Shown here: positions 1-64,000 of the stretch, in pieces
Numbering within the stretch: the stretch's first letter is position 1
Layout: each line of letters opens with the position of its first letter
Assembly (NCBI RefSeq): GCF_007644105.1
Contig: NZ_VFAC01000002.1
Span: 124,001 to 188,000 of the forward strand
Origin: Elioraea rosea
GTDB taxonomy: Bacteria > Pseudomonadota > Alphaproteobacteria > Acetobacterales > Acetobacteraceae
Reading direction: 5' to 3'
DNA: 64,000 bases
Program-made: the position numbers and the translations under genes
The notes under the pieces: model-generated
What the model saw: only the letters and a program-made list of their open reading frames with translations
Databases searched by the model: none
What the model was told of the DNA's origin: nothing

Positions 1-564
1 CCGTCCGGCTCGGGCAAGACGACGCTGCTGACACTCGTGGGTGGCCTGCGCGCCGTCCAGGACGGGCGTTGCACCGTGCTCGGAACCGAGCTCGCCGGCG
101 CGACGGAAGCCGAGCGCGTGGCCCTGCGTCGCCGCATCGGCTTCATCTTCCAGCACCACAACCTGCTCGGCTTCCTCTCAGCGCGACAGAACGTCGCCAT
201 GGCCCTCGAGGTCGATCCGTCGCTGTCGGAGCAGGAGCGGCTGGACCGGGCCGATCTCGCGCTGGACGCTGTCGGCCTGTCGGACAAGCGGGAGGCCTAT
301 CCCTCGACGCTCTCCGGCGGGCAGCGCCAGCGCGTGGCGATCGCGCGCGCGCTGGTGCACGAGCCGGGCATCGTGCTCGCCGATGAGCCGACGGCGGCGC
401 TCGACGGGCGTACGGGCGGCGAGGCGATGCGGCTGTTGCGGCGCCTCGCGAAGGACAGGGGCAGGACGATCCTTCTTGTCACGCACGACCCCCGAATCCT
501 CGACATCGCCGACCGTGTGGTCGCGATGGAGGACGGCAGGATCGTCGAGACGGCACGCGCCTGA
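1..564 (+). CDS. ABC transporter ATP-binding protein, DevA-type, 5' end cut off
   Basis: ATPase subunit of an ABC transporter of the DevA/LolD/MacB group, which powers a paired MacB-like permease at the inner membrane. The window opens inside the Walker A motif (PSGSGKTT), so about the first 40 residues are missing and 187 are visible. The Q-loop region (FQHHNLLGF), signature [15 protein letters not shown] near visible residue 104 and Walker B (IVLADEP) are intact. DevA-type exporters normally have a membrane-fusion protein and permease next to them; those genes would lie to the left. It ends 12 bases from the convergent metallo-hydrolase gene. Family assignment is firm; the exported substrate cannot be read from this fragment. 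Confidence 0.9.
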   Translation, partial: PSGSGKTTLLTLVGGLRAVQDGRCTVLGTELAGATEAERVALRRRIGFIFQHHNLLGFLSARQNVAMALEVDPSLSEQERLDRADLALDAVGLSDKREAYPSTLSGGQRQRVAIARALVHEPGIVLADEPTAALDGRTGGEAMRLLRRLAKDRGRTILLVTHDPRILDIADRVVAMEDGRIVETARA

Positions 565-575
565 CGGCGCTCGTG

Positions 576-1358
576 TCAGTCGAGCCGGGCGAGCCACCCT
601 TCCGAGCCGGGAGCGGCGGGCGCATGCCCATCGACCACCCATGGGTCATGGCCAGGGATCACCAGCTCCGGCGCGTCGGCAAGCGTGCTTGCCCGGTCGA
701 ACGCATCGAGCGCATCGCCGACATGGAACAACACGGGGAACGGCACCCGGCGCTCGAGATTGGCCCGGTGGGCAACCGCATCGGTGGCAAGGCACATCCA
801 GCCTCGGCGCGTCCGCACGCGCGCGATCTGGAGCCCGTCCGTATGGCCGCCGACATGGTGAAGGGTGAGACCAGGCGCGAGCGACACCTCGCCCGCGTGC
901 AGCACGAGCCGCCCCGCATGCAGCAGCGCCGTCGCCGCTGCGATGTCGGCAGGCTCGTAGCCGGCGCGCAGCACCGCGTGCTGCATCGCAGGCCCGTTCA
1001 CATAGGCAAGCTCGCGCTGCTGGATGTGGAAGCGCGCAGCAGGGAATGCGCCTGGCTGGCCGGCATGATCCCAGTGCAGATGCGTCTGGATCACGGTTCC
1101 GACTTCTGCGGCAGAAGTGCCGAGAGCCGACAGCGCTTCGTCGATGCCTCGGATGTCGGCCTTGGCGTACCGCGCGCAGCGCTCCCTGTCCGCCCCCGTA
1201 TCCATCACCACCACGCCGCCGGGGCCGCGGAGGATGAAGATGTGGTAGGCGACGGGCATCGCACCGTCGCCGCCCGAACCGCCGAGGAAGCACTGTAACG
1301 CCCGGCGCGACCGGTCGAGCGCATAGCGGAACGCGAACACCTCCCAGAGATCGCTCAT
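576..1358 (-). CDS. metallo-beta-lactamase-fold hydrolase (lactonase-like)
   Basis: A 260-residue MBL-fold metal hydrolase related to N-acyl-homoserine-lactonase-like enzymes. The metal site is complete: HLHWDH at 93-98, His172 (GGHTDG), Asp193 (ATDA) and His237 (PGHDP). The start at 1358 is chosen because its ATG overlaps the stop of the upstream SDR gene (ATGA); the frame stays open further upstream, but only as shadow of the SDR gene. The coupling SBP-SDR-MBL suggests ring opening (lactone or similar ester) after an SDR oxidation. No quorum-sensing gene is nearby, so AHL lactonase activity is only one possibility. Confidence 0.88.
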   Translation of the reverse strand: MSDLWEVFAFRYALDRSRRALQCFLGGSGGDGAMPVAYHIFILRGPGGVVVMDTGADRERCARYAKADIRGIDEALSALGTSAAEVGTVIQTHLHWDHAGQPGAFPAARFHIQQRELAYVNGPAMQHAVLRAGYEPADIAAATALLHAGRLVLHAGEVSLAPGLTLHHVGGHTDGLQIARVRTRRGWMCLATDAVAHRANLERRVPFPVLFHVGDALDAFDRASTLADAPELVIPGHDPWVVDGHAPAAPGSEGWLARLD

Positions 1359-2113
1359 GCGCGGAGCCCCATCAGCGAAAGCCCTCCATCGACCGCGAGC
1401 GTCGTGCCGGTGACGTAGCCGGCGAAGTCGCTGCACAGGAAGAGGACGACGCCGGCGACGTCCTCCGGGGTGCCGGTGCGGCCGGCGGGAATGAGGGCGA
1501 GCTTCCGCTCGCGCCAAGCAGGGTCCTCGCGCGCCACTCGGTTGAACTCCGTCTCGATCGTTCCCGGTGCGACGGCGTTCACCGAGATGCCCGCTTCTGC
1601 AAGCTCGAGCGCCATCTGCCGCGCGAGACCGCCTATGCCAGCCTTCGAACTGCCATAGGCGACGAGCCCTGGGTTCGGCATCCACTGGTTGACCGACGAG
1701 GTGAAGACGATGCGCCCCCCCTTCCGCATCAGCCCGGCCGCCTCGCGCGCAAGAGCGAATGCGGCTTGGAGGTTCACGGCATGGATGCGGGCGAACTCGG
1801 CGTCCGACGTCTCGGCCAGCGGCTTGCGCAGGAGCATCCCCGCGTTGGCGACGAGGATGTCGAGCCCCCCGAGCGCCTCGGCCGCGCGGTGCGGCAGGCG
1901 CGCGGCGGCGGAGACGTCGGCGAAGTCTGCCGCGAGCGCCGGCCCGCCCGTTTCGTCCGCGAGCGCCCCGGCCGCCTCTTCTTCAGAGAGGTGATGGACG
2001 GCAACGCGGGCACCAGCCCGGGCAAGCAGCCGCGCCGTCGCGCGGCCGATGCCCTCGGTGCCCGCGCCGGTGACGAGCGCGCGCCGTCCTGCGAGGCTGA
2101 CCTCGACCGCCAT
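1355..2113 (-). CDS. short-chain dehydrogenase/reductase
   Basis: A 252-residue classical SDR, probably NAD(P)-dependent alcohol or sugar dehydrogenase in the cytosol. It has the cofactor-binding TGAGTEGIG at 15-23, NAG at 90-92, the catalytic Ser139/140, Tyr153 and Lys157 (YGSSK), and the C-terminal VTGTTLAVDGG motif. Length is typical. Its ATG overlaps the stop of the binding-protein gene (TGATG) and its stop overlaps the MBL start (ATGA), so all three are probably translated as one unit. An oxidised product opened by the MBL hydrolase is a reasonable inference; the substrate is unknown. Confidence 0.92.
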   Translation of the reverse strand: MAVEVSLAGRRALVTGAGTEGIGRATARLLARAGARVAVHHLSEEEAAGALADETGGPALAADFADVSAAARLPHRAAEALGGLDILVANAGMLLRKPLAETSDAEFARIHAVNLQAAFALAREAAGLMRKGGRIVFTSSVNQWMPNPGLVAYGSSKAGIGGLARQMALELAEAGISVNAVAPGTIETEFNRVAREDPAWRERKLALIPAGRTGTPEDVAGVVLFLCSDFAGYVTGTTLAVDGGLSLMGLRA

Positions 2114-3675
2114 CAGCGCCCAGCGGGCCGAACCTCGATCGCGAGGGTTTCCTCATCCGCGCGTGGCGTGAAGGTCACGCGATCGGCGCGCCCGGCCCAA
2201 ATGGCCTCGAAGGTGAGGATGGGGACGATGAGGTTCTGCGCGATCATCTTTTCCATCGCCTCCTCGAGGATGCGTCGGCGCTCGGCGTCGTCAAGCGCGC
2301 GGCGTCCGCGCTGGATCAGCTCGTCGATCTCCGGCGAGGAGATGCCAGAGTAGTTGATCGCGCCGAGGCCGAGGTCGCGGTTCGGCGTGTGGACCTGGCT
2401 CGTCAGGAAGTAGCTGCTCTCGCCGGTGAGGCTGCCCCAGCCGGCAGCGTGCAGCGGCCATTCGCGCCGTGCGCGCTGCGGGAAGAAGGTCGTGCGCGGC
2501 TGCGTCGAGAGATCGACGCGGATGCCGATGCGCTGGAGCTGCTGGGCGGCTGCCTCGCAGATCTTGCTGTCGTTGACGAACCGATCGTTCGGGCAGGCGA
2601 GGTTCGTCTGGAACCCGTTCGGGTAGCCCGCGTCCCTGAGCAGGGCGCGCGCCCGCTCGGCATCGAAGCGCGCGGGCGGAATGCGCGAGGAATGGCCGAA
2701 GAAGCCGGCAGGCACGGCCTGGTTCGCCACGCTCGCTCGACCTTCCATCAGCCGCTCGACGATCGCCTCGCGGTTGATCGCGAGCGACATGGCCTCGCGA
2801 ACCCGCGGATCGAGCCATGGGTTCTTCGGCAGCGGGTTGCCCTGGACGTCACGCACACCGGGAAGCGGATCCTTACCCACCTCGGGGAACAGCATGTACA
2901 CGTACGCCGAGGGTCCGCCGAACACGCTCGTCCGCCCGCCTTCGCGCTGAAGCCGCGCGACGTCCTGCAGCGGCACGCCGTTGATGAAGTCCACATCGCC
3001 CGACAGAAGTGCCGCGACGCGCGCGCCGTCATTCGTGATGGGCCGGAACGTCACCCTCTGCCATGGCGCCGGCCCGCCGAAATAGCTGTCATTGCGCTCC
3101 AGCACGAGCGGCTGGCCAGGCTGCCACGAGGAGTAGCGGTATGGCCCCGTGCCTATCGCGGCATCGCCGCTGTTGAACTCGGAGGTCGAGCGGACGCCCT
3201 TCGCTGAGGAGAGGATGAAGATGTTGGAGATGTTGCTCGGCAGAAGTGGCAGCGGGCCGTTGGTGACGAAGCGCACGGTCAGGGGATCGACCACCTGCAC
3301 TTCCCGGATGCCCTGAATGTAGGTGGCATAGGAATTCGGGTTGTTCGCCACGCGGGTGACGCGCTCGATGGTGAAGCGAACGTCCTCTGCGGTCAGGGGG
3401 CTTCCGTCATGGAAGCGCACGCCCTCGCGAAGCTTGAACTCCCACGTCGTCTCGTCGACCGCGCGCCAGCTTTCCGCGAGCGAGGGGCGCACCTGCAGGC
3501 TCGGGTCACGCGAGAGAAGCGTGTCGTAGATGTTGCGCAGCGCCGACGTGTTGGAGCCAAGCAGGTTGAACTGCGGGTCCATCGTGCCCGGTTCGGTCTG
3601 CATTCCGACCGTGAGGTTCTGCGCGCTGGCGGGAAAGGCGAGCGCGCACGCGAGCAGGGCGGCGGCAAGGCGCAT
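2113..3675 (-). CDS. ABC transporter solute-binding protein, family 5 (peptide/nickel/opine type), orphan
   Basis: A 520-residue periplasmic binding protein of the DppA/OppA family. A Sec signal peptide ends at about residue 19 (ASAQ), followed by LTVGMQTEPGTMDPQFN, typical of the family. The start at 3675 has a GGGGAG ribosome site; the longer reading to 3849 runs into the divergent promoter region and is rejected. It heads a coupled trio with the SDR and MBL genes and is divergent from a PuuE-type gene (145-bp spacer). No permease or ATPase of the Dpp type is adjacent, so it either borrows another transporter or signals ligand presence. Confidence 0.9.
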   Translation of the reverse strand: MRLAAALLACALAFPASAQNLTVGMQTEPGTMDPQFNLLGSNTSALRNIYDTLLSRDPSLQVRPSLAESWRAVDETTWEFKLREGVRFHDGSPLTAEDVRFTIERVTRVANNPNSYATYIQGIREVQVVDPLTVRFVTNGPLPLLPSNISNIFILSSAKGVRSTSEFNSGDAAIGTGPYRYSSWQPGQPLVLERNDSYFGGPAPWQRVTFRPITNDGARVAALLSGDVDFINGVPLQDVARLQREGGRTSVFGGPSAYVYMLFPEVGKDPLPGVRDVQGNPLPKNPWLDPRVREAMSLAINREAIVERLMEGRASVANQAVPAGFFGHSSRIPPARFDAERARALLRDAGYPNGFQTNLACPNDRFVNDSKICEAAAQQLQRIGIRVDLSTQPRTTFFPQRARREWPLHAAGWGSLTGESSYFLTSQVHTPNRDLGLGAINYSGISSPEIDELIQRGRRALDDAERRRILEEAMEKMIAQNLIVPILTFEAIWAGRADRVTFTPRADEETLAIEVRPAGR

Positions 3676-3820
3676 GGTGGATGTCTCCCCTGAGTTCTGG
3701 GCCGCGAGTGGGAACCAGCACGGCAGGGCTGTCAACGGTGTTGCCGCACAGGGGCGATGGTCGCGGCAATACGCACTACGCGATAGGGTGACGGCCGGGC
3801 TGAGCCGTGCGGAGGCCATG

Positions 3821-4774
3821 ATGGCGTATGAGCTGAAGCGGGATTTCATCGGCTACGGTGCGAACCCGCCCGATCCGCACTGGCCGGGCGATGCCAAGGT
3901 CGCGGTCAATTTCGTGATGAACTACGAGGAGGGGTCCGAGCACTCCTTCGAGCTCGGCGATGGCAGGACCGAGACCGGCCTGACCGAGGCGCACGCGGGC
4001 AGCCAGGTGAAGCAGGGCCGCGACCTCGCCGCGGAAGGGATGTTCGAGTACGGCAGCCGCGTCGGGGTGTGGCGGCTGATGCGGCTGTTCCAGGAACGCA
4101 ACCTGCCGATGACCGTGTTCGGCTGCGCCATGGCGCTCGAGCGCAACCCAGAGGCCGCCGAAGCGATCCGCGCCGCGGGGTACGACGTGTGCTCGCATGG
4201 CTGGCGCTGGGTGAAACATTTCGAGCTGTCGGAGGAGGAGGAACGGGAGCACATCAGCAAGGCTGTCGCCAGCCTCGAGCGCACGGTCGGCCACCGCCCG
4301 GAGGGTTGGTACTGCCGCTACGGCCCCTCGGTTAACACGCGCGGCCTCGTCGTCGAACATGGCGGGTTCCTGTACGACAGCGACTACTACGGCGAGGAAC
4401 TGCCCTTCTGGGTGACGGTCGAGGGCAAGGGCCACCTCGTCGTTCCGTATTCGCTCGTCAACAACGACGGCAAGTACGCCGGCTGGATGGGAACCTCCGA
4501 TCAGTGGTTCTCCTTCATCCGCGATGCCTTCGACATGCTGTACGAGGAGGGCGCGAAGGGGCGACCGAAGATGATGTCCGTCGGTCTGCACATGCGCCTG
4601 ATCGGCCACCCTTCGCGGGCGGTGGGGTTGCAGCGCCTGCTTGACCATATCGGGAGCAGGACCGACGTGTGGGTCACCCGACGCGTCGACATCGCGCGCC
4701 ATTGGGCAAGGGTCCACCCCTATCCAGGGCGGGGCCTGAACGAAGAGCGCGACACCGCAGCAGCCAAACCGTAG
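3821..4774 (+). CDS. polysaccharide-deacetylase-family protein, PuuE allantoinase-like
   Basis: A 317-residue NodB-fold protein. The N-terminus (DFIGYGANPPDPHWPGDAKV) and NFVMNYEEGSEHS match the PuuE-type allantoinase subgroup, which opens allantoin to allantoate without sequence similarity to classical allantoinase. HGWRWVKH and the length also fit. ATG at 3821 is preferred over 3818 because it lies 5 bases after GGAGG. Opposite the binding protein-SDR-MBL operon it may act on a cyclic amide brought in by that system. No other purine-degradation gene is seen, so allantoin as substrate is not proven; a related C-N hydrolase function is the alternative. Confidence 0.82.
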   Translation: MAYELKRDFIGYGANPPDPHWPGDAKVAVNFVMNYEEGSEHSFELGDGRTETGLTEAHAGSQVKQGRDLAAEGMFEYGSRVGVWRLMRLFQERNLPMTVFGCAMALERNPEAAEAIRAAGYDVCSHGWRWVKHFELSEEEEREHISKAVASLERTVGHRPEGWYCRYGPSVNTRGLVVEHGGFLYDSDYYGEELPFWVTVEGKGHLVVPYSLVNNDGKYAGWMGTSDQWFSFIRDAFDMLYEEGAKGRPKMMSVGLHMRLIGHPSRAVGLQRLLDHIGSRTDVWVTRRVDIARHWARVHPYPGRGLNEERDTAAAKP

Positions 4775-4825
4775 ACTTGGGCGACCACGCAGTGTCCGAT
4801 CGTCCTGTGCATGGGGCCCCAAGCC

Positions 4826-5723
4826 ATGAGCGATTCCCCACCACCCGGCGTGACCCAGGCCGAGATCGACCAGCGCGTATTCGATCTCTACGACGAGTAC
4901 TGCCATGGACGGATCGACCGGCGGAGCTTCCTCGCCCAGTCCTCCGCGATCGGCGCGACGGGCCTCGCGATGGCAGAGGCGCTCCTGCCGCGCTACGCGC
5001 GCGCGCAGACGATCTCCTTCACCGACGAACGCATCCGCGCCCGCTACGTGACGTTCCCTTCACCGGGCGGAACCGCGGAGGAGATCCGCGGCTACCTGGT
5101 CCAGCCCGCCGGCAGCGGCCCGTTCCCGGCCGTGCTCGTCATCCACGAGAACCGCGGGCTCAACCCCTATATCGAGGATGTCGCACGCCGTGCGGCCGTC
5201 GAAGGGTTCCTGGCGCTCGCGCCGGATGGGCTCTCCTCGCTCGGCGGATATCCAGGCAACGACGATGATGGGCGGGCGCTTCAGGCGCGGCTCGACCAGG
5301 CCCAGTTGCGGACCGACATGCTGAACGGCGCGCGCTGGCTGAAGCAGAATGCACTGTCGACGGGCAAGCTCGGCGTGACCGGCTTCTGCTGGGGTGGGCG
5401 GCACGACGAACCATCTCGCGACGGTCCTGGGCGCGGACATGCAGGCTGGCGTGCCCTTTTATGGAGCCGCAGCCGAGACATCGGCCGTGCCGAACATCAG
5501 GGCGCCGCTGATGATCCACTACGCGGAGCAGGATGCGCGGATCAACGCAATGTGGCCTGGCTTCGAGGCCGCCTTGAAGGCCGCGAACGTGCCGCATGAG
5601 ATGCATCTCTATCCGGGGACGCAGCACGGGTTTCACAACAACTCGACGCCCCGCTACCACGAGGACTCGGCCAAGCTCGCCTGGGACCGTACGATCGCCT
5701 TCTTCCGGACGCATCTCGCCTGA
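4826..5723 (+). pseudogene. dienelactone hydrolase family protein, frameshifted
   Basis: An exported alpha/beta hydrolase of the dienelactone hydrolase family read in two frames. The first part (from ATG 4826) has a Tat-like leader (DRRSFL) and runs to the nucleophile motif GFCWGG. The second begins GGTTNHLATVLG and carries the Asp (EQDARIN) and His (TQHGFHN) of the Cys-Asp-His triad, ending at 5723. The frame changes within the G-rich 5391-5401, consistent with one extra base. Joining the frames gives a full-length protein. It is either a recent loss or a base error in a G-run. An alternative ATG at 4811 lacks a ribosome site. Confidence 0.85.
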
Positions 5724-5738
5724 GCGCGGCGAGCGGGT

Positions 5739-8700
5739 TCAGTACTCGAACCCGATGGACGCGCCCACGCGGTCGCTGCTCTCGCCGCCGATATCCGCCT
5801 CGAGCCGTACGCCAGGAAGCACCTCGAGCTGGATCGTCGCCTGGGATGACCCATCGGTCCGCTGACGCGCGCCGACATAGACGCCGTCGGCGACGTAGCG
5901 CCCTGCCTCGACCTGGCCACCGCCATCATCGCTCGTCCCCGCTGACAGCCTGTCGAGGCCGAGCTGCTGGCGCGCGCGGTCGAGAATTCCGCCACCAGGC
6001 TCGGTGAGGCCCGCCAACTCGGCAGCCGCGGAGGCGAGCTGGACGAGCTGCGATGGCGTCAACGAGTTCTGCGCCCTCCCGAAAAGGATACGCGACAGCA
6101 CTTCGTCCGACGGAGCCTCGGGATCGGAGGCGAGCGTAACCGTCAGTGCGCTCGGCCGGCCGCCGACGCGGATCAGCGCGGTCATGTCGGAGAGCTGCCG
6201 GGCGGCCTCGAAATCGAGCGTCGGGTCATACCCGGCAGCTCCATCGAACACGATGGTTCCGCGTCGGAACCGAAACTCCTGGCCCAGCCGCGACAGCGTG
6301 CCGTTGCGCAGGCTCAACGTGCCGTCGAGCCGAGGGGCCGTGGCGGGCCCGGTCGCACGCAGGCTGCCACCAAGCTCGGCATCAAGCCCCTGGCCGCGCA
6401 CGAACACCGCGCGCGGCGCATCGATCGTGACGTCAAGCGTGATCGGAACCGGCATGTCCGCCGGCGCAGGCGCAGGCGCGGCTGCGGCTTGGCCGACGAC
6501 CTCGACCGGAAGTGCGACGATGTTGGCGGGCAGCCGCTCGGGCAGACGCGCATCGGCACGCTCGACGTCGATCCGTCCCCTCACGACAAGGCCCTGCGCG
6601 ACCGCCCCCTCGACACCAACATCGGCGTCGAAGCGCGTGCTCAGCCGGCTGCCGACGACGACCGTCGCGTCATTCGCCGTCAGGCGCAGGTTGACCGGGA
6701 TGGCCGGATCGAGCGGCGAGACCGTTCCGGCGAGAGCAAGTCGCCCCTCGCCGGCGCGGGCGCCGACATCCAAGCGAAGCCTGTCACGCTCCGCGTCGAT
6801 CCGCCCCGCGATCCCGTCGAGCCGGAAGCCGAGTTGGGAATCGTTGAAACTCGCATCGGCGATCTGCACCGAGCCGCCGAGCTGGCGGTTCTGCAGCCGC
6901 AGGTCGACAAGCAGGCGCCCGCGTGCTTCGCGCCCGGCAGGAGCCAGGATCGGGTCGAGCAGCGCGAGCGCGATCGTTCCCGCAAGGCTGCCGCGGCCGG
7001 CCTGCGGGTCGGCGATCGGGGCTGCGACATCGAAACGCAGATCGGCGTTCCTGCCGGACCGGATGCGCCCGGTCGCGCGCGCCTCCGCCCCTGCCAGAGC
7101 GAGCTCGGCATCCACGTCCGCACGCGGCGTCCCTGGAAGCCCGGCGCCACGGACGGTCACCCTTGCCGTCCCCTCAGGCGCGCTCTGCGTACCGGTGATG
7201 CGCGCGGTCGCATCAAGCGTTCCGGTAACGGACAGCTCGGGTGCGACGAGCGAAGCGAGAGACAGCGGCAGGCGTCGCGCCGAGAGGCTGAGGTCGAGCC
7301 GCTCGCCTGCGATTCCGCTCGCCTCCACGCGCCCTCCGCTGCCGAGCGCGAGCGCGAGCCTGTCCACGCCCGGCACGGGGGCGAGCGTGATGGTTGCGGG
7401 CGCGACAAGGCGTGCGGTCTCGCCTTTCCACTGGCCGGCAAGCGATGCAAGGCGAAGCGTCGCCGTCGCGGCGGCAAACCGGGCTTCCGCTCGCAGCCGA
7501 TGGGCCGCACCGTCGAGAGCGACGGTCAGGGCGAGATCGTCCGGCCGCCCCTTGGCTTCGACCCTTGCCGCCGTCGTGATCCCGCCTGCCACGACGCGGC
7601 GCGCATCGAGCGTTGCTTCGATGTCAGGCGTGGCAAGCTCGCCCTCTGCGCGCGCACGCAGCGACAGTGCCTCGACGCGCACGCCCGGAGCCGAGACGCC
7701 GGCGGCGTCCGCCGACACTATCACAGCAACCCCCGATCTTTCCGGCCGCGCAGTGGCCTCGAGCGTGAGCGAGCCCGCGAGCGGCTGGGCGAGAAGGCGG
7801 CCGAGTGGTTCCAATCGAGGCGCGGCAAGCGAGACCGTTCCGTTCGGACGTCCATCCGGAAGGATCGCCCCAGAGGCGTTCGCGCGCATGTCCCCCCAGC
7901 TGAAGCGCGCCTCGGGGATGTCCAGCCGCCGATCCGTCTGAGGCAGCACCCGCAATGAAAGTGCAAGTGCATCGCCTGCGAGCGAGCCGGACGCCGATGC
8001 CGTGACATCCGGCGCCGTGAGAGCATCGGCGACGGTCGCGTCCACCGTCAGCGTACCCTCCGGGAGACCCGCAACGCCGATGCGCGGCGCAGAAAGGGCA
8101 AGCGCGATGGTGGGGTTTGCCATCGCGCCCGATGCAGAGAGGCGTACCGTCGCGTATCCGTGCAGATGCTCGGCGAGCGCGTTGAGGACCGGAAGCTCGA
8201 TCGTCGCGTCGAGAGCGATCTCTTCGGCGAGCGCGCCGGAACCGCGCGCTTCGATGGCCTGGCCCTGCACGCTGAAGCGGTCAATGCGCGGATGCGGCGC
8301 GATATGGCCCGTGGCACTCAGCGTCGCGAGGGGCCCGAGCAATGCGGCAAGCGGCTCGGGCCCTGCCGCGTCGCGAAGCGTTGCATCGATGGCAAGGGCA
8401 CCATCTGCCGCGGTCGCGACACGTGCGTCGAGCGATCCGTCGATTCCGAACGTCGGCAGAAGCGCACCGAGTGCGTCGATGGAAACGTGCCCCGTCCCCG
8501 ATGGCTTGCCGCCAGGGGCCAGCATTCCTTCAGCGGTCAAGCTTGCCTTCTGCGAGGCGAGCTGAAGGGCTTGCACGGTCACAGCGCCATCGCCCTCAAG
8601 CCGAACGGAGGCGGTCAGACGCGTCTCGCCAAGTGGTGCGACGGGATCGGGTGGCACGATCTCCGCCGCCGTCGCATCCACCTCGATGCGCCGCGCAGCC

Positions 8701-9725
8701 CCCTCAGGCCGCATCGACAGAGCGGCATGGAGACTCGAGAGCCGTGCACCGCCGGCGCCAATGCTCGGCGCGGTCAGGGTTCCCTCGACGGACGGCGAGG
8801 AGAGCGCGCCAGTGAGCCGGAACGCTGCATCGACCGCCTCGACAGTCGCCGCCTGGCCGAGCGCCGCTGCGAGAGCAGTCGCCTCGGCCCGCGCCCACAC
8901 GGAGATGTCGTTGCCTGAGCCGACCGTATCGAGAACGCCCGATGCCGTCACCGAGAGGCCTGCGCCGAAGCCCAGCCTTGCATCGAGGGTTGCGCCATCC
9001 ACAGCGCCATCGAGGCTCGCCTGCACCTCGAGCGCACCGAGTGCAGGCAGGCCGGCAAGACGCGCGACGAAGCCATCTTGCGGCTCCGCGACGGTCAACC
9101 GTGCCGTGATCGTGTCGGCCCGGCTTGCCTCCAGCGCGACGCGCCCCTCCCCGATACCCGAGAGCGCGATGGATGCGCTGGCTCTGCCGCGAAGGTCCCG
9201 GTCGACGGCAAGCCGCGCCTCGCCATCGAGAAGGGCATCGGCCTCGGCATCGAGAAGTGCGGCGGCAACGCGCGCGCCAACGACGCGAAGCTCGCCCACG
9301 CGCACGGACACTGGCAGCGCGTCGCTCCCCGCCGTGGCGGGCGCGGGCGTTACGTCGTCGCTCTCCGCTGTCGTGCGGGGCATGCGCAGAAGCGCCAGCC
9401 CGGCAATCTCAACCATGTCGATGCTCACCGTCCTTTGGAACAGTGCCGTCGGGCTCCACGCCAGCGCGACGCGGTCGATGCTCAGCCAGGGGCCATCCTC
9501 GTCGCGCAGGACGAGGCCGGAGAGCGTCGTCCGCCGCAGCGGCGAGCCTTCCAGGCCCGCAAGCTCGATCCCCGCCGTCCGCACGATGGCCGCGCGAAGA
9601 AGCGACTGGCCTGGCGTGGTTTCCAACGCTGCGACGAGAAGAAGTGCCAGCGCCAGAAGTGCAACCGGGATGGCCAGAACGACGCGAAGGAGGATTCGCG
9701 CCGCGCGGCGGATATCGGGGCGCAT
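5739..9725 (-). CDS. tamB: translocation and assembly module protein TamB
   Basis: A 1328-residue envelope protein with one N-terminal membrane anchor (residues about 8-30), a very long repetitive beta-strand body and a C-terminal DUF490/TamB domain ending in GASIGFEY with a terminal aromatic residue. TamB spans the periplasm and works with TamA in moving lipids or autotransporter proteins to the outer membrane. ATG at 9725 is used because it shares bases with the tamA stop (TGATG); the frame stays open upstream but only over tamA. Length and gene order are as usual for tamAB. Confidence 0.93.
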   Translation of the reverse strand: MRPDIRRAARILLRVVLAIPVALLALALLLVAALETTPGQSLLRAAIVRTAGIELAGLEGSPLRRTTLSGLVLRDEDGPWLSIDRVALAWSPTALFQRTVSIDMVEIAGLALLRMPRTTAESDDVTPAPATAGSDALPVSVRVGELRVVGARVAAALLDAEADALLDGEARLAVDRDLRGRASASIALSGIGEGRVALEASRADTITARLTVAEPQDGFVARLAGLPALGALEVQASLDGAVDGATLDARLGFGAGLSVTASGVLDTVGSGNDISVWARAEATALAAALGQAATVEAVDAAFRLTGALSSPSVEGTLTAPSIGAGGARLSSLHAALSMRPEGAARRIEVDATAAEIVPPDPVAPLGETRLTASVRLEGDGAVTVQALQLASQKASLTAEGMLAPGGKPSGTGHVSIDALGALLPTFGIDGSLDARVATAADGALAIDATLRDAAGPEPLAALLGPLATLSATGHIAPHPRIDRFSVQGQAIEARGSGALAEEIALDATIELPVLNALAEHLHGYATVRLSASGAMANPTIALALSAPRIGVAGLPEGTLTVDATVADALTAPDVTASASGSLAGDALALSLRVLPQTDRRLDIPEARFSWGDMRANASGAILPDGRPNGTVSLAAPRLEPLGRLLAQPLAGSLTLEATARPERSGVAVIVSADAAGVSAPGVRVEALSLRARAEGELATPDIEATLDARRVVAGGITTAARVEAKGRPDDLALTVALDGAAHRLRAEARFAAATATLRLASLAGQWKGETARLVAPATITLAPVPGVDRLALALGSGGRVEASGIAGERLDLSLSARRLPLSLASLVAPELSVTGTLDATARITGTQSAPEGTARVTVRGAGLPGTPRADVDAELALAGAEARATGRIRSGRNADLRFDVAAPIADPQAGRGSLAGTIALALLDPILAPAGREARGRLLVDLRLQNRQLGGSVQIADASFNDSQLGFRLDGIAGRIDAERDRLRLDVGARAGEGRLALAGTVSPLDPAIPVNLRLTANDATVVVGSRLSTRFDADVGVEGAVAQGLVVRGRIDVERADARLPERLPANIVALPVEVVGQAAAAPAPAPADMPVPITLDVTIDAPRAVFVRGQGLDAELGGSLRATGPATAPRLDGTLSLRNGTLSRLGQEFRFRRGTIVFDGAAGYDPTLDFEAARQLSDMTALIRVGGRPSALTVTLASDPEAPSDEVLSRILFGRAQNSLTPSQLVQLASAAAELAGLTEPGGGILDRARQQLGLDRLSAGTSDDGGGQVEAGRYVADGVYVGARQRTDGSSQATIQLEVLPGVRLEADIGGESSDRVGASIGFEY

Positions 9726-11617
9726 CAGAAGGCCTGCCCTATGCCGAAATAGACCTGCCAGCCCGCATCGCCCTCCCGCTTCCCCGATACGGGAATGGCG
9801 ATATCGGCGCGGAGCGGGCCGATTGCGGTGTAGTAGCGCACGCCTACTCCGACGCCTGTGGCGATCCGGTCCGGCCATTCTGGGGCGCGATTGCCGCCAA
9901 CGCCGCCGCTGTCGACGAAGCCGACGACGCCCCACTGCTCGGTTATGCGCTGGCGAACCTCGATCGTTCCCGCGAGGAGGGTGGAACCGCCGAGGGGCCG
10001 GCCACTGTCATCGAGTGGACCGATGGACTGGTAGGCGAAGCCGCGGATCGTTCCGCTGCCGCCAGCGTAGAGGCGAAGGTCGGCAGGCAGGTCGTCGGTC
10101 GATGCGCCGAATGCAGCACCAAACTGGGCGCGAAGCGCAAGCAGCGTGCGCGCCTCCGATGCAAGGGAGGCGTAGTGCGAGGCATCGACGCGAAGAGTGG
10201 TCAGGCCGCTGACCGAGCCGATGGCGACGGGATAAGGCGTCAATGTCGCTTCTGCCCGGGTGCCGCGTGTTCGGTTGAGCCCGTCATTGGTGTCGTTCCA
10301 CAGCACTGTGGCCGGCAGGCCGAGCAGCGTGTAGTCGTTCGTCACACCGGCTTCCGTGATCCGGCTCTGGGAAAGCGTGGCGCCGAGGCCGCCCGTGAGG
10401 AACGGGATGAGCGGCCGGCGGATCATCACGCCCCCGCCCACGCTCTCCTTCCGATACGCGTCCGTCACCTCGCGGAGCACCGCGGCGTTGAACGAGAAGG
10501 TCTGGTTGAGCCGGAACGTATCCGGCTTGGTGAAGATGAGCCCGAGCCGGTAGCCCAGATCCTCGAAGCCGCGCTCGGCAAGGCCGCTGACCTCGCCGCT
10601 CACTTCCAGCCGCTCGGCACGGCCGAACAGGTTCCGATGTGCCCAGCTCGCACCGACCGAGGCGCCCTCGCTGCTCGCATAGGCGCCGCGAAGGCTGACG
10701 ACGCGCGGCAGCCGCTCCGTGACGGTAAAGGTGACATCGGCAACGCCATCCGCCCGACGCTCCGGGGCGACGCGCGCGCGAACGACCGCGAAGGTTCCGA
10801 GCGCCAGAAGCGATCGCCGGGTCGCCTCGATCTCCGCGGGCGTCAGCAGCTTGCCCTCGCTCGGTGCGACGCGTGCGGCGACGAGGGAGGGCTCGACACG
10901 ATCGAGCCCCTCGACGGTGATGCGCCCGATGCGTACGCGCGAGCCAGGATCGAACCGGAAGGTCACCGAAAGCGTTGCCGTCGCCGGGTCGCGCACCAGG
11001 CTGCGCGGCAGCGTCTCGGCATGGGCGAAGCCGCGTTGGCGCAAGGCTGCAAGGACCCTGTTCTCCGCAGCAAGGAGATCGGCGCCGCGCGCGGGGGCAC
11101 CTTCTGTCAGATCGACGACCTCGGCCAGACGTTCGGCGGTGAAGCCGGCCTCGAGCGGCCTCTCATCCTGGCCGAGCACGGCAACACGGGCGATGCGGGT
11201 GCGTTGGCCCGAGGTGATCGTCATCACCACCGGAATCGGCCCGGAGGCGCCTGCGAGGCGCGCCGGAAGCGAGACGTCGTCGAGCGGCGTCCCCGCCAAC
11301 GTGACACGCACCGACCCGTCGAAATAGCCGAGTGCGCGAAGCACCGTTGCCGCGCGTTCGGCATCTGCTCGTGCGCGGGCGATCAGGATCGCGGCAGACG
11401 GGATGGGCTCCGCCTGAAGGCTGACCAGAAGCGAGGACGCCGTGATGGCGTCATCGATCTCCGAATCGCCTGTGTCCACGATCTCGGTCGTGTACCGCTC
11501 GATGCCCTGGGCCAATGCAGCCACCTGTGCAACGCAGACGAGGAGCGCGGCGACCATGAAAGCGACCAACAAAGGCCGCACCAGGCGCAACAGGGACGGG
11601 GAACATCGCACAGGCAT
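9725..11617 (-). CDS. tamA: outer-membrane assembly protein TamA (Omp85 family)
   Basis: A 630-residue Omp85/BamA-family outer-membrane barrel with a signal peptide (hydrophobic about 10-33, ending ALAQG), POTRA repeats to about residue 300 and a C-terminal barrel that includes the loop motif GGSGTIRGF and ends in FGIGQAF. It partners TamB, with which it overlaps by a TGATG. ATG at 11617 is chosen over a TTG six codons upstream; neither has a strong ribosome site. A BamA paralogue is the alternative, but the tamB neighbour settles it. Confidence 0.92.
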   Translation of the reverse strand: MPVRCSPSLLRLVRPLLVAFMVAALLVCVAQVAALAQGIERYTTEIVDTGDSEIDDAITASSLLVSLQAEPIPSAAILIARARADAERAATVLRALGYFDGSVRVTLAGTPLDDVSLPARLAGASGPIPVVMTITSGQRTRIARVAVLGQDERPLEAGFTAERLAEVVDLTEGAPARGADLLAAENRVLAALRQRGFAHAETLPRSLVRDPATATLSVTFRFDPGSRVRIGRITVEGLDRVEPSLVAARVAPSEGKLLTPAEIEATRRSLLALGTFAVVRARVAPERRADGVADVTFTVTERLPRVVSLRGAYASSEGASVGASWAHRNLFGRAERLEVSGEVSGLAERGFEDLGYRLGLIFTKPDTFRLNQTFSFNAAVLREVTDAYRKESVGGGVMIRRPLIPFLTGGLGATLSQSRITEAGVTNDYTLLGLPATVLWNDTNDGLNRTRGTRAEATLTPYPVAIGSVSGLTTLRVDASHYASLASEARTLLALRAQFGAAFGASTDDLPADLRLYAGGSGTIRGFAYQSIGPLDDSGRPLGGSTLLAGTIEVRQRITEQWGVVGFVDSGGVGGNRAPEWPDRIATGVGVGVRYYTAIGPLRADIAIPVSGKREGDAGWQVYFGIGQAF

Positions 11618-11839
11618 CAGGCGATGAGTGTGCAACGTGGTCTGGGCACGTGGGAAATCCCTTCAGGCCGGGTCGTGGCCGATGATGGAAACCGCGGGAC
11701 GATCACCGTCAATCCACCACCATGTGCGGGATTGCGGCCCAGTACGCGCCCTCGCGACGGCGCCAGTGCCTGCGCTCGTACCCCGCCTTACCTTGTGGCG
11801 AATGCGCGGGCGATCCACACAAGAGCTTGTGAACGCCGC
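11618..11839. other. 222-bp spacer between tamA and the quinoprotein dehydrogenase gene
   Basis: No gene is supported here. It must carry the tamA promoter and the 3' end of the dehydrogenase transcript, but no clear -35/-10 pair or hairpin with a T-run is visible. A 36-codon plus-strand frame at 11722-11832 begins MCGIAAQYAP, which resembles the start of class II glutamine amidotransferases, but nothing after it continues that family. Confidence 0.5.
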
Positions 11840-14290
11840 TCAGCGTGCCTCGGCGTCGAGCGCGAAGGCGACGAGGTGATCGCCGGTCGTCGTCTCGAAC
11901 CGCTGATGCCCGGTCGCAACCATCGCCACATACTGCCGCCCCTCGTGCATGTAGGTCATCGGAGACGCCTGCCCGCCCGCCGGCAGCCGCGCAGACCAGA
12001 GGAGACGCCCGGTTTCCGTCTGGAATGCACGAAGGTAGTTGTCCTGCGCGGCCGCGATGAACGTTACCCCCGTCGCCGTCATCAGAGGGCCGCCGAGGTT
12101 CGGCGTGCCGACGCGAATGCGCAGCATCGTCGGAATGCCAAGCGGCCCGGTGTCGAACCCGGTTCCGAGCGGCTGCGTCCACAGGAGCCTCCCCGAGACC
12201 AGATCGGTAGCCGAGACATAGCCCCAGGGCGGCGCGATGCAGGGAACGTCGAGCGGCGACAGCCACATCGGCCGCTGCACGCCGTAGGGCGTCCCGGCCT
12301 GGGGTGCCGTCTTCTGGTCGGGCCGTGCACCGCCGTCGCCAACGGCGACATCCTCCACCTGCGCCCGCGGCACCATGAGCACCTGGTTGGGCAGGCGGCT
12401 GTTGTTGGTGATGACGACGAGGCGAGACGGATCAACCCCGATCCCGCCCCAGTTCAGGCCGCCGACGGTTCCGGGAAACAGCAGCATGCCGAGGCCCTCG
12501 GTCGTCGGTGGGGTGAAGATCCCCTCATAGCGCATGCGATGGAACTGGATGCGGCACCAGGCAGCATCGATCGGCGTGACACCGAAGGCATGGCGCGCAT
12601 CGATCGTCTCCGGCCCGGCGCCAGGGTGCCCGGCAAAGTTCGGGTAGAACGTCGAGTGTGGCTGGGTGGCCGCGATGCGCTCGCCGGTGAGGAGGTCGCC
12701 CTGCGGCGCCGGCCGGCGCTCGATCGGCCGAAGCGCCTCGCCCGTTGCGGCGTCGAACACGAATAGCGAACCGGTCTTGGTCGCGACGACCACGGCGCGG
12801 CGCGTCGTCCCATCGATGGGAAGGTCGACGACGGTCGGCTGCGCGCCGACATCGTAGTCCCAGAGATCGTGGTCGACGGTGGCGAAGGACCAGCGCGTCC
12901 GCCCGGTCTCGAGCTCCACGGCGACGATCGCGGCGGTGAAACGATCCTCATCTTCCGTACGGTCACCGCCCCAGTGGTCCGCACCGGGATTGCCTGTCGC
13001 GAGGAACACGAGGCCGAGCGAGGGGTCGGCGGAAATCACCGTCCACACATTCGGCGTACCACGCGGATAGATCTCGCCAGGCGCGAGCGGCGCCTGCGGA
13101 TCGGCCCGATGCGCATCCCAGGCCCAGACGAGCTCACCGCTGCGCGCATCAAAGGCGCGGACGACGCCGGAGGGAGCATCGCGGCGCTGGTTGTCGCTGA
13201 CCTGCTGGCCGATGATCGCCAGATCCCCGACGACGGTCGGGCCCGAGGTGTTCGAGGCAAAGCCCGGCTCGCGAAGCCCCATGCCTTCGGTCAAGTTGAC
13301 GATGCCGTTCTGGCCGAAGCCCTGGCACCGCGAACCGGTGCGCGCATCGAGGCCGAACAGCCTGCCGTCGGCCGTCGCGACGAACACGCGCTCACTGCAC
13401 GGATCCGGCCCCGGCGCGCCATGATGGCCGATGGCGCGACAGGCGACGCTGAAGAGCGATTCCATCGTCTCTGCTGGCGTCTCGGGATTGAAGTGCCACT
13501 TCTGCGAACCGGAGGCTGGATCGAGCGCGAAAACCTGCGCGCTGCTGGTGCAGAGATAGAGCGTGTCGCCAATCTTGAGCGGCGTGTTCTGCGAGGAGAA
13601 GAAGACGCGCTCGTTCGGCGGCAGATCGCCCGAGCGGTGGCGCCAGACCTCGCGAAGACGATGCACGTTGCCAGGCGTGATCTGCGTCGCGGCGGAAAAG
13701 CTCTGCCCGAGCGGCGAGCCGGCATAGGCGCGCCATTCTTCCGCAACGGGCGCATCGCCGGACGGCGCTGCGCCGTTGGAGCCCGCCATCGTGCCCGCGG
13801 GCGCCTGAGGCCTCTCCCACAGCAGGGCGACGAGGACGGCTACGCCGGTGAGCGACAGCGCGGCGCCGATGCCGACACCCCATCGAAGCGGGTGCCGGGC
13901 GGGGTAGCGTGCCATGATGGACGCGCCGAAGGCTGCGGCAAGCAGTGCGAGAACCAGGCCCACGCGGCCGGCGAGATCGAAGCCCCAGCTCGGCATCCAT
14001 CCCTTGCCGGCGATCTCAACCAGGGCCCACGCGATCGCGACTATCGCGGCAACGGCCAAGGCAATGAAGGGGGCGGGACCTCGGCGTTGCCAGCCGAGAC
14101 ATGCGGCGAGCACAAGCAGGAGCCCGCACACAAGATGCATCGGCATACCGCCGAGCCAGAGAAGCCACGCTCCAAGCGCTGCCTGTGCCGTACCAAGCAG
14201 GCCGATCAGCACCAGGATGATGCCGTGCACGACAGACCAGAAGCGCGATCCCGTGGTCGTGCTTGTTCGATCACCCTGGCGTGCTGACAT
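11840..14290 (-). CDS. membrane-bound PQQ-dependent dehydrogenase (glucose/quinate/shikimate family)
   Basis: An 816-residue quinoprotein. About five membrane helices (residues 20-150) anchor it in the inner membrane; the rest is a periplasmic PQQ beta-propeller with repeats such as WAWDAH, WDYDVGAQPT and GNPGADHW. It would oxidise a sugar or polyol in the periplasm and pass electrons to ubiquinone, feeding the nearby terminal oxidase. The start at 14290 has GGGAGG seven bases upstream. No pqq biosynthesis genes lie in the window, so PQQ comes from elsewhere in the genome or from the medium. Glucose versus quinate/shikimate specificity cannot be decided from sequence. Confidence 0.93.
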   Translation of the reverse strand: MSARQGDRTSTTTGSRFWSVVHGIILVLIGLLGTAQAALGAWLLWLGGMPMHLVCGLLLVLAACLGWQRRGPAPFIALAVAAIVAIAWALVEIAGKGWMPSWGFDLAGRVGLVLALLAAAFGASIMARYPARHPLRWGVGIGAALSLTGVAVLVALLWERPQAPAGTMAGSNGAAPSGDAPVAEEWRAYAGSPLGQSFSAATQITPGNVHRLREVWRHRSGDLPPNERVFFSSQNTPLKIGDTLYLCTSSAQVFALDPASGSQKWHFNPETPAETMESLFSVACRAIGHHGAPGPDPCSERVFVATADGRLFGLDARTGSRCQGFGQNGIVNLTEGMGLREPGFASNTSGPTVVGDLAIIGQQVSDNQRRDAPSGVVRAFDARSGELVWAWDAHRADPQAPLAPGEIYPRGTPNVWTVISADPSLGLVFLATGNPGADHWGGDRTEDEDRFTAAIVAVELETGRTRWSFATVDHDLWDYDVGAQPTVVDLPIDGTTRRAVVVATKTGSLFVFDAATGEALRPIERRPAPQGDLLTGERIAATQPHSTFYPNFAGHPGAGPETIDARHAFGVTPIDAAWCRIQFHRMRYEGIFTPPTTEGLGMLLFPGTVGGLNWGGIGVDPSRLVVITNNSRLPNQVLMVPRAQVEDVAVGDGGARPDQKTAPQAGTPYGVQRPMWLSPLDVPCIAPPWGYVSATDLVSGRLLWTQPLGTGFDTGPLGIPTMLRIRVGTPNLGGPLMTATGVTFIAAAQDNYLRAFQTETGRLLWSARLPAGGQASPMTYMHEGRQYVAMVATGHQRFETTTGDHLVAFALDAEAR

Positions 14291-14390
14291 CTCCGGCCTC
14301 CCGCAATGCGCAGTTCATCTCAATGCCCAACGCGCCTCTGGCGAAGGCGTTGCAGGAGTGTGGAGAAAACCGGAGCGGAGTGGCGATGTG

Positions 14391-14714
14391 TCAGACGCAG
14401 GCGGAGGGAAACGTGAGTGGCAGGCCGGTGATGAAGATGGCAAGGAGCGCGGCCATCCAGCTCGCCCGCAGCAGCCTCCGCGGCACGCCACCCGGTGCCG
14501 CTTCCGCGCCGCGCCACAGAGCGAGCACGATGCCGGCCGAGCCGGCCAAGGCGGCGATCCAGACCACGCCCATCATGACCTGGAGCTGCGTCAATGGCCC
14601 GACGCTTCGCTCATCTGCGCCGATCGCGCAGCCAAGCCCGTGCAGCGCGTAGAGTGCCGCGAAGGCCGCGGCCCAGACGAGCCAGGCGGCGGACAAGGCG
14701 AAAACGGCACTCAC
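14391..14714 (-). CDS. small three-helix membrane protein of the oxidase operon
   Basis: A 107-residue protein with about three hydrophobic segments, near residues 3-25, 42-63 and 82-103. The start is taken as GTG 14714, which overlaps the stop of the oxidase I/III gene (GTGA); another GTG at 14720 is possible. Position and coupling suggest an accessory or small subunit of the terminal oxidase, but no named family is recognised. It ends about 100 bases before the dehydrogenase gene. Confidence 0.7.
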   Translation of the reverse strand: MSAVFALSAAWLVWAAAFAALYALHGLGCAIGADERSVGPLTQLQVMMGVVWIAALAGSAGIVLALWRGAEAAPGGVPRRLLRASWMAALLAIFITGLPLTFPSACV

Positions 14715-17227
14715 CGGCACGCTCCCGACAGAAGCAGGATTACGAGCACGATTGCAGCGACCACGGCGGCATAGCGCGTCCACTGCTCGACGATCGCGAG
14801 TTCGTGCATGCGCAGGGCCGACATATAGCCCGCGCGCAGCCTCGCCGCCGCAAAACCGAGCATCACGAAGGCGATGACGAGGTGCAGCGCCAGATAGGCA
14901 AGCATGGCGCCGGCCACCGCCGCATAGGCATGGGCCGTCACGTCCGGCAGCTTGCCAAGCACGGGGATGGCAGCAACGCCCGCGGCGGCCACGAAGACGA
15001 GCACCCCCGCCGCCATGCAGGCCCCCATGGCACGCGCCAGCGCACCCCTTCGAAGGGCGGCGCGGGCAAAGGAGACAGCGACGACGGCGAGCATCGGCGC
15101 GGCAATGCCGATCGCGGCTTCCACTGAGATCGAGCCGATGCAGGCCGGCGGCGGCCAGTTCGGTGCAACGACCCAGAGAAAGGCGAAGCCGAACACGAGC
15201 GATGCGAAGAACGTCGCGTCCGCGCAGAGGGTGAACACGCTTCCCCACCAGCCGGGCGTCGATGTCGTCTCGGGGTGGGGTGGCGCCCGCTCGCCGCGGC
15301 CGATCTGCAGTGGCCCGACGTCCGCGCGCGCACCACCCTGCCAGGCCCACCGGCACGCAAGTACCACCACGCCCAGGACGGGGGCTGGAGCGATCCAGTA
15401 GAGGCCGGCCAGCATCGACAGGAAGAACCCTCCCGTCACCAGTGCCATGATGAAGGGCAGCGCGGAATTGCCGGGCAGCACCACGATCTGCTCGATGCGA
15501 CCGGTCGATGTCTCGACGCCAAGTGTCTCCCGCAGGCCCTCGCGCACCCGCGCAAGGTACCCCTCGCCTCGCTTCAGCTGCTGCGTCAGCCCTGGTTCAT
15601 CGGCGAGCGGGTCGCGGCTGCGTACGCTCGGCAGGCTGACGAAATTGTAGGCACGCGGTGGTATCGCCATGGCCCATTCGAGGGTCGTCGCTCCCCACGG
15701 GTCGGCGGCCGCCCGGCGCTTGACGAACCTCTGCATCAGGCAGTCGCCCAGGAACAGCGCAAAGCCGAACGCCATCACATAGCTGCCGACTGAGGACAGC
15801 GCGTTGATCAGCGTCCAGCCCGTCTCGGCGTGATAGGTGTCGATGCGCCGGCGCATGCCCATCAGCCCGACGATGTGCATGAAGAAGAACGTGGCGTGGA
15901 AGCCGACGAAGATCAGCCAGAACGCCGCCTCGCCCAGCCGCGGCAGGCGTTGCCGCCCGGTGACGTGCGGAAGCCAGTATGCGATGGCGGCAAGCATTGG
16001 GAATACGAACCCGCCGACGAGGACGTAGTGCAGGTGGGCCGTGACGAAGGCCGTGTCGTGCGCCTGCCAGTTGAATGGAACGACCGCGAGCATCACGCCC
16101 GTGAGCCCGCCCATCACGAACACCACGAACATGCCGAGCAGGTAGAGCATCGGCAGCTTCAGCTCCGGCCGCCCCTGCCAGAGCGTTGCAAGCCAGGCGA
16201 AGACCTGGATCCCTGTGGGGATGGCGACGAGCGTCGAAGCTGCCGAGAAGAAGGCAAGCGCCATATGCGGAATGCCCACCGTGAACATGTGGTGCACCCA
16301 CAGCCCAAAGGAGAGGATGGCCAGCGCGAAGATGGCCGCTACGATCCAGCCATAGCCGACAATGCGGGTTCGCGCCATGACCGGAATGATCGTCGAGATC
16401 ACGCCCGCCGCAGGCAGGAAGATGATGTAGACTTCCGGGTGGCCGAACAGCCAGAAGAGATGCTGCCAGAGCAGCGCGTCACCCCCGCGCGCCGGGTCGA
16501 AGAATGGCCAGCCGAAGGCGCGTTCGACCTCGAGCAGCACGGAGCCGAGGATCAGCGGCGGGAAGCCGAACACCATCATCAGGGCGGTCACGAGCAGGTA
16601 CCAGGCAACCAGCGGCATTTTGTCGAGCGACATGCCGGGCGCACGCAGCTTCAGGATGGTGACGGTGATCTCGACCGCGGCGCACACGGCGGAAATCTCG
16701 ACGAAGGTGACGCCGAGCAGCCAGATATCGGCATTGATGCCAGGCGTGTAGGTTCGCGAGGAGAGCGGCGTATACATGAACCAGCCGCCATCCGGCGCCT
16801 TGCCCACGAGCATCGAGGCAAGCAGGATCATTCCGCCGAACACGTAGCACCACCAGCCATAGGCGGTGAGCCGTGGGAAGGCCATGTCGCGCGCGCCGAG
16901 CATCTTCGGAAGGAGGTAGAGCGCCAGACCTTCGAACATCGGTATGGCAAACATGAACATCATCAGCGTGCCGTGCATGGTGAAGATCTGGTTGTAGATC
17001 TCCGGGCCGACGAAGGCGCTGCGCGGACTCGCGAGCTGCGCACGGATGAGCATCGAGAGAATGCCGGCGACGCAGAAGTAGAAGGCGGCCGCGGCCATGA
17101 ACCGCTTGCCGAGATCGGTGTGGTTTACGTTGACGATGACGCCCCACCACCCCTGGGGCGTCGACCAGGTTCGCGCGAGCTCCAGCCTCAAATCGGGCTG
17201 CGCGGCTGGCTCAGCGTCCCCGCTCAT
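14711..17227 (-). CDS. ctaD: cytochrome c oxidase subunit I + III fusion
   Basis: An 838-residue fusion. Residues about 1-560 are the haem-copper oxidase subunit I with HGTLMMF (low-spin haem ligand), the CuB/cross-link region WLFGHPEVYIIFLP, VHHMFTVG and the haem a3 ligand region TAHLHYVLVGG. The rest is a subunit III domain (TPGWWGSVFTLCADATFF). It reduces oxygen to water and pumps protons in the inner membrane. ATG 17227 overlaps the stop of subunit II (ATGA), and the small membrane gene starts within its stop. I-III fusions are known in several bacterial oxidases, so this is not an assembly fault. Confidence 0.95.
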   Translation of the reverse strand: MSGDAEPAAQPDLRLELARTWSTPQGWWGVIVNVNHTDLGKRFMAAAAFYFCVAGILSMLIRAQLASPRSAFVGPEIYNQIFTMHGTLMMFMFAIPMFEGLALYLLPKMLGARDMAFPRLTAYGWWCYVFGGMILLASMLVGKAPDGGWFMYTPLSSRTYTPGINADIWLLGVTFVEISAVCAAVEITVTILKLRAPGMSLDKMPLVAWYLLVTALMMVFGFPPLILGSVLLEVERAFGWPFFDPARGGDALLWQHLFWLFGHPEVYIIFLPAAGVISTIIPVMARTRIVGYGWIVAAIFALAILSFGLWVHHMFTVGIPHMALAFFSAASTLVAIPTGIQVFAWLATLWQGRPELKLPMLYLLGMFVVFVMGGLTGVMLAVVPFNWQAHDTAFVTAHLHYVLVGGFVFPMLAAIAYWLPHVTGRQRLPRLGEAAFWLIFVGFHATFFFMHIVGLMGMRRRIDTYHAETGWTLINALSSVGSYVMAFGFALFLGDCLMQRFVKRRAAADPWGATTLEWAMAIPPRAYNFVSLPSVRSRDPLADEPGLTQQLKRGEGYLARVREGLRETLGVETSTGRIEQIVVLPGNSALPFIMALVTGGFFLSMLAGLYWIAPAPVLGVVVLACRWAWQGGARADVGPLQIGRGERAPPHPETTSTPGWWGSVFTLCADATFFASLVFGFAFLWVVAPNWPPPACIGSISVEAAIGIAAPMLAVVAVSFARAALRRGALARAMGACMAAGVLVFVAAAGVAAIPVLGKLPDVTAHAYAAVAGAMLAYLALHLVIAFVMLGFAAARLRAGYMSALRMHELAIVEQWTRYAAVVAAIVLVILLLSGACR

Positions 17228-18027
17228 CGCAGCGTCCAGGGAGAGAGCTCGTCGGGGTCGGTGCCCGAAACGAAAGCATTCCATCCCGGCTCATCGAGCG
17301 CGAGCACCATGAAGCCATGCGAGCGGTGGCCGATACCGCAGAACTCGGCGCAGACACCTGCGTACTCCCCGGGAGCTGCGGCCTGCAACCGGAGGCGGTT
17401 CACATGGCCGGGGATGGCATCGATCTTTCCCGCAAGCCTCGGCACCCAGAAGCTGTGGATCACATCCCTCGCCGTCACCTGCACGACAACGGGCCGCCCG
17501 GCGGGGAGAACCATGATGGCTTCGGTTCCTCCTGACCGAAGTGGGCCGTAATCGAAGCGCCAGCGCCACTGCTCTGCTGTCGCAGTGATCGTCACACCGC
17601 CTGGGCTGGCGGTCGGCGCGAGGCGCAACCCGACGGTGAATGCGTAGGCCAGCAAGGCGAGCAGGACTGTCGATACGAAGCCGACACCGCCCCAGCCGAG
17701 CCAGGCGCCGACCGATACCGGCGCCCCCCCACCCGGGCGGAGAAAGCCTGCCGCAAGCAGGACCATCACCAGAGCGAACGCGCCGGTTGCACCGATCAGC
17801 ATCACGCGCCACATCATGGCGATCGACGCCGCAGCCGGACCGGAGGGATCGAGCGTGGACAACGCACCGCCGCACGCCGCGAGAGACAGCAAGGCCAGCG
17901 CAGCGAGGAGGCGGCTGGCCGCGCCTGCAAGGGCGCGCCTCCGATGACGGACGACCGGCGGCGCGACAGCGGAAACGGGCCGCCCCGGCGCGGACGGCTG
18001 CAGGATCCCATCGCGCTGATCCCGCAC
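17224..18027 (-). CDS. ctaC: cytochrome c oxidase subunit II
   Basis: Subunit II with a lipoprotein-like signal (SLAACGG), two membrane helices and a CuA domain containing CAEFCGIGH and the Met of HGFM, which receives electrons from cytochrome c. No fused cytochrome c domain is seen. The start is uncertain: no ATG precedes the signal sequence. GTG at 18027 (267 residues) is the nearest candidate and would overlap the divergent DUF2231 gene by 84 bases; TTG or CTG starts further in are possible. The 3' end overlaps subunit I/III by ATGA. Confidence 0.9.
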   Translation of the reverse strand: MRDQRDGILQPSAPGRPVSAVAPPVVRHRRRALAGAASRLLAALALLSLAACGGALSTLDPSGPAAASIAMMWRVMLIGATGAFALVMVLLAAGFLRPGGGAPVSVGAWLGWGGVGFVSTVLLALLAYAFTVGLRLAPTASPGGVTITATAEQWRWRFDYGPLRSGGTEAIMVLPAGRPVVVQVTARDVIHSFWVPRLAGKIDAIPGHVNRLRLQAAAPGEYAGVCAEFCGIGHRSHGFMVLALDEPGWNAFVSGTDPDELSPWTLR

Positions 18028-18483
18028 TACAGCATCACAGAATCCCGCATTGCCATAGCGGGGCACCCCATTCACGCGATGCTCGTGGCCTTTCCTGTGG
18101 CGCTTGCGTTCTGCACCTTCGGGACTGATGCTCTCTACCTGTGGACGGGCGATGCATTCTGGGCGCGGGCAGCGATCTGGGCCGCCGGCGCGGCGTTCCT
18201 GATCGGGCTGCTCGCAGGCTTGGTCGGAACGGTCGAGCTCCTCATGGTGCCTGGAATCAGGCTGCGCGCTGCGAGCTGGACCCATTTCGTCATCGCGATG
18301 ACGCTGCTCTCCATCCTCGGCCTCAACTGGGGCTACAGGCTGCATTCCGGAGCAGACGAGGCCGTGCTTCCCTACGGGCTGCTGATCTCTGCTCTCGCGA
18401 TGGGGATGACCGCTTTGACGGGGTGGCATGGCGGGAAGCTCGTGTTCGAATATCAGGTCGGCAGTTCGAAGCCGAGCGGATAG
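17944..18483 (+). CDS. DUF2231 family membrane protein
   Basis: A 179-residue protein with four membrane helices and the family motif AIAGHPIHAMLVAFP near residue 38. DUF2231 proteins often sit beside cytochrome oxidase or haem genes; their activity is not established. No start codon lies between ATG 17944 and the conserved part, so the gene overlaps the 5' end of the divergent subunit II gene if that begins at 18027. Its 3' end overlaps the convergent HemJ-like gene by 31 bases. It ends in TAG. Confidence 0.8.
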   Translation: MTDDRRRDSGNGPPRRGRLQDPIALIPHYSITESRIAIAGHPIHAMLVAFPVALAFCTFGTDALYLWTGDAFWARAAIWAAGAAFLIGLLAGLVGTVELLMVPGIRLRAASWTHFVIAMTLLSILGLNWGYRLHSGADEAVLPYGLLISALAMGMTALTGWHGGKLVFEYQVGSSKPSG

Positions 18484-18950
18484 CCGAGCGGCGTGCGGAG
18501 CCACTGCGGAAGCAGCGTTTCGTCCATCTCGGGCTTCAGGAGCACCAGCGTCAGGATAGCTGTCATGACCGCGACGTTGGCGGCCGCCAGCAGACTTCCA
18601 TGCGGCGATCGATGCTTCTCGCGATGCTCGCCGATCTGCGCCACAAGATGGCCCGTCCACGCATGCAGAGCGACGAGGAGCGACACGAACACGATCTTGG
18701 CGAAGAACCAGTGCGCGAAGACGCCGCGGAGGAAGATGAGCGCGATGCCTGCTCCGACAGCGATGACGGCAGCCGGCGTCAGCAGCTGGGTGTAGCCTGC
18801 ATGAGTGAGGACGCGCACGCGGTTGAACCGGTCCTGGTCCGCCCCTGGCCTGTGCAGGGAGAGGACGAGCGGCAGCATCACGAGCCCCGCACACCAGACG
18901 ATCAGGGCAGCGATGTGCACCACCTTGGTGCCGACCATCAGCGCGGTCAT
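18453..18950 (-). CDS. HemJ/CopD-like membrane protein (UPF0093 type)
   Basis: A 165-residue integral membrane protein. KVVHIAALIVWCAGLVMLP near the N-terminus, LLTPAA and HWFFAKI match the HemJ (protoporphyrinogen IX oxidase) pattern; CopD proteins have a similar layout. Its ATG overlaps the stop of ctaG (ATGA), so it is co-translated with an oxidase-assembly factor. A role in haem supply or copper handling for the oxidase is inferred. HemJ activity is not certain because this protein is a distant member. Confidence 0.72.
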   Translation of the reverse strand: MTALMVGTKVVHIAALIVWCAGLVMLPLVLSLHRPGADQDRFNRVRVLTHAGYTQLLTPAAVIAVGAGIALIFLRGVFAHWFFAKIVFVSLLVALHAWTGHLVAQIGEHREKHRSPHGSLLAAANVAVMTAILTLVLLKPEMDETLLPQWLRTPLGYPLGFELPT

Positions 18951-19675
18951 GCCGCCGGCTCGGCGGCGAGATTACGGAACCGCGCACGCGCGAGCAGAAG
19001 CCCCGCCGCGGCGAACGGCAGCAGGCCCGGCACCCACATCAGCAGCCCGCCCAGCTGCTGATCCTCCAGGGCCGTGAGGCCGAAGGCTTCGGTCGTTGCG
19101 ACATGCGGCGGATAGATCGGCGCGGGAGCGAAGGCAAGAAGCGCCCCGAGCATGCCCATCGCTGCCGACACCGCAACGAGGGCGACGAGGTTCGTCAGCA
19201 CGTCGGCGCCCGGGGCGAGCAGCGCGCGCCAGAGCCAGATCGAAGCGGCCAGAAGCATCACCTGCATGGCCCAGTAGCCTGCCACGGTGTCGTAGGCAGC
19301 GACGTAGGCCGCAGGCCAGTGCCACCCCCACATCGTCATTGTGAAGGCTGCGGCGGCAGCCGCCACGCTACGCGATCTCTCCGCAGGGAAGGCGAGTGCC
19401 AGAAGCGGCGCGGCCCCAAGCACCAGGACGAAGTGGTGCACGACGCGGGCACTGAACAGGGCGGCCGTCAGCGCGCAGAGGGGCGAGACGAAGGCGATGA
19501 CCAGCGCGACCCAGGCCCCCGAGAACGTCACGTATCGCCCGCTGACTGCCCCCCGCGTGGAGAGCCGCCAGAAGCCAAAGCCGAGCATCAAGGCAAGCAT
19601 GACGGCCTGCGCGGGATCAGTGTTCCACCGCGCAAGCCAATCGGACAATGCTGGTGGCGCCCCGCACCACGCCAT
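18947..19675 (-). CDS. ctaG: cytochrome c oxidase assembly protein, Caa3-type CtaG
   Basis: A 242-residue protein with about seven membrane helices. Features of the Caa3_CtaG family include the HHFVLVLGAAPLLALAFP helix and WGWHWPAAY. CtaG of this type helps assemble the copper centres of haem-copper oxidases. ATG 19675 is preferred to a TTG 19 codons upstream because GAGGGAG lies just before it. It heads a two-gene unit with the HemJ-like gene and sits next to the oxidase structural genes. Confidence 0.88.
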   Translation of the reverse strand: MAWCGAPPALSDWLARWNTDPAQAVMLALMLGFGFWRLSTRGAVSGRYVTFSGAWVALVIAFVSPLCALTAALFSARVVHHFVLVLGAAPLLALAFPAERSRSVAAAAAAFTMTMWGWHWPAAYVAAYDTVAGYWAMQVMLLAASIWLWRALLAPGADVLTNLVALVAVSAAMGMLGALLAFAPAPIYPPHVATTEAFGLTALEDQQLGGLLMWVPGLLPFAAAGLLLARARFRNLAAEPAA

Positions 19676-19803
19676 CTCCGCTCCCTCGAAATCGCCCTGC
19701 GCCCGGATCCGGGGCCTGAACTGGATCACCAAACACGTCGCAAACGCCAGTTGGTGCGCAAGGTTGCACGACCCGCGTCAATTCTGCCGCGGCAAGCCCA
19801 GCT

Positions 19804-21540
19804 TCAGGCTCCGGAGCGCGCCTCGAGGATGCGCTCGGCCTCGGTGACCTTCTGCGACCCGTAATCGCGCTCCGCCTTCTCGCGAGAGATCAGGTCATCA
19901 CGCAGGTCACGCGCGAGCGCCTCGGCCGGCCGCTCCGCGGGGGGCCCATATCCTCCGCCGCCCGGCGTCTCGAGGCGGATCGCGTCGCCTGCAGCGAGTT
20001 CGATGAATGCGGCCTTCGAATGCAGCAGCTTCGTGCCCGGGCGACCGGGGTTCTTCCAGAGCTTCGCGGTTCCGCCCGGGCCGCCGCCGGCAAGTCCGTC
20101 CGCCGGAACGACATGGCCTTCGCTGCGGACGGAGAAGATCGTGCCGTCCCGCGTGGCCCGGATCTGCCGGCCGATGCCAAGCCCGCCGCGGCGACGGCCC
20201 GAGCCGCCCGAGTCGCGTACGATGCCATACTCCTCGACGAGCAGGCTGTACTCGATCTCGAGCGCCTCGGCAGGCAGGTTCTGCGTGTTGGTGATGTGGA
20301 CGTGGATGGCATGCATCCCATCCTGCTCGAGCGATGCGCCCGCACCGCCCCCGAGCGTCTCGAGATAGACGTATCGGCCCGGCCGGTCTCCGCGAGGTCC
20401 GGAGAAGGTCAGGGCAGGACAGGCGTTGTTGTGCTGCGCGTAGCGCTTGTGTTCCGGCAGGAGATCGTGGAACGCGCCGAAGATCGCGCCGGCAACGCGC
20501 TGGCAGCTCGAGGCACGCGCGCCCACCGCGCCGCCCGGATCGGCGTTCACGATCGTTCCCGACGGCGCGGTCACCTTGATCGGGGCGAACATGCCGTTGT
20601 TCGGCATCAGCCCGGGGTCGAGCAGCGCCTTCACGGCGTAGTAGACGACCGCCTCGAGGGCGCTGAAGGTGAGGTTCACCGCGCCTTTCGCCTGCGGTCC
20701 TGAGCCAGCAAAGTCGAAATGCAGGTCCTCGCCCTCGACATGCACGGAAACCCTGATGGGCACGGGGTCGGCCACGCCGGAGCCGTCGTCGTCGAGATAG
20801 CCTGTGTAGCTGTAGCTGCCTGGCGCGAGTTCCCGGATCCGGTTGCGCAGGCGCCGGGCGGTGTAGTCGAGGATGTCCTCGATCGCGGCCTGGACGGCCG
20901 CGAACCCCATCTGTTCGACCAGTTCCAGAACGGCCGCAGCCCCGCGCTCGTTCGTCGCGATCTGCACCTTGAGATCGAGCAGCCGCTCCTCCGGCTCGCG
21001 GGTGTTCTGCACGATGAGGTTCAGCAGATCTTCATCGAGCTCGCCTGCACGGACGATCCGGATGACAGGGATGCGGATCCCTTCGGAGAAGATCGATCGC
21101 GCGCCACCGTCGATCGAACCAGGGACGGATCCGCCGACATCGGAATGATGGCCGACATTCGCCGTGAAGAAGGCGAGCCGGCCTGCATGGAACACCGGCG
21201 TGACGATGGTGATGTCCGGCAGGTGCGTGCCATTGGCGAGGTAGGGATCATTGCAGATGAACGCATCCCCCTCGTGGATCGTATCGGCGCTGTATCGCGC
21301 GAGGACGGCCGTGACGCTTCCCTGCAGCGAGCCGAGATGCAGCGGGATATGTGTGGCCTGGCAGACGAGCCTGCCGAGCGCGTCGAAAAGCCCGACCGAA
21401 CAGTCGCGCCGCTCCTTGATGTTCGTCGAGAAGGAGGAGCGGATCAGGTTGTTGCCCATGTCCTCGGTGATGGAGAGTAGCCTGTTGCTGAACACCTCCA
21501 TCGCGATCGGGTCAAACTTCCGCGCGACCGGCCCGGTCAT
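19804..21540 (-). CDS. hyuB: hydantoinase B / N-methylhydantoinase beta subunit
   Basis: A 578-residue HyuB protein. DPIAMEVFSNRLLSITEDMG at the N-terminus and CNDPYLANGTHLPDITI are family signatures; AGGGPGG and ETPGGGGYGPP near the C-terminus are typical too. With HyuA it forms an ATP-dependent hydantoinase or oxoprolinase that opens cyclic amides to N-carbamoyl or open-chain acids. GAGGAGAGG precedes ATG 21540, and it begins 25 bases after hyuA. It is the last gene of the seven-gene dpp-oxidase-hyu unit. Confidence 0.92.
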   Translation of the reverse strand: MTGPVARKFDPIAMEVFSNRLLSITEDMGNNLIRSSFSTNIKERRDCSVGLFDALGRLVCQATHIPLHLGSLQGSVTAVLARYSADTIHEGDAFICNDPYLANGTHLPDITIVTPVFHAGRLAFFTANVGHHSDVGGSVPGSIDGGARSIFSEGIRIPVIRIVRAGELDEDLLNLIVQNTREPEERLLDLKVQIATNERGAAAVLELVEQMGFAAVQAAIEDILDYTARRLRNRIRELAPGSYSYTGYLDDDGSGVADPVPIRVSVHVEGEDLHFDFAGSGPQAKGAVNLTFSALEAVVYYAVKALLDPGLMPNNGMFAPIKVTAPSGTIVNADPGGAVGARASSCQRVAGAIFGAFHDLLPEHKRYAQHNNACPALTFSGPRGDRPGRYVYLETLGGGAGASLEQDGMHAIHVHITNTQNLPAEALEIEYSLLVEEYGIVRDSGGSGRRRGGLGIGRQIRATRDGTIFSVRSEGHVVPADGLAGGGPGGTAKLWKNPGRPGTKLLHSKAAFIELAAGDAIRLETPGGGGYGPPAERPAEALARDLRDDLISREKAERDYGSQKVTEAERILEARSGA

Positions 21541-21565
21541 CGGCCTCTCCTCGACGGGTGGCGCA

Positions 21566-23611
21566 TCACGAGTGCTTCCTCACATGGATGTTGCCGGCCG
21601 TATCGAGCGCAGCCATCTGTCCGGGCAGCACGAGCAGCGTCGAGCTCATCTCCTCGATGATCGCAGGGCCTGACAGCGTCGCGTCCTGGGGCAGCGTGTC
21701 GCGGTCGTAGATCGGCGTCCTGAGGAAGCCGTCCACGCCGCCGAAATAGACGTCACGCCGGTCGATCAGCGCCGCCTCGAGCGTGCCACCACCGGCCGGC
21801 GGCTTCAGCGGGGCCTGCGGAACATCACCGATCGCCTGGAGGCGGCAGTTCACGATCTCCACCGTCCGCCCTGCGATGGCATAGCCGTATTCCTGCTCGT
21901 GTGCCTGGCGAAAGCGGGCGAGGAAATCGTCGAGTCCATCGGCCGAGACGGCAGGCATCGGCACGACGACTTCGTGATTCTGGCCAAGATAGCGTGCATC
22001 GAGGAAAAGGCGGAAGGCGCGCCGCTCGGCGGGAACGCGCTCGCCGTCAAGCCACGCGCTGCCCTCTGCCCACATGTCGCGGAAGATCTCGCACACGCGG
22101 CGCCAGGCCTCCTCGCCGGCGGGCATGATCTCGCTCCGCACATAGTCGAAGCTGAGGGGAGAGAGCAGCACCCCGCGTGCGCACATCGTTCCTGGCTCCT
22201 GAGGCACGATCATGGAGCCGATGCCGCATTCGCGCGCCACTTCCGCGCCGTGAAGCGCGCCTGCGCCGCCGAACGCGAAGAGCGCGAACTTCGAGAGATC
22301 GTGGCCGCGCTCCGTCGAGACAGAGCGGATCGCGCGGCTCATGTTCGCGTTGGCGATGCGCACCATGCCATGCGCCGCCGCCTCGACGGAGATGCCGAGC
22401 GGGCGCGCGATCCGGTCCTCGATCACGGCATGCGCCCTGGCGTAGCTGATCGGCATCCTGCCGCGCAGCAGGGCCTCGGGGTTCAGCCTGCGCATCACGA
22501 TGTTCGCATCCGTCAGCGTCGCTTCCGTGCCGCCACGGTCATAGGCGGCAGGCCCCGGAACGGCACCCGCGCTCCGCGGCCCCACCTTCAGCGCACCCGC
22601 ATCATCAAGCCAGCCGATGCTGCCCCCGCCCGCACCGATCACATGGATGTCGATCATCGGGCTCTTCACAGGATACTCGGCAACGGTGCGGTTCGACGTG
22701 AAGAGGGGCCGCCCGTCCTTGATCAGCGATACATCCGTCGAGGTGCCGCCGACATCGAAGGTGACGAGATCGCGTGCCCCGACGGCGGCACCGATCACTG
22801 CAGCCCCCACCACGCCGGCTGCGGGGCCGGAAAGGCATGTCCTCACGGGGAATGCGGCAACTGTCCTCGCCGAGAGGAGCCCGCCGTTGGAGTGGATCGT
22901 ATACGGTTCCGCGGCGATGCCGAGGTCGCGCATGCGGGCGAGGAACTGGTCGAGATAGGTCCGCATCCGTGGGCCGACATAGGCGTTCAGAACCGTCGTC
23001 GACATCCGCTCATACTCGCGGAACTCGGGCAGAACCTCAGACGAGACGCTGACGAACGCATCGGGCATCAGCCGCTGCACTGCCTCCTTCGCCACCGCCT
23101 CGTGCGCGGGATTGCGATAGGAGTGCATGAAGCAGATCGCGACAGACTGCACGCCGTTCCGCCGCAGCGTCGCGACGGCCCCGTCGAGCTGGACACGGTC
23201 GAGCGGGTCGACGACCTCTCCACGCGCGCCGATCCGCTCGTTCACCTCGAGCCTGTTGAAGCGATCGACCAGCGGCTCTGGCTTGCGCTGACCATAATCG
23301 TAGAGATTGGGTCGAACCTGCCTGGCCACTTCCAGCGCGTCGCGAAATCCCTTCGTCGTGAGTAACCCCGTCGGTACCCCGCGGCGCTCGATGATCATGT
23401 TGGTCGCGACCGTGGTGCCGTGGCCGAGATGGGTGATGCTCTTCGGGTCGAGGGCAAGCGCGTCGATGATCTGCCTGACGCCGAGCTGGATCGCCTCGGA
23501 AGGATCATGCGGCGTCGACGGAACCTTGAAGAACCAGACCCTGCCCTCCGCCTCGCCGAAAACCGTGAAGTCCGTGAACGTTCCGCCGACGTCTACCCCG
23601 ATCCGATACAT
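21566..23611 (-). CDS. hyuA: hydantoinase A / N-methylhydantoinase alpha subunit
   Basis: A 681-residue HyuA protein of the ASKHA fold, starting YRIGVDVGGTFTDFTVF (phosphate-binding loop) with GGTSTDVSLI and FGGAGALHGAEVA further on. It binds ATP and works with HyuB to hydrolyse a hydantoin or oxoproline-like ring. ATG 23611 has GAGGGG five to seven bases upstream; GTG and TTG codons immediately before it are not needed. Its place behind a FAD oxidase and a peptide-type importer suggests ring opening followed or preceded by amine oxidation of an imported compound. Acetophenone or acetone carboxylase relatives are less likely given this context. Confidence 0.92.
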   Translation of the reverse strand: MYRIGVDVGGTFTDFTVFGEAEGRVWFFKVPSTPHDPSEAIQLGVRQIIDALALDPKSITHLGHGTTVATNMIIERRGVPTGLLTTKGFRDALEVARQVRPNLYDYGQRKPEPLVDRFNRLEVNERIGARGEVVDPLDRVQLDGAVATLRRNGVQSVAICFMHSYRNPAHEAVAKEAVQRLMPDAFVSVSSEVLPEFREYERMSTTVLNAYVGPRMRTYLDQFLARMRDLGIAAEPYTIHSNGGLLSARTVAAFPVRTCLSGPAAGVVGAAVIGAAVGARDLVTFDVGGTSTDVSLIKDGRPLFTSNRTVAEYPVKSPMIDIHVIGAGGGSIGWLDDAGALKVGPRSAGAVPGPAAYDRGGTEATLTDANIVMRRLNPEALLRGRMPISYARAHAVIEDRIARPLGISVEAAAHGMVRIANANMSRAIRSVSTERGHDLSKFALFAFGGAGALHGAEVARECGIGSMIVPQEPGTMCARGVLLSPLSFDYVRSEIMPAGEEAWRRVCEIFRDMWAEGSAWLDGERVPAERRAFRLFLDARYLGQNHEVVVPMPAVSADGLDDFLARFRQAHEQEYGYAIAGRTVEIVNCRLQAIGDVPQAPLKPPAGGGTLEAALIDRRDVYFGGVDGFLRTPIYDRDTLPQDATLSGPAIIEEMSSTLLVLPGQMAALDTAGNIHVRKHS

Positions 23612-23656
23612 CAACACCCCTCGTCGTGACGGAAACGATTGCGCGGCCGCGCCGAT

Positions 23657-25129
23657 TCACCGAACGCCGATGCGCATGCCAAGCGCACGCGGCAGCGCGG
23701 CCAGCGCGCGGGCGGGAAGCGACCCGCGCTGGCCTCTCTCTTTAGCGATCTCGCAATTCATGATTCCCCAGCGGATCGCGTTGCCACCGAGATAGCGGAA
23801 CGGCTCAGGCGGAAGGCGTGGCCTCGTTCGGGTGCAGAGTGGAAGGCTCGTCCACTCATCGCGGAGGCCAAGAACGAGGGAGGCAAGACATTGGCCGCCG
23901 ATATAGGTCGGGTTCACGCCATGGCCGGAATAGCCGCACCCGAAATGCACGCGCGTTCCGGGAACAGTTCCGAAGTACGGCAGCCGATCGGACGCGACGT
24001 CAATCGCCCCGCCCCACACCGAAGCGACGCGGACATGCCCGAAGCCCGGCAGCAAGCGTCGCAGCCCCGCCTCGGCGCGAGCGGCGGAGGCGCGATCGTA
24101 GCGCGCGGAGTCGCTCCCGATCCGGTCGCCGTAGAGGATCGGGCCGGAGCCGGAGCCCATCAGGATCCGCCCGTCCGGCGTCTTGCGGAAGTAGTGGACG
24201 AACATCCTCAGGTCGGAGATTCCCTCCTCGCCAGGCCAGAACCGGGAGAGGCAGTCCGGGTCCGCGTCGGTCATCAGCGCGTAGCTCGAGAAAACCGTCA
24301 TGTGCTCGCGCACGCCGGGGCGATCGATCAGAGCGACGTTGGTTGCGAGCACGACATCCCGCGCGATCACTTGCCCGCCCGCCGTGCGGACGCGCATTGG
24401 CACGCCAGGGTCGAGCCCGACCATGCGCGCGTCCTCGTAGATCCGGACCCCGCGCGCGAGGGCGGCCGCGCGCAGCGCACGCACCAGCCTGCCTGGATGG
24501 ACCGTCGCACCCTCCTCGAAGAACACGCCGCCGCGCATCACGGGCGAGGCGCACCGGGCCTGAACCTCGGCTTCCGAGAGCGCGACGGCGGAGTCCGGTA
24601 CGCCGAGGCGCTGCGCCGTCGCAACATAGCCGGCGAGCTTCTGGTCCTGCGCCGGCGAAGCGGAGACGCGGATGCTGCCGCCCTCGCGCCACCACACATC
24701 CTGCGCGCACTGTCGGACGAACGCCCTGAGCCCGTCCTGCGCCCGTGCGCCGGCCCGGGCGACGGCAAGCGCGCCGTCCGGCCCGATCTGCGCGGCCATG
24801 CCGCCGAGCGAGGCCCAGTACCCGTGAACCTTCCCGCCATTCATGCCGCTCGCGCCGGCGCCGCACGTCTCCGCCTCGAGGATCACGACATCGAGGCCGG
24901 GATTGCGGTCCTTCAGCGCGAGCGCCGTCCAGAGCCCGGTGAACCCGCCACCGACGATTGCCACGTCGGCCTGCGCCTCACCGCGCAATGCGGGACAGGG
25001 CGGCACGTCTCCCTCCGCCGCGAGGGCTTCGGCGAACCACCACGCCGGCCTCATCGGCGGCACCGTCGGATATCGTTCGGCCGCGGCTTCCCGGTGCGAG
25101 GCGGTGCCGGCCGCGAGCGTTGCTGTCAC
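23657..25129 (-). CDS. FAD-dependent amine/amino-acid oxidase (DAO family)
   Basis: A 490-residue flavoenzyme of the DadA/sarcosine oxidase/PuuB family. The dinucleotide-binding motif DVAIVGGGFTG lies near residue 55, an ATG-type motif (VVLATN) in the middle, and HFGCGYSGHGVNPTYIGG in the C-terminal FAD part. Its start overlaps the binding-protein stop (ATGA). In a pathway with a hydantoinase it could oxidise sarcosine or another N-alkyl amino acid released after ring opening; this is inference. The last 60 residues are longer than in typical monomeric sarcosine oxidases. Gamma-glutamylputrescine oxidase is the main alternative by sequence. Confidence 0.88.
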   Translation of the reverse strand: MTATLAAGTASHREAAAERYPTVPPMRPAWWFAEALAAEGDVPPCPALRGEAQADVAIVGGGFTGLWTALALKDRNPGLDVVILEAETCGAGASGMNGGKVHGYWASLGGMAAQIGPDGALAVARAGARAQDGLRAFVRQCAQDVWWREGGSIRVSASPAQDQKLAGYVATAQRLGVPDSAVALSEAEVQARCASPVMRGGVFFEEGATVHPGRLVRALRAAALARGVRIYEDARMVGLDPGVPMRVRTAGGQVIARDVVLATNVALIDRPGVREHMTVFSSYALMTDADPDCLSRFWPGEEGISDLRMFVHYFRKTPDGRILMGSGSGPILYGDRIGSDSARYDRASAARAEAGLRRLLPGFGHVRVASVWGGAIDVASDRLPYFGTVPGTRVHFGCGYSGHGVNPTYIGGQCLASLVLGLRDEWTSLPLCTRTRPRLPPEPFRYLGGNAIRWGIMNCEIAKERGQRGSLPARALAALPRALGMRIGVR

Positions 25130-26688
25130 GTCTTGACCGTATCCTCGAGCGAGATCGGCGAATGGAAGGTCAGCGCACCGGGGAAGTTCCGGAAGCCCTC
25201 GAGGCCACGCTGCATGCCGTAGGCCTGCGAACGCCAGGTGAGCCCCACGATCGGCATCTCCTCGAAGGCGGCCTTCTGCAGCTCGTCGTAGATCGCCATG
25301 CGCTTTGCCTCGTCGAGCTCGGTGCGGCCGCGCGTCAGAAGCTCATCGATCCGAGTGCTCGAGAAGCCGAACGACCGTGCATAGGCGCTCGGCCCGCTGC
25401 CAATGAAGGTCGTCACTGAATCGGGGTCGTTGTAGGCGCCGACGGTGCCGGCAACCGAGAACTCGTACCGCCCCTGATTGCCCATCGTCGTCCGCGTCGC
25501 CCATTCGGTCAGCGCCAGCTCGACCTGGATGCCCACCTCGGCGAGATTCTGCTGCACCACCTCGGCGGTGGTCTGGTGCAGCGTCGGGCTGGTGGTGGAG
25601 AGAAGGCGGCACTGGAAGCCGTTCGGGAATCCCGCTTCCCGCAACAGTTTCCGCGCCATGTCGGGGTCATGCCGATACTGGTCGTTGGCAGGCGTCTCGG
25701 AGAACGGCTTGCCGGGATAGGGAAGCCCGTTCAGCGGCCGCCCTCGCCCGAAATGCGCCGCCTTCACGACATCGTCGCGCTTGCAGGCGAAGGCGACGGC
25801 CTGGCGCAGCTTCACGTTCGTGAACGGGCCGCTGCGCGTGTTGAAGGTGAGGTACATGAACGGCCCCACCGTCGAATCCATCTTCAGGCGCGGATTGCGC
25901 TCGACGCCATCCATCGCCTGCCACGGCAACGTCTCCGTCACGTCGATGTCGCCCGATTCCAGCGCCGCGACGCGCAGGTTCTCATCCGGATAGTTCACGA
26001 AGCGGATGCGCGGCGTCTTCGGCTTGCCGGGGCGATAGTAGTCGGCGAAGCGCTCGACCTCGACGGCAACGCCCCGCTCCATCGACTTCAGCATATATGG
26101 CCCGGCACCGATCGGCTTCGCTGCATCGGGCTCTCCCGCGGCCTTGCTGAGTATCGGCGCGTGATAGCTCGCAAGCAGATGCGGGAACGGCGCGCTCGGC
26201 GCCTTGAGGACGATCCGCACCATTTTCGGATCGACGATCTCGACGCGCTCGACGATCTGGAAATCGGCACGCAGGAAGGCCGTGTATTTCGGGTCCTGGA
26301 TAAGGCCGATGGTGAAGGCGACATCCTCGGCCATGACCGGCGCGCCGTTGTGGAACCGGGCGTTGTCGCGAAGCTTGAAGACATGCGCGGTCGTCCCGTC
26401 CGGCGTCCAGCGTTCGGCGAGCTCCGGCTGGAGGACACCGTCGGCATTGTACGACAAGAGCCCGCGGAAGATCGCGAGCTTCACCGCACCGCTGCTGCTT
26501 CCGGTGTTCTCGAGCGGCTTGATGTTCGGTGGATAGTTGACGAGCCCCATCACGATCGTGTCGCGCGCGCCCTGCGCGAAGCCGCGACGCGCGCCGAGCA
26601 GCGTCGCCGTTGCGGCCGCGCCGAGCAGGACGCCGCGACGGTTGATAAATGGCATCGGAATGCCTGCGAAGCCGCTGGTTCTCGTCAT
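25126..26688 (-). CDS. ABC transporter solute-binding protein, family 5
   Basis: A 520-residue periplasmic binding protein of the DppA/OppA type with a Tat-like leader (INRRGVLLG, cleavage near GFAQG) and a family-typical core (PELAERWTPDGTTAHVFKLR). GGGGGAG lies before ATG 26688; the longer frame to 26880 has no support. It is the ligand receptor for the adjacent DppB, DppC-D and DppF components. The neighbours (hydantoinase, amine oxidase) suggest a small cyclic amide or N-methyl amino compound rather than a dipeptide. Confidence 0.92.
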   Translation of the reverse strand: MTRTSGFAGIPMPFINRRGVLLGAAATATLLGARRGFAQGARDTIVMGLVNYPPNIKPLENTGSSSGAVKLAIFRGLLSYNADGVLQPELAERWTPDGTTAHVFKLRDNARFHNGAPVMAEDVAFTIGLIQDPKYTAFLRADFQIVERVEIVDPKMVRIVLKAPSAPFPHLLASYHAPILSKAAGEPDAAKPIGAGPYMLKSMERGVAVEVERFADYYRPGKPKTPRIRFVNYPDENLRVAALESGDIDVTETLPWQAMDGVERNPRLKMDSTVGPFMYLTFNTRSGPFTNVKLRQAVAFACKRDDVVKAAHFGRGRPLNGLPYPGKPFSETPANDQYRHDPDMARKLLREAGFPNGFQCRLLSTTSPTLHQTTAEVVQQNLAEVGIQVELALTEWATRTTMGNQGRYEFSVAGTVGAYNDPDSVTTFIGSGPSAYARSFGFSSTRIDELLTRGRTELDEAKRMAIYDELQKAAFEEMPIVGLTWRSQAYGMQRGLEGFRNFPGALTFHSPISLEDTVKT

Positions 26689-26764
26689 CCTCTCCCCCTT
26701 GACCGGGTTGCGACGGCGTCCTCTTCCGGGTGTTCCTTCCGCTCCAGGAACTACATGACCATTC

Positions 26765-27772
26765 CTACACGCTGTCAACCACCGCACTCGGCATTGCGGA
26801 CACATCGATGTCGTCACGGATGCACGCCTTGCGCTGGCCCGTGCGCCCGGCAGGCCGAAGTGGCGGAACGCCATCGGCACAGGCAGAGATCGCGAAGGGA
26901 CAGCGCGTTCGGAACACGCAGCCCGAGGGTGGGTTGATCGGGCTCGGCGGTTCCCCGCGAAGCAGGATGCGCGTTCGTCGGCGCGTCGGGTCGAGGCTCG
27001 GCGCGGCCGACAGGAGCGCCACGGTGTAGGGGTGCTGCGGCGAGGCGAACACAGCGTCGGCCGGCCCCTCCTCCATCACGCGGCCGAGATACATCACCAC
27101 GACTCGGTCACAGAGATGCCGCACCGCCGGAAGGTCATGGCTGATGAACAGCATCGCGAGGCCGAGGCGCGGCCTGAGCTCCGCGAGAAGGGCGAGCACC
27201 TGGGCCTGGATCGAGACATCGAGCGCCGAGACGGGTTCGTCCGCCACGAGGAAGTCGGGCTCGGTCGCGAGCGCCCGCGCGATGCCGATCCTCTGCCGCT
27301 GGCCGCCCGAGAACTCATGCGGATACCGCTCGGCATACGCGGCGGGCAGGCCGACCTGGTCGAGCAAGGCGGCCACGCGGCGGGGCCGTTCCGATGCCGG
27401 GACGAGATCATGGATGGCCAGACCGTCCGCGATCTGCGCCCCGACGCGCCGGCGTGGATCGAGGCTGGAATAGGGGTCCTGGAACACGAGCTGCATCCGG
27501 CGCCGAAGCAGGCGCAACTCGGCCGTGGCAAGCGTCGCGAGGTCGCACCCGTCGAAGCGCACGCTCCCTGCCGTCGGCTTGAGAAGGCCGAGCAACAGGC
27601 GGCCGACCGTGCTCTTGCCCGAGCCGCTTTCGCCGACGAGCCCCACCGCCTCTCCGCGCGACACGGCGATGTCCACGCCGCTCACGGCACGCACGGTGGG
27701 GCCTCGCCGGAACAGCGCCGTCGACCGGAAGTGGCAGGTGAGGCCCTCGGCCTCGACGAGGGGGGCGCTCAT
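26765..27772 (-). CDS. dppF: oligopeptide/dipeptide ABC transporter ATP-binding protein DppF-type
   Basis: A 335-residue ATPase with Walker [11 protein letters not shown], signature FSGGQRQRIGIARAL, Walker B FLVADEP and a C-terminal oligopeptide-transporter extension carrying conserved cysteines (CVFRTRCPFAISAC) that in relatives can bind an iron-sulfur cluster. ATG 27772 overlaps the stop of the dppC-D fusion (ATGA); a GTG four codons upstream is less likely. It forms the second nucleotide-binding half of the importer together with the fused DppD domain. Confidence 0.92.
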   Translation of the reverse strand: MSAPLVEAEGLTCHFRSTALFRRGPTVRAVSGVDIAVSRGEAVGLVGESGSGKSTVGRLLLGLLKPTAGSVRFDGCDLATLATAELRLLRRRMQLVFQDPYSSLDPRRRVGAQIADGLAIHDLVPASERPRRVAALLDQVGLPAAYAERYPHEFSGGQRQRIGIARALATEPDFLVADEPVSALDVSIQAQVLALLAELRPRLGLAMLFISHDLPAVRHLCDRVVVMYLGRVMEEGPADAVFASPQHPYTVALLSAAPSLDPTRRRTRILLRGEPPSPINPPSGCVFRTRCPFAISACADGVPPLRPAGRTGQRKACIRDDIDVSAMPSAVVDSV

Positions 27773-29607
27773 CGCTCGGCCCACCGGATGCAGCGCGTGG
27801 CCCGGCCCGGCTCGGGCGTCATCAGCGCCGGCGGCGCGGCCTCGCAGGCCGGAATGCGGTACCCGCAGCGCGGCGCGAAACGGCAGCCGGAAGGCAGCGC
27901 GTTGGGCGGCGGCACCGTTCCCGGAATGCCCGTCGGCGGCGGCCCATCCTCCGCTGGCGCGCTTGCGATCAGCGCCTCCGTGTAGGGATGCAGCGGCCGG
28001 GAGAACACATCCACGACGCGCCCCTCCTCGACGATCTGCCCGGCATACATCACCGCGACACGATCAGCGATCTCGGCCACCACAGGCAGGCTGTGCGTGA
28101 TGAAGATCATTGCGAGCCCGCTCTCCCGTTTGAGGTCGGCGAGAAGCTGGAGCACCTGCGCCTGGATGGTCACGTCCAGCGCCGTCGTCGGCTCGTCGGC
28201 GATCAGCAGGCGCGGCCCGTTGGCGACGGCCATGGCGATCATCACGCGCTGCTGCATGCCGCCGGACAGCTCATAGGGGAAGGAGCGTGCCCGCCGCGCG
28301 GCATCGGGAATACCGACCTTCGCGAGCAGCATCACCGCCTGCCGGTGCGCCTCCCCCCACGACGCCGTCTGATGCGCGCGGATGGCCTCGGCGATCTGCC
28401 TGCCCACCCGATGCACGGGGTTGAGGCTGCTCATCGGGTCCTGGAAGATCATCGCCATCGGGCCGCCGCGAAGCGCGCGAAGCGTGGCTTCCTCCGCGCG
28501 GGCGAGATCGGTGCCCTCGAAGAGCACGGCCCCCCCGGCGACGCGGGCGGCGGAGGGAAGCAGCCCCATGGCCGCAAGACCGGTCAGGGATTTGCCCGAC
28601 CCGCTCTCACCGACGATCGCGAGCGTCTCCCCGGCGGCGACGGAAACCGACACATCCTGGACGGGCTGGATCGATCCGCCCGGCGTCTCGATCTCGACGG
28701 TCAGGCCGCGCACATCGAGCACGGCCTCGCCGGCCTGCGCGGTTCGCGGCGGCGGAAGGAGGCCGGGCGCCAGAAGGTCCGCCACACGCCGCGCGCGCGC
28801 CCGCGGGGTGCGTGCATGCGGGTCGAAGCTGTCGCGCAATGCATCGCAGAGCGCGTTCATCGCGAAGATCGTCAGCGTCAACGCGATGCAGGGAAACAGC
28901 AGGAGAAGCGGCGCGCGGTCCATCACCGCGCGAGCGGCGCGGATCATCACGCCCCAGGACGGGGCGGGCGGAACCACGCCGAGGCCGAGGAAGGACAGGC
29001 CCGATTCGAGAACGATCGCCGCGGCGACGGCAAGGCTGAGCTGGACTAGCAGCGGCCCCGCGATGTTCGGCAGGATCGTCCTCAGCATGATGCGCCCGCG
29101 CGAAGCGCCGAGCACGCGTTGCGCCTCGACATACTCATTGCTGCGCACGGAGAGGACGCCGGCATAGGCGACGCGGACGAAGCCAGGCAGGAACAGCACG
29201 GAGAGGACGAGGATCAGCGTGCCGATGCCCGGTCCGAGCAGCGTCACGATCAGGAGCGCGAGCAGGATGGGAGGGAAGCAGAGCACGACATCCATGCTCC
29301 GCATCGTCAGCACCTCGACGAAGCCGCGCATGAACCCGCCCAGCACGCCGAGCGCGGTACCGATGCAGAGCGCGACGCCCGCCGAGACGGCGGCGACGAA
29401 CAGCGACGCGCGCGCGCCCCAGATCAGGCGTGCGAGAACATCCCGCCCGAACTCGTCCTGGCCTAGCCAGTAGGTCTCGCTCGGCGGCGCGAGACGCTGG
29501 CCGATCGCCATCTGAAGCGGGTCGTGGATCGGCAGGATGGGAGCGGCAAGGGCGAGGAGAAGAATCAACCCCACGCCGGAAAGGGAAACCGCCAGGCGAC
29601 GGTTCAT
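27769..29607 (-). CDS. DppC permease fused to DppD ATP-binding protein
   Basis: A 612-residue fusion. Residues about 1-285 are a DppC-type permease with six helices and the EAA-like loop ([18 protein letters not shown]). After a short linker, residues about 305-610 are a DppD ATPase with [37 protein letters not shown] and the cysteine-rich C-terminus [14 protein letters not shown]. There is no stop or new start between the two. ATG 29607 overlaps the dppB stop (ATGA) and the gene overlaps dppF the same way. Such fusions exist in other bacteria and give a fixed 1:1 permease:ATPase ratio. Confidence 0.93.
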
Positions 29608-30554
29608 CGCCGGCGCACGCGCGGATCGAGCGCCCCGTATAGCAGATCGATCACCAGGTTGAGGCCGACGAAGAGGATGGAGATCGTCAGGACGATCGCC
29701 ACGACCTCCGGATAGTCGCGGCTCGATACGGATTCCACGAGCAGGCCGGAGAGGCCGGGCCAGTTGAACACGAACTCCACGAGCACGGTTCCGCCGAGCA
29801 GGCCGCCGAGCTGCAGCCCGACGACGGTGACGACCGGCATCAGCGCGTTCCGCACCACGTGATGGACCAGCACCCGAGGCGGGCCGACGCCCTTGGCGCG
29901 CGCCGTTCGTACGTAGTCGCGTGAGGTGACGTCGAGTACCGCTGCGCGGGTGACGCGGAACACCACGGGCGCGAGATGCAGGCCGATCGTGAGGGCCGGC
30001 ATCGCAAGCATCGTCAGGTGCTGCCAGGGATCCCGGTCGAACGCGACATAGCCGCCGGCAGGAACCCAGCGAAGTGTCTGCGCGAAGAGCAGGACGATCA
30101 GCGTGCCCATCACGAAGACGGGTACCGCAAGACCGAGGGCGGATAAGGCCGAGGCGACTCTGTCGAACAGGCCGCCGCGGCGGATCGCCGCATAGGTACC
30201 AGCCGGAACGCCGATCAGGATGCCCATCAGCCCGGCCGCAACGATGAGCTCGAGTGTTCTCGGCAGGCGCCGGGCGATGGCATCGATGATCGGGCTGTCG
30301 TCCTTCATCGAGCGGCCGAGATCGCCGCTCAGCAGACGCTGGAAGTCGTTGACGTACTGTACGAGCACCGGCTGGTCGAGGCCGAGCCTGCGGCGCAGCT
30401 CCTCGACGGCGACGGGGTCGGGTGCGAAGCCGCTCGTGGACAGCAGGAGCTCGGCCGGGTCGCCCGGGACGAAGTGGATCGCCAGGAACACGATCGAGGC
30501 GACGATCCACACCAGAAGGATCGACAAGCCGATGCGTTTCAGGAACCAGCTCAC
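29604..30554 (-). CDS. dppB: oligopeptide/dipeptide ABC transporter permease DppB-type
   Basis: A 316-residue inner-membrane permease with six helices. FLKRIGLSILLVWIVASIVF at the N-terminus, the loop after FVPGDP and the coupling motif RTARAKGVGPPRVLVHHVVRN are typical of DppB. It starts with GTG at 30554, nine bases after GGGAGG. As first gene of the minus-strand unit, its promoter should lie in the 167-bp spacer shared with the divergent creatininase-family gene. Confidence 0.93.
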   Translation of the reverse strand: MSWFLKRIGLSILLVWIVASIVFLAIHFVPGDPAELLLSTSGFAPDPVAVEELRRRLGLDQPVLVQYVNDFQRLLSGDLGRSMKDDSPIIDAIARRLPRTLELIVAAGLMGILIGVPAGTYAAIRRGGLFDRVASALSALGLAVPVFVMGTLIVLLFAQTLRWVPAGGYVAFDRDPWQHLTMLAMPALTIGLHLAPVVFRVTRAAVLDVTSRDYVRTARAKGVGPPRVLVHHVVRNALMPVVTVVGLQLGGLLGGTVLVEFVFNWPGLSGLLVESVSSRDYPEVVAIVLTISILFVGLNLVIDLLYGALDPRVRRR

Positions 30555-30721
30555 ACGGCACGACCTCCCGGCGGGACGCGGTCAGAGTGGGCGAAGATGT
30601 CCGCCCTGCCAAGAAGCGATCGCGCGGCCGCGTGGCTCCCCCTGGACAACAGCGACGGTTGATGGCCGCAATTGCACGGGCAGCAGCGTGCCGGTACGGG
30701 AATGTTTCGGGAGGTCGCAGG

Positions 30722-31540
30722 ATGACGACGAAGCCGACCAAGGTCAGGATGGCCGAGCTGACCGGTGGCGAGGCGCGCGAGGCCTATGCGCGACGCCCGA
30801 TCATCCTGCTGCCAATGGGCAGCCACGAGGATCAGGGTCCGCACGCGCCGATGGGCGACTTCCTTCTCGCTGACAGGATGGCGGAGCTGATCGCCCGTCG
30901 CGCGACAGAGGACGGCACCGAAACCTACGTGGCCCCCACGCTTCCCTTCGGCGGCGCCGATTATTTCGGCCACATGCCAGGCGGCATGGCGATGTCACAG
31001 GCGACGCTACGCGCGGTGATCAGGGACCTGCTCGATTGCCTGCTCCGCCATGGGCTCGACCGGCTGATCGTGCTGAACGGGCATGGCGGCAATGTCCAGG
31101 CCGTCCATGACGAGTGCCAGGCGGTCTACCGCGCGCGCAAGGTGCTGATCCCGAGCCTCTATCTCTGGCGCGTCACGAACGCCCCGCTCGTGCGCATCCT
31201 CGGCGCGGAGAAGGCGAAGCAGACGATGGGCCACGGGGCCGACCCGCTATCGAGCCTCTACATGCATTTCTTCCCCGATCTCGTCCGTCACGACATGATC
31301 CCGGCACCGCAGCCGCTTCCGAGCGTTCTCGGCATGCCGGTGACGGGCTTTCCGACGGCGAGCTTCGAGGGTACCGACATCCACGTTCCCGTCGAGCTCG
31401 ACGAGCTCGCCCCCAACGGCGTGAGGGCAGGTGACCCGCGGCTCTGCTCGGCCGAGACGGGCCGGCAGCTTGCCGAGGAGCTCGCCGCCTTCGGTGCGCG
31501 TTTCGTCAGGCACTTCGCCGAGCAGACCGCGCGGCAATGA
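30722..31540 (+). CDS. creatininase-family amidohydrolase, variant metal site
   Basis: A 272-residue member of the creatininase family, cyclic-amide or formamide hydrolases with a two-metal centre. NGHGGN (His121) and GPH (His41) are present. The usual EQHGPH motif reads E36-D37-Q38-G-P-H here, so the family's metal-ligand His is replaced by Gln, and the following Asp is shifted (PMGDF). ATG 30722 follows GGGAGG. It is divergent from the dpp-oxidase-hydantoinase unit, which fits a role in opening a related ring. Because of the altered site it may use another metal arrangement or substrate than creatinine. Confidence 0.87.
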   Translation: MTTKPTKVRMAELTGGEAREAYARRPIILLPMGSHEDQGPHAPMGDFLLADRMAELIARRATEDGTETYVAPTLPFGGADYFGHMPGGMAMSQATLRAVIRDLLDCLLRHGLDRLIVLNGHGGNVQAVHDECQAVYRARKVLIPSLYLWRVTNAPLVRILGAEKAKQTMGHGADPLSSLYMHFFPDLVRHDMIPAPQPLPSVLGMPVTGFPTASFEGTDIHVPVELDELAPNGVRAGDPRLCSAETGRQLAEELAAFGARFVRHFAEQTARQ

Positions 31541-31561
31541 GGGCCCGCAGGGCGCCGCGGA

Positions 31562-32404
31562 TCAGATCAGCCGAGCGCGGACGCGCGTGACGAAGATCTC
31601 GGCGACGATGACCACGGCGAAGATCGCGAGCAGGACGGTCGCGGCCTTGTCCCACTGGAAGAAGTTGAGCGCATCGTCGAGCACGACGCCGATGCCGCCG
31701 GCGCCGACGAGGCCGAGCACCGCGCTCTCCCGCACGTTGATGTCCCACCGGAACAGCGCGATGCCCCAGAACGCGGGCTGGACCTGGGGCCAATAGCCCT
31801 TGAGCACCACCGAGCCCCAGGGCGCGCCCGCCGCACGCAGCGCCTCGACAGGCCCGGAGGCGGTTTCGTCGAGCGCCTCGGCAAGAAGCTTTCCAACGAA
31901 GCCGATCGAGCGGAACGCCACCGCCATCACGCCTGCCGCGGCGCCCGGCCCAAACACGGCGACGAACACGAGCGCCCAGACCAGCGTGTTGACCGAACGC
32001 GACGCGACCAGCAGAAGCTGCGCGAACCCGTTCAGCACGGCGAACGGCGTGATCACGCGCGAGGCGAGAAGCGCCAGAGGCACCGCCATCCCAAAGCTCA
32101 GGATGGTTCCGAGCGTGGCGATGTGGATGGTTTCGATCAGCGCCGCGTGGACCGCGTCGGGATAGTAGCGGAGGTCGGGCGGCCACATGCGCACGAGCAG
32201 GTCGGCCATCTGCTCGGGCGCATCCCACAGGAACTCGGGGATGATCTCGATGCTCCTGACCGACCAGACGAGGGCGGCAACGATCGCGAGCCAGACGGTG
32301 TATCGGGCAAGCCTCTGGCGCGGCGAGAATCGCGTCCATTCGCGCATGAGTGGCGCGGTCGGTCCACGCAGCTCGCGGGCGATCGGTCCTGCGATGCCGG
32401 TCAT
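31562..32404 (-). CDS. phnE: phosphonate-type ABC transporter permease PhnE (second copy)
   Basis: A 280-residue permease with about six helices and the PhnE-type end motif (AVLGLVGAGGIGVVLDDALN). ATG 32404 overlaps the stop of the first permease gene (ATGA). The two PhnE proteins probably form a heterodimer channel. Last gene of phnCDEE-type unit phnD-phnC-phnE-phnE. It lies 21 bases from the convergent creatininase-family gene. Phosphonate, phosphite or phosphate esters are the usual ligands of this class. Confidence 0.92.
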   Translation of the reverse strand: MTGIAGPIARELRGPTAPLMREWTRFSPRQRLARYTVWLAIVAALVWSVRSIEIIPEFLWDAPEQMADLLVRMWPPDLRYYPDAVHAALIETIHIATLGTILSFGMAVPLALLASRVITPFAVLNGFAQLLLVASRSVNTLVWALVFVAVFGPGAAAGVMAVAFRSIGFVGKLLAEALDETASGPVEALRAAGAPWGSVVLKGYWPQVQPAFWGIALFRWDINVRESAVLGLVGAGGIGVVLDDALNFFQWDKAATVLLAIFAVVIVAEIFVTRVRARLI

Positions 32405-33182
32405 CGCAAGGCGGCCCGCACGCGCGTCGCGACCAGCTCTGCGGCGAAGATGAGCGCGATGATGACGAGCAGGATGGCGGCGACGAAATCGTAGTCGAAA
32501 CGCTTGAAGGCGGCGAACAGCGTGCCGCCGATGCCGCCCGCGCCGACGATGCCCACCATGGTCGAGTTCCTGAGGTTGGAATCGATCTGGTAGATGCAGA
32601 ACCCGACGAAGCGGGAGGCCACCTGCGGCAGCACGCCATAGAGCAGGACGGCAGCGAACCCCGCGCCCGTCGCCCGGACGGCCTCGACCTGCTTGGGCGA
32701 GATCTCCTCGATCGCCTCCGCGAACAGCTTGGAGATGAACCCGATCGAGGCGACCACAAGTGCGCAGATGCCGGCCAGGACGCCGAAGCCGATCGCCTTG
32801 ACGAACAGGATGGCAACGATCACGTAGTGCAACGACCGGCAGAACCCGATGAACGCCCGCGCGGGGGCCGAGACCCACCACGGCATCAGGTTGCGCGCGG
32901 CAAGCAGCGCGATGGGGAGCGACAGCACGATGCCGACGGCGGAGGAGATGAAGGCGATCTGCAGGCTTTCGAGCATGCCGTCGAGCAGCAGCTGCCAACG
33001 CGTGAAGTTCGGCGGCACCATGCGGCCGAGGAACGCCCCTGCCTCGCTGAAGCCGTGCCAGATCCGCTCGAGCCCGATATCGAGCTGCGAGGCCGCGTAG
33101 ACGCTGTAGATCGCGAGGGCCGCGAGGGCAGCGCGCCCCTGCCAGTTCGGCGCGAACGCGCGGCGAGCAGCCTCGGCACCGC

Positions 33183-33186
<4 letters not shown>
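32401..33186 (-). CDS. phnE: phosphonate-type ABC transporter permease PhnE (first copy)
   Basis: A 261-residue permease with six helices; [20 protein letters not shown] and [17 protein letters not shown] are PhnE hallmarks. Start at GTG 33186, which overlaps the phnC stop (GTGA) and lies five bases after AGGAG; a GTG at 33192 is the alternative. Sequence similarity between the two PhnE copies is limited, so they are specialised rather than a fresh duplication. Confidence 0.92.
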
Positions 33187-33950
<764 letters not shown>

Positions 33951-33966
33951 GCGGGCAATCGGCCGG

Positions 33967-35058
33967 TCACTGCGTCCGGCCCGGCTGCTGCTGTTGCTGC
34001 TGGCGCTGCTGCTGCTCGCGTGCCGCACGCCTCCGTGCCTCGGCCTCCGCCTCGCGCCGCGCCTCGACGTCGAACGCCGCGCGGGTGTAGGGCGCGTTCA
34101 CCTTGTCGGCGACGAAGCGCACCGGCTCCCAGTCCTTGAGGTAGGTCGCGGGAACGAAACGGTCATTGCCGCCGAGGTCGCGCTTCATGTCTTCGGGGAA
34201 CCGGAAATCGTAGAAGCACTGCTTGATCTTCTCGACGAGCTCCGGCCGCAGGTCATGCGCATGGGCGAAGGAGGAGGTGGGGAACGGCGCGCTTTCCCAG
34301 ATGATGCGGAAATTGTCGCCGCGCACCTGGCCGCGCGCGACCATTCGGTTGTAGACGTCGGAGGCGACTGGCGCGGCATCGTAGTCGCCGCTGTTGACGC
34401 CCATCACCGAGCGGTCATGCCCGCCAGAGTAGATGACGCGATAGTCCTGATCCGGCACCAGGCCGAGATCCGGGAAATAGGCGCGGGGTGCGAGATTGCC
34501 CGAGTTCGAGGTGGCCGAGGTGTGAGCCACGCGCTTGCCCTTCAGGTCCGACATCTGGCGGATGTCGCTGTCGGCGCGCACGATGACCGCGAGCTTGTAA
34601 CTCTCATAGCCATCCTCCTTGCCCTTCACCGCAAACGGAACCGCGCCCGCGAGATTGACGGCGAACGCGGTGGGGCCGGTCGAGAAGCCCGCGATATGCA
34701 GCCGCCCCGAGCGCATCGCCTCGACCTGCGCGGCATTCGACGTCACCGGGAAGTAGACGGCCCGCTTGCCTGTGCACTGCGTCAGATAGTCCATGAACGG
34801 CTTGAACTGGCTCGCGTAGAGCGCAGGGTCCTCGACAGGCGTGTAGGCGAAGACGAGCGCCGAGGGGTCACGGAACTGACGCTCCTCCTTCGGCGGATCG
34901 GCCACGAGATCGCGGTTGTCGTCGCAATAGGCGTCATCGAGTGCGCCACGGTTCGAGCACGCAGCGGCCTGCGCTGCCACCGGTGCGTGGCTTGCGACCG
35001 CAGCGACACCGAGCGCGATCAGCCCGGCTCCGCACATGGCAATGGAAAGTCTGGCCAT
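33967..35058 (-). CDS. phnD: phosphate/phosphite/phosphonate-type solute-binding protein PhnD, with Gln-rich tail
   Basis: A 363-residue periplasmic protein with a Sec signal (to about residue 31), then a PhnD core: [29 protein letters not shown] and [21 protein letters not shown]. The extra [17 protein letters not shown] stretch after the signal has two cysteines that may pair. The last about 30 residues are an Arg/Ala/Glu segment followed by a glutamine run ([10 protein letters not shown]), not usual in PhnD. GGGGGAGG precedes ATG 35058. Heads the phnDCEE unit, divergent from the next ABC system. Confidence 0.9.
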
Positions 35059-35142
35059 GATGGTCCTCCCCCTTCTTGCTTGCCCCGGCAACCGAACCCG
35101 GCATGCCGCTCTGCAAACGCAGGGAGCGTCATCGCCGAGGCG

Positions 35143-35168
35143 TGTTACAGTTATATTGCGCTTTTATG
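35143..35168. promoter_or_regulatory. AT-rich patch in the divergent phnD / binding-protein spacer
   Basis: In the 268-bp spacer 35059-35326 most sequence is GC-rich, but 35143-35168 (TGTTACAGTTATATTGCG...) is not. It contains a TATAAC hexamer on the minus strand at 35155-35150 that could serve as a -10 for phnD; no good -35 is seen at the right distance. This is the most likely place for promoters of the two divergent transport operons, but only weakly supported. Confidence 0.3.
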
Positions 35169-35326
35169 ACGCCGCGGCTACGAAAGCCAGAGGCGTCGCT
35201 CTCCCATCCCGAGGATGGCAGGTGTGTGCTCGCGCGGCCTCTCCACCGCAGCGGGCGGGGGCATTCCTGCCACGCGAGATCAGGTCGGCGAACGCTGCCA
35301 AAAGTTGCCTGCCAGGGAGGGAAACG

Positions 35327-36676
35327 ATGATCAAGACCGCATTGCACGGACGACGGAGTGTGCTCGCAGGCGGTGCCGCCGCAGCGCTCGTCGGCGCTGG
35401 CCGCGCCACGGCGCAGGGGCTCGAGGAGCGGCTCGTCGTCGTCACCTCCTTCCCGCGTGACCTGACGACGCCTGTCGTACAGGCGTTCGAGAGGAAGCAT
35501 CCGGGAACGAAGGTCGAGATCCAGAACCGCAACACGACCGCCGCGGTCGCCTTCATCCGCGAGACGCGCTCGAGCCCGCCGGACATGATGTGGGCATCGG
35601 CGCCGGATGCCTTCGAGGTGCTCAAGAAGGGCGAGCTCCTGCAGCGCTACCGCCCGCAGGCCACAGGCATCGCCGAGAAGATCGGCGCCTATCCGGTGAA
35701 CGATCCGGATGGCTACTTCTTCGGCTTCGCGGCCTCGGGCTACGGCATCATGTACAACACGCGCTACGTGCGCGCGAACAACCTGCCGGTGCCGAAGGAG
35801 TGGGACGACCTCGCCAAGCCCGTGTATGCCGGACATGTCGGCATCTCCGCCCCCTCCCGCTCCGGCACCACGCACCTGACGGTCGAGACCATCCTGCAGG
35901 GCGAGGGCTGGGAGAAGGGCTGGGCGCTTCTGCTGGCGATGGCGGGCAACTTCGCCTCCGTTTCCGACCGGTCCTTCGGCGTTCCCGACGCGGTCAACAG
36001 CGGGCAGTACGGTCTCGGCATCGTCATCGACTTCTTCGGCCTCGCTGCGAAGGCATCGGGCTTCCCCGTCGAGTTCGTCTACCCCTCGGTCACGACGCTG
36101 GTGCCGGCCAATATCGGCATCGTCGCCGGCGCGAAGAACCCACGCGCCGCGGCGGCCTTCATCGAGTTCCTGCTCTCGCCAGAGGGGCAGGAGATCATGC
36201 TCGACCCGAAGATCATGCGCCTTCCGGTGCGCGCCGAAACCTATGCCAAGGCGCCGGCCGGCTTCCCCAACCCGTTCACCGACAGCTCGCTCGGCGCGCG
36301 GCTCACCTTCGATTCCGAGAAATCCGAGCAGCGCTACGAGCTCATCAACTCGTTGTTCGACCGGATGATCACCTTCCGCCTGAACGAGCTGCGCGAGGCG
36401 TGGAAGGCGATCCACGCCGCGGAGGCACAGCTTGCGCGGCGCGACAATGCCGAGGGCCGCAGGCTCGTCGCCGAGGCGCGCGCGAAGGCGAGCGCGGTGC
36501 CGGTCACGGAGGAGCAGTCGCTCGACCCGCAGCTCGCCGGCGCCTTCCAGCCCGTTCGGCCCGACCGTCCCGTTCCCGCCCGCCAGGCGCAGGTGGAGGA
36601 GCAGTGGGACGCGTTCGCGCGGGCGAACTACGCCGAGGCGCGGCGCCTCGCCGAGCAGGCAGCCCGGGCACGCTGA
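35327..36676 (+). CDS. ABC transporter solute-binding protein, iron(III)/2-aminoethylphosphonate type, long C-terminus
   Basis: A 449-residue exported binding protein with a Tat-like leader (GRRSVLAGG, cut near ATAQG). The core (residues 30-340) is of the FbpA/FutA fold: YGIMYNTRYVRANNLPVP, ISAPSRSGTTHLTVETI and NIGIVAGAKNPRAA. A further 100 residues, rich in Ala, Arg and Glu and likely helical, follow the core. GGGAGG precedes ATG 35327 by seven bases. First gene of a complete importer with the next permease and ATPase. Confidence 0.9.
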   Translation: MIKTALHGRRSVLAGGAAAALVGAGRATAQGLEERLVVVTSFPRDLTTPVVQAFERKHPGTKVEIQNRNTTAAVAFIRETRSSPPDMMWASAPDAFEVLKKGELLQRYRPQATGIAEKIGAYPVNDPDGYFFGFAASGYGIMYNTRYVRANNLPVPKEWDDLAKPVYAGHVGISAPSRSGTTHLTVETILQGEGWEKGWALLLAMAGNFASVSDRSFGVPDAVNSGQYGLGIVIDFFGLAAKASGFPVEFVYPSVTTLVPANIGIVAGAKNPRAAAAFIEFLLSPEGQEIMLDPKIMRLPVRAETYAKAPAGFPNPFTDSSLGARLTFDSEKSEQRYELINSLFDRMITFRLNELREAWKAIHAAEAQLARRDNAEGRRLVAEARAKASAVPVTEEQSLDPQLAGAFQPVRPDRPVPARQAQVEEQWDAFARANYAEARRLAEQAARAR

Positions 36677-36705
36677 CCGCGACCGCACCCGCGGGGGCCT
36701 GAGGA

Positions 36706-38439
36706 ATGGCGGCGACGGCCATGGCAACGACCGGCCGGCTCGGAGGGCTGCGTTCGTTCGGCGCGAGCCCGGCGCAGGTCGTGCTTGCGCTTGCCGTCGC
36801 GGCGTTCCTCGTTGCGTTCCTGCTCGTGCCCGTGCTGCGCGTCGCCTGGGTCGCGTTCCAGGGGCCGAACGGGTTTACGCTCGTCCATTTCGGCGACTTC
36901 TTCGCGAGCACGCTGTTCCGGGAGTCGCTCTACAACTCGACCTATGTCGCGGCGATGACGGTGGTGCTTGCCACCATCATCGCTGTGCCGCTTGCCTATT
37001 TCATCGCGCGGTTCGACTTCCCTGGTGCCGGCATCATCCACACGCTCGGCGTCATCCCGCTCGTGATGCCGCCCTTCGTCGGCGCCATCGCGATGCAGCT
37101 CATCTACGGCCGAAACGGCACGGTGAACCTGCTGCTGAACGACGCGTTCGGCTTCCGCATCCCGTTCATGGAGGGGCTGAACGGGGTCATCTTCGTCGAG
37201 GGCATCCACTATTTCCCCTTCATCCTGCTGAACCTCTCCGCCGCACTGTCCAACATCGACAGTGCCATGGAGGAAAGCGCGCAAAATCTCGGCGCGCGCG
37301 GCTGGACGCTGTTCCGAACGATCGTGTTCCCCCTCGCCTTCCCCGGCTACATCGCCGGTGCCTCGCTCGTCTTCGTGAAAGTGTTCGACGACCTAGCCAC
37401 GCCGCTTCTCCTCAACGTCACCGCAATGCTCGCCCCCCAGGCCTATCTGCGGATCACCTCGGTGGGGCTGGCTGACCCGGTGGGCTACGTCATCTCGGTC
37501 ATCATGGTGGTCGTCTCGCTCGCGGCGATGGGCGGCGCGGCGCTGCTTCTGCGCGGGCGCGACTACGCCACCCAGCAGCGCGGCGGCGGCGGGCTGCAGC
37601 GGCGGCGGATGAGCAGCGGCGAGGCGGCCGTCGCCTGGGGCTTCATCGGGCTGACCCTGCTCATCGTGCTGTCGCCGCATGTCGGCATCCTGCTTCTCTC
37701 GCTCGGCACGGTCTGGTCGTTCAGCCCGCTGCCTGATGCCTTCACCCTGGCGCATTACGGCACCGTCTTGCGCGAGAGCACGCAGTATCTCGTCAACACG
37801 CTTCTCTATTGCGGCGGGGCGGGGCTGCTCGACGTCGTGCTCGGTGTCGCGATCGCCTATCTCGTCCAGCGCACCTCGCTCCCGGGCCGGCGGCTGCTCG
37901 ACCAGGCGGCGACGGCCTCGCTCGCGGTGCCGGGGCTCGTGCTCGGCATCGGCATCCTGCGCACCTATTTCGAGGTGAGCATCCCGGGCATCGAGGGCTC
38001 GTTCGCAACATCGGGGCTGATGCTCACCATCGTCTATGCCGTCCGCCGCCTGCCCTATGCGCTGCGTGCATGCGACGCGGCGATGCGGCAGCTCCATGTC
38101 AGCATCGAGGAGGCGGCCGAGATGCTCGGCGCGGGCAAGATGCTGACGCTGACGCGCATCGTCGTGCCGCTCATGATCGGCGGCATCGCGGCCGGGTTCG
38201 TGACGTCCTTCGCCACTGCCGCGGTCGAGCTCTCCGCCACGCTTCTGCTCGTGACGCGGGACGTGAACGCGCCGCTCTCCTACGCGATTTACGTCTACAT
38301 GCAGTCTCCGGCCGGCCGCGGCCCCGGCGCCGCGCTCGGCGTCATCGCCGTCGCCGTCGTTGCCGTCGGCACCTGGCTTTCCCACAGCTTGGCGGAGCGC
38401 GACCGTGCCCGCCGCTCGCGCGAGGTCATCGCCGCATGA
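36706..38439 (+). CDS. ABC transporter permease, two fused permease domains (iron/2-AEP type)
   Basis: A 577-residue inner-membrane protein with about 12 helices in two binding-protein-dependent permease domains. Each has the cytoplasmic coupling loop: ESAQNLGARGWTLFRTIVFP and EAAEMLGAGKMLTLTRIVVP. This single-chain duplicated permease is typical of FbpB and PhnV/PhnU-like importers. ATG 36706 lies 29 bases after the binding protein; ATG 36721 is also possible. Its stop overlaps the ATPase start by ATGA. Confidence 0.92.
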   Translation: MAATAMATTGRLGGLRSFGASPAQVVLALAVAAFLVAFLLVPVLRVAWVAFQGPNGFTLVHFGDFFASTLFRESLYNSTYVAAMTVVLATIIAVPLAYFIARFDFPGAGIIHTLGVIPLVMPPFVGAIAMQLIYGRNGTVNLLLNDAFGFRIPFMEGLNGVIFVEGIHYFPFILLNLSAALSNIDSAMEESAQNLGARGWTLFRTIVFPLAFPGYIAGASLVFVKVFDDLATPLLLNVTAMLAPQAYLRITSVGLADPVGYVISVIMVVVSLAAMGGAALLLRGRDYATQQRGGGGLQRRRMSSGEAAVAWGFIGLTLLIVLSPHVGILLLSLGTVWSFSPLPDAFTLAHYGTVLRESTQYLVNTLLYCGGAGLLDVVLGVAIAYLVQRTSLPGRRLLDQAATASLAVPGLVLGIGILRTYFEVSIPGIEGSFATSGLMLTIVYAVRRLPYALRACDAAMRQLHVSIEEAAEMLGAGKMLTLTRIVVPLMIGGIAAGFVTSFATAAVELSATLLLVTRDVNAPLSYAIYVYMQSPAGRGPGAALGVIAVAVVAVGTWLSHSLAERDRARRSREVIAA

Positions 38440-39500
38440 ATGCGCCCCCGAACGGCGTCGAGGTCGATGCCGTCAGTTTCGCCTACGGCGCGAACGTCAT
38501 TCTCGACGATGTCAGCCTCGCCGTGCCGCGGGGCGAGTTCTTCGCCTTCCTCGGGCCCTCCGGCTCGGGCAAGACCACCCTTCTGCGGCTCATCGCGGGC
38601 TTCGGGCGGCCCGAGCGAGGTGCCATCCGCGTCGGCGGGCGTGACGTCACAGGCGCGCCGCCGTGGGACCGGAATGTCGGCATGGTGTTCCAGAACTACG
38701 CGCTCTGGCCGCACATGACGGTGGCGGAGAACGTCGCATTCGGCCTGCATCGCCGCCGTGTGCCGCGGGCAGAGGTCGCGCGCCGGGTCGAGCAGGCGCT
38801 CGACCTCGTCGGCCTCGAGGGATATGGCGGGCGCCGCCCTGCACAGCTCTCGGGCGGGCAGCAGCAGCGCGTGGCGCTGGCGCGAACGGTCGTCATCGAA
38901 CCCGAGGTGCTCCTGCTCGACGAGCCGCTGTCGAACCTCGATGCGCAGCTTCGCGTCGAGATGCGCGGCGAACTGCGCGCGCTCCAGCGCAAGACAGGGC
39001 TGACGACCATCTTCGTGACGCACGACCAGGAGGAGGCGAACGCCATCTCCGACCGCATGGCCGTGCTCGATGGCGGCCGAATCCAGCAGATCGGCAGGCC
39101 TGTCGATCTCTACGATCGACCGGCCAACCGCTTCGTCGCCGGCTTCCTCGGCACGGCCAACCTCGTCGAGGGCGAGGTGGCGCGGCAGCAGGAGGGCCTG
39201 GTGTTCCGGAGCGCGGAGGGCATCGTGCTTCCTGCACCGGACGACGTCGCACCGGGCCGCGCGCTCGTCGCTCTTCGCCCCCAGGCGCTCAGCATCAGCG
39301 AGAACGGCCGAGCGCCGTCGATCGCGGGCGAGGTGCGGCGCACGGAGTTCCTCGGCGGCCATGTCCGCTACGCGATCGAGGCGCATGGCCTCACCTTCTA
39401 TGTCGACGAGCCGCATCTGCGGGGGCGCGAGGCACTCGCCCCCGGCACGCGGGTGCAGCTCGCAGCCGATCCCGAACAGCTGACTTTCCTCAGACCGTGA
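38436..39500 (+). CDS. ABC transporter ATP-binding protein (FbpC/PotA type)
   Basis: A 354-residue ATPase with Walker [10 protein letters not shown], signature [15 protein letters not shown], Walker [12 protein letters not shown], the switch HDQEEA and a C-terminal TOBE domain from about residue 245. It energises the permease before it, with which it overlaps (ATGA). The next binding-protein gene starts 17 bases after its stop, so both importers may share one transcript. Confidence 0.93.
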
Positions 39501-39517
39501 CGTAGGGAGACGTGACA

Positions 39518-40543
39518 ATGACCACACGCCCACTCCTGGCCGCGCTGGTCGCGGCCGGTGTCGCAGCAAGCGGCGGGGCATCCGCGCAGGGCTCGCTGAA
39601 CGTCTATTGCAGCGCGCAGGTGGAGTGGTGCCAGGCGGTCGCGAACGCGTTCCAGCGCGAGACCGGCGTGCGCGTGGCGATGACCCAGAAGGGCTCTGGC
39701 GAGGTGCTCGCGCAGATCCGCGCCGAGGCGCAGAACCCGCGCGGCGACATCTGGTTCGGCGGCACCGGCGACCCGCACCTGCAGGCGGCGGAGGACAACC
39801 TGTCGGCCGAGTACCGCTCGCCGAACATGGAGCAGCTTCACCCCTGGGCGCAGAAGCAGGCGGCAGACAGCCGCTACCGCACCGTCGGCATCTATGCCGG
39901 AGCGCTGGGCTTCGGCTTCAACACCGAGCTTCTCGCGCGCCGCAACATCACCGCGCCCGCGTGCTGGGCCGATCTGTTGAAACCGGAGTTCCGCAACGAG
40001 ATCCAGATGGCGAACCCGAACAGCTCGGGCACCGCCTATGTGATGATCGCGACGATGGTGCAGCTGATGGGGGAGGAGGAGGCCTTCACCTACCTCAAGG
40101 CCCTCCACCGCAACATCAACGCCTATCCACGCAGCGGCACGGGGCCGATCAAGGCCGTCGCGCGCGGCGAAACGGCCGTCTCGATCAGCTTCGTGCATGA
40201 CGCGGTAACCGAGCGCGTGGCCGGCTTCCCGGTCGGAAATGCGACGCCATGCGAAGGCACGGGCTACGAGATCGGCTCGATGAGCATCATCCGCGGCTCG
40301 CGCAACGAGCGGAACGCGCGGCGCTTCTATGACTGGGCGCTGACGCCGGACGCGCAGAAGCTCGGTGCGGACACGAAGCAGTTCCAGATCCCCTCCAACC
40401 GCAACGCTCCCATTCCCGAAGGCGCGCCGCGCTTCGAGAACATCAAGCTGATCGAGTACGACTTCGCCCGCTACGGCCAGAGCGCGGAGCGCCGCCGCCT
40501 GATCGAGCGGTGGGACCGCGAGGTGAACAGCCTGCCGCGCTGA
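39518..40543 (+). CDS. ABC transporter solute-binding protein (iron(III)/2-AEP type)
   Basis: A 341-residue FutA/FbpA-like periplasmic protein. The Sec signal ends at SAQG (about 26) and the mature part starts LNVYCSAQVEWCQAV, with GDIWFGGTGDPH, ANPNSSGTAYVMIA and EGTGYEIGSMSIIRGSRN following. It is clearly different from the binding protein at 35327 and lacks the C-terminal extension. ATG 39518 is preferred to GTG 39512 because GGGAG is eight bases upstream. First gene of a second complete importer. Confidence 0.92.
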   Translation: MTTRPLLAALVAAGVAASGGASAQGSLNVYCSAQVEWCQAVANAFQRETGVRVAMTQKGSGEVLAQIRAEAQNPRGDIWFGGTGDPHLQAAEDNLSAEYRSPNMEQLHPWAQKQAADSRYRTVGIYAGALGFGFNTELLARRNITAPACWADLLKPEFRNEIQMANPNSSGTAYVMIATMVQLMGEEEAFTYLKALHRNINAYPRSGTGPIKAVARGETAVSISFVHDAVTERVAGFPVGNATPCEGTGYEIGSMSIIRGSRNERNARRFYDWALTPDAQKLGADTKQFQIPSNRNAPIPEGAPRFENIKLIEYDFARYGQSAERRRLIERWDREVNSLPR

Positions 40544-40553
40544 GCCCGGCGCC

Positions 40554-42746
40554 ATGCGGCGCGCCGCGCTGTGGCTCGCGGCCCTGGCTCTCGCCGGGGT
40601 CGTGCTGCCGCCCTGGTACCTGGTCCAGGACAGGCTCGCCGACATCGACTGGTCGGGCGGATGGCTCACCGAGCCCGACCACGCACCGGCGGTGAGCCAG
40701 GCGCTTCTGTTCGGGCGCTGGTGGCTCTGGCCGGTGCTGGCGACGGCTGCCGCTGCCGCGGCGTCGCTTCTGCTGCCTGCCAGGCGCTCCCTCGCACGCG
40801 CGCTTGCCGCGTGCGGCACGCTCGGACTGCTCGCGCTGATCATCCAGGGCTACGCGATCGGTCTCGGGGGGTGGCGCTTCGCGGTGCTCGAGGCCGTGTT
40901 CGGGCCGCTGGGCGATCGGCAGTTCGGCATCGGCACCGGCGCGACGCTCGCCGCTCTCGCCTTCCTCTGGATGGCAACGACGGGCCTTGCCGGACTCGGT
41001 TTTTTCAGGGGTGACCCGTTCACCGCAGGCGCCGTCGGCACCGTCGCGCTCGCTGTCATCCTCTTCACCTTCCTTCCGATCGCGAGCCTGCTTTCGGATG
41101 CGTTCCGCACGAGCGAGGGGACCTACACACTCGGCGCGCTGTTCGGCCGCCTCGGCGATGACCGGACCTGGGGGCTCGCCTGCCTCGCCGGCGCGCCGCG
41201 CTGCGGCGTGGCCTGGAACACGCTGATGCTTGCGCTGATGACGGCAGGCGGCACGACCGCGCTCGGCCTCGCCTTCGCCCTTCTCGTCACGCGCGGCGGC
41301 ATACGCTTTCCCCGCGCGCTGCGTACGCTGACGATCCTGCCGATCATCACGCCGAGCTTCGTGATCGGGCTCGGCCTGATCCTGATCTTCGGCCGGTCGG
41401 GCATCGTCAACCAGCTTCTCTACGGCGCCTTCGGCATCGAGGGCGGGCGGTGGATCTATGGGCTGCAGGGCGTGTGGCTCGCGCAGATGTTCGCCTTCAC
41501 GCCAACCGTGTTCCTCGTCCTCATCGGCGTCGTCGAAGGCGTGAGCCCGACGATGGAGGAAGCGGCGCAGACGCTTCGCGCCAATCGCTGGCACACCTTC
41601 GCGACCGTCTCGCTGCCGCTGATGCGGCCGGGCATCGCGAACGCGTTCCTCGTCGCCTTCGTCGAGAGCATCGCCGATTTCGGCAACCCCATCGTGCTCG
41701 GCGGTAATTTCGGCGTGCTCTCGACCGAGATCTTCTTCGCCGTCGTGGGCGCGCAGGCCGATGCTGGCCGGGCGGCGACGCTCGCGCTCGTGCTCCTGGT
41801 CTTCGCACTGGGCGCGTTCTGGGCGCAGGCTCGCATCACCGGCAGCCGGAGCTACGTCTCGATCGCAGGCAAGGGCGATGGCGGCGTGCACCCGCCCCTT
41901 CCCGCCTGGGTGCGCCGGCTCTGCCTCGGCGTCGCCCTACCCTGGGCGGGGTTGACCATCCTGCTCTACGCGATGGCGCTGACGGGCGGCTTCGTCGAGA
42001 CCTGGGGGCGCGACTACACGCCGACGCTGCGCCACCTCGTGCGCGCGTTCGACCTCGAATGGTCGGCGCGTGGGCTCATCTGGTCCGGCGTCGCGTGGAA
42101 CAGCGTCTGGACGACGGTGAAGCTCGCCGCCGTCGCGGCCCCCCTCACCGCGGCGCTTGGCATCATCGCGGCGTGGCTGTTCACGCGCCAGAGCTTCGTC
42201 GGTCGCCGCGCGCTCGAGTTCGCGACGATGCTGTCCTTCGCCGTTCCCGGAACGGTCATCGGCGTGGCCTACATCTACGCCTTCAACGTGCCGCCGCTGG
42301 AGCTCACCGGCACGGGCATCATCATCGTTCTCTGCTTCATGTTCCGAAACCTCTCCGTCGGCCTACGCTCCGGCATGGCCGCGATGAGCCAGATCGACCG
42401 CAGCCTTGACGAGGCCTCCTTCACCCTCGGCGGCGGCGGACTCGATGCGCTCAGGCGCGTGATCCTGCCGCTTCTCCGGCCCGCCATCATCGCCGCGCTC
42501 GCCTATTCCTTCGTCCGCGCGGTGACGACGGTGAGTGCGGTGATCTTCCTCGTCTCCGCCGAGTACGAGCTCGCGACCGTCTTCATCATCAACCGCGTGA
42601 TCAACGGCGACTATGGTGTCGCGATCACCACTTCCACGGCGCTGATCGTGACGATGGGCGCCGTGCTTGCCCTCATCCAGGTGGTGGTTGGCTCCCGCAG
42701 GATACGACGCCGCGCCCCCGCCCTCGCTGCCGGAGCCCGCGCATGA
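40554..42746 (+). CDS. ABC transporter permease, two fused domains with long N-terminal membrane extension
   Basis: A 730-residue membrane protein. Compared with the 577-residue permease of the neighbouring system it has about 150 extra N-terminal residues with four more predicted helices. Two permease domains follow, with coupling loops EAAQTLRANRWHTFATVSLP and EASFTLGGGGLDALRRVILP. This layout is seen in iron-type permeases of other alphaproteobacteria. It begins 10 bases after the binding protein and overlaps the ATPase (ATGA). Confidence 0.92.
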   Translation: MRRAALWLAALALAGVVLPPWYLVQDRLADIDWSGGWLTEPDHAPAVSQALLFGRWWLWPVLATAAAAAASLLLPARRSLARALAACGTLGLLALIIQGYAIGLGGWRFAVLEAVFGPLGDRQFGIGTGATLAALAFLWMATTGLAGLGFFRGDPFTAGAVGTVALAVILFTFLPIASLLSDAFRTSEGTYTLGALFGRLGDDRTWGLACLAGAPRCGVAWNTLMLALMTAGGTTALGLAFALLVTRGGIRFPRALRTLTILPIITPSFVIGLGLILIFGRSGIVNQLLYGAFGIEGGRWIYGLQGVWLAQMFAFTPTVFLVLIGVVEGVSPTMEEAAQTLRANRWHTFATVSLPLMRPGIANAFLVAFVESIADFGNPIVLGGNFGVLSTEIFFAVVGAQADAGRAATLALVLLVFALGAFWAQARITGSRSYVSIAGKGDGGVHPPLPAWVRRLCLGVALPWAGLTILLYAMALTGGFVETWGRDYTPTLRHLVRAFDLEWSARGLIWSGVAWNSVWTTVKLAAVAAPLTAALGIIAAWLFTRQSFVGRRALEFATMLSFAVPGTVIGVAYIYAFNVPPLELTGTGIIIVLCFMFRNLSVGLRSGMAAMSQIDRSLDEASFTLGGGGLDALRRVILPLLRPAIIAALAYSFVRAVTTVSAVIFLVSAEYELATVFIINRVINGDYGVAITTSTALIVTMGAVLALIQVVVGSRRIRRRAPALAAGARA

Positions 42747-43813
42747 CGGAGGCCCGCAAGGCTCTCGATGTCCGTTTCGAGAACGTCACAAAGCGCTACG
42801 GCGAGGCTGTCGCGGTGCGCGACGTCTCGTTCTCCGTCGCACCCGGCACGCTCGTGACCCTTCTCGGCCCATCCGGCTGCGGCAAGACAACGACGCTGAG
42901 GATGATCGCCGGCCTCGAGCAGCCGAGCGAGGGGAGGGTCCTGATCGGCGGCCGCGACGTAACGGGCATGCCGCCTGCCGAGCGCGACGTGTCGATGGTG
43001 TTCCAGTCCTACGCGCTCTTCCCGCACATGACGGTGCTCGAGAACGTGCGCTATGGCCTCGTCGTCTCCGGCCGGCGCAAGCGCGACGCCAATGAGGCCG
43101 CGCTCGCCGCGCTCGCCCAGGTCGGCCTCGAAGGCTTCGGCAACAGGCTGCCGAGCGAGCTCTCGGGCGGGCAGCAGCAGCGCGTCGCCGTTGCGCGGGC
43201 GCTCGTGCTGCAGCCAGGCGTGATGCTGTTCGACGAGCCGCTCTCCAACCTCGATGCACGGCTTCGGCGGCACATGCGCGAGGAGATCCGCGCGCTGCAG
43301 CAGCGCCTCGGCCTCACGGTCGTCTACGTCACGCATGACCAGAGCGAGGCGCTCGCGATCAGCGACGAGATCATCGTGATGAACAATGCGGTGATCGCCC
43401 AGCAGGGCGGGCCGCGCGACCTCTATGAGCGCCCCGCGAGCGCCTTCGTTGCCGGGTTCATCGGCGAGTCGAACCGCCTTGCCGCACGGCTCGAGCAGCG
43501 CGGGCCGGAAGAGGGCACGGTGGTGCTCGGCTCCGCGCGCGTCGTGCTGCCGCATCACGGTGCGGCCGAAGGCGCGATCACGCTGGCCGTACGGCCGGAA
43601 GCGGTCCGCCTCGTTCCAGTCGCCGACCCTGCCGCGGCACTCGCCGGCACCGTGACGGCGGCGGCCTATCTCGGCGCGACGATGGAATACCTGGTCGATA
43701 GCGAGGCGGGCGAGGTGTTCATCGTCTGCCCCGAGACCGGTTCTCCGCGGAAGGTGGGGGACCAGGTCGCCCTCGCCGTGAGGCCGCAGGGGCTGTGCGT
43801 GCTCGCCGCCTGA
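42743..43813 (+). CDS. ABC transporter ATP-binding protein (FbpC/PotA type)
   Basis: A 356-residue ATPase with Walker A GPSGCGKTT, signature [15 protein letters not shown], Walker [18 protein letters not shown] and a TOBE domain from about residue 280. It completes the second iron/2-AEP-type importer. It is more distant from the ATPase at 38436 than expected for a recent tandem duplication. A 130-bp spacer with no clear terminator separates it from the GNAT gene. Confidence 0.93.
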   Translation: MTEARKALDVRFENVTKRYGEAVAVRDVSFSVAPGTLVTLLGPSGCGKTTTLRMIAGLEQPSEGRVLIGGRDVTGMPPAERDVSMVFQSYALFPHMTVLENVRYGLVVSGRRKRDANEAALAALAQVGLEGFGNRLPSELSGGQQQRVAVARALVLQPGVMLFDEPLSNLDARLRRHMREEIRALQQRLGLTVVYVTHDQSEALAISDEIIVMNNAVIAQQGGPRDLYERPASAFVAGFIGESNRLAARLEQRGPEEGTVVLGSARVVLPHHGAAEGAITLAVRPEAVRLVPVADPAAALAGTVTAAAYLGATMEYLVDSEAGEVFIVCPETGSPRKVGDQVALAVRPQGLCVLAA

Positions 43814-43943
43814 GACCCGGTGGCCCCCGCCGCGAGGCCTCGTCGTTTCACACAGGCGTCAACACCACCGCTTGGCCATGCTGCGGCATCATCCAGGTTC
43901 CGCACACCACCATGCGCCGCGAGCCCGGGAGCGACAGGAGAGA

Positions 43944-44540
43944 ATGAGCGGACCAATCACCCTGCGTGGCGCGACACCTGAAGATGCCCTCGCGCTTGCG
44001 GAGCTGATCACCATTGCCGGTGCCGGCATTCCGGAATGGCTCTGGTTGGGCATGGCGGAACCGGGGGAATCCGTCCTCGATGTCGGCGCCCGCCGGGCAC
44101 GGCGCGATGTCGGCGGCTTCTCGTGGACCAACGCCATCGTCGCAGAGGAAAGCGGCCGCACGATCGGCATGATCCTCGGCTACCGGCTCAAGGAGGACGA
44201 TACCGACCTCGCGACAATAGGACCCGTTCTGCGTCCCTTCCTGGAACTGGAGCGGGTCGTTCCGGGAAGCTGGTACATCAACGCCTTCGCTCTCTACGAG
44301 GCGTGGCGGTGCCGGGGCATCGGCGCGCGGCTACTCTCCGCGGCGGAACGGAGGGCGCGCAAGGCAGGTTGCTCGGGCATGAGCGTGCAAACCTTCTCCG
44401 CCACGCCGCGTGCGGAGGCTTTCTACCTCCGGCACGGTTTCCACCGCATCGACGCTCGCCCCCTGCCGGATCCCTCCCCTTGCAAGTACCGCGGCGACAC
44501 CGTGCTTCTGGTGCGCGACCTCCCGTCGGGCGAAGGCTGA
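43944..44540 (+). CDS. GNAT-family N-acetyltransferase
   Basis: A 198-residue protein with the GNAT fold: N-terminal ITLRGATPEDALALAELI, YINAFALYEAWRCRGIGARL with the acetyl-CoA loop (R-C-R-G-I-G-A) and a C-terminal YLRHGFHRI. It transfers an acetyl group to an amine; the substrate is unknown. AGGAG lies just before ATG 43944; the frame upstream has another ATG at 43872 without support. It stands alone between an importer and the convergent glycine-rich protein gene. Confidence 0.88.
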   Translation: MSGPITLRGATPEDALALAELITIAGAGIPEWLWLGMAEPGESVLDVGARRARRDVGGFSWTNAIVAEESGRTIGMILGYRLKEDDTDLATIGPVLRPFLELERVVPGSWYINAFALYEAWRCRGIGARLLSAAERRARKAGCSGMSVQTFSATPRAEAFYLRHGFHRIDARPLPDPSPCKYRGDTVLLVRDLPSGEG

Positions 44541-44553
44541 GTGCGCGACGCCC

Positions 44554-45498
44554 TCACCCAATCGCGGTCCGCACCCGGCGAACCATGGCAAGGCCGAACA
44601 GCGCAACGGCGAACACGGCAAGGCCGCCTGGAGCCGGCACCGCCGTGCCGCCGCCGCGCCCGAGGAACTCGATGGTCACGGAGCCAGCCCCGAACGTGTC
44701 GACCAGCGAGAGCGACTGGCTGCCCGGGATGTAGCCGCCGAAAAGGCTATTGACATAGGAGCCACCGCCACCGCCCGGCCCGCCGCCGAGTTGAGAGCTG
44801 CCACCACCGCCGCCACCACTGAAGCCACCGCCGCCGCCGCCCGACCCGAAGCCGCCGCCGCCGGCGCCGCCGCCATAACCGCCGTTGCCGCCACTCGTTC
44901 CGCTGCTGCCGCCCGCCGCGGTCCCTGTCGCCGCGCCGCCGCCCCAATTATTGCCACCTACCCCGATGCCAGCGCCAAGAAAGCCGCCACCCCCGCCGCC
45001 GAAGGCGCCGCTCTCGCCCGAGGTTCCGCCGAAGCCCGCGGTGCCGCCCGCGCCACCGGCGTTCCCGCCGGCGGTGCCGTTCAGCGTCAGCGACGCATTG
45101 AGGCCTGTCTGGGAGATCACCGTGGAACTCCCATTGGCCCCGCCGCCACCACCTGCCACGACCAGCGGAGTCGCCGGGCTGCCCAGCAGGAACACGAAGC
45201 TGCCTCCACCACCGCCACCGCCGCCAAAGCCAAGGCCACCGTTCCGCCCGACGATGATGTTCAGCGTCTCAGTGCCGTTGAACGTGAAGATGCCCTCGGC
45301 GAGGGCGCCGAACCCGCCGTCCTTTACGTTGGTGGGGCCGCCCGACGCACCGGCGGCGGTAATCCGGTAATCGCCGGGGTCCAGCAACGCGTAGATTTGA
45401 AGCGAGCCGGTGTAGCTGAAGATGATCGGCGCGGCGAGCGCCGGCGCCGTGGCTGTGACGAAACCGGCAATCACCGCGGCGAACGTGCAGACGCGCAT
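44554..45498 (-). CDS. glycine-rich exported protein with PEP-CTERM-like C-terminus
   Basis: A 314-residue protein with a Sec signal (cut after ALAA, about 22), a short beta-rich part and a long Gly-dominated middle (about 105-250, with Gly, Ala, Ser, Asn). The C-terminus has VPAPGG, a hydrophobic stretch and an RRVR cluster, the layout of a PEP-CTERM sorting signal with Ala instead of Glu, a known variant. Such proteins are exported, cut by an exosortase and placed on the surface or in exopolysaccharide. GGGGGAG precedes ATG 45498. No exosortase is in the window. Function otherwise unknown. Confidence 0.8.
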   Translation of the reverse strand: MRVCTFAAVIAGFVTATAPALAAPIIFSYTGSLQIYALLDPGDYRITAAGASGGPTNVKDGGFGALAEGIFTFNGTETLNIIVGRNGGLGFGGGGGGGGSFVFLLGSPATPLVVAGGGGGANGSSTVISQTGLNASLTLNGTAGGNAGGAGGTAGFGGTSGESGAFGGGGGGFLGAGIGVGGNNWGGGAATGTAAGGSSGTSGGNGGYGGGAGGGGFGSGGGGGGFSGGGGGGSSQLGGGPGGGGGSYVNSLFGGYIPGSQSLSLVDTFGAGSVTIEFLGRGGGTAVPAPGGLAVFAVALFGLAMVRRVRTAIG

Positions 45499-45748
45499 CT
45501 GGAACTCTCCCCCCATGGTCGGACAATCACATCGGGACCGTTGCAAGTGTGCAAGGCGGAATCGGCTGCAACCGAGCTCAACCCGCCACTTTGCATACGA
45601 CCGTCCGTTGAAAGCCGCCGGCTGCCGGGCGGTGACTGCCCGCCCGGGCGCTTCTGGGCGCGTAGGGGAAGATGGCATGAGCGTGCACGCAGCCAGCGCG
45701 TGGTCGCGCTCGCACGTTCTGCCGCGCACGATACAAGGGGAGAGAGAT

Positions 45749-45793
45749 TGGTGGACCCGATACGATTCGAACGTACGACCTCTGCCTTCGGAG
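45749..45793 (-). other. tRNA-Arg(CCG) 3' half, candidate attachment-site copy
   Basis: Read on the minus strand this is a tRNA from the anticodon loop to CCA. It has loop CTCCGAA (anticodon CCG), 3' anticodon stem GGCAG, variable AGGTC, a T-arm GTACG-TTCGAAT-CGTAT that pairs fully, acceptor 3' strand CGGGTCC, discriminator A and CCA. The sequence before the loop (45794 onward) cannot pair with GGCAG, and no GGACCCG acceptor 5' strand is present. The break at the anticodon loop is where many tyrosine integrases cross over. On this strand the element would extend to the right, with the intact tRNA at its far end. Confidence 0.75.
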
Positions 45794-45877
45794 CGCTACC
45801 GGAACGATTTCGCCAGGCTTTCTCTTTCTACGCTGCGACCCTCTAAGACCTCGAGTTGTCCGAGACCGCTCCGTGAC

Positions 45878-45905
45878 CCAGCGCGCGGCGCGACGGGCGC
45901 GCTGG
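45878..45905. other. GC-rich hairpin
   Basis: Perfect 9-bp inverted repeat, CCAGCGCGC at 45878-45886 and GCGCGCTGG at 45897-45905, with a 10-base loop. No T-run follows on either strand, so it is not a standard terminator. It lies about 85 bases right of the tRNA remnant, inside the putative element end. Confidence 0.45.
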
Positions 45906-46042
45906 CCGCTGTCGCCGCAGTCCCGGCGATCATTGTCCTGCGCGTGATCATCGTGCGGCCTCGGTGCGCCAAGCCGATGCGTGAGCGATATGGGTCATGA
46001 GCAGTCTCCTTGCTTGAACACGATCGGCGTCGATCACCATGG

Positions 46043-48217
46043 TCAGGCCAGCCCCGTCCATCGTGCGGCGAAGGCCCACATGTCGGTGATCTCCCCGATC
46101 AACTGAGGGATCGGCTTGCCGGTGCCGTGGCCGGCGCGCGTATCGATGCGCAGCAGACGAGGACGGTCGCCGAGATCGGCGGCCTGCAAGGCGGCGACGT
46201 ATTTGAAGCTGTGGGCGGGCACGACGCGGTCATCGGCGTCGGCGGTCGTGACGAGGATCGCGGGGTAGGCCGCGCCGGAACGGATGGTGTGGTAAGGCGA
46301 GTAGCCCAGCAGGTTACGGAAGTCCGCTTCATCGGCAGGATCGCCAAACTCACTGACCCACAGTCGACCGCCGGTGAACCGGTCGAAGCGCAGCATATCC
46401 ATCACGCCGACGCCGGGCAGCGCGACGGCGAAGAGGTCGGGCCGCTGGTTGACCGTGGCACCGACGATCAATCCGCCATTGGACGAGCCCTGGATCGCGA
46501 GACCATCCGGCGGGGCGATGCCTTCGGCCTTCAGGTATTCGCCCGCGGCGATGACATCGTCGAAGCTGTTCTGCTTGGCGAGCAGACGGCCGGCATCGTG
46601 CCACGCCTTGCCGTATTCCCCGCCGCCGCGGATGTTGGCGACCGCGACGACACCACCCCGCTCGACCCATGCCAGGAGCGCAGGCGAGTACATCGGGACG
46701 ACGCTGATCCCATATCCGCCGTAGACATGCAGCATGGTCGGCGCCGGGCCGGCGATGTCGGCACGGCGGACGAGGAACATCGGCACCCGTGTGCCGTCCT
46801 TCGAGGCGTAGAAGCGCTGCTCCACGACGATGCGCGGGTCGATCGTCACGTCAGCCTTCGCCCACGTCGTGCTGGCCTTGGCGGAAACGTCGTAGCGGTG
46901 GATCGTGGTCGGTGAATTGAAGCTGGTGAAGGTGAAGAACGCCTCGTTGTCGGAGAGGCGGCCGCGGAACCCGCCGGCGGTTCCGATGCCGGGCAGCGCC
47001 ACCGCACCGTCGGGTGTGCCGTCGAGCCGATACCGTCTCACTTCGGTTTGCGCGTCGACCAGGTAGGAGACGATGAGCCTGCCGCCGAGAAGGACCGCAT
47101 CGCTCAGCGTGGCGTCCTGCTCGGGGACGAGCTCCACGAATTCTGGATCGGCGGCAGCCAGATCAAAAGTGACGATCCTGCTGCGCGCAGCACCTTGCTG
47201 CGTGGCCAGGATGACACTCGTGCCGATGCACCCGATCACGGCCCAGAAGTGATCGAAGTTCGACACGAGCGTGCGCGACGGCCAGCCGGGGCGCGTGAGA
47301 TCGACGATCGTAGGTGTGCTTCCGCCCGACCCGGGGGACGAGAAGATCGCGGCGTGGCGGCCATCGTCGGTCACTGTCGTGATGATGTGCACGAGATGCG
47401 GCTGGTCGGGCGTCGCATGGAGGACGCGGTCGTGGGCCTGCGCCGTTCCGAGCGCATGGAAATGCACAGCATGGCCACCCACCGGCGCCGCCGACGGCGT
47501 GTTGTCGGCGGGCGCAGGAAAGCCCGAATAGAAGAATCCGGAGCCGTCCTTGGCCCAGGCGATGGTCGTGAACCGCGCCCAGCGAATCTCGTCCTCAAGA
47601 AATACGCCGCTCGCGACGTCGAGGATGCGGATCGTCCGCCAGTCGCTGCCGGACTCCTGCACCCCAAAAGCGACGAGCCTGCCGTCCTCGGAGGGTGACC
47701 ATTCCGCGAGTGCGGTCGTGCCGTCGCTCGACCACGCATTCGGGTCGATCAGCACACGATCAGGCCCGTCCACTCCCTCACGCATGATGAGCACGGCTTG
47801 GTTGTGGAGCCCGCCGTTGCGCGTGAAGAAGTAGCGGCCGCCCCGCTGCAGCGGCGCGGTGAGCCGCTCGTGATCGAACAGCGTGGTCAGCCGCGCGTGG
47901 AACGCATCGCGCATAGGCAACGTTGCGAGATAGGCACGGGTGGTGCGGTCCTGCGCGGCCATCCAGGCGGCGACCTCGCGATCACTGCGCGCGTCGTTCT
48001 CGAGCCAGCGGTAGGGGTCGGCGATCCGGTAGCCGAAACGCTCGTCCACGACATCGCTGCGCCGCGTTTCCGGGTAGCTGATCGCCGGCATGGCGGCCTC
48101 CGTTGCCTGGCCTTGGGCCAGACGGATGGGAAACAGACGTGACAGCGCGGTGACGAGAGCGGTGCCGAGCATGCCGGCGAGCAAGGCACGGCGGCGCGAT
48201 GCGGGCAGGTCTCGCAT
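46043..48217 (-). CDS. prolyl oligopeptidase family serine peptidase (S9A), exported
   Basis: A 724-residue S9 peptidase with a Tat-like leader (SRRRALLAG). After the leader comes ISYPETRRSDVVDERFG...DPYRWLE, the usual prolyl oligopeptidase start, then a beta-propeller and the C-terminal hydrolase domain. The catalytic triad is visible: Ser in GSSNGG, Asp in DADDRVVP and His in RAGHGTGK. It cleaves short proline-containing peptides, probably in the periplasm. ATG 48217 is used, two bases after the ridA stop, so the two are cotranscribed. First gene to the right of the tRNA remnant. Confidence 0.93.
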   Translation of the reverse strand: MRDLPASRRRALLAGMLGTALVTALSRLFPIRLAQGQATEAAMPAISYPETRRSDVVDERFGYRIADPYRWLENDARSDREVAAWMAAQDRTTRAYLATLPMRDAFHARLTTLFDHERLTAPLQRGGRYFFTRNGGLHNQAVLIMREGVDGPDRVLIDPNAWSSDGTTALAEWSPSEDGRLVAFGVQESGSDWRTIRILDVASGVFLEDEIRWARFTTIAWAKDGSGFFYSGFPAPADNTPSAAPVGGHAVHFHALGTAQAHDRVLHATPDQPHLVHIITTVTDDGRHAAIFSSPGSGGSTPTIVDLTRPGWPSRTLVSNFDHFWAVIGCIGTSVILATQQGAARSRIVTFDLAAADPEFVELVPEQDATLSDAVLLGGRLIVSYLVDAQTEVRRYRLDGTPDGAVALPGIGTAGGFRGRLSDNEAFFTFTSFNSPTTIHRYDVSAKASTTWAKADVTIDPRIVVEQRFYASKDGTRVPMFLVRRADIAGPAPTMLHVYGGYGISVVPMYSPALLAWVERGGVVAVANIRGGGEYGKAWHDAGRLLAKQNSFDDVIAAGEYLKAEGIAPPDGLAIQGSSNGGLIVGATVNQRPDLFAVALPGVGVMDMLRFDRFTGGRLWVSEFGDPADEADFRNLLGYSPYHTIRSGAAYPAILVTTADADDRVVPAHSFKYVAALQAADLGDRPRLLRIDTRAGHGTGKPIPQLIGEITDMWAFAARWTGLA

Positions 48218-48219
48218 TG

Positions 48220-48618
48220 TCAGGGACTGACCGGACTGCGCGCGATCACCTTGATCTCGAAGTCGAACCCGGCGAGCCACGTGACGCCGATCGCGGTCCA
48301 GGTCGGATGCGGCGGGTTGGGGAAGTGCTGGTTCTTGACCTTCATGAAGGTCTCGAACTGCACCTGCGGGTCGGTGTGGAAGCTGGTCACATCGAGGATG
48401 TCATCGAAGCCGCAGCCGGCCGATCCGAGCGTCGCCCGGAGGTTCTCGAAGGCGCGCTGCACCTGGCGCTCGAAAGCGGGCTCTGGGCTGCCATCGTCGC
48501 GGCTGCCGACCTGGCCGGAGACGAACAGCAGGTCGCCGGATCGGACTGCGGCGGAATAGCCATGCTTCTCGTACAGGGCGTGGCGGTTGGGTGGAAAGAA
48601 GGCTTCGCGTTGGGTCAT
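48220..48618 (-). CDS. RidA family protein
   Basis: A 132-residue member of the RidA/YjgF/UK114 family, which deaminates reactive enamine/imine intermediates or acts on related compounds. LLFVSGQVGSRDDGS and AFENLRATLGSAG are typical, as is the length. The conserved Arg of true RidA enzymes (usually before the end) is not obvious, so it belongs to one of the other subfamilies. AAGGAG lies eight bases before ATG 48618. Its first seven codons (MTQREAF) are repeated upstream of the next hydrolase gene. Confidence 0.88.
   Translation of the reverse strand: MTQREAFFPPNRHALYEKHGYSAAVRSGDLLFVSGQVGSRDDGSPEPAFERQVQRAFENLRATLGSAGCGFDDILDVTSFHTDPQVQFETFMKVKNQHFPNPPHPTWTAIGVTWLAGFDFEIKVIARSPVSP
48598..48618 (-). 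repeat. 21-bp direct repeat, copy 1 (start of ridA)
   Basis: The 21 bases coding MTQREAF at the ridA start are found again, identical and on the same strand, at 49707-49727. Sequences on both sides differ. Confidence 0.9.
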
Positions 48619-48704
48619 TGGCTCACTCCTTCGATTGCGGTGGACAAGGGTGCTGTCGTGGCGGCGCGTCACGCGGCCGCCGCTGCCGTCGGCCGCACTC
48701 CCGC

Positions 48705-49541
48705 TCAGCTCTTTACAAAGGCGAGCAGGTCACGGTTCAGCACACCGGCGTTGACCGTGAGCATGCCGTGGGAGAAGCCCGGATAGGTCTTCAGCGTGCC
48801 GCTCTTCAGCAGCCGGACCGCGATCCTGGCCGAGCTGTCGATCGGCACGACCTGGTCGTCCTCGCCGTGCATCACCAATGTCGGCACGGTGATCGCCTTC
48901 AGGTCCTCGGTCTGGTCGGTCTCCGAGAATGCCTTGATGCCCTCGTAATGGGCCTTGGCGCTGCCGCTCATGCCCTGCCGCCACCAGTTCTGGATTACGC
49001 CTTCATGCGCGGTCGCACCCGGGCGGTTGAAGCCGTAGAACGGCCCCGCCGGCACATCGCGGAAGAACTGCGCACGATTGGCCGCCAGCGCATGGCGGAA
49101 GCCATCGAACACCTCCATCGGCAGGCCGCCCGGATAGGCATCGGTGCGGAGCATGATCGGCGGGATGGCTGCCACCAGCACGGCCTTGGCGACGCGGCCG
49201 GCCGGCTGGCCGTGCTTCGCGACGTACCGCACCACTTCGCCGCCGCCCGTGGAATGCCCGATATGGACGGCGTTGCGGAGGTTGAGGTGCTCGGCCACTG
49301 CGAACGCATCCGCCGCGTAATGATCCATGTCGTGGCCGTCCGACACCTGGGCCGAGCGGCCATGGCCACGCCGGTCATGCGCGACGACGCGATAGCCGTG
49401 CTGCAGGAAGAACAGCAACTGCGCGTCCCAGTCGTCAGACGAGAGCGGCCAGCCGTGATGGAACACGATGGGCTGGGCGTCGCGCGGGCCCCAGTCCTTG
49501 TAGTAGATCTCGACGCCGTCGTTTGTCGTCACGGTTGGCAT
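48705..49541 (-). CDS. alpha/beta hydrolase, non-haem chloroperoxidase/esterase type
   Basis: A 278-residue cytosolic alpha/beta hydrolase. The catalytic Ser is in GHSTGG, Asp in GEDDQVVP and His in GFSHGM; PIVFHHGWPLSSDDWD and YRVVAHDRRGHGRS are standard for the chloroperoxidase/arylesterase group. ATG 49541 (PTVTTNDGVEIYYKDWG) gives the family's usual length and has AAGGA upstream. In frame before it lies a Tat-type leader that once extended the protein but is cut off from its start by a TAG (separate entry). Physiologically probably an esterase or lactonase. Confidence 0.9.
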   Translation of the reverse strand: MPTVTTNDGVEIYYKDWGPRDAQPIVFHHGWPLSSDDWDAQLLFFLQHGYRVVAHDRRGHGRSAQVSDGHDMDHYAADAFAVAEHLNLRNAVHIGHSTGGGEVVRYVAKHGQPAGRVAKAVLVAAIPPIMLRTDAYPGGLPMEVFDGFRHALAANRAQFFRDVPAGPFYGFNRPGATAHEGVIQNWWRQGMSGSAKAHYEGIKAFSETDQTEDLKAITVPTLVMHGEDDQVVPIDSSARIAVRLLKSGTLKTYPGFSHGMLTVNAGVLNRDLLAFVKS

Positions 49542-49664
49542 GGTGGCTCGTCCTTCTGTGGAGGTGGTGCTCTGTGCTCCTGCCGCGCGCGGCAGGCCGG
49601 CGAGAGCGACCATCGCGGCCGCTCCCAGTTCGATGATCTCGCGCCGTGTCGGCGCCTAGCTCAT
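49542..49664 (-). pseudogene. disabled Tat leader of the alpha/beta hydrolase
   Basis: In frame with the hydrolase, ATG 49664 is followed by AGC and a TAG at 49658-49656, then PTRREIIELGAAAMVALAG...RAAGAQ, a complete Tat-type signal peptide. The stop at codon 3 means the leader is probably not made from this start, so the hydrolase would stay in the cytosol. A start at ATG 49613, inside the leader, would lack the twin arginines. Confidence 0.7.
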
Positions 49665-49727
49665 GGCGGAGGCCTCGTGTCCTGCCGACAACGCGCCTCT
49701 CCACATGAAGGCTTCGCGTTGGGTCAT
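49656..49727 (-). pseudogene. ridA start stub fused to the hydrolase leader
   Basis: A 23-codon frame that begins with the ridA start (MTQREAF, 49727-49707) and then continues MWRGALSAGHEASAMS to the TAG at 49656. GGAG lies upstream. It appears to be a relic of a recombination that placed a copy of the ridA start next to the hydrolase leader. It is not expected to be functional. Confidence 0.6.
49707..49727 (-). repeat. 21-bp direct repeat, copy 2
   Basis: Identical to 48598-48618 (start of ridA). The copies lie 1109 bases apart and flank the whole alpha/beta hydrolase gene, so recombination between them would delete it. Confidence 0.9.
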
Positions 49728-49842
49728 GAGAATTGCTCCATGATCGTTGGTGGGCGATGCGCGCTGGAAAGGTCACGCCTCTCTCGCAGCGATCACGCTC
49801 GCCGCAGGTGTCGCCTTCTGGCTCGATCAGTGGGCTCGGAGC

Positions 49843-51309
49843 CTACGTCTCGCGATCATCGAGCCAGGAACCATGGACCCCGGCGGGAACCCATGCCGGC
49901 ATCTCGATCGCGGCGATCGGTCCCGCTGCTACCCGCGTGGCATCGAGGATCCAGAGTTCGGCCTGTCGTGTCCGCAGATCGGTGATGTAGGTGAGGAGCC
50001 AGCCATGATCCTCGCCCTGGCCAGTCGGGTCGGCCGCGAAGCACGGTTCGCCGGCATAGACACCCATCGGCAACGAGAGGTGCTGGCGCTCGCCAGTCGA
50101 AAGGTCGTACTTGGCGATACCGCAGGTCTCCGTCCCACCCCCCGGGAACGAGCAGGCGTATGAGTAGCGGCTCTCACGCCCCGTATAGGCGAGGTTCATC
50201 GTAGGGAACTCGGTGACGAGGTCGTCCATGATCTCATTGCGGGCCGTGCGCTGCGCCGGATCGATCGTCCAGCGCGAGCGGTAGCAACCGCCGACCGGCA
50301 TCGCGTCATGCGGCGCAGACCCATTGATGAAGTCGCTGGCCGACCTCCACGAAGGCTCGTGCATGAACGGGCCCTCAATGACGATCCGCCCGCTCCCATC
50401 CTCCCAGGAATTGGCGAGGTGGATGGAGACGTGCGGATCGACGGCGATCCAGACCGGCGGTTCACCGCCGGAACGATCACGCTTCATGACGCCGACGCGC
50501 CCGCGATAGCCGCGGTCGAAATCATAGGGGAAGGCGAGACCGTTCTGGAGATTGAGGACGAGCGAGCCGTCAAACCAGATGACGTGGTTTTTCGTGATCG
50601 CGAAGTCGTGGATCACAGACGGACCAGGTCCCTCGATGATCTCGGACGTCACGAGCCGACCCGCCTTATCCGCGACGTGATAAGTGAGATGGGGAGGCAG
50701 CGGCGAATTGCCGATGAAGATCATCTCACCGGTCGCGGGACAGATCTTCGGGTGTGCCGTCATCATCGTCTTGAGCGCACCGTCGAAATCGTACGCGCCG
50801 ACGGTCTCGAGCTCGGGCGTTATTTCGAAGGGCAGGTTCACCTCCTGCAGAGCGAGGATGCGGCCCGCATGGCGCACGATGCTGGTCGCCGCAGCACTGG
50901 CGTGGAGGTCCATCGTCCCGTCCTCGCGGAAGAGCTTGGCGCCATCCAGCGCTGGTGTGCGCATCCACCTGTTCCGGTACCATTCGACGCGGCCGCCGGA
51001 GAGACGGATGCCGTGCACCATGCCCGAACCGTAGAACCAGGCGCCCGGGTTGATCCCGTCCTTTGGGTTGTGACCATTGCGGAAGTAGCTGCCCGACAGG
51101 GCCGACGGGATCACGCCACGAACAGGAAGCGTGAAGGAAGTCGTCTCGTCCATGACCGGCTTGAAATGGCCGGTCATGAAGGCGGGCAGCCTGTCGCCGT
51201 CCGCGTGCCGGCCCGCGGCCAGCGCTTCGAAGGTGAGGATGGAAGAAGCTACGGTGGTTGCTGCAAGGCTGCTTGCTATGCGCAGGACGTCGCGGCGGGT
51301 GGCGTTCAT
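49843..51309 (-). CDS. carotenoid oxygenase family protein, exported
   Basis: A 488-residue beta-propeller dioxygenase of the RPE65/CCD/lignostilbene family. The four iron-binding histidines are suggested by AHPKICP, VIHDFAI, SIHLANSW and GVHGSW. It has a Tat leader (TRRDVLRIAS), so the folded iron enzyme would be exported. It splits a conjugated double bond of a carotenoid, stilbene or related phenolic. ATG 51309 overlaps the stop of the small membrane gene (TGATG). No carotenoid biosynthesis gene is near. Confidence 0.92.
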   Translation of the reverse strand: MNATRRDVLRIASSLAATTVASSILTFEALAAGRHADGDRLPAFMTGHFKPVMDETTSFTLPVRGVIPSALSGSYFRNGHNPKDGINPGAWFYGSGMVHGIRLSGGRVEWYRNRWMRTPALDGAKLFREDGTMDLHASAAATSIVRHAGRILALQEVNLPFEITPELETVGAYDFDGALKTMMTAHPKICPATGEMIFIGNSPLPPHLTYHVADKAGRLVTSEIIEGPGPSVIHDFAITKNHVIWFDGSLVLNLQNGLAFPYDFDRGYRGRVGVMKRDRSGGEPPVWIAVDPHVSIHLANSWEDGSGRIVIEGPFMHEPSWRSASDFINGSAPHDAMPVGGCYRSRWTIDPAQRTARNEIMDDLVTEFPTMNLAYTGRESRYSYACSFPGGGTETCGIAKYDLSTGERQHLSLPMGVYAGEPCFAADPTGQGEDHGWLLTYITDLRTRQAELWILDATRVAAGPIAAIEMPAWVPAGVHGSWLDDRET

Positions 51310-51725
51310 CAGTTCGATCCCTTCGTCGCCTGGACGTGAGCCCGGCGGCGCTCGATCTTTGCGAGAAGAACGAGACTCGCGACGAGCACGAGCGCACCGT
51401 TGACGGGATGATAGGCAAGGAGCGGTGAGCCATCCCCGCCGGCCAGCACGAACTGCACGAGGGTGATGACGGCGAGGAGTCCTGCCCACCAGCCGAAGCC
51501 GCGCAGGCAACCCACGGAAAGCGCGCCGAGAAGCAGCACCAGCACAGGGAGTGCGAGAAGCGAGCCGAGGATGGCATGCGTTGAAAAATCGCTTCCTCCG
51601 AACAGCGCTTGTCCCGCCAGGAGGAACTGACCGAGGACCCCGGCCGGCACGAGCCATCCGCTTGCGGTGAACCAGAACGGCGTGCCGCGCTCGAGGTCCC
51701 GGAGGGTGTCGTGGACCGGCTTCAT
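51309..51725 (-). CDS. four-helix membrane protein (DUF6220-like)
   Basis: A 138-residue integral membrane protein with four helices; FWFTASGWLVPAGVLGQFLLAGQALF at the N-terminus and YHPVNGALVLVASLVLL near the end resemble DUF6220-type proteins. It is coupled on both sides: its ATG overlaps the stop of the quinone-reductase-like gene (ATGA) and its stop overlaps the carotenoid oxygenase start. Function is not known. Confidence 0.7.
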   Translation of the reverse strand: MKPVHDTLRDLERGTPFWFTASGWLVPAGVLGQFLLAGQALFGGSDFSTHAILGSLLALPVLVLLLGALSVGCLRGFGWWAGLLAVITLVQFVLAGGDGSPLLAYHPVNGALVLVASLVLLAKIERRRAHVQATKGSN

Positions 51726-52287
51726 CGCGCGGCCCCTGCAACGATGGGCGACGTCGCGAAGCGGGAGAGCGCGTCGCGGTAGTCCCGCCCGGCATTCGCA
51801 AGGGCCACCGCGTCCAGGTCGGCGGTGCCGTACAGGAGAAACGTGTCCCGCCAGTCCATCGCAAAGCGGTTCACCGTGGCGCGAAGCGGCACGAGAAGCT
51901 CAGCAACCGTGAAGCGGTTGCGCCCTTCCCGCCGATAGGTGGCCTCGGCGGCGCCCATTGACGCTGCGATCATGACGGGCTTTCCGGAGAGACCGGCGCC
52001 CTCCGTATCCGGGCGGATGTAGCCCATCCGGGTGAGCACCTTGTCCTGCCAATCCTTCATCACCGCAGGGGTCGAGTACCACTGCATTGGGAACTGAAGG
52101 ACGATGCGCTCAGCACCGAGAAGCCGGGCTGCTTCGCGCTCGCCGTCGCGATCCATGTCGATGCCCTGCGGGTAGAGGGCCGTCATGTCGGCGATCTGGA
52201 CGTCGCGAGGCCTCTGGCCGCGCTCGCCAGCGCCGCATTGACGCGGGACCGAGACAGGTCAGGGTGTAAAAGAAGGATCAGGGTCAT
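51722..52287 (-). pseudogene. NAD(P)H-dependent flavin oxidoreductase (KefF/MdaB type), frameshifted
   Basis: A flavodoxin-fold quinone reductase read in two frames. The first, from ATG 52287, gives MTLILLLHPDLSRSRVNAAL; the second continues DVQIADMTALYPQGIDMD and has the flavin-site region FPMQWYSTPAVMKDWQDKVL. The frame changes near 52205, where one base is missing; the total of 566 bases is one short of a whole number of codons. The second frame starts at an internal ATG (52186) and lacks the first FMN loop. It heads the unit with the membrane protein and carotenoid oxygenase and is divergent from a LysR gene that probably controlled it. Confidence 0.82.
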
Positions 52288-52385
52288 CTGATGCAGTCCA
52301 CCTCTATCGAGCCTGTCGCAAAGGATCGGTTCGGGTCCGTCGGATACGGACAGGGCGGAAAATGACCCCGTGAGCGAAATCCTTC

Positions 52386-52395
52386 CAATCGATTG
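52386..52395. promoter_or_regulatory. palindrome CAATCGATTG, candidate LysR operator
   Basis: A perfect 10-bp palindrome in the AT-rich 132-bp spacer between the frameshifted oxidoreductase and the divergent LysR gene, 25 bases before the LysR start. LysR regulators bind dyad sites in such divergent spacers. Only the position and symmetry support it. Confidence 0.4.
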
Positions 52396-52419
52396 TTGAT
52401 CTGATCTATTATCCACCTT

Positions 52420-53307
52420 GTGAATTTACGCTCAGTCGATCTCAACCTCCTGGTCGTTCTCGACGCGCTTCTCGACGAAGGACATGTCGGCCGCGCCGGC
52501 GATCGCGTCGGGCTCTCGCAGCCGGCGACGTCCGCGGCGCTTCAGCGCTGCCGCCACCTTTTCCGGGATGATCTCTTGGAAAGACGTCATGGGACGATGC
52601 GGCTGACGCCGAAGGCAGAAAGTCTCCGCCAGCCCTTGAAGGCCCTGCTGGCCTCGGCAGCGGCGCTCATCGATCCCCCGAAGGTCCCGCTTGCCGAAAT
52701 CCAGGCGACGATACGCCTGACGATGGCAGACGCTCTCGCGCTTCTGCTGGTCGAGCCACTCCTTGCCGACCTCGCAGGTTCCGCTCCAGGCATCGATATC
52801 GTTCTGCAACCGTGGCGCGGAAACGAAGCGGCGAAGCATGCCCTGGCCGATGGCTCGACCGACCTTGCCGTCTCCGTTTCCCCCCCCGCCGACGACGAGT
52901 TGCGCCGCGAGCCATTGAGTGAGGAATCCTATGCCGTCGTCATGCGGGAGGGCCATCCGGCCGCGCGTCGCTTCACGCTCGAGCGCTGGCTCGCGTATCC
53001 GCACATCGTTGTCTCAGGGCGCGGCGAAGCGCGCACGCCGCTCGATACGGAGCTCGCAAAGCGCGGTCTCCGGCGACGCGTCAGGCTCGTCGTTCCGACA
53101 TTCGACATGGTGGCGCCACTGCTACGGTCCACCACAATGATCGCGATGCTGCCGAAGCGAGTGGCGGAGCGGGCGACAGGTCTCGCCGTTTTCGAGCCGC
53201 CAATTCCCGTGGCGGGTTTCACGCTCTCGCTCGTCTCGCACCGCCGCCGCGAGCACGACCAGGCTCTACGACACGTCGCGGACCGGCTGGCAGCATTGTT
53301 CCGGTAG
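52420..53307 (+). CDS. LysR-family transcriptional regulator (NodD/SyrM-like group)
   Basis: A 295-residue regulator. The helix-turn-helix lies at about residues 20-60 (HVGRAGDRVGLSQPATSAAL), followed by a substrate-binding domain. The start MNLRSVDLNLLVVLDALLDE is that of the group regulating quinone reductases and aromatic pathways. It starts with GTG 52420. Divergent from the frameshifted oxidoreductase gene, which is its likely target; a reactive quinone or aromatic compound may be the inducer. Confidence 0.9.
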   Translation: MNLRSVDLNLLVVLDALLDEGHVGRAGDRVGLSQPATSAALQRCRHLFRDDLLERRHGTMRLTPKAESLRQPLKALLASAAALIDPPKVPLAEIQATIRLTMADALALLLVEPLLADLAGSAPGIDIVLQPWRGNEAAKHALADGSTDLAVSVSPPADDELRREPLSEESYAVVMREGHPAARRFTLERWLAYPHIVVSGRGEARTPLDTELAKRGLRRRVRLVVPTFDMVAPLLRSTTMIAMLPKRVAERATGLAVFEPPIPVAGFTLSLVSHRRREHDQALRHVADRLAALFR

Positions 53308-53323
53308 GCGACCGCTTCCAGGA

Positions 53324-54223
53324 TCAGGGCGTCGTGCCGCGCCACCTGACATGCTCGATCAACGCGCGCAGCTTCGGCGCGAGGTTCCGCCGGTTCGGAA
53401 AGTACAGGAAGAAGCCGGGAAAGGGCGGGAAGAACATCTGCAGCAGCGGCACCAACTGACCGGACGAGACAAGGGGCCTGAACGTTTCCTCCATGCCGAA
53501 GGTGATGCCGCCACCGGCGCAGGCCGTGCGGATCATCAGCCCCATGTCGTTGGTGGTGATCTGCGGATCCACCGCCACGTCGAACTCCCGCCCGTCTTCG
53601 CCGAATTCCCAACGGTAGGGCGCGGTGTGCGGCGCCGCGCGCCAGCCGATGCAGCGATGCCGTACCAGCTCCGAGGGATGCGCGGGCACACCGAAGCGCG
53701 CGATGTAGGACGGCGCGGCGACGGCGGTCTGACGCTGCTCGCCCGACACCGGGATGGCGATCATGTCCTGCGCGATCACCTCGCCAAGTCGCACGCCTGC
53801 GTCATAGCCCTCGGCGACGATGTCGAATTCCTCGTCGGTGACCGTGACATCGATCTGGACGGCAGGATGGGCATCCACGAAACCCGCCAGCAGCGGCCCC
53901 GCGATGAAGCGCTCGGCAATGGAGGACACAGCAAGCCGCAGTAGCCCGCTCGGCGCGCTGTCGCGATCCGCCGTCGCATCCAGCGCCGCGCCGATCTCGC
54001 CGATGGCGGGCGCCATGCGCTGGTGCAGCTGCGCTCCCGCCTCCGTCAGGCTGACACTGCGCGTCGTGCGCTGCACGAGCGCGACGCCGAGCCGATCCTC
54101 GAGGCGACGGATTGCCTGGCTCACCGCCGATCGCGTGACACCCAGGTGCTCGGCAGCCGCGCGGAAGCTTCGCGCCTCCGCGACGGCGAGGAACACGGAG
54201 ACGCCGGTCAGGTCCACGGCCAT
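53324..54223 (-). CDS. LysR-family transcriptional regulator
   Basis: A 299-residue regulator with helix-turn-helix at about residues 18-60 (SFRAAAEHLGVTRSAVSQAI) and a substrate-binding domain to the end. It is unrelated to the preceding LysR beyond family level. It is divergent from the aldo/keto reductase gene (99-bp spacer) and probably controls it. It converges with the other LysR gene with 16 bases between the stops. Confidence 0.92.
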   Translation of the reverse strand: MAVDLTGVSVFLAVAEARSFRAAAEHLGVTRSAVSQAIRRLEDRLGVALVQRTTRSVSLTEAGAQLHQRMAPAIGEIGAALDATADRDSAPSGLLRLAVSSIAERFIAGPLLAGFVDAHPAVQIDVTVTDEEFDIVAEGYDAGVRLGEVIAQDMIAIPVSGEQRQTAVAAPSYIARFGVPAHPSELVRHRCIGWRAAPHTAPYRWEFGEDGREFDVAVDPQITTNDMGLMIRTACAGGGITFGMEETFRPLVSSGQLVPLLQMFFPPFPGFFLYFPNRRNLAPKLRALIEHVRWRGTTP

Positions 54224-54322
54224 TGGTTACTCCACCTTACCACCGTGGGCAGCATTGGGCGAGTTCTCCGCTGGTTCAACCCTCTCTAGATGTCGCGCCG
54301 TTGATCAGAGAGGAGCCACACG

Positions 54323-55405
54323 ATGATGCTCGATACCTACAGGCTGCTGGGCCGTTCTGGCCTGCGCGTCTCGCCCATGAGCCTGGGCACGATGACGTTC
54401 GGATCGGAGTGGGGGTGGGGTGCCGAGATCGGCGAGGCCCGCCGCATCTTCGACCTCTATGTCGATCGCGGCGGCAACTTCGTCGACACCGCGGTGAACT
54501 ACACCGACGGCGCGTCGGAACGCTTCCTCGGCGAGTTCATCGGCGGCAAGCGCGAGCGGATCGTGCTTGCGACAAAGTTCACCATGGCGCGCGATCCCGG
54601 CAATCCGAATTCGGGCGGCAACCACCGGCTGAACATGATCCGCTCGGTCGAGCAGAGCCTGCGCCAGCTTGCCACCGACCGGATCGATCTTCTCTACCTG
54701 CACGCCTGGGACATGACGACGCGGCCGGAGGAAGTGATGCGGGCGCTCGACGATCTCGTCCGAGCGGGCAAGGTCCTCTACGCCGGCATCTGCAACACGC
54801 CCGCCTGGCGGGTCGCCGAAATGCAGACACTCGCCGAGCTGCGCGGGTGGTCGCCCTTCGTCGGGCTGCAGATCGAATACAGCCTGGTCGAACGCAGCGT
54901 CGAGCATGAGCTGATGCCGATGGCACGGGCTCTCGGGCTCGGCGTGCTGCCATGGTCGCCGCTCGGCGGCGGCTTGCTGGCGGGTAAGTACACGCGGGCG
55001 GACGTGGTGGATTCCCGCGAGGCGGCAGTGTCGCCCAGCCGCAAGGGCGTGATCGCCGCCTCCGGACACCTCAATGCGCGCGCGATCGCGATCGCGGAAG
55101 AGGTTCGCGCTGTCGCCGCGGAAGCGGGCGCGACTCCGTCGCAGGTCGCACTGGCCTGGACGCTGACGAATCCCGCGGTGGTGTCGCCCGTCCTGGGCGC
55201 CCGCACCGTTGCCCAGACGGAAGAAAACCTGGCGGCGCTAGAGGTGGTGTTATCGCCGGACCAGGCCGACCGCCTCAATCGGATCAGCGAACCCGATCCG
55301 ATCTTTCCAGCCCGCTTCGTGCGGCGCCCGCTGGTGCAGCAGTTGATCCACGGCGGCGCCGCCGTGGCGCGCTGCCCGATCGCCACCCATGCAACAGGAG
55401 CCTGA
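54323..55405 (+). CDS. aldo/keto reductase
   Basis: A 360-residue NADPH-dependent oxidoreductase of the AKR fold. The catalytic Asp and Tyr are in FVDTAVNYTDG, Lys in ATKFTM and His in YLHAWDM. NADPH contacts are suggested by GARTVAQTEENL. It reduces aldehydes or ketones in the cytosol. GAGGAG lies before ATG 54323 (a second ATG follows directly). The last about 25 residues are extra compared with typical members. The small exported protein gene starts two bases after its stop. Confidence 0.93.
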   Translation: MMLDTYRLLGRSGLRVSPMSLGTMTFGSEWGWGAEIGEARRIFDLYVDRGGNFVDTAVNYTDGASERFLGEFIGGKRERIVLATKFTMARDPGNPNSGGNHRLNMIRSVEQSLRQLATDRIDLLYLHAWDMTTRPEEVMRALDDLVRAGKVLYAGICNTPAWRVAEMQTLAELRGWSPFVGLQIEYSLVERSVEHELMPMARALGLGVLPWSPLGGGLLAGKYTRADVVDSREAAVSPSRKGVIAASGHLNARAIAIAEEVRAVAAEAGATPSQVALAWTLTNPAVVSPVLGARTVAQTEENLAALEVVLSPDQADRLNRISEPDPIFPARFVRRPLVQQLIHGGAAVARCPIATHATGA

Positions 55406-55407
55406 CG

Positions 55408-55746
55408 ATGCGCCGCCAATTCGCAGTCCTGCTGACTGCGACCCTGCTGGGCGCACCGGTTCACGCCGAGGACACCGCCATGCGAGCGAGCCATCCCTAT
55501 GTCGGCATGTGGGTCACCGATGACGGCCATGTGCGCCACGAACTCCTGCCGAACGGGCGCTATGTCGAAGCCCGTGGCCGGCGAGAGCGCGCCTATCTCG
55601 GGCGATACGAGGTCACCGGCACGCACATCGAATACTGGGACGACACCGGCTTCACCGCCGATGGCGATTTTGTCGACGCGGATACGCTGCACCATGGCGG
55701 CATGGTGCTGCGCCGCAGGCCCGCCGCGTCCCCTGCACATCGCTGA
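55408..55746 (+). CDS. small exported Atu4866-domain protein
   Basis: A 112-residue protein with a signal peptide (cut near VHAED) and the pattern HPYVGMWVTDDGHVRHELLP...YWDDTGFTADGDF of the Atu4866 family, small single-domain proteins of unknown function often encoded beside oxidoreductases. It lies two bases after the aldo/keto reductase and is surely cotranscribed with it. Confidence 0.78.
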   Translation: MRRQFAVLLTATLLGAPVHAEDTAMRASHPYVGMWVTDDGHVRHELLPNGRYVEARGRRERAYLGRYEVTGTHIEYWDDTGFTADGDFVDADTLHHGGMVLRRRPAASPAHR

Positions 55747-55808
55747 CCGCACAATGCGATGCAGCGCACACGGTGTCTCGTCATCGGTCTCCTGCGTGCT
55801 TCGCGCCG

Positions 55809-56237
55809 TCATCCGTTGGCGTCGCTGCGCGCCTTGGGCCAATACGTCCCGAAGGACCAGAGATTGCCCTCCGGGTCACGGCAGGCGAACTCCCGGCTGC
55901 CGTAGTTCGTGTCGCGCAGCGGCATGGTAAACTCGGTACCCGCTGCCGCCAGCGTCGCATGCAGTGCGTCAGGATCGGCGATGGCGACGTAGAGCGCATC
56001 GGTGCGCCGGCCGGCCGCATCGCCGACGAGCCGGCCATACGCATCGTCGCGGCTCTGGCCGAGCATCAGGATCGAGGAGCCGAGGGCGAGTTCGGCGTGC
56101 TCCACGATGCCGCCGTTGCGGTGGACGGCATGCTCGGTGAAGCCGAGCTGCTCCTTCAGCCAGGTGATCATCGCCTCCGCGTCCCGGCACCGCAGTGTCG
56201 GAAAGATGCAGGGGGCTTCGGTGGTGGGCGTTGGCAT
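55809..56237 (-). CDS. VOC-family protein (glyoxalase/bleomycin-resistance-like)
   Basis: A 142-residue vicinal-oxygen-chelate protein: FPTLRCRDAEAMITWLKEQLGF at the start, HAELALGSSILML in the middle and FACRDPEGNLWSFGTYWP at the end. These small proteins bind metals or hydrophobic toxins; the true reaction is unknown. AGGAG lies seven bases before ATG 56237. It lies 68 bases downstream of an AraC-type gene on the same strand. Confidence 0.87.
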   Translation of the reverse strand: MPTPTTEAPCIFPTLRCRDAEAMITWLKEQLGFTEHAVHRNGGIVEHAELALGSSILMLGQSRDDAYGRLVGDAAGRRTDALYVAIADPDALHATLAAAGTEFTMPLRDTNYGSREFACRDPEGNLWSFGTYWPKARSDANG

Positions 56238-56305
56238 CGGCTGCTCCTGTCGAACGTCGTCGCGCCCAGCATCGTCGCCGCCGGCGCGGCAGGCTTGAAG
56301 ATTTG

Positions 56306-57154
56306 TCAACCGAAGGCGGGATCGTCCGGCTGCCGCAGGCGCGGGTCGCGCAGGGCGACGCGGCGGGCCCAGGCGCCGGGCGGCTCTCCGGCCAGCGCCA
56401 CGAACTCCCGGATCAGGTGCGCCTGGTCGGCATAGCCACAGGACGCGGCGATCCTGGCCCAGCGGCCGGCAGCCTCAGCCTGTACCTGTGCCTGCACGCA
56501 GGCCCGCCGGAAGCGCATCATCCGCGCGATCCGCTTAGGGCCGACGCCGATCTCGACCCGGAACCGCTCGGCCAGATGTGTGCGGCTCCAGCCAATTTCC
56601 TCGGCGAGGCCGGCGATCCGCGCAGCACCACCAGTCGCGGCGAGGCGGCGCCAGGCGTAGGCGATGGCGGGCGAGGGCGCGAAGTCGTCGCGGCTGGCGA
56701 CGAAGTCCTCGACCAGATCGAACCGGGCGTGCCAGGAGGGCGTCGCGCGGACGCGCTCCACCAGCGCCCGTCCCGCCGCGCGGAACACATCCCCGGCATC
56801 GACCATGCGCGCGCAGAGATCGACGACGGCGCCGCCGAGGCAGCGATAGGCGCCGAGCGGCGTGAAATCCACCTGCACGCAGGCGGCACTGCCGTCGGAG
56901 CGGATGTCGACCGGCCCCGCATACAGGCCCGCTGCGAAACTCCCCACGCGATCCGCCTCATGCGGTTCGCGGCCCAGCGCGATCCGGAATGGCGTGCCGA
57001 GGCTGATGATGAGCGGCACGACGAGGCCCGCCGTCTCGCGCTGGTGATGGTCCGCTGCGCGTGTCTCCCGGTAGCCCGCGATGGCGGAGACGAGATGGCG
57101 CGTGCGTTCGGACGGCGTGCGGCGGATGATCTCGAAAGCGTCCGGCGTTTCCAT
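56306..57154 (-). CDS. AraC-family transcriptional regulator
   Basis: A 282-residue regulator with the two helix-turn-helix motifs in the C-terminal 100 residues (RIAGLAEEIGWSRTHLAERF and WARIAASCGYADQAHLIREF). The N-terminal part is a sensor domain resembling DUF6597. ATG 57154 is chosen because GAGG lies seven bases before it; ATG 57163 is possible. Probably regulates the VOC gene after it and perhaps the divergent remnants at 57277-58575. Confidence 0.88.
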   Translation of the reverse strand: METPDAFEIIRRTPSERTRHLVSAIAGYRETRAADHHQRETAGLVVPLIISLGTPFRIALGREPHEADRVGSFAAGLYAGPVDIRSDGSAACVQVDFTPLGAYRCLGGAVVDLCARMVDAGDVFRAAGRALVERVRATPSWHARFDLVEDFVASRDDFAPSPAIAYAWRRLAATGGAARIAGLAEEIGWSRTHLAERFRVEIGVGPKRIARMMRFRRACVQAQVQAEAAGRWARIAASCGYADQAHLIREFVALAGEPPGAWARRVALRDPRLRQPDDPAFG

Positions 57155-57276
57155 GCGCGCCATCCTCGCCTTGGCCAGGGCCGCGAGACAACGTCCCAGC
57201 TGGCTGCCGTCATCGCGCCTTCGCGAGCCCTTGCTGCAGGGCCTCGGCCGTGTCGTGGCCGAGGGTCGCGTCAAGC

Positions 57277-57529
57277 GCTGCGGTTCCAGATCGCGACCGA
57301 CGACCAGGCGGAGACCGACCGGTACTGGGATGCCATCGTCGCCAACGGCGGGCAGGAGAGCGCCTGCGGCTGGTGCAAGGACCGCTGGGGCGTGAACTGG
57401 CAGATTACGCCGCGCGTATTGACGGAGGCGATCGCCGCCGGCGGTGGCGAGGCGAAACGGGCCTTCGAGGCCATGATGACCATGCGCAAGATCGACATCG
57501 CCGCCATTGAGGCGGCACGGCGCGGATAG
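57277..57529 (+). pseudogene. PhnB/3-demethylubiquinone-methyltransferase-like VOC protein, 5'-truncated
   Basis: Only the C-terminal half of a PhnB-type VOC protein remains: FQIATDDQAETDRYWDAIV, then CGWCKDRWGVNWQITPRVL, to the stop at 57529. The usual N-terminal half (about 75 residues with the first metal ligand) is missing, and no start codon with ribosome site precedes it. A minus-strand tail ending at 57210 (ALDATLGHDTAEALQ...) directly abuts the break and may belong to a lost neighbour. Clearly a deletion remnant. Confidence 0.85.
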
Positions 57530-57542
57530 AGGAGGACAAGCG

Positions 57543-57893
57543 ATGTATGTCGATGGGTTCGTGCTGGCGGTGCCCACCGCAAACAACGAGACCTACCGCA
57601 GCCTCGCGGCCGACGCCGCGGTGGTGTTCAAGGAACATGGCGCACGGAGCTACGTCGAATCCTGGGGTGACGATGTGCCCGAAGGCAAGGTGAACTCGCT
57701 GCACACCGCCGTGCTGCGCAAGCCCGATGAGACGGTGGTGTTCGCCTAGGCCACCTGGCCCGACAAGGCCACGCGTGATGCGGGCATGCGCAAGGTGTTC
57801 GACGATCCGCGCCTTGCCCAGTCAAAGGAGCAGATGCCGTTCGACGGCACGCGCATGATCTTCGGCGGGTTCGAGGTGATCGTGCAGGCGTGA
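57543..57893 (+). pseudogene. DUF1428 family protein interrupted by TAG
   Basis: A DUF1428 gene with GAGGAGGA upstream and the family start MYVDGFVLAVPTAN. After ETVVFA a TAG stands at 57747-57749. The same frame continues ATWPDKATRDAGMRKVFDDP and MPFDGTRMIFGGFEVIV to a normal stop at 57893. The family usually has a Trp near this place (VVFSW), so a single TGG to TAG change would explain it. The 68-residue product is probably inactive. Confidence 0.85.
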
Positions 57894-57911
57894 CGCGCGG
57901 GAACGCGTGCG

Positions 57912-58575
57912 GTGATCCCCACCATCACGGCGTTCGAACGCTCGCCCGATCGCGGCAGGGGGCTCGCGCGCGACATGCGCGTGCGCTGGGCGCTGGGCGC
58001 TGGAGTAGGTGGGGCAGCCGTATGACGTGCGGCTCGTGTCGTTCGATGCCATGATGCAACCAGCGCACCGCGCGCTGCATCCGTTCGGACAGATCCCGAC
58101 CTGGCAGGAAGGCGGTCTCGTCCTGTTCGAATCAGGCGCAATCGTGCTCCATGTCGCCGGGCGCCATCCGGGCCTGCTGCCGGATGACGCGCAGGCGCGG
58201 GCACGGGCTGTCGCGTGGATGTTCGCTGCCCTCGATACGGTCGAGCCGCCGATCTGGGAGTTCAATATGGCGCGGGTGCTCGAGGGCGACATGGCCTGGC
58301 ACGCTGCGCGCGAGCCGATGCTGAAGCAGCGCGTGCATGTGCGGTTGAGCCAGCTCGCGACGCGGCTGGGCGATGCCGACTGGCTCGATGGCGGCTTCAC
58401 CTCTGGCGACCTGATGATGATCACGGTGCTGCGACGGCTGGCCGGGTCGGGGCTGCTCGAGCAACACCCCACCCTTGCCGCCTATGTCGCCCGCGGCGAG
58501 GCGCGGCCTGCGTTCGGGCGCGCATTCGCTGCGCAGCTGGCGGTGTTCACCGGCCAGCCGGGCCATGAGGGGTGA
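57912..58575 (+). pseudogene. glutathione S-transferase with 7-bp duplication and TAG
   Basis: A GST gene with two lesions. The first frame begins IPTITAFERSPDRGRGLARD at GTG 57912 and runs to RWAL. There CGCTGGG (57984-57990) is repeated at 57991-57997, shifting the frame. In the shifted frame RWALE is followed by TAG (58006-58008), then VGQPYDVRLVSF and an intact C-terminal domain to 58575. The part from GTG 58009 lacks the glutathione-binding N-terminus, so a working enzyme is unlikely. Confidence 0.85.
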
Positions 58576-59056
58576 GACACTCGCCACCGCGCTGCTCTGG
58601 GCTGGTGCGCTCGGCTGCAGTGCGATCGGGGGCGTCTACTTCGCCTTCTCGGCGTTCGTGATGACCGCGCTGCGGGCCATTCCTCCCGCGGCCGGGATGG
58701 GCGCGATGCGCTCGATCAACCGCGTGATCCTGCGCTCCGCCTTCATGCCTCTGTTCTTCGGCACGCCGCTGGCGGCGCTGCTGCTGTTGCTGCTTGGCAT
58801 CGTGGGACTGTGGGGGGCCCGCTCGTGGCCGGTGATGCTCGGCGCCGTCGTTCATCTCGCCGGGATGACGGGCGTGACCGCCGCGTTCAACGTGCCGCTG
58901 AATACGCGGCTCGACGGGGCCGGCGAGAACATTGCGCGGGCCGAAGCGAAGTGGCTGCACTACCTGAGCGCCTGGACACGCTGGAACCATCTGCGCACCA
59001 TTTCGTCCATCACCGCCTCTGCCCTGTTCGTTGTGGAGCGGGTTCGTTCCGGATAA
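58565..59056 (+). CDS. DUF1772 / anthrone oxygenase family membrane protein
   Basis: A 163-residue protein with four membrane helices and conserved LLWAGALGCSAIGGVYFAFS, FNVPLN and WTRWNHLRT, the DUF1772 pattern. Bacterial members have no proven activity; fungal relatives oxidise anthrones. ATG 58565 overlaps the broken GST gene by 11 bases. It appears intact although both genes before it are damaged. Confidence 0.85.
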   Translation: MRGETLATALLWAGALGCSAIGGVYFAFSAFVMTALRAIPPAAGMGAMRSINRVILRSAFMPLFFGTPLAALLLLLLGIVGLWGARSWPVMLGAVVHLAGMTGVTAAFNVPLNTRLDGAGENIARAEAKWLHYLSAWTRWNHLRTISSITASALFVVERVRSG

Positions 59057-59063
59057 TGTTGGA

Positions 59064-59474
59064 ATGTCATTTGTCATCAAGACCGCCATCGCTGACCCGG
59101 AAGCGCAAACCTTCGTCTTCGTGGCACAGAAGACGATGTACGGCGGCAGGCTCATCGCTGCCGGAGACGTGGTGTATGTGTTCGCGAGCGAGAACACCGG
59201 CGGTGCGGGGCTCGTCGCACGCGGGATCGTGACCGCCGCCGAGGCGGTACCGCGACGACCCGGCATCACACGGCAGACGCCGCGCGTCAGCATCACCGTC
59301 CAGCATACCGCGCTGGCGAAGCGCCGGCTTGGCCGGAACGAGCTGAAGCCACTGAAGGGTGGGGCCGGCGGCGAGCCGGGAGCCGAACTGAACTTCAAGC
59401 TCTATCGCCAGGCGACCGACAAGATCGTTGGCATTTCCGACGCGGCGGCGGCCTTTCTCGATGCATGCTTCTGA
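59064..59474 (+). CDS. conserved hypothetical protein, 136 residues
   Basis: No named family is recognised. The protein is soluble without signal peptide: MSFVIKTAIADPEAQTFVFV at the start, VVYVFASENTGGAGLVARGI, and a basic C-terminal half ending with KLYRQATDKIVGISDAAAAF. The beta-rich first half with Phe/Val strands resembles small-molecule or nucleic-acid binding domains of the EVE/PUA shape, a guess only. ATG 59064 has only GGA upstream. It lies seven bases after the DUF1772 gene and converges with the cupin gene. Confidence 0.6.
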   Translation: MSFVIKTAIADPEAQTFVFVAQKTMYGGRLIAAGDVVYVFASENTGGAGLVARGIVTAAEAVPRRPGITRQTPRVSITVQHTALAKRRLGRNELKPLKGGAGGEPGAELNFKLYRQATDKIVGISDAAAAFLDACF

Positions 59475-59483
59475 GGCCCCGCG

Positions 59484-59948
59484 TCACCGGTACGGGTTCG
59501 ATGCCGGCTGCCCCGTGCCAACGGTCCAGACATCGTCAGGCAACGAACGATCGCGATGGCATACCCTGTCGTGGTCTGGATATTGGATCGCGTCGATTGG
59601 CGCGCGTGTGCCGACGATGAGGCAACGTGTCGGGCTGGCGCTACGATTGTGCAGGTAATGTCCGACCGCGACGCCTGCTCTGAACGTTGCCGCGTCGCCA
59701 GTGCGCAACAGGGTCACGAAATCGCCCTCGATCAGTGTGACCTCGCCTTCGAGAACATAGACCATCTCGTCTTCCGCCGCGTGCCAGTGCTTGAGCGAGG
59801 ACCGCGACCCGGGATGCAGGATCTCGATGTTCGCACCGAACTGCGTCAGGCCGCCCGGCTCGCTGATCCATAGAGTCTGTGCCGGACCGCACGCATCGTC
59901 CGGCTCGCGCTCCTCCACGATGAACCGGTCCTGAGTGAAGGATGGCAT
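59484..59948 (-). CDS. cupin domain protein
   Basis: A 154-residue single-domain cupin. HWHAAEDEMVYVLEGEV provides the metal-binding H-x-H and Glu of the first motif; GDAATFRAGVAVGHYLHN gives the second with its His. Metal-dependent enzyme or sugar/small-molecule binder; the substrate is unknown. GGAG lies nine bases before ATG 59948. It starts five bases after the kinase pseudogene, in one unit with that and the lipoprotein hydrolase gene. Confidence 0.86.
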   Translation of the reverse strand: MPSFTQDRFIVEEREPDDACGPAQTLWISEPGGLTQFGANIEILHPGSRSSLKHWHAAEDEMVYVLEGEVTLIEGDFVTLLRTGDAATFRAGVAVGHYLHNRSASPTRCLIVGTRAPIDAIQYPDHDRVCHRDRSLPDDVWTVGTGQPASNPYR

Positions 59949-59952
59949 TGGC

Positions 59953-60573
59953 TCAACTCCGTTCGTCAGGGCGAGATGCCCCAGAATGCCGGTCTCCCGC
60001 CGTGGGATGAAAGGCGAGATGAAACGCCTCGGGCCGCATGATCTTGGCGAAGTAGTGCGCTTCCGCTGCATGCCACTGCCGCTCCCACGGACCTATCGTC
60101 TCCTCGCGCGCGATCAGTCTGGCCTCGCGTTCGGCATCCTGCGCGACGGCGAGGATGCGAAGGTCGAGCAGATCGGCCAGTTCGGGGCGCGCTGCATACA
60201 CGCCTTCCAGAATGACCACGGTGCGAGGTGTCAGCACCGTCAGCGCATCGACCAGCCGACCGTCGAAGGCGTCCCAGTCGAAGGCGCGCCAGTTTGCCGC
60301 GCGCCCGGCGCGCACCGTCGCCAGCACGTCGCGCTGGCGTGTCCAGTCGATGCAGGTCGCGGAAAGCACAGCCGGCTCGTCGTCGTGCAGGGCGGTGCCG
60401 CCGGAGTAGAAATCATAGCCGGCGATCAGCGCCGCATCGGGCCGCTCAGCTAGCGCAGCGGCCAGCGTGGACTTGCCCGTCCCGCTCCGCCCGTCGATCG
60501 CGACGACGAACGGTCGCGACGATCCACGCGCCCACCGCGCGATGGTCTCCGAGAGTCAGTCGGCAACGGTCAT
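59953..60573 (-). pseudogene. uridine-kinase-like P-loop protein with TGA at codon 6
   Basis: From ATG 60573 the frame reads MTVAD, then TGA (60558-60556), then LSETIARW and a P-loop GRSGTGKST at about 28-36. GYDFYSGG, TCIDWTRQRDVL and VVILEGVYAARPEL follow, the uridine kinase/phosphoribulokinase-like pattern. Only a GTG at 60369, beyond the P-loop, could restart. A TGG to TGA change (ADW) would explain the stop. The rest of the gene is undamaged, so the mutation looks recent, or it is a base error. Its ATG overlaps the preceding hydrolase stop (ATGA). Confidence 0.82.
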
Positions 60574-61694
60574 TGTTGCACCGACACGCCGGCGGGCAGG
60601 TTGGGCGTCGCGGCGGCACAGTCCGATCCGGCAAGCGGGGTCACGTGGCGTACGATCACCTCGACGAAGGCGGCGGGCTGCTCGAAGGGCGGATTGTGCG
60701 CGCTCTCCTCGAACGGGAAGAGCCGGCGAAACGGCGCCGACACGGTGCGGAACCAGGTCTCCGCCAGCGACGATGGCACCTGCCGGTCATGACGACCCTG
60801 GATCAGGAAGACCGGCACGTCGAGGTGGCGCATGTGCCACAGGCGAAGCTGGGAGAATTCCGGCCAGAGGCGTTCGAGGGACCAGCGGTTGCCGCGGCCG
60901 AACAGCCAGAGATCGTAGAGCCCCACCTCGCTCTGCTGGAGTGCACGCCAGATCAGCGCGCCGGTCGAGAGGTCAGGCGCGTGGAACGCCCCGCCCAGAC
61001 GCTCGTTCCAGCGGCGTGACACCAGCATGGCGTCCACGTCGTGCGGCGGCGGCCCGATGGTGCGCAGCGCCGCGATCGCCGCGGCGTCGCGGCGACGCTC
61101 CGCCTCATCCAGCGCGGCCTGCCAGGACATGCGCTCGCCCGCCGGCATGTCCACCACCTGCGCGATGCCGACATAGGCCAGCACGTCGCCGGGATGCCGC
61201 GCGGCGTGCAGCAGCCCTGGCGCGGTGCCCCAGGAATGCGCGACGACGATGGCGGGCCCCGCGCCGAAGCGGGTGCGCATCGCGTCGATCAGCGCGTGAA
61301 GGTCGGCGACGAACTGCTCAATTCGCATGGTCTCACCAGGGATCGGCGGGTCGAACGACCGGCCAGTGCCGCGCTGTTCCCAGTAGACGACCAGGAAATG
61401 CTGCTCGAGCTCCGGCACGAAGGCGCGGAACAGCGGGGATTCCGACGCGCCGGGGCCGCCATGCACCAGGACGAGCAGCGGGTTGCGCGTGTTCGTTCCC
61501 CGCAGCCAGATGCGCTGGCGCACGCCGTTGAGCATCAGGTCGGTCATCTCCGCGACGCTGCCGTCGCGTGGGCGCCCATCCGGCCCGCGAAAGGCGGGGG
61601 TGCTGGTGCAGGAGCCGAGCGCCAGCAGCAGGGCCAGCCCGGCCACAGTCAAGGCGGGCCACAGCCAGCGGCGCATGGCGCTGCACATCTTCAT
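60570..61694 (-). CDS. alpha/beta hydrolase lipoprotein (proline iminopeptidase-like)
   Basis: A 374-residue lipoprotein with signal and lipobox (LALGSC, lipid on Cys at about 29). The hydrolase domain has LVHGGPGASES (oxyanion hole), WEQRGTGRSF, Ser in AHSWGT, Asp in QGRHDRQVP and His near FEESAHNP. HGGPG and WEQRGTGRS are typical of proline iminopeptidase relatives. Start is ATG 61694, 61688 or 61676. Its 5' end overlaps the truncated GST gene on the other strand, so the junction of two joined segments lies here. Confidence 0.87.
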   Translation of the reverse strand: MKMCSAMRRWLWPALTVAGLALLLALGSCTSTPAFRGPDGRPRDGSVAEMTDLMLNGVRQRIWLRGTNTRNPLLVLVHGGPGASESPLFRAFVPELEQHFLVVYWEQRGTGRSFDPPIPGETMRIEQFVADLHALIDAMRTRFGAGPAIVVAHSWGTAPGLLHAARHPGDVLAYVGIAQVVDMPAGERMSWQAALDEAERRRDAAAIAALRTIGPPPHDVDAMLVSRRWNERLGGAFHAPDLSTGALIWRALQQSEVGLYDLWLFGRGNRWSLERLWPEFSQLRLWHMRHLDVPVFLIQGRHDRQVPSSLAETWFRTVSAPFRRLFPFEESAHNPPFEQPAAFVEVIVRHVTPLAGSDCAAATPNLPAGVSVQQ

Positions 61695-62007
61695 CTATCC
61701 CGAAGCCGAGCGGCGCGTGGATGAGGTGCGGCGTGCTGCGCGCGACTGCCGCGCTTTGCTGGCGCCGCTCGACGCCCACATGACCGGGCGCAAATGGTAC
61801 GTCGGAACCGAGCCCAGCGTCGCCGACTTCGTCGCGGCCTGTACGCTGGATTGGGCCGACGAGGAGGGCCTCCTGGACACGGCGCCTGCCCTGAAGGCTT
61901 TCCTTGAGCGCATGTACGCCCGGGCAAGCGCACCGCCGACGATTGCGGAGGAGTTCGCGGCGCTCCGGGCTGGCAACTTGCCCGGGCGGATGCGGTGCGC
62001 CGCCTGA
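61675..62007 (+). pseudogene. glutathione S-transferase, only C-terminal domain
   Basis: A 110-codon frame of the GST C-terminal helical domain: ALHIFIYPEAERRVDEVRRA, MTGRKWYVGTEPSVADFVAA and LERMYARASAPPTIAEEF. The N-terminal thioredoxin-like domain is absent because the frame begins inside the divergent hydrolase gene. No ribosome site precedes ATG 61675. It is a truncation remnant distinct from the GST at 57912. Confidence 0.78.
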
Positions 62008-62035
62008 CGGCGTCGATGCGCGGCATTCGAACGCC

Positions 62036-62929
62036 TCACGCGCGCAGCCGTGCCTGGACGGCGGCCAGCTTCTCCGGGTTGCGCACGACGTAGATCGCTG
62101 CGATGCGGCCGTCGCGGATCTCCAGCGCGGTGCTCTGCGGCAGGCCATCGGGCTCCAGCGTGACGTAGCCGGGCAGTGTATTGACCAGGCCGAGATGCAG
62201 CAGCGCGGTGATGCCCTCATCCCGCCGGCGCGCGAGGCCAACGAAGAAGCGCACGATCCTGTCGGCCCCCTCGATCGGGTTGAGCGCGGCCAGCCGGATG
62301 CCACCACCATCCGTATGCAGCACGGCGTCCTCCGTCAGCAGTTCGCGCAGGACCGTTTCGTCACCCGTCTGGGTCGCGGTGAGGAAGGCGCGGGCTATCC
62401 GTTCGGCCTCGGCGCTGGTGACGCGGTGTCGGGGCGTGGCGTCGCCGAGCCGCGCCCGCGCACGGCTCGCGAGCTTGCGGCACGCCGCTTCGGCCCGGCC
62501 CAGCAGGCCGGCGATCTCCGCGAACGGCGTCTCGAACAGGTCGTGCAGGATGAATACGGCGCGCTCGGCCGGTGAGAGGCGCTGCAGCGCCAGCAGGAAC
62601 GCCACGGACAGGTCCTGCGCGCGCTCGTGCGCGGCCTGCTGCGGCGGATCCCGTGACTCCAGAACGGGCTCGGGCAACCAGGGGCCGACATAGATCTCCC
62701 GGCGGTGGCGGGCCGACTTCAGGTGGTCGAGGCTGAGCCGGGCCGTCGCCTTGAGCAGCCAGGCGCGCGGCACCGCGATGCTGCTTCGCTCGGCGCCCTG
62801 CCAGCGCAGGAACACGTCCTGCACGATGTCCTCCGCGGTCGCGAGCGAGCCGGTCATGCGATAAGCGAGCCCGATCAACTCGGCACGGAGCGGAACGTAG
62901 TGCTCGGCCGCGTCGGGCTCGCCCTGCAT
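62036..62929 (-). CDS. ECF41-type RNA polymerase sigma factor (SigJ-like)
   Basis: A 297-residue ECF sigma factor with sigma2 (LAYRMTGSLATAEDIVQDVF), sigma4 (LSPAERAVFILHDLFETPF) and a SnoaL-like C-terminal extension. Two ECF41 hallmarks are present: DGGGI at 207-211 (family DGGGR/K) and NPEKL at 284-288 (family NPDKL). In this group the extension takes the place of an anti-sigma factor and sets activity. It starts two bases after the carboxymuconolactone-decarboxylase-like gene, the usual ECF41 partner, and shares its promoter at 63428-63454. Confidence 0.92.
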   Translation of the reverse strand: MQGEPDAAEHYVPLRAELIGLAYRMTGSLATAEDIVQDVFLRWQGAERSSIAVPRAWLLKATARLSLDHLKSARHRREIYVGPWLPEPVLESRDPPQQAAHERAQDLSVAFLLALQRLSPAERAVFILHDLFETPFAEIAGLLGRAEAACRKLASRARARLGDATPRHRVTSAEAERIARAFLTATQTGDETVLRELLTEDAVLHTDGGGIRLAALNPIEGADRIVRFFVGLARRRDEGITALLHLGLVNTLPGYVTLEPDGLPQSTALEIRDGRIAAIYVVRNPEKLAAVQARLRA

Positions 62930-62931
62930 GG

Positions 62932-63393
62932 TCAGGCGGCCGCCGGCGCGGCGGCCTGCGGCGGCACCGCGCGGAAACCGATCGCGAGGCGGTTCCAGCC
63001 ATTAATCGTGACGATCAGCAGGGTGAGCTTCACGATCTCCTCATCGTTGAAATGCGGCTTCAGCCCGTCATAGTCACCGCCCGGCGCACGGGTCGTGGCG
63101 ACTAGCGTCAGCGCCTCGGTCCAGGCGAGAGCCGCGCGTTCCCGCGGCGTGTAGTGCGGCGCCTCCCGCCAGGCGTCGAGCAAATAGAGCCGGGCCTCCA
63201 CCTCGCCGGCCTTGCGCGCGTCGCGTGTGTGCATGTGGATGCAATAGGCGCAGCCGTTGATCTGGGAAGCGCGTGTCTCCACCAGCTTGATCAGGCTGTG
63301 CTCAAGCCCGCTCGAGGACACGGCCTTGTCGAGGTTCAGCATGGCCTTCATGAGCTGGGGAGCGGCTGCAAAGTAGTCCAGGCGGGTCGTCAT
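62932..63393 (-). CDS. carboxymuconolactone decarboxylase / AhpD-like protein
   Basis: A 153-residue alkylhydroperoxidase-D-like protein with the redox motif C48-A-Y-C51 and His55 (GCAYCIHMH). Members reduce peroxides or decarboxylate; those linked to ECF41 sigma factors are their main known target genes, with undefined physiological substrates. It is the first gene of the pair with the sigma factor. ATG 63393 has AAGGA upstream; the ECF41 promoter ends 35 bases before the start. Confidence 0.92.
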   Translation of the reverse strand: MTTRLDYFAAAPQLMKAMLNLDKAVSSSGLEHSLIKLVETRASQINGCAYCIHMHTRDARKAGEVEARLYLLDAWREAPHYTPRERAALAWTEALTLVATTRAPGGDYDGLKPHFNDEEIVKLTLLIVTINGWNRLAIGFRAVPPQAAAPAAA

Positions 63394-63427
63394 CGGGGAC
63401 CGTCCTTGCTGTGGGTTGTCCCCATAG

Positions 63428-63454
63428 GACGAGGCAGGGGCGCCGGATGTGACC
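63428..63454 (-). promoter_or_regulatory. ECF41-type promoter
   Basis: On the minus strand GGTCACA (63454-63448), a 16-base spacer and CGTC (63431-63428). The published ECF41 consensus is TGTCACA, 16 bases, CGTC, so only the first base differs and the spacing is exact. It lies 35 bases upstream of the AhpD-like gene, predicting that the sigma factor drives its own operon. Confidence 0.75.
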
Positions 63455-63484
63455 GGCCGCGCAGGATGCGGCGCAGATTCCCCG

Positions 63485-64000
63485 TCACTTCGTTGGGACG
63501 ATCCGCTCGATGGCCGTCTTCAGGGATGTCGTGCCGCGCCGATGTTCGTTCCCGGCCTGCTGCGTGACCAGGCCGTTGGCGATGCCTTCGTACATCCCGA
63601 GCAGGGCGGCCGCCACCTCGGCGGGCACGCCCTGCTCCGCGAGCATGGCGGCGCGGCGTTCCGCCGGAACCAGGATCGGCGCCACGGGATGCCCGAGCAC
63701 TGCGGCAAAGGCCGTCGCCACGTCGCCTGCGCTCCAGTCTTCCGGCCCACTCAGCTCCACGATCCGCTTGCCGGTCCATTCCTCGCGCAGCAGGCCTGCC
63801 GCCGCCCGCCCGACATCGATCGTGCTCACCATCGGGATGCGCTTTGCGGGATCGAGGAAGGTCGGGAGCGTGCGGTCCGCCTTGGCCGCCGGCGCCACTT
63901 CATCCCAGGTCTCGACGAAGTACCCGGGCCGCAGGAAGGCCGTTGCCGGCGATGCCCCATCCAGAAGGGCTTCGAACCGGTTGAGCGTGGCGATCACGCC
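63485..64000 (-). CDS. NmrA-family NAD(P)-binding protein, 5' end beyond the window
   Basis: The C-terminal about 172 residues of an NmrA/atypical SDR protein. FLRPGYFVETWDEVAP, DVGRAAAGLLREEWTGKRIVELSGPEDWS and FAAVLGHPVAPILVPAERR are typical. The NAD(P)-binding GxxGxxG part would lie to the right of the window end. Members are redox sensors or quinone/isoflavone reductases. It lies upstream of the AhpD/sigma pair on the same strand with the ECF41 promoter between. Confidence 0.85.
   Translation of the reverse strand, partial: GVIATLNRFEALLDGASPATAFLRPGYFVETWDEVAPAAKADRTLPTFLDPAKRIPMVSTIDVGRAAAGLLREEWTGKRIVELSGPEDWSAGDVATAFAAVLGHPVAPILVPAERRAAMLAEQGVPAEVAAALLGMYEGIANGLVTQQAGNEHRRGTTSLKTAIERIVPTK

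Follow-up and report, generated by a model that had tools for sequence, protein, structure and literature searches.

A probable decayed, integrase-less island at tRNA-Arg(CCG) in Elioraea rosea

Introduction

Islander (PMC4383910), in the part of its description drawn on here, finds genomic islands marked by an intact tRNA gene and a displaced 3′ fragment of that gene, and rejects candidates without an integrase. For S. meliloti, a section of PMC11476347 describes a host tRNA-Leu(UAG) that was inactivated by insertion and replaced by a foreign-type gene borne on the element, so the principle of splitting and replacing a tRNA gene is already known. Our search of the open-access literature returned the general principle and this one replaced-tRNA precedent, and nothing on tRNA-Arg(CCG) as such a target in the Acetobacteraceae.

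We analysed a window of 64,000 nucleotides from Elioraea rosea (the whole stretch, positions 124,001–188,000 of contig C12 in genome G000), in which an initial annotation had taken an isolated tRNA-Arg(CCG) 3′ half for the end of an integrated element. That claim gains support from an intact tRNA gene on the predicted side and from orphan halves accompanied by integrases in relatives. The DNA from 45.75 to 66.7 kb is likely a decayed, immobile tRNA-Arg(CCG) island that has lost its integrase.

Results

An orphan 3′ half and an intact gene on one strand

The minus strand at 45,749–45,793 reads CTCCGAAGGCAGAGGTC GTACGTTCGAATCGTAT CGGGTCC A CCA and comprises the anticodon loop, the 3′ side of the anticodon stem, the variable loop, the T-arm, the acceptor 3′ strand, the discriminator and CCA of a tRNA-Arg(CCG). 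The core occupies 45,777–45,793, the T-arm 45,760–45,776, the acceptor 3′ strand with A73 45,752–45,759 and the CCA 45,749–45,751, all on the minus strand. This reading confirms a 3′ half that stands without a 5′ half and whose T-arm is fully paired (5 of 5 pairs, G–T counted), as initially described; the half is attR-like. No whole tRNA was called in the window by ARAGORN, or by Rfam at the gathering score, as expected where only half a gene is present.

A 201-bp query (45,700–45,900) searched by BLAST against its own genome, which is rated 100% complete, gave two matches at E ≤ 0.001: the orphan itself and C12:190,700–190,748, on an intact tRNA-Arg(CCG). ARAGORN places this gene at L003:3,701–3,777 on the minus strand (window coordinate 66,701–66,777). 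The gene shares contig and strand with the orphan, from which it is 21 kb away, and lies 2.7 kb outside the window. An element to the right, with an intact tRNA-Arg(CCG) at its far end, had been predicted from the window, and the gene was found where that prediction put it. The chance that a single randomly placed fragment would fall on the correct strand and within 21 kb on the 3′ side is about 0.0023. The start, strand and side of the orphan are those expected of a displaced half.

The predicted gene was also to end with the same 45 bases and to have an integrase beside it; the tRNA is present, and neither the 45-base identity nor the integrase is. Only 40 of the 45 bases agree, so the two ends do not form identical direct repeats, and the differences consist of two compensated T-stem pairs and the discriminator (base 73). 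A differing 3′ half had been named in advance as grounds for abandoning the reading, and the halves do differ, yet the downstream flank of the intact gene independently resembles an element junction (below). Because of that resemblance, we take the mismatch to reflect either replacement of the T-arm or a second event, and not to refute the reading.

Measured against the marks used in Islander-type searches, the locus has an intact gene and an end fragment on the same strand and the correct side, a fragment that starts at a known crossover sub-site (the anticodon loop) and a length of 20.9 kb, within the range of 2–200 kb. No integrase inside or overlapping it was detected, at the ends or on the contig, and for this reason we call the locus a derelict remnant and not a complete island.

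Elements at tRNA-Arg(CCG) in the Acetobacteraceae

In a set of 60 genomes of Acetobacteraceae (own included), at least 13 more orphan tRNA-Arg(CCG) 3′ halves occur in at least 11 of the 59 relatives, counted among the matches listed; incomplete matches in G047 (1–62), G069 (16–77) and G052 (17–77) and a 5′ half in G014 stand outside this count. The 13 orphans begin at the same base as the one in E. rosea, CTCCGAAGG, a common start that was placed through the core pattern, BLAST alone having given starts at tRNA positions 29–33.

At each of the 11 readable orphans, an intact or broken tyrosine integrase gene begins 89–185 bp inside the element, its start facing the orphan (starts from open reading frame lists or tblastn); the other two orphans, in G009 and G072, lie where a contig ends, and their element side is absent. 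Pfam searches of eight of the 11 integrase proteins found PF00589 in seven (in G054 the match is short), whereas the truncated protein of G017 matched the arm domain PF13356 alone; the remaining three integrases rest on tblastn. Broken or partial integrases are those of G017, G054 and two of the G053 elements; in G018, terminase and capsid genes mark the element as a prophage. Given this position in all 11 readable elements, the integrase belongs beside the orphan half and not beside the intact tRNA, where the initial annotation had placed it. Judged from these sequences, tRNA-Arg(CCG) is an integration hot spot in the family and has been invaded repeatedly.

In three genomes the host gene itself has been destroyed: G013 (C3:455,228–540,924; L244, L245), G042 (C34:320,555–388,686; L240, L241) and G076 (C268:6,402–84,546; L242, L243). 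There foreign DNA follows the 5′ half, and the orphaned 3′ half is found 68–86 kb away beside an integrase. About 250 bp past the split 5′ half stands a complete tRNA-Arg(CCG) of a different type, with a GCACCCG acceptor. Both ends of such an element are present in G072 (L246, L247) and G009 (L252, L253), on separate contigs only. The IMG/VR contig IMGVR_UViG_3300050330_000093 (L325:2,408–3,034) has a tRNA core and arm repeats after a gene that by eye resembles a tyrosine recombinase; the core is followed by the 5′ half of a spare-type tRNA-Arg, which has itself been split, and then by a full tRNA-Arg(CCG), an arrangement that looks like serial replacement.

Two further observations concern orphan halves in these genomes. 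G053 (L248, L249, L250) has three of them with three different T-arms, one stem being mispaired (GAAGG/CCAAT), and two are followed by the arm repeat of another class, as in tandem insertion; no full-length tRNA-Arg(CCG) was found in G053 among the matches listed. Many orphan 3′ halves of tRNA-Gly(GCC), beginning at about position 25–31 and mostly of 90–100% identity, occur in G002, G003, G042, G055, G061, G065, G073 and others; this gene may be another hot spot, though its T-arm hardly varies.

Search for an integrase at the E. rosea locus

By analogy with the relatives' elements, an integrase-side arm repeat and an integrase start would be expected about 130–190 bp from the core, at 45,923–45,983 on the plus strand, and neither was found there. 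A PF00589 profile search of the E. rosea genome gave seven places at E up to 10, none of them on C12, and tblastn with four integrases at either end gave a best E of 0.27, at 20.8 kb, with nothing at the expected site. The statement that the window holds no integrase thus agrees with the profile search of the contig and with tblastn at the ends, and the companion expectation, of an integrase near the intact tRNA at the far end, failed on the same searches. On the inner flank of the orphan there is no partner arm repeat, the longest word shared with the other end being eight letters, and there is no arm-repeat match near 45,923–45,983; the combination of matching repeat and integrase that stands beside the orphan in relatives' elements is absent here.

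An arm-type repeat beyond the intact gene

Matched tandem repeats on either side of a core have the appearance of arm-type integrase sites. We infer that the tandem repeats seen here are putative arm sites of this kind, with CTCCGAAGGC as the putative cleavage core. Beyond the window and beyond the intact tRNA, the tandem repeat CGGAAGCACCACGGAAGCA lies on the minus strand at L003:3,616–3,634 (window coordinate 66,616–66,634), 111 bp from the core; with the intact gene it makes up an attL-like junction. With the arm on the integrase side, the repeat has 20 letters in common in G042 and 21 in G013. Repeats of like form stand 111 bp from the core in G042, G013 and G076 (a GTAAGCA variant) and twice in G053; two more GGAAGCA-type repeats (L026, L030) lie at roughly +91 to +93, which shows that not all such repeats keep the 111-bp spacing.

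Both arms of one element share a word of at least 11 letters in five of eight elements (G045, G042, G076, G013, G016), as do two of 56 cross pairs, both of them between G042 and G013, which carry an identical repeat. Arm pairing fails in G054, and the arms of G017 and G018 share words of only 9–10 letters, lengths that also occur in cross pairs; words of at least nine letters (seven of eight elements) were discarded as a pairing mark because 16 of the 56 cross pairs reach that length too. Tandem 8-mers occur at the arm position in 10 of 47 tRNA-Arg(CCG) loci (own included) versus 2 of 361 control windows (p = 9e-9), and in 2 of 28 tRNA-Gly(GCC) loci and none of 30 tRNA-Arg(TCT) loci; the loci came from the family and class and the controls from the same loci, with same-flank loci counted once and short-flank loci omitted.

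Window coordinates 66,607–66,746, which take in the 3′ half of the intact tRNA and 94 bp downstream, match DNA that follows an orphan in G053 with 90.7% identity over 140 bp (E = 1e-50), and a second post-orphan place in that genome matches the right-end flank with 87.6% identity over 137 bp. With a repeat as in two relatives' elements and a flank similar to post-orphan DNA, the right end looks like an attL. Old host flank common to both genomes could in principle also explain the G053 match, but the end of an element is favoured by the arm repeat and by the occurrence of the match twice in a single genome.

Congener G001 has a AGGTAGCA-type repeat at the arm position, sharing 20 letters with an integrase-side arm of G053, and G002 shows no such repeat at that position. 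A separate stretch at window coordinates 66,260–66,408 (L003:3,260–3,408) matches two places in L250 of G053 over about 100–150 bp at 75–83% and is possibly a dispersed repeat.

Interior and surroundings of the island

The element remnant extends from 45,794 to the window end at 64,000 and on to 66,700 (20.9 kb in total), between the orphan and the intact tRNA. Its left part carries, on the minus strand, predicted cargo genes for a prolyl oligopeptidase (46,043–48,280; PF02897, PF00326), an endoribonuclease L-PSP (RidA-like) family protein (48,220–48,672; PF01042) and an alpha/beta hydrolase (48,705–49,613), then a full-length carotenoid oxygenase of the RPE65 family (49,843–51,240; PF03055, 1–468 of 469) and a flavodoxin-fold protein with its N-terminal part missing (51,722–52,186; PF02525, 59–196 of 198). 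Two convergent LysR-type regulators fill 52,420–54,223 (52,420–53,307 on the plus strand and 53,324–54,223 on the minus strand), followed by cargo genes for an aldo/keto reductase (54,323–55,405, plus; PF00248) and a glyoxalase-fold protein (55,809–56,309, minus; PF00903). The stretch at 57,270–58,575 (plus) is decayed, with a C-terminal piece of PF06983 (70–116 of 116), a truncated DUF1428 (PF07237, 1–68 of 102) and a GST whose N-terminal domain is shortened (GST_N, 28–75 of 76). Another alpha/beta hydrolase (60,570–61,694, minus; cargo) and a pair formed by a sigma-70 family factor and a carboxymuconolactone decarboxylase (62,036–63,393, minus), with 74.6% identity to a Roseomonas plasmid pair, complete the series. 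The earlier picture of a mosaic of small, often broken genes holds for the accessory genes and not for the breakage: about four truncations are clear, and most genes scanned have near full-length family matches.

Some cargo genes have relatives on alphaproteobacterial plasmids, as single accessory genes or short runs (two 8-kb queries). A phage origin of the cargo was rejected, the 8.0 of 20.9 kb queried giving only weak matches in four phage records. Cargo common to other tRNA-Arg(CCG) elements was likewise set aside: when the 23 predicted proteins between 43.8 and 67.5 kb were compared with the collected tRNA-Arg(CCG) loci, besides DksA only the hydrolase at 48,705–49,613 (62% identity, 208 residues) and a LysR regulator (39%) matched the G013 element, which is too little. 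GC content is 67.8% in the island, 69.4% just to its left, 68.4% further left and 71.0% to its right, and with this slight drop only and no clear tetranucleotide boundary, composition was dropped as a boundary mark. The decayed PF06983/DUF1428 stretch (57,286–57,899) has a relative in G001 (L043:13,531–13,807), inverted and about 5.6 kb from the tRNA-Arg(CCG) of that genome.

Synteny with congener G001 runs through dksA up to the tRNA 3′ end and then breaks. A 3-kb query across the orphan found neither an empty site nor a shared insertion in two congeners, and queries with a permease, a protein of unknown family and the same 3-kb stretch found, among the relatives searched, none in which the left flank adjoins a tRNA; the left-flank transporter operon lies in G001 on another contig, with other neighbours. 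With dksA as anchor, tRNA-Arg(CCG) stood nearby in 1 of 80 loci, some of them short, and that one was G001 itself. A 63-bp BLAST match of the orphan's downstream flank to G002 was dropped, as 8% of shuffles reach it.

Discussion

In the mechanism we propose, a tyrosine-integrase element would have recombined with tRNA-Arg(CCG) within the anticodon-loop region. Joined to a 3′ half that came with the element, the 5′ half of the chromosomal gene would again have formed a working tRNA gene, which now stands at 66.7 kb; the original 3′ half of the host gene would have been displaced to the far end, now at 45.75 kb. Later loss of the integrase and of the integrase-side arm sites would have left an immobile 21-kb island of metabolic cargo. 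That both ends come from a single element is our inference; at such a hot spot, a further insertion or a deletion would be about equally probable.

It is very improbable that the orphan has nothing to do with integration and is a stray fragment of a tRNA gene, produced by copying or by a rearrangement. The failure to detect an integrase and the unconserved left flank would suit such a fragment, but its boundary in the anticodon loop is common to 13 orphans, its strand and side are both correct (about 0.002 by chance) and an arm-type repeat lies beyond the intact gene. A stronger competitor, to which we give somewhat less than an even chance, is a history of two events, in which an older element, of another class, left the orphan as its scar, a different and later element adjoins the intact tRNA and the DNA between them is composite. 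The T-arms of the two halves differ, as two events would allow; the inner flank of the orphan lacks the CGGAAGCA repeat and shares nothing with 11 other elements beyond an 18-base stretch; and G053, where two orphans stand beside AGGTAGCA-type integrase arms and are then followed by CGGAAGCA-type repeats, suggests that tandem insertions do happen. Yet the E. rosea genome holds one orphan only, where two might remain, and no further tRNA core lies between 45.8 and 66.7 kb.

The T-arm mismatch bears on how the working gene came about. In four of four same-contig pairs from relatives (G017, G018, G045, G054) the T-arms of both halves agree. By the logic of integration, the working gene takes up the element's half and the old host half moves to the opposite end, and the flank of the intact gene resembles an element's end; on both grounds the working tRNA here is probably a chimera with an element-derived T-arm, and the orphan keeps the older one. 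Plain drift of the orphan or of the intact gene, with no exchange, is conceivable and somewhat less likely than not. T-arms of other tRNAs vary too, which is why we rejected T-arm swapping as proof of exchange: between the tRNAs of G000 and G001, 36 of 120 differences fall within the T-arm, and Arg(TCT) has seven T-arm types in 30 sequences, five of them on one identical remainder (15 sequences). Against drift, apart from base 73 the halves differ only in two base pairs, each changed on both sides so that pairing is kept, and the intact T-arm 3′ strand, with the downstream flank, matches DNA resembling the end of a foreign element. tRNA-Arg(CCG) also varies more widely: its 30 sequences show 12 T-arm types, six of which occur among 9 sequences with an identical remainder, against the seven types of Arg(TCT) and two of Gly(GCC), the 30 sequences per tRNA being the best matches to the own tRNA and so a biased sample. 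Between G000 and G001, 23 of 43 tRNAs are identical, and Arg(CCG) alone has at least three T-arm differences and none elsewhere. The family-wide variation is suggestive of T-arm overwriting, not proof of it.

Tentatively, and with slightly more doubt than belief, we suggest that the tRNA-Arg(CCG) of Acetobacteraceae may be serially rewritten, insertions swapping in the T-arm of an element or a whole foreign tRNA. Its 3′ half would then evolve by element turnover with the 5′ half nearly fixed, and the orphans would be fossil T-arms. Should T-arm overwriting prove general, mobile elements would vary core tRNA genes, and orphan halves would record their earlier states. The island as such adds one more case to a known kind, and the interest would lie in T-arm overwriting, should it recur. 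From raw sequence we find support for a 21-kb island that an integrase-requiring finder (for example, Islander) would reject, and we obtain a second, integrase-independent marker of derelict islands in the form of tandem arm repeats that stand at a given spacing past the core of the tRNA.

Compared with the islands described in the consulted part of the Islander paper (PMC4383910), the E. rosea locus has the same end marks, the same anticodon-centred crossover class and a length within 2–200 kb, whereas it has no integrase and its fragment is not identical to the gene. Target and crossover core are those of the Acetobacteraceae elements in G013, G016, G017, G018, G042, G045, G053, G054 and G076, and the arm repeat beyond its own intact tRNA is identical to that of the G042 and G013 elements; unlike the E. 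rosea locus, the family's elements still have an integrase gene, intact or broken, next to the orphan half. As with the S. meliloti phage-related sequences, so far as the cited section of PMC11476347 covers them, tRNA genes serve as hot spots, and the split-and-replace elements of the relatives substitute a tRNA. In contrast to the S. meliloti tRNA-Leu(UAG) case of that section, the target in the relatives is tRNA-Arg(CCG), and the element in E. rosea left an intact gene.
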